Assembly: GCA_927439925.1 (NCBI GenBank)
Contig: CAKMKF010000202.1
Coordinates: 1-33,315, forward strand
Direction: 5' to 3'
Length of the DNA: 33,315 nucleotides
From: an uncultured Acholeplasmataceae bacterium
Lineage (GTDB): Bacteria; Bacillota_I; Bacilli_A; Acholeplasmatales; Acholeplasmataceae
The notes beneath the pieces are model-generated. The model worked only from the letters and a program-made list of their open reading frames with translations, was not told the DNA's origin and ran no database searches. Numbering within the stretch: position 1 is the stretch's first letter; every line of letters begins with the position of its first letter. Position numbers and translations under genes: made by a program. Below, piece after piece: positions 1-33,315 of the stretch.

Positions 1-2
1 CC

Positions 3-152
3 GTATGTGATATTTTATTCACACACGAACACAACGGAAAGAATTATGTAGTGTTCGAATTTGTAGACACAAAAGAAGTAAGTGCAGCAATTTATGTCCC
101 AGGTGCAACTGACGATGAAGGATCTTTCTTAGACATCGAAATAGTTTTGTAA
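3..152 (+). CDS. DUF1292 family protein, C-terminal part (5' truncated by window edge)
   Basis: Not in the ORF track. Frame 3 on + reads ...CDILFTHEHNGKNYVVFEFVDTKEVSAAIYVPGATDDEGSFLDIEIVL* with TAA at 150-152. It resembles DUF1292 (YrzB-like) proteins, which often neighbour ruvX and alaS. Confidence 0.65.
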   Translation, partial: VCDILFTHEHNGKNYVVFEFVDTKEVSAAIYVPGATDDEGSFLDIEIVL

Positions 153-539
153 TATTATTACTGCAGCGAGTTCGTCTTTCTTTTGTTTTTGAGACTTACG
201 TCGCTCTGATCCCTTAATCATTGCTTTCATCGCCGACTGCGTAGAAAGTCTTTCATCCCAAAGTACAACTTCTACTTTGGATTTCTCTTCAATCATCTTT
301 TTAAACTCTTCACTAATTTTACCGCGAATACCAATATCGTTATTCATATGCTTAGGAAGACCTAGGACAACGGTATCAATTTTGTATTCATCGACTAGTT
401 TCAAGACTTTAAGTACGGCTTCTTCATATTTATTTTCTGTAAAACGATATGTTTCTATAGCATACGCAATCACACCGGATTCGCTTAAAGCTACACCTAA
501 CGTTTTACTTCCTAAATCAAGACCAATATATTTTTTCAT
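129..539 (-). CDS. ruvX: Putative Holliday junction resolvase / pre-16S rRNA nuclease RuvX (YqgF family)
   Basis: 136 aa; GLDLGSKTLGVALS start, VLGLPKHMNND, VVLWDERLSTQSA motifs; directly downstream of alaS with a 4-bp overlap. Confidence 0.95.
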   Translation of the reverse strand: MKKYIGLDLGSKTLGVALSESGVIAYAIETYRFTENKYEEAVLKVLKLVDEYKIDTVVLGLPKHMNNDIGIRGKISEEFKKMIEEKSKVEVVLWDERLSTQSAMKAMIKGSERRKSQKQKKDELAAVIILQNYFDV

Positions 540-3115
540 AGCTTACTTTCTATCAGCTTAATTGCTGATTCTAAATTGGTTAAATCTTGTGTTCCACCTT
601 GAGCGAGATTTGGTTTACCACCACCAGAACCATTCGTTAGACTTGCTGCATAACGTATTAAATCGTTTGCTTGATTGGTTTCACTCTTGCAAAGGAATGT
701 CGCTTTTCCTTCTTGTATATTTACAAGAAATAAAGTTTCTGCTTTTATTTTATCATAAAGTGCGTCCATCAACTGCTTAATGATTTTAGAATCGATATCA
801 TGAGTTACGATAACTTGTTTTTTAGAAGTTGAATCTTTAATAAACTGATCTAAATTTCCTAGTACATCTGCCTGTTTCAATCGATTCAAATCTTTTTCAT
901 GCTGCTTAGAAAGTTCTTTCAGTTCATGAATATATAATCTTAAATTAATGATATCTTGATAAGACCCAAATAGGCTTGGTTCACTTGGAATAAGCAAGTT
1001 AGAATCTAGTTTATTCATCTTCTCTTTAAGCAAATGAACTTCTTGATATAGTGGCTCCATATAGCCTTTTACCTCATGTTTGACATCACTACCAGTGACA
1101 CCTTCCATACGATAAATTCCAGAACCTATTGATTCATAACTCGTGATTGCGAAATCAATAATTTCTTTTGTGTTTTTAACATGTGTTCCACCACAAAATT
1201 CTTTGCTCCAACCCATGTCAACAACTCTAACAATATCGCCATACTTCTCACCAAATAATGCCATCGCACCTAATTTTTTTGCTTCATCAATTGGAAGTTC
1301 TCTAATGATAACGTCTAGTGGTTTTTCTATTATGTAGTGTTTAACTAATTTTTCAACTTCAATGATTTTCGCATCAGATTCTGTTTCATAATGGTTAAAG
1401 TCAAATCTCCAACTCTTTGGAGATACTTGAGAGCCTTGTTGGTTAGCATGACGCCCAAAGATTTCTTTAATAGCTTGGTGGAATAAATGTGCTGCACTAT
1501 GGTTACGAATTGTTCTTAATCTTGACCTAGGGTCAACGACTGCTAGAACCTCATCACCTTCTTGATATTCTCCTTCAACAACATGTAGGAATTGACCATT
1601 AGGTAGCTTTGAAACATCAGTAACTTCTAGTCCATTGATCTTTCCTTGATCCGCGACTTGTCCACCAGAGGTTGCGTAAAATGGGGTTTGATCTAAGACA
1701 ATACCAGCTTCAAACACTTTAATCACTTTAGCTTCTGCTTGTAGATAATCATAACCAATAAATTTTGATTTTTCGGTAAAGTTTAAATATTCTTCATCTT
1801 GAGCTTTCATTGAACCATGAGAAGTTCTAGCATTTCTAGATCTCTCTTTTTGTTTTTCTAGTTCTTCATAAAATGATTCTTCATCAACTTTTACATTATT
1901 TTCTTCTGCATATTCAACCGTTAATTCGATTGGAAATCCATAGGTATCATAGAGTTTAAATGCTGTTTGACCAGAAATAATTTTTCCTTCTTTATCAATA
2001 GCATCAAGTAAATGTTTTTCACCTTCATTAATCGTTTCTAGGAATTTTTCTTCTTCTTTTAAAACAATCTTTTTAACGATGTCTTTGGTTTCATAAAGGT
2101 TATTATAAAATACTCCCATGACTTCAACTACATCATCAACTAATTTATATAAAAACGGTTCATTTAAATTAAGCTTTCTTCCATACTTAACAGCACGTCT
2201 TAAAAGTCTTCTAAGGACATACCCTCTTCCTTCATTGGAAAGAATAGCACCATCAGAAATCGCGAATGTTAAAGCTTTAATATGATCTGCAATCACTTTA
2301 AATGCCATTTGGTCATTATAGGTAATTCCGGATAACTTTTCAGTGTGTTTGATAATTGGAAAGAATAGATCAGTTTCGAAATTCGTTTTCGTTTGTTGAA
2401 TCACACAAGCGAATCTTTCTAATCCTCCACCTGTATCAATATTTTTATTAGGTAACTCTGGATAATCATCTCTTTTTAATCCTGGTTTGGAATTAAATTG
2501 TGAAAAAACGATATTCCAAATTTCAATATATCTTTCATTTTCTAAATCCAATTCAATTAATTCTTTACCGCGTTGATCGTAAGACTCACCACGATCAAAA
2601 TAAATTTCAGTATCAGGACCACAAGGACCAGGACCGATTTCCCAGAAATTATCTTCTCTTGGAATTAAATGAGATTCTTTTATACCTAAGGATAACCAAA
2701 TGTCTTTAGCTTCGATATCGTCAGGATAATAGGTCATATATAGTTTATCAACAGGAAAACCGAACCATTTAGGATCCGTTAATAGTTCATAGCCCCATTC
2801 AATGGCTTCTTTTTTAAAATAGTTTCCAATCGAGAAATTCCCAAGCATTTCAAAAAACGTATGATGTCTAGCTGTCTTTCCAACATTATCGATATCGTTG
2901 GTTCTAATACATTTTTGAACGTTCGTGATTCTTGGGTTAACGGGTGTTTCAGTACCATCAAAATATTTCTTTAATGGAGCAACCCCTGCGTTAATCCATA
3001 AAAGGGTTGGATCATTTTGAGGTACTAATGAAGCGGATGCTTCAACCTTATGTTTTTTACTCTCAAAAAAGTTCAACCACATTTCTCTTATTTTTGCTGC
3101 TGTCATGTATCTCAT
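536..3115 (-). CDS. alaS: Alanine--tRNA ligase
   Basis: 859 aa; IREMWLNFFESKKHKVEASASLVPQNDPTLLWINAGVAPLKKYFDG N-terminus, FCGGTHVKNT editing-domain motif, C-Ala GGGGKPNLAQGG-type motif; preceded by a T-box leader. Confidence 0.98.
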   Translation of the reverse strand: MRYMTAAKIREMWLNFFESKKHKVEASASLVPQNDPTLLWINAGVAPLKKYFDGTETPVNPRITNVQKCIRTNDIDNVGKTARHHTFFEMLGNFSIGNYFKKEAIEWGYELLTDPKWFGFPVDKLYMTYYPDDIEAKDIWLSLGIKESHLIPREDNFWEIGPGPCGPDTEIYFDRGESYDQRGKELIELDLENERYIEIWNIVFSQFNSKPGLKRDDYPELPNKNIDTGGGLERFACVIQQTKTNFETDLFFPIIKHTEKLSGITYNDQMAFKVIADHIKALTFAISDGAILSNEGRGYVLRRLLRRAVKYGRKLNLNEPFLYKLVDDVVEVMGVFYNNLYETKDIVKKIVLKEEEKFLETINEGEKHLLDAIDKEGKIISGQTAFKLYDTYGFPIELTVEYAEENNVKVDEESFYEELEKQKERSRNARTSHGSMKAQDEEYLNFTEKSKFIGYDYLQAEAKVIKVFEAGIVLDQTPFYATSGGQVADQGKINGLEVTDVSKLPNGQFLHVVEGEYQEGDEVLAVVDPRSRLRTIRNHSAAHLFHQAIKEIFGRHANQQGSQVSPKSWRFDFNHYETESDAKIIEVEKLVKHYIIEKPLDVIIRELPIDEAKKLGAMALFGEKYGDIVRVVDMGWSKEFCGGTHVKNTKEIIDFAITSYESIGSGIYRMEGVTGSDVKHEVKGYMEPLYQEVHLLKEKMNKLDSNLLIPSEPSLFGSYQDIINLRLYIHELKELSKQHEKDLNRLKQADVLGNLDQFIKDSTSKKQVIVTHDIDSKIIKQLMDALYDKIKAETLFLVNIQEGKATFLCKSETNQANDLIRYAASLTNGSGGGKPNLAQGGTQDLTNLESAIKLIESKL

Positions 3116-3136
3116 TTGTAACCCTCCATTTGAATA

Positions 3137-3345
3137 AAAAATAAAACGCCCATAGATATTAATCTAAGGACGTATGTTATACGCGGTACCACCTTAGTTC
3201 TAGAGTAAAAACTCTAGCCCTCTTTAGTCGTTAAGGCCGACATACCTTTTGCTCCCAAATAGCTTTCATAAGTTCCACTCTTCGTTTTCACCAACCACGA
3301 AGTCTCTAAAAATGAAATACTTACTACTTCTTTTGTTCATTGCGA
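3137..3345 (-). promoter_or_regulatory. T-box riboswitch leader of alaS (tRNA-Ala sensing by context)
   Basis: Reverse strand contains the T-box sequence AAGGTGGTACCGCG (+ strand 3182-3195), a Stem I-like GTGGTTGGTGAAAACGAAGAGTGG segment, and a candidate GCU specifier (3261-3263) in GAAAGCUAUUUGGGAGC; followed by a terminator hairpin and alaS. Confidence 0.93.
3146..3173 (-). terminator. Intrinsic terminator of the alaS T-box leader
   Basis: RNA ACGUCCUUAGAUUAAUAUCUAUGGGCGU followed by UUUUAUUUUUU; the ACGUCC/GGGCGU stem plus an inner AU stem sits just downstream of the T-box sequence. Confidence 0.85.
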
Positions 3346-3349
3346 TTTC

Positions 3350-3378
3350 ATTTTAGCATAGCATAGCTAAAAAGTAAA
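3350..3378 (-). promoter_or_regulatory. Putative sigma-A-type promoter of alaS
   Basis: Minus strand TTTACT (3373-3378) -17 nt- TAAAAT (3350-3355), just upstream of the T-box leader. Confidence 0.6.
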
Positions 3379-3413
3379 GTAATAACAAGATATCTAAAAA
3401 ATCTTATTCTAAT

Positions 3414-4664
3414 TTAATATTTATTTCTTTTTAATCTTGGGTAATAAGTTGGATCAAACATCCAATCATTAGCACTCCATAATAAATTTGCTGTAACAAA
3501 GCTTTCTAATCTTAAATTGGTTTGAGTAGCTGATGTTACTGTACTATCTGTTGTATTTTGGATAGCAGTTCCAGTAGCGCCTGGTGTTATGACGAATCCA
3601 GAAATACTTTGTGTATCTAATCTATAACTAGAACTTGATGTACCTAAACCATTGATATAACCAAAGTATCTTGTTGCTTGTCCATTTACTGTTGTTTGAG
3701 TTCTAGCTTGCACAGTGCCCGTGCTAAAACTATTTGAAACTGTTGCTGTATCGTTATTACCAACTAGTCCTCCTGCATAACTAAATGCATAAGCTTGTTG
3801 TTTTCTATTTCCTGTATTATCTGCTTTCGCTTCTGAAGTTACATTTCCAGTAGCATATGTGTTTAAGATACTACCAGTTCCCTCATTTTGTCCGACTAAA
3901 CCACCAGCATATGCGTGTGCATATGCAGAACTATTATTAGTAGTAGCTATAGAATTTGCAATTGAACTAATTGTTGAATTCGAATAAGAGTTATGAATAT
4001 TGCCTAAATTGATTCCCGCAATACCTCCAACGAATGTATATGTGTTTAATGTTTGACCGTTGGCTGTTGTTGATATATCCATGATACCTGATACAGAACC
4101 ACTTACGTAACTATAAACTATGCTACCTGTGTTCTCACCAACAATACCACCTAAACGTAGATCATCTGCTGATACTCCTGTTGCTGTTTTTGTAAGTGTA
4201 AGATTTGCGTTTATTAAACTCACTCTACTAATCAATCCTGAATTTCGATAAAATAGACCTGCATAGCTTGTAGTTCCTGTATTTGTATGTGTTATGTTAA
4301 TATTTATATTTGAAATACTAAACCCATTTCCATGAAATTCACCACTAAATACGCCTGATGTAGATAGTCCAATTGGGGTAAATGCTTGGTTGTTCCAATC
4401 GATATCAGACATTTGGATATAGTTTCCAGACAATGGATATAGTGCTGTACCAATTTCATCTAGGGTAATCATGTCTCCAGCACCGTCAGCAGTTACACCT
4501 ATATAGCCACTAGGAACCCACACTCCAATTTCTAGTACACCATCACCGACTTGAGATGAACCTTGAACACTAGATGCCCAAAAAGCGAATGTTACGCCAA
4601 AAGATGCTAGTAAAAATAGCATAAGTAGAGAAATCATTAGTTTTCCTTTACGAAAATATCGCAT
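3414..4664 (-). CDS. Secreted GLUG-motif repeat surface protein with a SipW/TasA-like N-terminal region
   Basis: 416 aa; N-terminal hydrophobic segment LMISLLMLFLLASFGVTFAFWASSVQGSSQVGDGVLEIGV; repeated GGLVGxNxGxxxxSYSxGxV (GLUG-type) units, e.g. AGLFYRNSGLISRVS, GGIVGENTGSIVYSYVSGSV, GGIAGINLGNIHNSYSNSTI, GGLVGQNEGTGSILNTYATGNV, GGLVGNNDTATVSNSFSTGTV. Confidence 0.8.
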   Translation of the reverse strand: MRYFRKGKLMISLLMLFLLASFGVTFAFWASSVQGSSQVGDGVLEIGVWVPSGYIGVTADGAGDMITLDEIGTALYPLSGNYIQMSDIDWNNQAFTPIGLSTSGVFSGEFHGNGFSISNININITHTNTGTTSYAGLFYRNSGLISRVSLINANLTLTKTATGVSADDLRLGGIVGENTGSIVYSYVSGSVSGIMDISTTANGQTLNTYTFVGGIAGINLGNIHNSYSNSTISSIANSIATTNNSSAYAHAYAGGLVGQNEGTGSILNTYATGNVTSEAKADNTGNRKQQAYAFSYAGGLVGNNDTATVSNSFSTGTVQARTQTTVNGQATRYFGYINGLGTSSSSYRLDTQSISGFVITPGATGTAIQNTTDSTVTSATQTNLRLESFVTANLLWSANDWMFDPTYYPRLKRNKY

Positions 4665-4694
4665 CTTTTCACCTCACTTTTTGCAAACAAAAAA

Positions 4695-4724
4695 GTCAAA
4701 AAAATTAAAAATAATTTTTTTGAC
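4695..4724 (-). terminator. Intrinsic terminator forming the riboswitch expression platform
   Basis: Perfect 13-bp stem GUCAAAAAAAUUA / UAAUUUUUUUGAC with 4-nt loop, followed on the minus strand by UUUUUUGUUUG; lies between the GEMM aptamer and the CDS. Confidence 0.85.
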
Positions 4725-4795
4725 AACTGGCTACCCTTTAAGGTCCTATAGCTTTGCGTCCCTAAGTTTCCCTAGGTTTGCCTTTAACATTCATA
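4725..4795 (-). promoter_or_regulatory. Cyclic di-GMP-I (GEMM-I) riboswitch aptamer
   Basis: RNA GUUAAAGGCAAACCUAGGGAAACUUAGGGACGCAAAGCUAUAGGACCUUAAAGGGUAGCCAGUUGUC. Matches GEMM-I hallmarks GGCAAACC, a GAAA-tetraloop hairpin (CCUAGG-GAAA-CUUAGG), GGACGCAAAGC and GCCAGUU. Confidence 0.9.
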
Positions 4796-4809
4796 TTTAC
4801 TTCAGCAGT

Positions 4810-4839
4810 ATTATACCATTTTTGTGTCTTATAGTGCAA
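4810..4839 (-). promoter_or_regulatory. Putative promoter upstream of the GEMM-I riboswitch
   Basis: Minus strand TTGCAC (4834-4839) -18 nt- TATAAT (4810-4815), with an extended TGG before the -10. Confidence 0.65.
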
Positions 4840-4859
4840 TTAAACTGAGAAAAATATCA

Positions 4860-5300
4860 TTAAACATTATTCGAAAACATTTCGTAATGTAAAATATCTT
4901 CTTCCATGTATGGACCTTTAACAATTTCGAAGCCCAGTTTTTCGTAATAATCCTTCAAATAGGCTTGCCCTGATATACGAACTGGTTCACCTTTGATATC
5001 ATTCATGGATTCAATAATTAGTTTCGTAGCGAGACCATGTTTTCTATATAATGGATCGGTTACGATTCTAGATAATGCATACTCCTTATATTTAACACCA
5101 GGTAAACATAGTCTTAAATATGAGACTACAACTCCTTTATCCTTAATCATGTAATGGATACTTTTTTGATCCTTAAAATCGGTATCTGTGTACAAAATTG
5201 CTTGTTCCATAACAAAAACCTTAAGTCTTAAATCAAGAATTTGATACAGTTCTTCATTTGTTAATTCATTAAATGTCTTTTTTAATATAGCGTATTCCAT
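4860..5300 (-). CDS. GNAT family N-acetyltransferase, ElaA-like
   Basis: MEYAILKKTFNELTNEELYQILDLRLKVFVMEQ...YTDTDFKDQKSIHYMI resembles the ElaA N-terminus; LYRKHGLATKLI acetyl-CoA loop. Start trimmed from 5324 to the internal Met at 5300. Confidence 0.8.
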   Translation of the reverse strand: MEYAILKKTFNELTNEELYQILDLRLKVFVMEQAILYTDTDFKDQKSIHYMIKDKGVVVSYLRLCLPGVKYKEYALSRIVTDPLYRKHGLATKLIIESMNDIKGEPVRISGQAYLKDYYEKLGFEIVKGPYMEEDILHYEMFSNNV

Positions 5301-6129
5301 ATTTAAACACAACTGGTGCACCAAGTGCTGCCCAAACTCCTATCAATAGATATCTAAAGAAATCAAATAGTAATGTATCAGGGAAAACAAATTTTAACCC
5401 TTCTTTTATAGCTAAAGCGATAATTAATCCAAAAATGACCTTGACGATTTGAATCCATATCACTTCTTTAACTTGGTATTGGATATATCTTTTTTCTAGA
5501 TAATATCCAGAAGCGAATCCTACAAAACCACCTGCTGCTATATAGAGATCATGATTTTTAACAAAAAACATTAAAATAATAAATAGTGGTGCGAGCAATA
5601 ATGTATAGATATGCTCATCATCCCCCATTTTATCAACTAGTTTGAACGTATAATGTGCAATGATAAATGCAAGTACAGTTCCTACTATAACATCACTTAA
5701 AAAATGCTGACCTAAGTATACTCTTGAAAGAGGAACTAATATTAGCATTGAAATACCGACATACTTCAACCACTTATATCCAGTTTTTTTCGCTGCATGA
5801 AGTGCTGTATACCCTAAGACACCAGCAGCTTGTGCATGTCCACTAGGAAACGCATAACCTTCAGTGTTCCAATGAGGTTCGCTTTCAATTCCTGGGTAGT
5901 AATAGGGTCTTGTGCGTTGAAATATTTCTTTAAGACCACTATTTACAACTGCACTTACCATAAATGTGAAGACGAACTTATGTGCAAATTTTTTATCAAT
6001 CGTCCAATAAATAATAACTGCGAGTAATATAAATGCGTATTGATCCCCAAGTTGAGTAATGATATAGAAAAACCAATCAAAAACAGGATTTCTTAACGAT
6101 TGAATCCATTTTACGATATCTAAATCCAT
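5269..6129 (-). CDS. PAP2 superfamily membrane phosphatase
   Basis: KEIFQRTRPY, PSGHAQAAG and SRVYLGQHFLSDVIVG phosphatase motifs; multiple TM helices. Confidence 0.88.
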   Translation of the reverse strand: MDLDIVKWIQSLRNPVFDWFFYIITQLGDQYAFILLAVIIYWTIDKKFAHKFVFTFMVSAVVNSGLKEIFQRTRPYYYPGIESEPHWNTEGYAFPSGHAQAAGVLGYTALHAAKKTGYKWLKYVGISMLILVPLSRVYLGQHFLSDVIVGTVLAFIIAHYTFKLVDKMGDDEHIYTLLLAPLFIILMFFVKNHDLYIAAGGFVGFASGYYLEKRYIQYQVKEVIWIQIVKVIFGLIIALAIKEGLKFVFPDTLLFDFFRYLLIGVWAALGAPVVFKYGIRYIKKDI

Positions 6130-7007
6130 TATTTCACCTCAGCCTTTATTTCTTTTTCTTCTTCTTTTGATATGCCTATTAATTGAAAACCATCAGGACG
6201 AGAAAACTCGTTTTGATCATTGATTAATTGTAATGACTTCAATTTTGAAATCATAAATTTACCCATTTGATATCCGTACTCGACTTTATTTCTTACTGCG
6301 TCTGGTTTAAAGTCAAGGATATCATAGGGGATAAAACTAAATAGTCTCTTTGATTCTATATTGACTAAGAGAATATCATTTTTTTCATACTTCTTTGGAT
6401 TAAAGTATCCATCAATAGGAATCGTGATGATGACATCACAATTTTGATTTAATAGTGGTTCAACAGGACAGTTATCTTTTGCTCCACCATCTACATATTT
6501 ATCATCACCAATATCAACAGACCCGAAAAGAACTGGTATAGATGCGCTAGCTAATACTGCGCGATGAGGGTCTTTATATTCATTTAAATGGAACACTTCT
6601 TTTTCCATTCTATGAATCATAACTTGTTCAATTCTATGCCCTTTGTGTATTTTGGCAGCTGTAGCGTATCCTTGAATTTTACTTTCTCTCACCTCTGATA
6701 AAGGTATTTCTTTAGATAGTTTTTCATATAACTCTTGAATATTGAAAAGTCCTTGTTTATCTAATTTGAAGCGATCTAGACCTTGTCCATAGATCTGTGC
6801 ATTATCAATGCGCTCCCATAACTCAATCATTTTATCAAATGTTAAATTCGCCATGACCATAATCGTGTTGATTGCACCAATGGATGTTCCAGATATCGTA
6901 TAGATGTTTTTTAAAATCCCTTCATCATGAAGTGCTTTTAACACTCCGATTTGATAGCTCCCTCGAGCTCCCCCGCCACCTAAAGCGAGTCCAATTTTAT
7001 GTTTCAT
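6129..7007 (-). CDS. Patatin-like phospholipase
   Basis: GLALGGGGARG oxyanion region, GTSIGA (GxSxG), YVDGGAKDN catalytic Asp motif. Confidence 0.9.
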   Translation of the reverse strand: MKHKIGLALGGGGARGSYQIGVLKALHDEGILKNIYTISGTSIGAINTIMVMANLTFDKMIELWERIDNAQIYGQGLDRFKLDKQGLFNIQELYEKLSKEIPLSEVRESKIQGYATAAKIHKGHRIEQVMIHRMEKEVFHLNEYKDPHRAVLASASIPVLFGSVDIGDDKYVDGGAKDNCPVEPLLNQNCDVIITIPIDGYFNPKKYEKNDILLVNIESKRLFSFIPYDILDFKPDAVRNKVEYGYQMGKFMISKLKSLQLINDQNEFSRPDGFQLIGISKEEEKEIKAEVK

Positions 7008-7011
7008 GACC

Positions 7012-7455
7012 TCACCTGTTCTTCATAATCTTTTTTAAACGTCTATCGACATCTTTTTCTTTTAAAGATTCACGTTTATCATAATCTTTTTTACCTTTTG
7101 CTAAACCAATTTCGATTTTACATAGTCCGTCTTTCAAATAAACTTTTAACGGTATGATGGTTAAGCCTTGCTCTCTAGTTTTTGAAAATAATTTTACTAT
7201 CTCTGATTTATGCAAAAGAAGTTTTCTAGGTCTCGTTTCTTCATGATTAAAGATATTCGAAAAATCATACTTTGCAATATGAAGATTGTTGACATAGACT
7301 TCACCATCTTTAAATGTAACAAATGAATCATTGACGGTTACTTTTCCCATTCGAATCGATTTAATTTCACTACCTAATAGCTTGACCCCTGCTTCATAAG
7401 TCTCTTCAATGAAGTAGTCGTGTCTAGCCTTTTTGTTTTGAGCGATAATTTTCAT
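7012..7455 (-). CDS. smpB: SsrA-binding protein SmpB
   Basis: MKIIAQNKKARHDYFIEETYEAGVKLLGSEIKSIRMGKV...GKKDYDKRESLKEKD. Start trimmed from 7533 to Met27 at 7455. Confidence 0.96.
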   Translation of the reverse strand: MKIIAQNKKARHDYFIEETYEAGVKLLGSEIKSIRMGKVTVNDSFVTFKDGEVYVNNLHIAKYDFSNIFNHEETRPRKLLLHKSEIVKLFSKTREQGLTIIPLKVYLKDGLCKIEIGLAKGKKDYDKRESLKEKDVDRRLKKIMKNR

Positions 7456-9466
7456 GTCTGTATACCTTTTTCTTGTTTGCTTTTTTATCGATAATTCCAA
7501 AATCCATTTTTTTCGCTGCGAGATCGACATCAAGTAATTCTACTTTAACGGGGTCTCCTAAACGATATTTCTTACCACGATTCCCTACGAATGTAAGATT
7601 TGCTTCATCATACATATAGTAATCATCTAAAACTCTTAAGGGAACGAACCCTTCAATTCCATTATCTAATTTCACAAACATACCTGATGGCATCATTTGT
7701 GTAATAATACCTTTAAACTGGTTTCCTATCTTATCTGACATATACTCACAACTCTTTAATTTAGCAACGTCACGCTCCATTTGAACTGCTTTTCTTTCTT
7801 GTTCAGAAGTATGTTGTGCAACTGCTGGCATAATAGATTCGAAGTGATAAATATCTTTTTTCATATTCTTAGATTCACCGATCACCAAGCGGTGAATAAT
7901 GCGGTGGAGAATAAAATCTGGATATCTTCTAATCGGTGAAGTAAAGTGTGAATAAAATCTAGAGCCTAAACCGAAGTGTGGTGAATTGGTTTCACTATAT
8001 TTCGCTTTTTGCATCGCACGTAGTAAAGTCATGTGTACGATATAGCTATATGGTGTATCACTCGTATTCTTCGTTAAGATTTGTAAAGGTCTTGGATTAC
8101 CTATTTGTTTTAAATTGACAGGAAAACCTAGTTTAGCAACTGTTTGAAGTGCTAATTTTAATTTTGTGACATCTGGTTTTTCATGAATTCTATAAATCGA
8201 TGGGAGATCTGCATGAAACATGTGGAATGCCACAGTTTCATTCGCGATTAACATGAAGGATTCAATTAATTCTTCAGCTTCATCGGTCTTTCTTTGATAG
8301 ACATCTAAAACACGACCTTTATCATCAACGATAAACCCTAATTCGCTCGATTCAAATTCAATTTCTCCTCTTTGATGTCTTATCTTTTTTAATTTTAACG
8401 ATAATTCATTCATTGTAACAAGCATCGACTCAATTTTTGGATCATGAAGTGATTTATTATGAATTAAAAACTGATTGACTTCATCATAATTCATTCTTCT
8501 ATGACTCTTAATAAATGTTTTTTGAATATCATAAGAAACGACTTTAGCATCCATATCTAAAACCATTAAACAAGATAATGTTAACTTGATTTCATGTGGA
8601 TTTAGGGAACATAAGTCATTTGATAGTTTATGAGGCAACATCGGGATCACACGGTCTGCTAGATATGATGATGTAGATCTTTTATATGCTTCCTCATCTA
8701 ACATAGAACCTTCTTTGACATAATGACTGACATCTGCGATGTGAACCCCTAGGTGATACATATCATCTTTTATAGTTAAACTAATCGCATCATCTAAGTC
8801 TTTCGCGTCTTTACCATCGATGGTAATAATTAAATCATTGGTTAAATCTAGACGTTCTTTCTTTTCTTGTTCTAAGTCGATATCGATATCATTTAGAGAT
8901 TCTATTAATTCATCTGTAAACTTTGTTGGCCATTCATATGCGTAAACAATTTTTAATGTGTTAATGTCTGGATCGTTGACATGACCAATGATCTTTTTAA
9001 CTTTAGCAAATATTTGATATTGCTCAATTGCTTCAACTTCTAATGTTACAACATGTCCAGGAACCAACCCATCCATTTTTTCAACTTCAAGTCTTTTATC
9101 TAAGTAAGTATCCGATTCAAAAAATAAACCTCTTTGAGTCTTTTTTAATGTCGCGATAATAACAGTTAAAGCTCTTTTAACGATAAAAATAATTTTTGGT
9201 TCAACGCCTTCTTTAACAAGCACGATATCATCGTGCATCGCATCGCCTAAATATCTTTGATCGATATAAATATCTTCTAACTCCTGTCTTAAAAATCCAA
9301 AAGTCTTCTTATGATCAAGTCTTCCGATTAATATATCTGGTTTTAAACTGTAATATGGTTCTTCAAATGTCAAATAAGGATATTTATCTAAGTCAATATC
9401 TTTAGTAACATCCTTATGTAGTTTTCTTGTTTGTTGATTGTAAAACTCTAAATATAAATTTTCCAT
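7424..9466 (-). CDS. rnr: Ribonuclease R
   Basis: RNB catalytic motif TIDGKDAKDLDDAISL, HYVKEGSMLDEEAYKRSTSSYLADRVIPMLP, and a C-terminal S1 domain (GIITQMMPSGMFVKLDNGIEGFVPL). Confidence 0.96.
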   Translation of the reverse strand: MENLYLEFYNQQTRKLHKDVTKDIDLDKYPYLTFEEPYYSLKPDILIGRLDHKKTFGFLRQELEDIYIDQRYLGDAMHDDIVLVKEGVEPKIIFIVKRALTVIIATLKKTQRGLFFESDTYLDKRLEVEKMDGLVPGHVVTLEVEAIEQYQIFAKVKKIIGHVNDPDINTLKIVYAYEWPTKFTDELIESLNDIDIDLEQEKKERLDLTNDLIITIDGKDAKDLDDAISLTIKDDMYHLGVHIADVSHYVKEGSMLDEEAYKRSTSSYLADRVIPMLPHKLSNDLCSLNPHEIKLTLSCLMVLDMDAKVVSYDIQKTFIKSHRRMNYDEVNQFLIHNKSLHDPKIESMLVTMNELSLKLKKIRHQRGEIEFESSELGFIVDDKGRVLDVYQRKTDEAEELIESFMLIANETVAFHMFHADLPSIYRIHEKPDVTKLKLALQTVAKLGFPVNLKQIGNPRPLQILTKNTSDTPYSYIVHMTLLRAMQKAKYSETNSPHFGLGSRFYSHFTSPIRRYPDFILHRIIHRLVIGESKNMKKDIYHFESIMPAVAQHTSEQERKAVQMERDVAKLKSCEYMSDKIGNQFKGIITQMMPSGMFVKLDNGIEGFVPLRVLDDYYMYDEANLTFVGNRGKKYRLGDPVKVELLDVDLAAKKMDFGIIDKKANKKKVYRHENYRSKQKG

Positions 9467-9523
9467 GATTGGTTACCTCTTCATTATTATATCATAATAT
9501 AAAGCGCTTGGAGGGTAAAGAAA

Positions 9524-9543
9524 AAGCGATTTTGGAATCGCTT
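9524..9543 (-). terminator. Intrinsic terminator after the GH94 gene (end of the glucan catabolic operon)
   Basis: Minus strand AAGCGATT-CCAA-AATCGCTT followed by TTTC, immediately after the GH94 stop codon. Confidence 0.8.
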
Positions 9544-12500
9544 CTACTTATACCAAACCTCAATTTGAATCAAACCATCTTGCTTCAATAATTCTTTCTT
9601 TTCAATCACAATTCCTGAATCTCTATATTTTTGTTCTAGCTTGCGATAAGCAACTTCAAATCCGTTTAATAATACATTACCTTCACCGTAGTGATATATA
9701 ATTTGAATCTTTTGATCATTGAATTGATAATCCAAGACTAAACCATCTAATTTTTTAGGTAAAACTGGATCGATCACCAAATCTTCCTTATCAATTCTTA
9801 TGCCTAATACGTTAGTTATAAGTTGATTTATATAGATACCAGGACCAGATGAATAAAGTCTCCATCCACCCTTAACTAAAATTTCACCATTTCTAATTTT
9901 TTCAAAATCTTTTTTCGCTTCATATCTATCCTTAAACCAAGCATCAGAACTTGAAAAATAAACATTACTTTGTCTATAATACGCATTTTTAACAGTATCT
10001 TGAATTAGGATTGGGTTAATCGTAAATAATCCTTCATAAGCGTCATTAGCATGTCCTATTTTAGCCATCGCTTCTATATATCTAATGTGTGCATGCACAT
10101 ATTGCAAGCCAATTTCTCTACCGAAATTCGCTGCAGTTTCAGCTCTTGTGAAGTATGTCTTCTTACCACCTTTATATTCAACGGTTGTGTCCATCAAGCG
10201 AATACCATCTGGATGCTTAAAGTATTGATTGATTATGTTTACATAAGGTGTGATTTTTTTCGGATGAACTATTTCTGAAATCATTGATCTTGTGAATGGG
10301 AGAAGTCGATATTTTAAGCCTGTCTTTTCATCTCTCGGATGAAGGAGATAGGTCAAATCGTCATTTTCAAAAACGACGAATCCTGCTGGAATATCATCTA
10401 CAATCATGTATTTTTCATAATCGTGTTTGATTGCTTCTGCCAATGTTTTCAAGTCTTTGGCAAATTCTAAATCATAATCAATAAGTTGATTTGATAATTC
10501 AAAAATTGCTTCATATAAAAGAGCTACTGTCCAACCACTGACCATTTTATTTGTCAAATCATGATTTGCTGGTTGAAGTGTATCATCCCAATCCCCTCCG
10601 CCATAACGTGGTAGATGTGTATTCGGAATAAATGAATTTTTAATCGCGTTTAATTGATAATTTAAATGCGTCATCATCGAGTATCTTTCTGTAAACTCAT
10701 TTTTTTCAATAGACATAAAAGGAATTTGTTCAGATAAAATCGTGAAGTCGTTGGTAGCCTTTAAGTAATATGCAAGTGAGCGAAGTGGCCAAATAATAAT
10801 GTCTCCATGCGATTCATGTGCTTGAATTTGGTAATAATGGTCAAACATATACCATTGAGGAAAATCACCATTATCAATAAACTGGTGTTTATAAACTTTG
10901 ACTAATATTTCACGAACAATATCGTAATTTTGAGTTGCCGAAAAAAACTCGATAGGGCCCTGACAGACATCTCTAGTTCCCCATGCAGCACCATTATACT
11001 GTTCAAGTCCATGTGGAGATGAATAATGAGTTAACGCGTTATGGGTATACCAAAATGTAATATCTATTAATTTATTCAATTCCTTTTGGTGTATTTCGTG
11101 TGTAAGCTGAAAATTGGATGCGAATGATTCAAAATAGAGTGTTCCCCTTAAATCACACATATCATATTGAAGTGGTTCAAAATATCTAAACTCATTTTCA
11201 AAAGTGGCGAGGGTATCGATCTGTAGATCAGATACCTCTTTATAATGCATGAGTAATAGTCCGTGTTGATCTTCTAAACCAAAAGCTTCTTTTTCACTCA
11301 TTATTTGAAATGAATGATTGGATGCTATTTTATATTTTAAGTCAGGATATTTAATATAAAACATTGAGTCATGTGGCGCTCTAAAAGTAAGTTCATCATG
11401 ATTAAGCTCATATTCTATATCATAAGAATACTCATTCACTCCCATTAATATTTGATTTGAAATAATGATTTCATAGCTCTTTCTTGATTTTGAATAGAAT
11501 CGTAGTGCCTGATGATTATCATCAATATCAACAAATACATCAACAACCAAAACATCGTGATTCATCTTGTAATACCATCTCGTGGATGACCCACCCATTT
11601 CATAATAACTAGGTAGTCCTAAGAGTTGATATGTACCATCTACTTTTACATAAATTCTAGTTCCAGATATTTTATGAAGGTTTAAAGGATTTCTTAAATC
11701 ACCTAATAGTTTGTTAAATGAGGTGTTACCTAAAACAAGATGTGAGTTGAATATACCAAACATCCAGTTCGTCGTTGCCATTACATTTTCAGTGACATGC
11801 TTTAAATCTCCATGAATCATTAAATGTCCATGTGGTCTTTCCACCAAAAGTTCTTTTTCTTTTAAAACGATGTGATGATGGTGATTGCTAAAAAAGGAGA
11901 GATAGGTATCACCTTTTTTTTCGACATGATGCATCTCTTCAAATAAGCCCTCAACTTCTTTGTTTGATAAATGTAAACCGGATAGTACTTGACTTGAATC
12001 TAAAAGATTTTTCTTTTTAGAAACGAAATCTTTTTGAATCCAAGAGATATCTTCATGAATTGGTTTCACATTAAATAGTAACGCGTTCGTGTCAATACTT
12101 TTTGGAACGTATAGACCGTAAAAACTAACGCGCTCCATGTTTTTTCCTAATTTTATTTTTTCGCTTTGTAAAGCCATATAACTAAACTCATATTGATAGA
12201 TCTTTGAAGGTAATTTTTCTTCTTTTAAAACTTCAGGAACACCAGTTTCTTTATAAGACATATTGAAAAACTGGAAACCATCTGTAGAGTAACTAACATT
12301 TTTTGTATGCGTCCCAAGTTGTAGGTATTGTGCTCTGCCTTGGTTTTGTCTAGCAGATAAGATGTAACCATTTTCTCCCATGTTCGACTTATAGTCTATA
12401 TATTGAACTGTGTAAGGCTCAGATGATAGCACACTTGCTTTCGCTGCAATTGCTACATCTTGACCATAGAACAGATCAACTTCTACCGATTCATTAGACT

Positions 12501-12834
12501 TTAATAAAACATCAAAATTCCATTCAAAACCCTTTACAGAAAGAATGACTTGATATTCGATGTTTAAGAACTGACCATGATAAACTGCATAGTTATCAAA
12601 GAGTTCAAATGAGCTTGGACTATTCGTACCAATCAGTTTTGTAGACCTTAGTCCATTGGAAGTCATTACACGTAGATAAAGATTCATTAAGGTTCCATCA
12701 ACAATATTTCCCTTAACTAAATTGATTTGATTTTCTTGGTAAGTAATATCATGAATATCTCCCGACTCGAGAAAAGAAAACGTTAAGCCTTCACCTATTA
12801 TTTCTTTGGTGATGATTCTATTTTTTAAAATCAT
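9544..12834 (-). CDS. GH94 family phosphorylase, probable 1,2-beta-oligoglucan phosphorylase
   Basis: 1096 aa; GH94-type HGLEQYNGAAWGTRDVCQGP, YGGGDWDDTLQPA, GGWRLYSSGPGIYINQLITNVLGIR. Length (~1100 aa) and the neighbouring GH144/GH3 genes favour SOGP over the shorter cellobiose or laminaribiose phosphorylases. Confidence 0.8.
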   Translation of the reverse strand: MILKNRIITKEIIGEGLTFSFLESGDIHDITYQENQINLVKGNIVDGTLMNLYLRVMTSNGLRSTKLIGTNSPSSFELFDNYAVYHGQFLNIEYQVILSVKGFEWNFDVLLKSNESVEVDLFYGQDVAIAAKASVLSSEPYTVQYIDYKSNMGENGYILSARQNQGRAQYLQLGTHTKNVSYSTDGFQFFNMSYKETGVPEVLKEEKLPSKIYQYEFSYMALQSEKIKLGKNMERVSFYGLYVPKSIDTNALLFNVKPIHEDISWIQKDFVSKKKNLLDSSQVLSGLHLSNKEVEGLFEEMHHVEKKGDTYLSFFSNHHHHIVLKEKELLVERPHGHLMIHGDLKHVTENVMATTNWMFGIFNSHLVLGNTSFNKLLGDLRNPLNLHKISGTRIYVKVDGTYQLLGLPSYYEMGGSSTRWYYKMNHDVLVVDVFVDIDDNHQALRFYSKSRKSYEIIISNQILMGVNEYSYDIEYELNHDELTFRAPHDSMFYIKYPDLKYKIASNHSFQIMSEKEAFGLEDQHGLLLMHYKEVSDLQIDTLATFENEFRYFEPLQYDMCDLRGTLYFESFASNFQLTHEIHQKELNKLIDITFWYTHNALTHYSSPHGLEQYNGAAWGTRDVCQGPIEFFSATQNYDIVREILVKVYKHQFIDNGDFPQWYMFDHYYQIQAHESHGDIIIWPLRSLAYYLKATNDFTILSEQIPFMSIEKNEFTERYSMMTHLNYQLNAIKNSFIPNTHLPRYGGGDWDDTLQPANHDLTNKMVSGWTVALLYEAIFELSNQLIDYDLEFAKDLKTLAEAIKHDYEKYMIVDDIPAGFVVFENDDLTYLLHPRDEKTGLKYRLLPFTRSMISEIVHPKKITPYVNIINQYFKHPDGIRLMDTTVEYKGGKKTYFTRAETAANFGREIGLQYVHAHIRYIEAMAKIGHANDAYEGLFTINPILIQDTVKNAYYRQSNVYFSSSDAWFKDRYEAKKDFEKIRNGEILVKGGWRLYSSGPGIYINQLITNVLGIRIDKEDLVIDPVLPKKLDGLVLDYQFNDQKIQIIYHYGEGNVLLNGFEVAYRKLEQKYRDSGIVIEKKELLKQDGLIQIEVWYK

Positions 12835-14971
12835 TGACTTCCTCCTTCTTTAATATGATATCTAGTGATGTTAATTCAATTGATGATGACCCAACCATCA
12901 ATTGGAATCTTCCTGGTTCTATAACTTCATTTCCTTGGTCATCAAGATAGCTTAATAAAGATTTATTGATGACAAACTCAACAACTCTCCTTTGATGAGG
13001 AGCGAACCAAATCTTTTGAAAGCCTTTAAGTTCTTTTACTGGTCTTGAGATTGTAGCTACGTAATCTCTAATATATAACTGAACAGTTTCAAATCCACCT
13101 ATTTCAGTTTCGTTTTGAACATCGATAAAAAGAGATATTTCTTCATTTAAAGACATCTCAAATTGAGATAATCTTAAATTTTGATAACTAAATTTAGAAT
13201 ACGAAAGTCCAAAACCAAATGGAAATAATGGAGTATTGAGTTCATCTAAATAGTAACTGACGTATTCATTTCGATCTCCCTCAATTTTTGGTCTACCTGT
13301 ATTTAAGTGATTATAATAGATTGGAATTTGTCCGACATGTCTTGGATAGCTCATGGTAATCTTACCGCTTGGATTGATTACACCAGTTAAAATATCTGCA
13401 ATCGCGTCATTTGCCATACTACCTAAATAATAGACATCTAAAATAGCTTTAGCATCCATAATATTACTTAAATCAAATGGTCTTCCATGATAAAGAAGGA
13501 CAATTGAATCTAATCCAGCTTGTCTAAAAAATTCTACAAATTCTTCTTGATTTCTAGGTAGTTTAATATCGACTTTAGAATGTGCCTCGCCACTCTCTCT
13601 TTCATTTTCACCAAGAGCGAGTATAACTGCATCCACATTTTTTAATTCGATTAAATCTTCTTTCGTTAAATCCTCTACTCTAACAACTTGTTTAACAAAA
13701 GTCATTGATATATTTTTTTCTAATAATGTTTCTTTTAAGGTATGGTTTAGCTCATTTTTACCATGCCATGACCATGGACCGTTTGTATTTCTAGTTTCTG
13801 CGTAAGGACCAATTAGTGCGTATTTTTTATGTGTTGATAATGGTAATAAATTTTCATTTTTAAGCAGCACTACGGATTCATGAGCTACTTTTTTAGATAT
13901 TTCTAAATGATCATTTGAACGAACTAGTGTAGATTCAAGCTCAACACTCGCTCCTTTGTAAGGATTATCAAATAATCCGATTTCTTCTTTTAGCTTTAAT
14001 ACTCTAAGTACTGCTTCATCTAGCAACTTAATGTCAACTTCATGATTTTCAATTAATTTCTTTAAGTAATTGATATAACAAGTCGATGCCATTTCAATAT
14101 CAAGACCTGCAATAATTCCTTTTAAAGCTGCTTCTTCATCATTTTCTGCATTTCCATGAGGTACGACTTGATGAAGTGAATCATAATCTGTGATTGTTAA
14201 GCCATCAAACTTCCATAAATCTCTTAAAACACCTCTTAAAAGGTGTTTATTGATGGTTGCAGGTATGCCATCAAGTACATTAAATGATGTCATGATTAAT
14301 TTAGCACCAGCATCAATAGCAGCTTTATATCCTTTTAAGTAATAATTATGCAGACTTAATCTAGACACATCGACAGTATTGTAATCTCTTCCACCTTCTG
14401 CTGCACCATATGCAGCGAAATGCTTCACGCATGAAGCTACATTTCCATCTTGACTTATGTCATCTTGCTGATAGCCTTTCACCATTTCTTTCGTAAATAG
14501 TGCATTTAAATAAGGATCTTCTCCAAATCCTTCAACAACTCTACCCCATCTAGGATCTCTAGATAAATCTGCCATCGGAGAAAATGTGACGTGGATACCC
14601 GCAGTAGACGCTTCTATTGCAGAAACTCTCGCCATATCAAATGCGAGTTTTGGATTCCATGATGTAGATAATGCCAATGGCACAGGGAATATCGTTTCAT
14701 ATCCATGAATAATATCAGCCATGAAGACAAGTGGTATTTGATGTGTACTTTTTCGTAAATATTTTTCTTGAACAGAAATCATTTCTGCTGCATTATGAAT
14801 ACCTAAAACAGATCCTGCAGAAAAAACTTTCTTTTCTGTTAACCCTAATTCTTTCAGATGTCCAAAAACCTCAACTTCTATATCTCTAATGAAATGAAAA
14901 GGAGAAAGTTGCAGCAACTGTCCAATTTTTTCTTCGATGGTTAATTTTTTAAGTAATAAGTTGATATCCAT
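12818..14971 (-). CDS. Glycoside hydrolase family 3 beta-glucosidase (cytosolic)
   Basis: KHFAAYGAAEGGRDYNTVDVS, GLTITDYDSLHQV (candidate nucleophile Asp), PFGFGLSYSKFSY and a C-terminal FnIII-like domain; no signal peptide. Confidence 0.92.
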   Translation of the reverse strand: MDINLLLKKLTIEEKIGQLLQLSPFHFIRDIEVEVFGHLKELGLTEKKVFSAGSVLGIHNAAEMISVQEKYLRKSTHQIPLVFMADIIHGYETIFPVPLALSTSWNPKLAFDMARVSAIEASTAGIHVTFSPMADLSRDPRWGRVVEGFGEDPYLNALFTKEMVKGYQQDDISQDGNVASCVKHFAAYGAAEGGRDYNTVDVSRLSLHNYYLKGYKAAIDAGAKLIMTSFNVLDGIPATINKHLLRGVLRDLWKFDGLTITDYDSLHQVVPHGNAENDEEAALKGIIAGLDIEMASTCYINYLKKLIENHEVDIKLLDEAVLRVLKLKEEIGLFDNPYKGASVELESTLVRSNDHLEISKKVAHESVVLLKNENLLPLSTHKKYALIGPYAETRNTNGPWSWHGKNELNHTLKETLLEKNISMTFVKQVVRVEDLTKEDLIELKNVDAVILALGENERESGEAHSKVDIKLPRNQEEFVEFFRQAGLDSIVLLYHGRPFDLSNIMDAKAILDVYYLGSMANDAIADILTGVINPSGKITMSYPRHVGQIPIYYNHLNTGRPKIEGDRNEYVSYYLDELNTPLFPFGFGLSYSKFSYQNLRLSQFEMSLNEEISLFIDVQNETEIGGFETVQLYIRDYVATISRPVKELKGFQKIWFAPHQRRVVEFVINKSLLSYLDDQGNEVIEPGRFQLMVGSSSIELTSLDIILKKEEVNDFKK

Positions 14972-15002
14972 GAATATCCCTCTTTTCTAGTTGTTTAAAG
15001 AT

Positions 15003-15962
15003 TTAGCAAGACTCCCTATAAATGACTGATCCTTTTGGATGTCCTATATTTCTAATTTTGTTGTTTTGGAGAATGTCAAGAATTGCACCTGCAACCTCTT
15101 TACCCCACAAGACGTGGTCAATGCCTATCGTCGTTAATTTAGGGGTTATATACTCCCCTAAATAAATATTATCAAATCCTGCAATTGCGATATCTTCAGG
15201 CACTCTAATGTTTTCTTCACGTAGTGCCTGCATCAATCCGATTGCAGATTCATCATTTGCACAGTAAATAAATCTAGGTCTATTTTTACTTTGTATTAAG
15301 TCTTTTCCAACTTGATACCCGCCTTGAATAGTGAAGTCACAATCAAAATGTTGATGTGTACCAATATTTCCATCCTTTAATGCAGCAACAAACCCGTCAT
15401 AACGGTGATTATTGTTAAATGCCACCTTAGGTCCTGATACATAACCAAAGTCTTTATAGCCCTTTTTAATCATCTCTTTGATGAAGTGATAAACTAGTCC
15501 TTCATTATCTATTAATGAGGAATAAATGTTTTTCCCGTCAAGCTTGCGATCTAAGACATATAAAGGTAGTCCATAATTTGCATAATTGATTAAGACATCA
15601 TCTAAAAGTTCATTATCAAAGATAATCGCACCATCCACTTGACGTTCTTTTAAGAGGTTAGCTGAGGATTTACCTGAGCTAACGACGATATTGAAGTTAT
15701 TTTCTTGAAGCTTTTGACGAATACCTTCTAAGACATCACTAAAGATAGGTCCTGCAAACCCGTAAATAAAGACACCAATACTACCCGTTCTTTTCGTTTT
15801 TAAATTTCTAGCGATTCCATTTGGATAATATTTTAGTGTTTCTGCAGCCTCTAGTATCCTTTTTTTCGTATCTGGATGAACATTGGGAAGGTTATTTAAG
15901 GCGTAGGATGCAGTTGAGATTGAAACTCCTGCTAGTTTAGCAACATCTTTGATAGTTGGCAT
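15003..15962 (-). CDS. LacI family transcriptional regulator
   Basis: MPTIKDVAKLAGVSISTASYALNNLPNVHPDTKKRILEAAETLKYYPN HTH, plus a periplasmic-binding-like effector domain. Start trimmed from 15989 to 15962, sharing 1 bp with the upstream stop codon. Confidence 0.95.
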   Translation of the reverse strand: MPTIKDVAKLAGVSISTASYALNNLPNVHPDTKKRILEAAETLKYYPNGIARNLKTKRTGSIGVFIYGFAGPIFSDVLEGIRQKLQENNFNIVVSSGKSSANLLKERQVDGAIIFDNELLDDVLINYANYGLPLYVLDRKLDGKNIYSSLIDNEGLVYHFIKEMIKKGYKDFGYVSGPKVAFNNNHRYDGFVAALKDGNIGTHQHFDCDFTIQGGYQVGKDLIQSKNRPRFIYCANDESAIGLMQALREENIRVPEDIAIAGFDNIYLGEYITPKLTTIGIDHVLWGKEVAGAILDILQNNKIRNIGHPKGSVIYRESC

Positions 15963-17575
15963 TATTTTTCTCCTATTCTTAGAATACATGCATAATATGG
16001 CGGAATATCCATTTGGTTGTTGATTTCAACTGAGTCATCATTTGAAATCAATAAACTGATTATTTTTCCTGGAATTTCAATATGCATTTTTTCTTCACTA
16101 AATGATCCGATGATAAGTAGTTGATCATTTTCGTTTTTTCGATAATATGCGAAAATTTTCTTATTTTCTTTCATAAAGGGAATAAACTCTCCATCAAGAA
16201 ATACTTGATGACTCTTTCTTATCTGAAACAGCTTTTTAAAATAGAAATACACTCCTTGGTGATTCGATAAATCATTTTTAGCATTAATATCTTTATAGTT
16301 AGGATTTACATCTAACCAAGGATTTCCTTTAGAAAATCCAGCATTTTTTGAATCATCCCATTGAAATGGAGTTCTTGAATTATCTCTACCTTTGGCATAG
16401 ATGGATTCCATCACTTGTTCATGTGGAATTCCTTGATTGGTTAATATTTGATAAATGTTTTTCGTTTCAATATCCTTATACTTTTCGATATGATCAAATT
16501 TTACACCAGTCATTCCGATTTCTTCGCCTTGATAGACATATGGAGTTCCTTGCATACCATATAAAATGGTAGCTAACATTTTAGAACTCATCACTCTAAA
16601 GTTTACGTTTCCATATCTAGAAATTGCTCTAGGTTGATCGTGATTTGCTAGAAATAGTGAATTCCATCCATCTTTATACATCACATTTTGTAATCTTTCA
16701 AAAACGTTTTTAAACTCAATTAAATCTAGTTTTTTTAATGCCCATTTCCCTTTACCTGGAACTTCATCTAAGCTGATATGAGAAAACTGAAAAATCATAT
16801 CGAGTAAGGGTTTCTCTCCAGAGGTGATCGATGCTGCTCTTTCTAAGGACAGTCCAGGCATTTCACCAACGGTCATGATATCTCTTCCTTTAAAGCACTC
16901 GTCATATAGCTCTTGAAGTCTTTGATTTAAATGTGGTCCATCAGATAATATTTTTCGATCAATATCTTTACCAATTAAATCTATAACATCTAATCTAAAT
17001 CCATCAATACCCATATCCAACCAGAAATTTACAATCTTATAAATATTTTTACGAAGGATTGGATGATCCCAATTTAAATCTGGTTGTTTTTTTGAGAATA
17101 GGTGAAAGTAATAAGAATTGGTTTGTGCATCATATTCCCAAGCTGATCCTCCAAAAACAGATCCAATATCAGAAGGTTCATCTCTCCAAACATAGAAGTC
17201 ACGATATGGATTATCCTTTGACTTCTTCGATTCAAGAAACCAATGATGTTCATCTGATGTATGATTAACAACTAAATCCATAATCAGTCTCATACCCATT
17301 TGATGCGTTTGTTCTATTAAATGCTTCATATCTTTCATGGTTCCAAAGATTGGATCAATTTCAAGATAGTTTTTAATATCATAACCATTATCATCCATTG
17401 GTGACTCATAAACAGGAGATAACCATATAACATCGACACCCAAATTTTTAAGATAGCTAAGTTTACTAGTAATACCTTTTAAATCACCAATACCATCACC
17501 ATTAGCATCCATGAAGGATAGTGGGTAGATCTGATAGACGACAGCATTTTTCCACCATTTTATTTCTTTTTCCAT
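15962..17575 (-). CDS. GH13 alpha-glucosidase (oligo-1,6-glucosidase/GH13_31-like)
   Basis: VYQIYPLSFMDANGDGIGDLKGI, MDLVVNHTSDEH, DGFRLDVIDLIGK, GEMPG, LANHDQPRAISRYG. Confidence 0.9.
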   Translation of the reverse strand: MEKEIKWWKNAVVYQIYPLSFMDANGDGIGDLKGITSKLSYLKNLGVDVIWLSPVYESPMDDNGYDIKNYLEIDPIFGTMKDMKHLIEQTHQMGMRLIMDLVVNHTSDEHHWFLESKKSKDNPYRDFYVWRDEPSDIGSVFGGSAWEYDAQTNSYYFHLFSKKQPDLNWDHPILRKNIYKIVNFWLDMGIDGFRLDVIDLIGKDIDRKILSDGPHLNQRLQELYDECFKGRDIMTVGEMPGLSLERAASITSGEKPLLDMIFQFSHISLDEVPGKGKWALKKLDLIEFKNVFERLQNVMYKDGWNSLFLANHDQPRAISRYGNVNFRVMSSKMLATILYGMQGTPYVYQGEEIGMTGVKFDHIEKYKDIETKNIYQILTNQGIPHEQVMESIYAKGRDNSRTPFQWDDSKNAGFSKGNPWLDVNPNYKDINAKNDLSNHQGVYFYFKKLFQIRKSHQVFLDGEFIPFMKENKKIFAYYRKNENDQLLIIGSFSEEKMHIEIPGKIISLLISNDDSVEINNQMDIPPYYACILRIGEK

Positions 17576-18783
17576 CCGAGAACCTCCATCCCTTCAATAA
17601 TGATAGGATGACTCATAAATGCGTCATGAACATCTTGAAATAAATATGCATTCACCATTAACAACTCTAAACCTTTATTAATTGAAAAATATCTCTTCGA
17701 TACCCATGGTGTATGTTCTTCAAAGTTAAATGCGTCATAAAACCCGTATTTACCCCATAAATGATCTATTTTTCTCATTTCATGTATTGCTGGTATCGAT
17801 AGTTCTGGTGTAAAAATTATGGATCCTATAGGACCAAATGGGGCGATTGTTCCATCTGTATCTAAGCGGTTCATCGTGTTTGGTAGCCCACCATAAACTC
17901 TATAACCTATTGGTGTGTCTGATGCAGTAAATCCAAAGAAATACTTTGAAAATGTTTTAAATTTATCTTGATAATCAATTGCACATGCTTGATGTGCATA
18001 GGTAGCTATCCTTGCATTTTCATACCATGAGACATGATCCTCATCTTGAATGCCCTTTAAATTTAACCATGCTAGCGGAAATTGATAAACAAATAATGAA
18101 TTTCCTGGGGTATAAATATATTCAAACTCTTTGTAATTCCCCTTAACTCTCAAAAATCCATTATACAAATCTTTTGCTAGATGTTTATATTTAGATCCAG
18201 CAACCATGACATACATCATGAGTTGTTCTGCAAACATATCCCATTGGTGGATAAACCCAGGTCTTTTTTCAACATAATCTCCACCACGATCGGGATTATA
18301 AGACATATGAAGTACAGACTTCCCTTGATAATCATGTGTAAAAATCTCCCAATTGATTCGGTTCATAATGATGTTTGTTATTTCACTAATCTTTTGATCT
18401 TTAAAAAATGAATCAACAGCAAGTACCCCACATAAACATAATGCAGTATCTATAGTAGAAAATTCGGTCTTAACGACTCTTTTACCTGTTTTAAAGTCAA
18501 GAAAGTGTGCGAAAAAACCAAACTCATGCATGATATTGTCTCTTAAAGTCTTTAAAGTACAATATGCCTTATGGTAAGCTTCTTCATAAGATAAATAATC
18601 ATGTTTCACACCAATGATAAGTGATGATAACATAAATCCAGTAGATGCAATCGAAGCTTTCTCTAAATTCATCGAGTGATCTAATGTTAAACCATATCCT
18701 TTTGAATTTGCATCAAAGTTAGTAAAATCTTTAAAAAAATCATATGCTGTTTTTTGAATTTCAAGTAATACGCTGTTGTCCAC
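17560..18783 (-). CDS. GH144-type (glycoamylase-like) protein without signal peptide, probable cytosolic endo-beta-1,2-glucanase
   Basis: 407 aa; GYGLTLDHS, ASIASTGFMLSS, GFFAHFLDFKTGKR, STIDTALCLCGVL, FTASDTPIGYRVYGG, DGTIAPFGPIGSIIFTPELSIPAI. Paralogue of the next ORF; starts with MDNSVLLEIQK and has no hydrophobic leader. Confidence 0.78.
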   Translation of the reverse strand: MDNSVLLEIQKTAYDFFKDFTNFDANSKGYGLTLDHSMNLEKASIASTGFMLSSLIIGVKHDYLSYEEAYHKAYCTLKTLRDNIMHEFGFFAHFLDFKTGKRVVKTEFSTIDTALCLCGVLAVDSFFKDQKISEITNIIMNRINWEIFTHDYQGKSVLHMSYNPDRGGDYVEKRPGFIHQWDMFAEQLMMYVMVAGSKYKHLAKDLYNGFLRVKGNYKEFEYIYTPGNSLFVYQFPLAWLNLKGIQDEDHVSWYENARIATYAHQACAIDYQDKFKTFSKYFFGFTASDTPIGYRVYGGLPNTMNRLDTDGTIAPFGPIGSIIFTPELSIPAIHEMRKIDHLWGKYGFYDAFNFEEHTPWVSKRYFSINKGLELLMVNAYLFQDVHDAFMSHPIIIEGMEVLGWKKK

Positions 18784-18794
18784 AATTCACCTCA

Positions 18795-18808
18795 TTGAAA
18801 CGTTTCGA
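18795..18808. promoter_or_regulatory. LacI-family operator (near-palindrome TTGAAACGTTTCGA)
   Basis: Perfect 10-bp core GAAACGTTTC with central CG (18797-18806), just downstream of a predicted -10 and upstream of an operon that contains a LacI regulator. Confidence 0.7.
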
Positions 18809-18819
18809 TATACACTATA

Positions 18820-18848
18820 ATTGTATATGAAATAATCTAAAAACTCAA
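18820..18848 (-). promoter_or_regulatory. Putative promoter of the GH144-GH13-lacI-GH3-GH94 operon
   Basis: Minus strand TTGAGT (18843-18848) -17 nt- TACAAT (18820-18825); the operator lies a few nt downstream of the expected TSS. Confidence 0.55.
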
Positions 18849-18855
18849 TTCAAAT

Positions 18856-20235
18856 CTACTCTACTGGTGTGAAATCTAACGCATTTAAGCCATCAATGAT
18901 ATAAGGCACTTCCATGTAGATCTTCCATATCATTTCAGATAGATAATTTTCAATCATTAAAATGGATATTCCTTTATCGATTCCTATAATATCATTGGCA
19001 AACCATCCATTGGTGGAATGCGTTAAATTATAAGCTCCCTTGAAACCATAGATACTCCAAAAACGTTCATAGGTTCTATAATTTTCAATTGCACGAATCG
19101 CTTCTTCTGGTCTAAATACGATAGACCCTATCGCACCGTATGCTGGTACAGTTCCATCGACTACATGTGCATTTCCCATCGATGGACCTGATCCATAAGG
19201 TCCCACATATCCACTAGGTCCATCACTTGCTGACATTCCCCATGAATCTTCATGAATACCTATATAAGTTGCTGTTTGTGTTTTTGCATAAGATATCGCT
19301 GCATCTACAGCGTCTTGACTGTTTTTGAACCATGAATATCCTTGTTGGTCATTAACTTTTGCAAAGTCTACCCATGCATGTGAATATTGATAAGTAAATA
19401 ACGAACCTGTCCAAGTCATATAAAACGAATCATAGTCTTCAGCTGAACCTGATTTTACACTATTGAATTTCATTAATGAATATGCACCTTTACCAACTGG
19501 ATGCGTTGGTGAACCTGCAGCCAATACGTAGATCATCAATTGTTCACCGTAGTGATCCCAATATCCTTCAAATCCAGATTCAGGACGGTAACCCATATAA
19601 AACATGTTATTGACACCATCAAAATACCAATCCCATTCAATGTCTTCATAAAGTTGATAAGCAAGTTTTTCAACACGCCCGCCGAAATATCTACCAACAG
19701 TTAATGCACCGTTGATAAAAATCGCTGAATCGATGATGGATACTTCAGAATTCCATTCTCTGATCCCGGTTTGCATATTGACAAAGTGATACCAGAAGCC
19801 ATTCGTTCTTTGCATATTTTGAAAAGTGACTAAGGTGTAATATGCTCTTTCTTCACCTTCGGCTCTCGTGATAAATTCATTTTCTATACCACTAGGAATC
19901 GCGGATAAACCGTATCCAACGGATGCGATTGAAGAAACTCCTCCAGGGTTTCCTGTAAATGTATTGAAACGATCAGGAATTAAACCATATCCGCTAGACG
20001 TCAAATCATCATTTGCGAGTTCCCAGAAAAAGTTAAATCCGAGTTCTAGTTCATCTAGTACAACCTGTGGAACATCTTCTCTAACAGATGTACGATATAG
20101 TGTCGTATTTTCTGGTGGAGTTGTGGGGATAACTGTTTCTATTGGTTCTGTAGGAACTACTGTAGGATCTGCTACACATGAAGCGAAACCAAATCCAAAT
20201 AAGATAATTAGTAATATCAATATATATTTTTTCAT
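18856..20235 (-). CDS. GH144-type (glycoamylase-like) lipoprotein, probable extracellular endo-beta-1,2-glucanase
   Basis: 459 aa; lipoprotein signal MKKYILILLIILFGFGFASC, Pro/Thr linker, then SGYGLIPDRFN, SSIASVGYGLSAIP, GFWYHFVNMQTGIREWNSEVSIIDSAIFINGAL, GMSASDGPSGYVGPYG, DGTVPAYGAIGSIVFRPEEAIRAI. Confidence 0.8.
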   Translation of the reverse strand: MKKYILILLIILFGFGFASCVADPTVVPTEPIETVIPTTPPENTTLYRTSVREDVPQVVLDELELGFNFFWELANDDLTSSGYGLIPDRFNTFTGNPGGVSSIASVGYGLSAIPSGIENEFITRAEGEERAYYTLVTFQNMQRTNGFWYHFVNMQTGIREWNSEVSIIDSAIFINGALTVGRYFGGRVEKLAYQLYEDIEWDWYFDGVNNMFYMGYRPESGFEGYWDHYGEQLMIYVLAAGSPTHPVGKGAYSLMKFNSVKSGSAEDYDSFYMTWTGSLFTYQYSHAWVDFAKVNDQQGYSWFKNSQDAVDAAISYAKTQTATYIGIHEDSWGMSASDGPSGYVGPYGSGPSMGNAHVVDGTVPAYGAIGSIVFRPEEAIRAIENYRTYERFWSIYGFKGAYNLTHSTNGWFANDIIGIDKGISILMIENYLSEMIWKIYMEVPYIIDGLNALDFTPVE

Positions 20236-20238
20236 TTT

Positions 20239-21168
20239 TTACTCTCCTGTAACACCGGTTTTTTCAACACCTTCAACAAACCATCTTTGGATGGTGAAAT
20301 AAACAATAACCATCGGTAAGATAATGAGAAGGGTTGCTGCTAATCTAACACCTTCATTAATTCTTAGTAATTCATCTGATGAATAAAGCTGTGTATATTC
20401 TGAAACAAAGTTTGCGAGTCTCAATTGAAGATTTGGATATGCTGAGCCTAAGAATAATGAAGCGATATAGGTTTCATTCCAATACCATACAAGACCAAAT
20501 AAAAATGATGTAATAAATGCAGGGACTGCAAGCGGTACTCCGATTCTAAAGAATATGTAATAAGGTCCTGCACCATCAATTTCTGCTGCTTCATTGATAC
20601 TTTGAGGAATCATTCTAAAGAATTGATAGAATATTAAGATGAAGATTGCAGAATTCACACCTTGACCAAAGATTGATGGCAAAATGATTGATAATGGTTT
20701 TTCAAGTAACCCAAATTCAAAGAACATGACGTATCTTGGAATCATGTAAACTTGAACTGGAATAATAAATGTCATTAAGACTAAGACTAACCACATTTTT
20801 TTAAACTTGAAGTTAAATTTTGCGAATCCATAACCTATTAAAGCAGTAACAGCTGTTTGAATTAATGCTGGAAGTAATGTTACGACTAAACTCTTACCTA
20901 AGGTTGGAAAGAATCTTAAGACTCTAAATGCTCTTTCATAGTTTCCAAAATAGATTGATGTTGGAACCCAATTGACCATTGGGTTGACAATATCAGATTG
21001 GCTCTTTAATGAATTGGAAAGCATATAAAGCATTGGATAAATGTATAAAAATCCAATAGCTATCAAAAGTATGTAAATGATGATCTTAGCTAAAGTTGAG
21101 TTCGTACCATTCGTACCCAATATAAATCTTTTCACTCTTGACTTGATGTTCTTTTGATAATCTTTCAT
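20239..21168 (-). CDS. Carbohydrate ABC transporter permease (MalG/UgpE type), pair 2
   Basis: Multiple TM helices; EAA loop SINEAAEIDGAGPYYIFFRIGVPLAVPA. Confidence 0.93.
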   Translation of the reverse strand: MKDYQKNIKSRVKRFILGTNGTNSTLAKIIIYILLIAIGFLYIYPMLYMLSNSLKSQSDIVNPMVNWVPTSIYFGNYERAFRVLRFFPTLGKSLVVTLLPALIQTAVTALIGYGFAKFNFKFKKMWLVLVLMTFIIPVQVYMIPRYVMFFEFGLLEKPLSIILPSIFGQGVNSAIFILIFYQFFRMIPQSINEAAEIDGAGPYYIFFRIGVPLAVPAFITSFLFGLVWYWNETYIASLFLGSAYPNLQLRLANFVSEYTQLYSSDELLRINEGVRLAATLLIILPMVIVYFTIQRWFVEGVEKTGVTGE

Positions 21169-22058
21169 TTTCTCTTTCCCCCTTCTTTAACAGTTTTGGG
21201 GATAAAGATGAGTGCGACTAACCCAATCATTAACATCACGATAATGAAATAGACCCATGCCATGGCGGATGCCATACCGTATCCTGTATTGATATTAAAC
21301 ATATTGGATTTTATGCTTATAATGACAGCATTTTCACTAAATGTTGATAATAAGACAATGGTGTAAATCACATTGATAAATACCAAAGTAGATAGTGAAG
21401 GTAGAGTTATCTTCCAAAATGATTCCCAAGGTCCTGCTCCATCGACTCTAGCTGCTTCATAGATCTGACGATCTACTTTTTGAAGTCCCGCTAAAAAGAT
21501 TAAAATCTGAACACCTGAAAACCAGAAAATGATAATAATCTCTGAGAATACACTAATAATCGGTGCTGCTAATCCTGGATTTAACGTATTTTCGATAATC
21601 GTAATGAAACCATAGCTTTCAAAAATTGCTGCACCACCAGCACCTTGAGTGATTAACTCATTAATGACCGGTCCACTAGAAATAATAACTGGCAAGAAAA
21701 ATATCGATCTAAACATTCCTCTACCCTTAAGTGGTTGATTGAGTAAAACTGCAATCAACACAGAGAAAACGATAATAATTGGAACTTGAAAGACGATTTC
21801 CTTAAGAAATGAGATAAGTGCTTCAATAAATTGGAATCCTTCTTCAATTTGGAAAATGTTCTTAAAGTTTTCAAACCAGTGGAATGAAACATCAATACCA
21901 CTACCTAATATTTTAACTTCAGACATTGAATAGATTAACGAGGAGATAAAAGGATAAAACATAAAAACAAAGAACCCGACTATCCAAATGCCGATAAATG
22001 AATAACCGATTAAGTTTTCGCGGAGTGCTCTTGTCATCTTTTTCTTCTTCATCTTCAT
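21165..22058 (-). CDS. Carbohydrate ABC transporter permease (MalF/UgpA type), pair 2
   Basis: Multiple TM helices; EAA loop QIYEAARVDGAGPWESFWKITLPSL. Confidence 0.92.
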   Translation of the reverse strand: MKMKKKKMTRALRENLIGYSFIGIWIVGFFVFMFYPFISSLIYSMSEVKILGSGIDVSFHWFENFKNIFQIEEGFQFIEALISFLKEIVFQVPIIIVFSVLIAVLLNQPLKGRGMFRSIFFLPVIISSGPVINELITQGAGGAAIFESYGFITIIENTLNPGLAAPIISVFSEIIIIFWFSGVQILIFLAGLQKVDRQIYEAARVDGAGPWESFWKITLPSLSTLVFINVIYTIVLLSTFSENAVIISIKSNMFNINTGYGMASAMAWVYFIIVMLMIGLVALIFIPKTVKEGGKRK

Positions 22059-24304
22059 CCTCCTAACGGTACGTTAAAGTAATTTATTTCATAGTTCTTA
22101 GGTTCTATGGTTAGACTACCTTGAATATAAGTTGTTTCTCTATAATTGACATAAATTTCAATACCATTATCATAGGTGATCTTAATCACACCATTAGCAA
22201 TCACTTCACGATCTTCAATTCTCGAACCAATTACATGAGAAAGCGCACCATCAACAAATTCATGATAGGTTAATATAGACTTCTTAATATCATCATATTT
22301 AGATGAATAAATCGATTCCAATCCAGTATCTTGAAGTTCCTTAGATGATTCTTTCGTCACGACGAATGATGGGTATACACCAAAATCTATTAATCTTAAG
22401 AGTTCATCTCTTGCATAAGGATAAAAGTTCGCGTGCGGACCAAATAGTTCGATCGATCCACTTAAAACAATCGACAAAAATGGAACTGTATCATCAAAAG
22501 TAATGTATTGAGATGAATACATTGGGAAATCATAATATAAATCAATAGAATTCCATAAATATGAATTGACATCATAAAGCGCTATCTCTTTTTCAACACT
22601 TGATAATAACTCTTGATACATTAAAATAGCTTCCAGAAGGTATTTTTGATTTCCAAAGTCATCATACAAAAGACTTCCCATGGATTCTATCGCGAAGCCA
22701 TCAATTGGTTTATCTGATAACTTTTCAATACTATCATTCATAATACTTCTAACTGCGTGATATTCAAGTAAGTATTTCGTATCGGTTCCAGATAGATAAG
22801 TATATAATTGATCATTAATCTTTTTCGCTAAATCAAAGTATTGATTATAACCAGCAGATTGATTGCTAGCCTTCATATATTCTGTAACGAAATATAAGCT
22901 ATCAAGCGCTTCTTGAAGAGACGCTAAGTCGTCATTAGACCCTAATCTTCTAGATATATTTTCATACTGTGGTGCTGACCATGTCACACCACGCTTCGTG
23001 AAGCCACTAAAATTACCAATAATATAATCAATTCCATTTTCTTTTAAATCTAGGGTGATCTCTCTAAATTCATTAAAAGTCGTCATTACCGTTGTTTGAT
23101 TAAAGAGTAACCCTTTATTCTTTTCGATACCTATCGCGTCTAATCTTAAAGGAATTGAGTCATGTGAGCTTTGATAAGCTTCTAGTTCAAGATAATCACG
23201 GTAAGTTTTTGCCATACCAACATAATTTGCATGCTCATTTTCTAAAAGTGTATATTCGATTTTAATATCGATTGGATTACTAAATGATTGTAATAGTGAA
23301 ATGGTGTTTCCAACTTTATCGATTGGTTGACGATATGTCTTTCTATAGACAAATTCAGAGAATACAGTCGTAAAACCTCTCGTTCTTGCAGGAAAATATA
23401 GGTTAATCATCGCGTACTCTGAACCGCTTGTAATATTCGCGAGTACTGCGTTTTGATTCACTCCATGAACAAACCCAAAGACAGGAGCGTATATTTTCGT
23501 ACCTCCACTTAAGAAATTATTCATATTAGGCTCTAAATTATAACCAATATTACGATCATAAATTTCTTTTTGATAATTGGTTGAAATTAGAGGATCCGTT
23601 AATTTATAATCGACTAAAGCTCCTATACCGTCAGGTAAGAATACATAGCCTGGTATTTGATTTTCTAGTACTGCACCAAAATATGGATAGACTTTAATCG
23701 ATGATATTTTATATGCTCCACTTTCGTTAATCTCTTCATAAGGAATTTCTACCTTAATCGAATCCAGTCCAAATGTTACATATAAACCAATTTGAATACC
23801 TGATCTACCAAAGGTTATGGTTGAATGGAATCCATTGGTGATTAAGGTCGTTTCGATTTCTGTATTATCTTCAAAAAGGTTTTCTTCAGTTAATGCGAAA
23901 CTAGCGACTCCTGTATTAAAGGACTCTAAAATAATAGCTGTTCTAGCACGTCTTTTAAATGTGTTTGGTAAACCTTCTAAATCTGTATTAATGGTAGATG
24001 ACCAAATATATCCATTATCATTAACAACTTGAAAAGCGAGCGATTCAGGATCTAAATAAACTGTCCCGTAAATCGTTTCGATTTCTATTGGTTCTTCAAA
24101 GAAATCTTGTTGGTTCACTGCGATATCACTTGATTTCATGTGAGAATACTTATTTGAATCAACAAGTGGAATTATTTCATCAAAATTAGGAATGGAATCT
24201 ATCTGATTATTTTCAGGAGCTAAGAAAGCATTTACACCAAAACCTATTGAAACAAACATCAAGATGATGATTAATCCACGCTTAAAGAATATAGGCTTAA
24301 ACAC
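22055..24304 (-). CDS. DUF5696-type exported/membrane-anchored protein, possible glycoside-hydrolase-like TIM barrel
   Basis: 749 aa; N-terminal hydrophobic anchor, beta-rich N-terminal half, then a region with barrel-like segments (LDAIGIEKNKGLLFNQTTVMTTFNEFREITLDLKENGIDYIIGNFSG; PIDGFAIESMGSLLYDDFGNQ). The family name is by recall and genomic context. Confidence 0.55.
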   Translation of the reverse strand: MFKPIFFKRGLIIILMFVSIGFGVNAFLAPENNQIDSIPNFDEIIPLVDSNKYSHMKSSDIAVNQQDFFEEPIEIETIYGTVYLDPESLAFQVVNDNGYIWSSTINTDLEGLPNTFKRRARTAIILESFNTGVASFALTEENLFEDNTEIETTLITNGFHSTITFGRSGIQIGLYVTFGLDSIKVEIPYEEINESGAYKISSIKVYPYFGAVLENQIPGYVFLPDGIGALVDYKLTDPLISTNYQKEIYDRNIGYNLEPNMNNFLSGGTKIYAPVFGFVHGVNQNAVLANITSGSEYAMINLYFPARTRGFTTVFSEFVYRKTYRQPIDKVGNTISLLQSFSNPIDIKIEYTLLENEHANYVGMAKTYRDYLELEAYQSSHDSIPLRLDAIGIEKNKGLLFNQTTVMTTFNEFREITLDLKENGIDYIIGNFSGFTKRGVTWSAPQYENISRRLGSNDDLASLQEALDSLYFVTEYMKASNQSAGYNQYFDLAKKINDQLYTYLSGTDTKYLLEYHAVRSIMNDSIEKLSDKPIDGFAIESMGSLLYDDFGNQKYLLEAILMYQELLSSVEKEIALYDVNSYLWNSIDLYYDFPMYSSQYITFDDTVPFLSIVLSGSIELFGPHANFYPYARDELLRLIDFGVYPSFVVTKESSKELQDTGLESIYSSKYDDIKKSILTYHEFVDGALSHVIGSRIEDREVIANGVIKITYDNGIEIYVNYRETTYIQGSLTIEPKNYEINYFNVPLGG

Positions 24305-26330
24305 GATAGATCACCTCCTTGATAATCGATAAAATAAATTCAATTAATTGTCCAATGAATGAATATATGAGTAAACCGATTAAGATTAAAATAAACATAC
24401 CAAAGATAATAATCAAAATATTTTTAATCGTTTCCATGAGTGTGTAATTATGGACCCATTTAATGGATAAGAAAATCAAGATAAGCGTCCACCATAAAAT
24501 GATTTGATGGTAAAAATCAAAAATGAAAGTCTCATTGTATGTCAAATAATTGGAAAGGAAAGTCATCGGTAAAGTAAACACGATAAATGGTGCGAGAATA
24601 TATGATGTTGATATAAATACATCCTTAAATCTACCTTCACCATCATTTAAAGTTGATATTAAGTAGTTGACCAAGACATAAAGTGAAAAGAACGAGATCA
24701 CTGTGATCAATTGAACAACAACACTATTTAGATTAGATGTTCTAAATAAGAAACCTGTCGCGTAAATATTAACTAAATAAACAATGATAAAGAGCCCGTA
24801 AACAATAAGCCCGGATGCATAACTCGCTTCATTCATCCTTTTAATTCCATAAAACATATCATTAGGTCTTTTGATGACGTTTAGGCTATACGTCACTTCT
24901 TTAATCAATTTCTTATTTAAGATATATTCCTTCTTCTCGATATATTTCGGATAAACCATTGATTTTCTAAAGACCGATAGTCCAATTTTTAAGAATAGGT
25001 ATAACCCAAATAATACAATCGCGAATGTTGGTAGATTTTGTTGAATAGAAACATTTCTTATTTCCCAAAACGCATTTGAATATCCTAAATAATCTCTCGC
25101 GTCATAAAATTCAGATAAAGCCTCGTCATAAGCTCCTTCTTTCATTAACGCTGCACCTAATGCTGAATGTGCTAACGCAAACGAAGAGTTTTGACGAATG
25201 ATTTCTTCCCATATTGGCTTAGATTCAACATATTTACCGTCATTATAAAGGGTTACTGCTTCATGAACTAAATCAACAAATACTGTTCTTTGGTAAACAT
25301 GAATTGAATTGTATCCACGGTCTAATATATATAAATTACCTGAGTTATCGGTTACAATCCCCTTAGGATTAGAGGTGAGTCCAAGCGTTTGAGTGAGTGC
25401 ATTATCCTTCGTATTGAAATAGAAAAGCATATTTCCATTTGAATCATATTCATAAACATCACCGTTGTCTGATGTTAAATAAATATAGGATTCATTGTTC
25501 ATCCAAATATCCGATAAAACTTGAGTTGGATATACTGTTGTAGGTAAAAGTGTATTGACTCCAGATATATTGAGTCTCTTAAATGTTTCATTCACATTGA
25601 CATTTGTTGATAAAATAGCACCTTTTTGACCTAACGCGATATTGGTAGGTGATGCAGGAAGACTTGATGCTAAATCAGGATCTTGAACAAAGAAGTTATA
25701 TAAGATTCTTCTTAATGAAAGTGTTACTGTATTGATTCCTAAATATCCTACAAATTCTCCAGCGTAATTCATTTGAATGACGCCAGATGTCGAGCCTTCA
25801 CCAACAATATAAATCGAATCACTTGAGTCAACCGCGACCTTAATAGGGACGAAATCATTTTTCTGACCGTAAATTGGAGAGGTTGGTTTCACGATGGTTT
25901 GAACAATGGTTTCTGTTAATAAATCAATTTTATATACTTCTTTGGATAACTTATCTGCGACATATAGAAAATCATCTTTAACAAATACACCTGTTGGTTG
26001 TTGAAAAACGGGTAATTCGATTAAGCTGATTAACTCTCCAGATATAGAAGAAACAACAATTCTTTTATTTCCTGTATCTGCTATATAAAATAAATTGTCA
26101 TAAAAATAGATATCTTCAGGAAATGATAGACCTAAATCACGACCAAAATTACCAACAGGAATATAAGCTGCTTGCGTCGGTATCAGTCTTTTCGATGAAT
26201 TGAGTGTGTAGGTTTGATAAGGAATGCCATAATTCGATAAACTTGAGGCTTCTGCTTGATGAAAACCAAGTGACAATATGAAAGTCATTAAAATGATGGT
26301 CAATAGAAATAGTTTTTTCATATGACTCAC
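24297..26330 (-). CDS. Exported NHL-type beta-propeller/TPR protein with a C-terminal Yip1-like polytopic membrane domain
   Basis: Signal peptide; NHL-like repeats (GLSFPEDIYFYDNLFYIADTGNKRIVV, QPTGVFVKDDFLYVADKLSKEVYKID, NPKGIVTDNSGNLYILDRGYNSIHVY); TPR-like segment (YNDGKYVESKPIWEEIIRQNSSFALAHSALGAALMKEGAYDEALSEF); several C-terminal TM helices. Confidence 0.7.
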   Translation of the reverse strand: MSHMKKLFLLTIILMTFILSLGFHQAEASSLSNYGIPYQTYTLNSSKRLIPTQAAYIPVGNFGRDLGLSFPEDIYFYDNLFYIADTGNKRIVVSSISGELISLIELPVFQQPTGVFVKDDFLYVADKLSKEVYKIDLLTETIVQTIVKPTSPIYGQKNDFVPIKVAVDSSDSIYIVGEGSTSGVIQMNYAGEFVGYLGINTVTLSLRRILYNFFVQDPDLASSLPASPTNIALGQKGAILSTNVNVNETFKRLNISGVNTLLPTTVYPTQVLSDIWMNNESYIYLTSDNGDVYEYDSNGNMLFYFNTKDNALTQTLGLTSNPKGIVTDNSGNLYILDRGYNSIHVYQRTVFVDLVHEAVTLYNDGKYVESKPIWEEIIRQNSSFALAHSALGAALMKEGAYDEALSEFYDARDYLGYSNAFWEIRNVSIQQNLPTFAIVLFGLYLFLKIGLSVFRKSMVYPKYIEKKEYILNKKLIKEVTYSLNVIKRPNDMFYGIKRMNEASYASGLIVYGLFIIVYLVNIYATGFLFRTSNLNSVVVQLITVISFFSLYVLVNYLISTLNDGEGRFKDVFISTSYILAPFIVFTLPMTFLSNYLTYNETFIFDFYHQIILWWTLILIFLSIKWVHNYTLMETIKNILIIIFGMFILILIGLLIYSFIGQLIEFILSIIKEVIYRV

Positions 26331-27215
26331 CTACTTTATACCCGAATTGACCATCGTTGACATAACCTTACTTTGAAGGAATATGAAGATAATCAAGTTC
26401 GGTAAGAACATAATTAGAGATGCTACTGCACTCATACCAGCTCCTGCAACAACGTTGGAGGAGGCTGAAAGTGTCTGCATATAATACGCAAATGTTTTTA
26501 AACTATCGGTATTGACGTAGGTTGCTGATATACCTGCATCATTCCAAACCATTTGGAAGGATAGAATCGCGATGGTCGCGATTGCAGGCTTAATTAATGG
26601 AAGTATAATCTTCCAGTAAATCATAATACTTGATGCTCCATCTATTTTAGCAGCATCTAGTAATTCATTTGGAATTTGGTCGATAAATTGTTTGACTAGA
26701 AATAAACCAACCGGTATCGCGATGACTGGAATAATGTGAACCATAAAATTATCGATTAGACCAAGCTGTTCAATGATGATATATCTTGGAATAATAACTG
26801 CTGTACCAACAAACATCATTGCTAAGGTATTGATTTGTGAGATGACTCCTTTGATATGGAATTTTAATTTAGATAACGCATAACCAGTTATGGTTGCTAA
26901 AAAAATTGATAGAAAGACAACGACTGCTGTAATTAAAATACTATTGAAAAGATATCTTGTGACAGGAATACCTGTAGTCGTCGCTGTTTCAAATAATTCG
27001 AACATATTGTCTAATGTTGGTCTTCTAACGAAGAATCTTGGTGGGTATTCAATCAATTCATCAAATGGCTTAAATGCGTGATTAAAAATATATAAAAGTG
27101 GCATTAACATAAATGTAGCGATAGGAAGTACCATCAATAAAAATGGCATTTGTCCCCAACCAAAGCGAGTAGGATTAATTTTGATGGCTCTAAAATTTCT
27201 TATTTTTCTCATCAT
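26331..27215 (-). CDS. Carbohydrate ABC transporter permease (MalG/UgpE type), pair 1
   Basis: EAA loop ELLDAAKIDGASSIMIYWKIILPLIKPAIATIA; multiple TM helices. Confidence 0.93.
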   Translation of the reverse strand: MMRKIRNFRAIKINPTRFGWGQMPFLLMVLPIATFMLMPLLYIFNHAFKPFDELIEYPPRFFVRRPTLDNMFELFETATTTGIPVTRYLFNSILITAVVVFLSIFLATITGYALSKLKFHIKGVISQINTLAMMFVGTAVIIPRYIIIEQLGLIDNFMVHIIPVIAIPVGLFLVKQFIDQIPNELLDAAKIDGASSIMIYWKIILPLIKPAIATIAILSFQMVWNDAGISATYVNTDSLKTFAYYMQTLSASSNVVAGAGMSAVASLIMFLPNLIIFIFLQSKVMSTMVNSGIK

Positions 27216-27222
27216 ATTCCCC

Positions 27223-28173
27223 CTAATCTCTTTCCCCGAAGAATCTCCATGATAATCTACTGAAGAAATAAATAATCAGTAAAAGAACTAGAGATAATGC
27301 GGCAGCATAACCCATGTCATAACGAATAAATCCGTAATCTTCAATGTGGTTTACAATTAAGGATCCTGCATAGTTTGGTGTTGGATTGGACCCTGACAAG
27401 GAAACACCTAATGCACCAGCACTAAATGTACCTACAATGGCCATGACTGCACCAAATAGCATTTGGGGCTTCATGGCAGGTATAGTTATATAAATAACTT
27501 CTTGGAATCTTGAATTTAATCCGTCAATATAAGCAGCTTCATAAAGCTCTTGATCGACATTGAGAATACCTGCAAGCATCGCTAAGAATCCAATACCCAT
27601 AGACCCCCATAACGCGACAACTAACATAATGGTAAATAAATATTGAGGTGATTGTAAGAACGCGATAGGTTCTACAATCATTCCTAATTCTAGTAACATA
27701 TAGTTTAGATAACCAGATTCATCACCTGCAAAAAATACACGCCAAACGACTGTCATGGTAACACCCGCTGTCAGTGATGGAGAGTATAAAACGATAGCTA
27801 ATACTGTTCTTAGTTTATGGGGTAATTGAGCTAAAGCCCACGCCATAACAAATGATAAGATATATCCACCAGGACCTACAATGACTGCGAATTTAATCGT
27901 GTTCGGTAAGATATATTTCATAAATTCTTCGTCACTCGTTAACAAATAAATATAATTATTAAAACCAGTAAAGGTTGGAAATGAGACCATATCAAAGGTC
28001 GTAAATGATAGTATTATCGCCAACGCGATTGGGATAACAATGAACGCTAGAAATAAGATGATATACGGCAATGTGAAAAGATAAGCGGCTTTATCATCAT
28101 TTTTAAACTGCTTTTTTTCCAACTCTATAAACTTTTTAAATCTTAATTTTAAGGACTCTATTCTACTCATCAT
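27223..28173 (-). CDS. Carbohydrate ABC transporter permease (MalF/UgpA type), pair 1
   Basis: EAA loop [29 protein letters not shown]; multiple TM helices. Confidence 0.92.
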
Positions 28174-31132
28174 ACCACCTCAAGATTTCTTCAACTGTAG
28201 GTAGATTGAACGGTTTTAAGACATTTCCTCTACTATCTAGATAGCCAAACTCAACCATCTTTCTAGCAAGCTCACGATCAATCTTGATGAGTGCATCACT
28301 CACGGTGCTTCTTAAATTGGCATCATTGTAGACAACACTATTCCAAGTGTTACTGATTTCTCTTTCTACGATATAACTACCAGGAATTTTAGGTACTTCC
28401 TTTAAATGTGTCCATTGTTCTAATATGATATCTTGATGTGCTCTATTTAAACTTAACGATTCAAAAGCTTCAAGATTCGCTGTATTCCATATATATCTTG
28501 TTCCTAATGTATTTAATAAAGTATTCGAAAATAACACTTGAGTTTCTGTAGACATCCACCAACTGATAAACTCCCAAGCTTCTTCTTTCTTATCTGATTT
28601 TTCAAAGATGATAGACGCTTGTTGTGCTCCACCCATTGAGCGGTTGATAACAGTTTCCATCATATTGGTTTCCTCATTCATTTTTTCATGAGGAATACCA
28701 GGAACAAGTGCGATATCCCATAAACCACTAATATCACTTGCTGCATTGGTTAACTGCAAGTACATACCAAAATCACCAATACCAATTGGAATATCTCCAT
28801 ATCTAAAACTGTTAAAGAAACTTGGCACTTGGTAAGGCATGCTATATTCACGATATAAATCTGTCATAAAGGATAATGCTTGAACCGTATTTTCATCATC
28901 AATTGCAGCTCCAAAGCCATCATCTGCGTATATTTTACCTTCAAATTGATAGATTAAAGGTGCTGTTGAGTCAAAAGATTTTAAAGCAGATGATGAAGAT
29001 AGTGGAATATAAAAACTCATACCGTAACGTCTAAGTACTGGCAACATATCTAAAACATCTTGCCAAGTGTTTGGTACTTCTAAGTCTAGCTGATCTAGTA
29101 TATCTTTTCTATAGAATAAGACAAAGAAGTTTTCAGTTTCTGGTAGACCGTATAACTTATTGTCAAAAGTCATCGGAATCAGTTGTTCTGGATTGAACAC
29201 AGATATCGTTTGACTAAAACCATTAGCTTGACTCATGTCATATAGCATGCCACGCATGCCATATTCATTTGGAATCCATGCAGAAATACCTAAAGCAGCA
29301 TCTGGTTGTTGGTCTGCTGAATTAGCAAGTAGTAATTTTGAATCATCATTAATTAATGAAATTTTTACTTTAATACCTGTTTGATTGGTAAATTGATCAT
29401 CGGTTATCTTTTGAATCAAGTCAACATATTGTCTAGAACGATTTACCCAAATTTCTAATTCATCTGGATCTGCTTTTTCTGAATAAGACTGATCCACGAA
29501 TGATAGGAAAAAGCGAGAAATTGAAACACTTAAGCTTTTGAATAAATTTGGATTTGCATTTGGTAGATCATCTAAATCAGAATGGATAAAAATCGCGTCT
29601 AATATTAAAGGTTGTTTGATGATATTGTCAAATTGATTAGATATCAGTTGTACAGCACTAGAAGAACCTGTTGATAATAAAGTTAATCTTCTAGGCAACT
29701 CATTGATATCACTTTGAATTGTTACAATCTTTTGTTTTGCTGCTTCTATATCTCTAACAATTTGTGCAGTTCGATTGAAACCATATAATGCTCTAATCAC
29801 GTCTTTAACTTCATCAAGTTCTTCGATCCATCTTGCTAAATCATCATTTAAACTAGGAAAATAATCGAGCATTTCCCAATCAATACCACGGTCTGTATTA
29901 TTTCTAGTCAGCTTTGTAACATCTAAACCGAGTGCACTCATTTCAGAAGTGATCATTCTTAATTTTTCTAGTGTAGATGAAAATAAAGAACTATCGACTT
30001 CTAAAGTGATTTCATCACCTGGTTCTAAATAAACCTTGATCTTTTCTTGATCAATTGTCATCAATGTCGCGTTTTGCCAATTTCTATCATAGGAAATTGG
30101 TAAATGCTTCGCTTCCTCAAAAGGAATTTCACCATTGATATAAAGTGTTCGATAGGATGTAGCATTTTGTCTTAACATTTGAGCGCGAAGCGTAATGTAA
30201 TACCATCCTGAATTTTCGATATCTACTACCCAAGTCACTGCATCTCCACCATTATCATAAGAATCAGTACCCAAGACGTTTAATTTCAATTTGGTCATAG
30301 AAAAAGGCTCAACCAAAGGATCTCTACTTGTTCCTCTAGCGATTGTAGATGAGTTTTTATAAATATTTTCTTCTGCTTCAATTCGAATAAATTCATTTGA
30401 AACTGGTTCATTGTAACTAGAAATATATTCATTATAGGTTATGTAGTTTTTCTTTGTTTCTACACGAACCTCTTTAAGCATCAAGCTTCCTGATATCTTT
30501 TCAATCTCAATGGTATTATTACCCTCTTCGAGATAGAAACCTAATCCTTCTTGATACAGTTTTCTTGTATCTCTAATTAAGACATCTTGATAGATATCAA
30601 CTGTCTCTTGAGCGATACTTACATCGTTGCCATAACGATCAGTCCCTAAATCTGTTGCTGATTCTCGCCAAAGTGTAGGTAGTGTTATTTGTGATGCCTC
30701 ATAATAAGGGGATTCTTCTGCTCCATTCAGCTTTACTGCTAATCCAATTGGAATATGGGTATTTGATAGTGATTTATAATTTAAATGTATGTAATAAAGT
30801 CCAGCATTGTCAATATTTAAATTGATAAAAATACTAGAATCCTCGACCCATTCAAAATTCATTTGGTCACTTTCAAGCTCCTCGTTATCAGGCAATACAA
30901 AATCCACTGCTTGTATACTTATCGATACATCAGTGCTTGGTTCTAAAACGTTATATTCACTCAAATACTTTGAGTAATGATTTTCTAAGTAAATATTTTC
31001 GAGAGTGCTTAGTGTAGGTGTAGGAGATTCTTTTGGTGTGAATACACCAGCAAGCCCCAAAATAGCAAATGAGGAAACAAGCAAAATCAATGATATCGTC
31101 ACAATTTTTTTCATTTTCGGTGTTATTTTCAT
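28163..31132 (-). CDS. Membrane-anchored fusion protein: two CBM-like beta-sandwich modules plus a family 1 extracellular solute-binding domain
   Basis: ~989 aa. N-terminal TM/signal [26 protein letters not shown] without lipobox Cys; two modules with [13 protein letters not shown].../[12 protein letters not shown]... beta-sandwich-like patterns; C-terminal SBP ([67 protein letters not shown]). Start trimmed to the Met at 31132, which has GGAG upstream. Confidence 0.8.
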
Positions 31133-31156
31133 CTGTTTCTCCATTCAAGAATGTGT

Positions 31157-31184
31157 GAAAAGGAATCCAAATGGACTCCTTTTC
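31157..31184 (-). other. Intercistronic stable hairpin without U-tract (possible mRNA stability element)
   Basis: Minus strand GAAAAGGAGTCC-ATTT-GGATTCCTTTTC: 12-bp stem with one G.U pair, between the SBP stop and the next RBS; followed by ACACATT, with no T-run. Confidence 0.65.
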
Positions 31185-31199
31185 TCACGAGTCTTTATT

Positions 31200-32666
31200 T
31201 TATTTATTTCCTAAAGCAGTTTCAAATTCATCATTGGCTTCTGTATAAAGAGCATTTGCTCTAGTATTCAATTGAACACGAATATCAGCTAATGCCACTT
31301 CTCCAGCCATTAATTTAGTCATAATATCAGACATCTTATTTTCAGCATCATAAGTTCCTGAATATCTTGCAGCAATATATCCTGGTAAGTATTTAGGAGG
31401 TTCTACGATAAATGTACCTGTTTCAATAATTGTTCTTAATCCTGTAAATGTAGGATATAGTTCAAAATAAGCATCAAGTAATTCTACATCATTTTGGATT
31501 GGTGCGAAATTGACCTGTGAAATACCAGGAACAGTTTCTGATAACTCAACACGCTTTAAATAACCATCTTTACCAAATCCCATCCATTTAGAAAGTAAAT
31601 AAGCTTCTTCTGGATGTTCTGTGTTCGATGCAATCGTATAAAAGTCAGCAACGATTGGTACACGCTTGTTTCCACCTACAACTGGAGTTCCGATAAATTC
31701 AAGATCCCAACTGTATTGACCACTATTGATATTGGCTTGCATCCAACCAAAATCCCATGAATAGAACCATTTCGCTAAAATGTTACCATTATTGAATGGA
31801 TCACCTTCAGGGAAAATATTTCCGATTTCTATCGTTGAATCTTCAGCACCAGCAGCATCATACAACGCTTCTAATACATAGGTTTGATCTGTTCTTAATG
31901 TTCTATATGTTTCCATAGTTGTTGTAAATTCTGTTGAATTCAAATTGAATCCAGAATCAGAAAGGGTAAACCAACGATAATTTGTATTCAGTTGTGCAGG
32001 ATACCAGTGAATGATATGTTCAATACCTTCTAAACCTACAACACCTGTATTGTTATTGGATGCATGATTTGCAGCAGCCTTCGTTAAACTCAAGAATTCT
32101 GTCATTGTAGAATCAATGGTAGGAAAATCTTGACCTTGACGATCATATAAAGTTTCATTAACAACATAACCAGCATAGTGAACAGCATTTGGAATTGCCA
32201 TCACTTTAGAATCGTATGTTGCTACACCTCTAATATCTTCACTCACATTCAAATATTCAGGATCAGCATTTGCGACTGTAGTTAAATTATAAGCCCAGTC
32301 ATTAATGATATAAAAAGGAATATTGTCTGCTTGAAAGACATCAGGAAGTGTTTGAGTTGATGCTCTAGCTGCTAAAAATTCATTCCATCCCAAATCATCA
32401 TTTGTTCCTGGAATTTTAGGTCTTTCAATAATTTCAACTTTAATATTTGGATATTTTTCTTCAAAAGCTTCAATCATTAAACGTTGCATATTAGGTTCTT
32501 CAGAATCAGGAGATCCTAAATCCCAAGAAGCGTAAGTAATCGTTACTTGTCCATCTACCGGTATCGTTGGATCAACAGTAGGTTCTACAGTTGGTGTAGA
32601 ATCACCACAAGCAACCAAAACCAATGCAAATAAAATGATGGAAACCAGCATTAATATTTTTTTCAT
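31200..32666 (-). CDS. Extracellular solute-binding lipoprotein (family 1), sugar ABC transporter
   Basis: Lipobox MKKILMLVSIILFALVLVACGDS; SBP pattern VTITYASWDLGSPDSEEPNMQRLMIEAFEEKYPNIKVEIIERP. Start trimmed from 32687 to 32666, where GAGGA is at correct spacing. Confidence 0.92.
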   Translation of the reverse strand: MKKILMLVSIILFALVLVACGDSTPTVEPTVDPTIPVDGQVTITYASWDLGSPDSEEPNMQRLMIEAFEEKYPNIKVEIIERPKIPGTNDDLGWNEFLAARASTQTLPDVFQADNIPFYIINDWAYNLTTVANADPEYLNVSEDIRGVATYDSKVMAIPNAVHYAGYVVNETLYDRQGQDFPTIDSTMTEFLSLTKAAANHASNNNTGVVGLEGIEHIIHWYPAQLNTNYRWFTLSDSGFNLNSTEFTTTMETYRTLRTDQTYVLEALYDAAGAEDSTIEIGNIFPEGDPFNNGNILAKWFYSWDFGWMQANINSGQYSWDLEFIGTPVVGGNKRVPIVADFYTIASNTEHPEEAYLLSKWMGFGKDGYLKRVELSETVPGISQVNFAPIQNDVELLDAYFELYPTFTGLRTIIETGTFIVEPPKYLPGYIAARYSGTYDAENKMSDIMTKLMAGEVALADIRVQLNTRANALYTEANDEFETALGNK

Positions 32667-32708
32667 AATTTTTCCTCGTTTCTTCAATAATTAAACATAA
32701 AACCTAAA

Positions 32709-32756
32709 AATTGCGAGCAGTTGCAAAACTAAACACTAAGCCACTAGCTCGCAATT
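32709..32756 (-). terminator. Probable intrinsic terminator/attenuator upstream of the SBP gene
   Basis: Minus strand AATTGCGAGC ... GCTCGCAATT (10-bp stem, 28-nt loop) followed by TTTAGG, so the stem end plus downstream gives AATTTTTAGG. Confidence 0.6.
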
Positions 32757-32784
32757 CAATTAGATTCTTTTTACTTAATTTTTT

Positions 32785-33315
32785 TTATGCTCCTGCTTCG
32801 TAGGAAACAGTTGCAGATACGATTTCAAATGTACCAGTTAAGCTTCCATTAATTGGATCAACAAAGATCAATACATTCATTGGAGTCGTTGTAAGTGTAA
32901 ATGTTAGAGTCTGTTCTAATCCATCAAATGTTACTGTTTGTTCATAAGCACCACTGTCATTTGGTTTAATAATAAGTTGCTTACCAACTTCACCTTTAAC
33001 AACCATAGTGATTGTGTTATGGTTTGCAAGATTATCTGTAAATGTATATTTCATAAATGCCCAAGCTTGTTCAGAAGTCTTTGTATAAGTAACTACATTC
33101 TTACCTTCTGTAGGTGTAAATGTGTAGATTCCACCATCGTTATCAACCCAACCTTGAGTAAATAAAACATCTACTTCTTGGTCGATTGGAGCTGGTTCAA
33201 CATAAGATAGCTTCGTTGAAACGATTTCAAATGAACCTGTTAAACTACCAAGAACTGGATCAACAAATATCAAAATCTTAACAGGAGTGTCTGTAAGTGT
33301 AAAGACTAATGTTTG
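32785..33315 (-). CDS. C-terminal part of a tandem-repeat, probably secreted carbohydrate-binding-like protein (5' truncated by window edge)
   Basis: The frame stays open to the window edge (QTLVFTLTDTPVKILIFVDPVLGSLTGSFEIVS...), so the ORF-track start (TTG at 33273) is artificial. A repeat of ~134 aa recurs: QTLVFTLTDTPVKILIFVDPVLGSLTGSFEIVSTKLSYVE vs QTLTFTLTTTPMNVLIFVDPINGSLTGTFEIVSATVSYEA. Confidence 0.75.
   Translation of the reverse strand, partial: QTLVFTLTDTPVKILIFVDPVLGSLTGSFEIVSTKLSYVEPAPIDQEVDVLFTQGWVDNDGGIYTFTPTEGKNVVTYTKTSEQAWAFMKYTFTDNLANHNTITMVVKGEVGKQLIIKPNDSGAYEQTVTFDGLEQTLTFTLTTTPMNVLIFVDPINGSLTGTFEIVSATVSYEAGA

Follow-up and report, generated by a model that had tools for sequence, protein, structure and literature searches.

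We identified a strictly ordered seven-gene module, bigSBP-permA-permB-NHL/Yip1-DUF5696-permC-permD, which we are moderately inclined to regard as encoding one co-inherited glycan uptake apparatus. It was found in a 33,315-nucleotide stretch of DNA from an uncultured Acholeplasmataceae bacterium (hereafter the window; contig C202 in a draft genome of 1.9 Mb). The same order is seen in each of the 103 non-redundant loci, pooled from the genomes of relatives and a collection scan, that have a flank of at least 7.5 kb upstream and 2.6 kb downstream. The usual model of how Gram-positive, wall-less and Chloroflexota bacteria take up glycans has one solute-binding protein (SBP) and one permease pair. 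We judge the module to be a CUT1 ABC importer variant that is new and widespread. A strict module of this kind, with two permease pairs and two unstudied membrane proteins, reaching 14 copies in one Paenibacillus genome, would mean revising how transporters are annotated in many genomes and would provide the DUF5696 and bacterial NHL-Yip1 proteins with a testable role; it also prompts one to ask if two pairs of ABC permeases could operate as a single machine. Computation showed the gene content and order, the co-occurrence, the coupling loops, the trans-encoded ATPase gene, the predicted folds and the substrate context.

Organization of the locus

All genes of the module lie on the - strand, and the order of transcription is SBP, bigSBP, permA, permB, NHL-TPR-Yip1, DUF5696, permC, permD and GH144. 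These genes and those of the cluster downstream are:

31200..32687, - strand: SBP, lipoprotein solute-binding protein with lipobox LVAC; SBP_bac_1 over the cut-off
28163..31144, - strand: bigSBP, TM-anchored; two beta-sandwich domains, a helical domain and, at the C-terminus (about 560-993), an SBP domain
27223..28173, - strand: permA, MalF-type permease; BPD_transp_1; coupling loop EA[AG]xxDG[I/M/L] with invariant QE
26331..27215, - strand: permB, MalG/UgpE-type permease; BPD_transp_1; EAA loop
24297..26330, - strand: NHL-TPR-Yip1 protein, from Pfam NHL and Yip1, alignment and TM scan
22055..24304, - strand: DUF5696 protein, PF18952 at 3.6e-141; N-terminal TM anchor, beta-rich domain, TIM barrel and C-terminal beta-sandwich
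21165..22058, - strand: permC, MalF/UgpA-type permease; BPD_transp_1; EAA loop
20239..21168, - strand: permD, MalG/GlcU-type permease; BPD_transp_1; EAA loop
18856..20235, - strand: GH144-type enzyme, PF10091; signal peptide and lipobox, predicted outside
17560..18783, - strand: second PF10091 (GH144-like) enzyme, without signal peptide
15962..17575, - strand: GH13 enzyme, member of the predicted beta-1,2-glucan gene cluster downstream of the module
15003..15989, - strand: LacI-family regulator, same gene cluster
12818..14971, - strand: GH3 beta-glucosidase-type enzyme, same gene cluster
9544..12834, - strand: SOGP-type GH94 phosphorylase with SOGP_N/2nd/4th domains; PDB 5h3z at 1.5e-235

Adjacent genes overlap by 11 bp (bigSBP/permA), 8 bp (NHL-TPR-Yip1/DUF5696) and 4 bp (both DUF5696/permC and permC/permD), and the remaining gaps are 7 bp (permA/permB) and 0 (permB/NHL-TPR-Yip1). 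The layout given in the preliminary description, namely four permeases with EAA loops, an NHL/TPR/Yip1 protein, DUF5696 and a ~990-aa CBM-SBP protein at near-zero spacing, proved exact to the base by open reading frames and Pfam matches; its end at 31132 needs correction, as this is the second methionine of bigSBP, the reading frame of which reaches 31144. BPD_transp_1 is over the cut-off in all four permeases, as are NHL and Yip1 in the NHL-TPR-Yip1 protein, the TPR match of which falls below it, and bigSBP matches SBP_bac_8 together with a sub-threshold CBM_35.

Neighboring enzymes and predicted substrates

By its enzyme content (GH144 and an SOGP-type GH94), this locus is a predicted beta-1,2-glucan utilization cluster. 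The PDB relatives of the lipoprotein GH144 (18856..20235) include the endo-beta-1,2-glucanase 5gzh, and a beta-1,2-glucan substrate for this copy is consistent with GH144, SOGP-type GH94 and GH3. The enzymes adjoining the module differ between copies, with the GH144/SOGP/GH3 set being that of the present one. Chloroflexota and Bacillus/Paenibacillus copies have GH144 and GH35 neighbors, and a GH35 acting on beta-1,2-linkages has been described (PMC8861115). Other copies, such as L073 (GH16, a GH94-like protein of 1042 aa and GH3), are found in a beta-1,3-glucan context defined by GH16, a weakly GH94-like 1042-aa protein and GH3 or GH30. Another copy in the same genome (on C154) is flanked by a DUF624 protein, NamZ, GH3, a BadF-type kinase, a MurQ-like SIS protein and a NagB-like isomerase, as called by domain on the syntenic copy L061, and neighbors of this type point to uptake of peptidoglycan sugars. 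As paralogous copies adjoin beta-1,3-glucan and peptidoglycan-sugar enzymes, a restriction of the module to long or cyclic glucans, raised earlier as a possibility, is not supported.

Solute-binding proteins, permeases and the ATPase

The AlphaFold2 model of bigSBP (pLDDT 88.8) comprises a TM helix (9-31), two beta-sandwich domains, a helical domain and the SBP domain; no lipobox was found in this protein, which is TM-anchored instead of lipid-anchored. Its best Foldseek matches are Tlet_1705 (5ci5) and the Listeria beta-1,2-glucooligosaccharide SBP (5ysb), and the SBP domain has a normal fold that is closest by sequence to Lin1841 (5ysb). Besides bigSBP, a plain lipoprotein SBP adjoins most copies of the module. 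The only PDB relatives of the version in the window are 22hh (2.6e-51) and four sister entries; the 22hh sequence shares 90% identity with the SBP of a Chloroflexus copy (L178), indicating that the structure of this component has already been solved by others.

Alignment of 71 homologues revealed conserved coupling loops in all four permeases, NEAAEIDGA being one of the EAA loops in the window. The permA loop is a distinct, non-standard variant with the invariant QE, and that of permB is standard. No ATPase gene was found in the operon. A complete 370-aa MsmX/UgpC-type ATPase with Walker A, LSGGQ and Walker B motifs is encoded in trans, OB_MalK matches are present elsewhere in the genome (C16 and C113), and in P. 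cellulosilyticus ugpC lies directly upstream of the module.

Each permease pair, A/B and C/D, consists of one MalF-type and one MalG-type member with intact EAA loops. In L089 and L091 permC is naturally fused to permD, showing that C:D is a pair; an apparent loss of permC in these loci was rejected in favor of this fusion, which is present in one of the 103 flanked loci. Oversized permB or permC reading frames in a few loci were likewise rejected as fusions, since they look like over-extended starts. The main rival to a single apparatus draws on this completeness of each pair, as well as on the two SBPs adjoining most copies and the faster divergence of C/D than of A/B: it posits two adjacent CUT1 importers for long and short chains, in which bigSBP works with A/B and the lipoprotein SBP works with C/D, and which share DUF5696 and NHL-Yip1 as surface glycan-binding accessories, inherited together through serving one pathway. 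However, the two halves are not split in any of the 103 flanked loci, despite these spanning three phyla and differing substrates, and the accessory genes sit between both pairs with conserved overlaps. Furthermore, the second SBP is missed by the profile in 21 of the 103 loci, where it may be too diverged, and can lie downstream. We view two importers as rather unlikely, while granting this reading more weight than the alternatives that follow.

Between copies from beta-1,2 and beta-1,3 contexts, classes that we grouped from the neighboring enzymes, the identity of A/B is 61/56% versus 38/45% for C/D. The better conservation of A/B across enzyme contexts suggests that this pair is substrate-general, with specificity residing in C/D and the SBP. 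The same disparity, taken together with the non-standard loop of permA and the TM anchor of bigSBP, could also be accommodated if C/D were the sole channel, and A/B with bigSBP were a substrate-independent sensor, gate or energy-coupled chain feeder driving glycan presented by DUF5696/NHL-Yip1 into C/D. This appears improbable to us given that the permB loop is standard and that bigSBP carries an SBP domain of normal fold, close to that of a beta-1,2-glucooligosaccharide binder.

The DUF5696 and NHL-TPR-Yip1 proteins

The DUF5696 protein matches PF18952 over the whole profile (472 bits against a curated cut-off of 25.6). Its AlphaFold2 model (mean pLDDT 91.8) displays a helix anchor at the N-terminus, a beta domain and a TIM barrel, and ends in a beta-sandwich, with GH129 as the first Foldseek match (E 1.2e-30, TM 0.62/0.70). 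A profile search agrees weakly with GH129, and Pfam at E<=0.01 reported DUF5696 alone, with no GH129 sequence-profile membership. The sole invariant acid across 61 homologues is D225, which lies outside the barrel. These observations, together with the structural model, suggest that it is probably a membrane-anchored pseudo-glycosidase which acts as a binding or positioning protein. An active membrane-anchored glycosidase trimming chains prior to import, the role envisaged in the preliminary description, would agree with GH129 being the closest fold and with acids 394, 605 and 640 being well conserved among close relatives of this copy. Nevertheless, residue 640 alternates between D and E, no acid in the barrel is invariant even among these 61 close relatives, and the region aligned to the catalytic D486 of ZgGH129, in what is a weak alignment, is Gly or variable and lacks a family-conserved acid. 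Moreover, one and the same family occurs in beta-1,2-glucan, beta-1,3-glucan and peptidoglycan contexts, and we give the trimming role little credence.

From its N-terminus the NHL-TPR-Yip1 protein contains a signal or anchor helix, a propeller predicted to lie outside, a TPR-like stretch and a TM segment (436-454), followed, based on alignment and TM scan, by a basic loop, the Yip1 TM domain and an EVxxR[V/G] motif conserved at the C-terminus. Two separate genes encode it in the peptidoglycan-type copies and in several Paenibacillus copies.

Phyletic distribution and co-occurrence

The module spans three phyla, ranging from Acholeplasmataceae (MAGs of which are among the close relatives), Bacillus, Paenibacillus and Lachnospiraceae to Chloroflexota and Thermotogota. 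The collection scan, which was built on the closer DUF5696 subset as 21 very diverse DUF5696 proteins aligned without a usable conserved stretch, recovered 80 named loci from Acholeplasmataceae, Izemoplasma, Haloplasma, Bacillus, Lederbergia, Paenibacillus, Cohnella, Lachnospiraceae, Chloroflexota and Thermotogota. The DUF5696/Yip1/double-permease clusters of Paenibacillus-like genomes, as mentioned earlier, do exist in named genomes. Gene order is also kept in six more divergent copies and two annotated plasmid copies.

PF18952 is over the cut-off in 41 of the 61 genomes of relatives, and matches to NHL-Yip1 and full-strength matches to bigSBP define an identical set of 41 genomes. For 104 of the 108 DUF5696 stretches in these relatives, an NHL-Yip1 stretch on the same strand begins no more than 6 kb upstream; the unpaired remainder consists of four DUF5696 and seven NHL stretches, with all those examined being near contig ends. 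Lone DUF5696, NHL or bigSBP matches were not scored as exceptions, those that were checked (not all) lying at contig ends. In 16 named genomes the pairing of DUF5696 with NHL-Yip1 is one-to-one for 55 of 55 DUF5696 genes. Median spacings across loci are -11 (bigSBP/A), 2 (A/B), 8 (B/NHL), -8 (NHL/DUF5696), -4 (DUF5696/C) and -4 (C/D). The gene-neighborhood search proposed at the outset has borne out one conserved unit, the lack of conserved co-occurrence named there as grounds for refutation was not seen, and the same order in 103/103 loci with conserved short overlaps indicates that the clustering is not due to chance. Gene-distance (Mantel) correlations between the core genes are 0.84-0.95, in part due to shared ancestry; they are compatible with co-inheritance and cannot show contact, and the nearest-neighbor agreement with DUF5696 reaches no more than 0.55-0.66. 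Neither chance clustering nor recent local duplication of one permease pair found any support, and both are effectively refuted by the order being invariant over three phyla (103/103 loci), the 55/55 pairing, and A/B and C/D being separate families, each conserved across phyla.

A model for the uptake apparatus

Our model of one apparatus is one in which we infer topology, docking and scaffold roles, physical association and direction of transport. In this copy, the lipoprotein GH144 would shorten beta-1,2-glucan outside the cell, and the resulting chains would be captured by the lipoprotein SBP and the membrane-tethered bigSBP. DUF5696, with its probably dead GH129 fold, and the NHL propeller of the Yip1 protein may hold or position the chain, and might also provide docking for the binding proteins above the permeases. 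A/B and C/D would then function as two permease heterodimers powered by the shared MsmX/UgpC-type ATPase encoded elsewhere, and the imported product would be broken down in the cytoplasm by the second GH144-like enzyme, SOGP and GH3. If this is one apparatus, it is about an even bet that it forms a physically single complex. Such a complex, in which four permease subunits form two channels and are joined by a tethered SBP, a dead glycosidase that holds the chain and a scaffold of propeller and Yip1 domains, would constitute a third bacterial glycan-uptake architecture next to Sus-like systems and simple ABC importers. It would be put to use for many glycans in different phyla, peptidoglycan fragments in wall-less bacteria among them; we offer this tentatively, as somewhat less likely than not.

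Relationship to known systems

Literature searches on DUF5696/PF18952 found no paper, and those on Yip1 with ABC transporters and related topics found nothing on the module. It resembles CUT1 importers that use a shared MsmX/UgpC ATPase in having MalF/MalG-type permeases with EAA loops, an extracellular carbohydrate-type SBP, and an operon without an ATPase gene, with an MsmX-like ATPase elsewhere. It differs from them in possessing two permease pairs rather than one in every copy (103/103), and in adding, in invariant order, a TM-anchored ~990-aa multi-domain SBP and two further membrane proteins. The GH129 enzymes ZgGH129 and NagBb resemble DUF5696 in the overall fold predicted for it (Foldseek E about 1e-30), but the latter has only ~12% identity to them, is membrane-anchored, matches DUF5696 alone in Pfam, and lacks a conserved acid in the (weakly) aligned catalytic region.

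The beta-1,2-glucan cluster of Listeria innocua, as described in PMC3960220 and PMC4757417, encodes the SOGP Lin1839, the GH3 Lin1840 and the SBP Lin1841. It is comparable to the present locus in its SOGP-type GH94 and GH3, and in Lin1841 being closest to the SBP domain of bigSBP, whereas the relevant passages of its descriptions name one SBP of a putative ABC transporter. In Acholeplasma laidlawii, a GH161/GH16/GH3 cluster has two permeases but lacks an SBP; it lies beside a GH94 cluster that includes an SBP along with ABC components, and a shared SBP was proposed (PMC6484121). The passages of that account concerned with these genes treat the halves as two clusters and do not mention DUF5696, Yip1 or conservation; the GH94/GH161 clusters resemble copies of the module such as L073.

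Structures and variants of the module

Five recent PDB entries (22hh-22hl) match the SBP of the module (window:31200-32687, minus strand), and their sequence is 90% identical to the SBP of the Chloroflexus copy of the module; a literature search recovered no paper accompanying these entries. At two of the loci carrying module copies, permC and permD, two of its four CUT1-type permeases, are fused into a single 629-aa protein:

L089 4180-6069, permC-permD fusion
L091 10896-12785, permC-permD fusion

Module copies in this and other genomes

Paenibacillus thermotolerans, the genome of locus L153, contains 14 DUF5696 modules. The genome of the window has a second module on contig C154 (L053), within a gene set for peptidoglycan sugars comprising NamZ, GH3, a BadF-type kinase, MurQ-like and NagB-like proteins and DUF624, with the same gene layout as locus L061; its host is an Acholeplasma-like, presumably wall-less, bacterium. 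Downstream of a third module, on contig C40 (L054 12854-15065), come a gene for a GH16 enzyme and, after it, one for a response regulator.

Other genes in the window

3414-4664, secreted protein with GLUG repeats, with no relation to the module
15962-17575, alpha-glucosidase-type GH13, inside the beta-glucan cluster
32785-33273, ORF at the end of the contig, made up of two beta-rich units that resemble each other

The last of these, which had no match in a Pfam search, probably represents the C-terminal portion of a larger protein, also secreted, whose remainder is cut away where the contig stops. The GH13 gene is kept at the beta-glucan cluster in many relatives.
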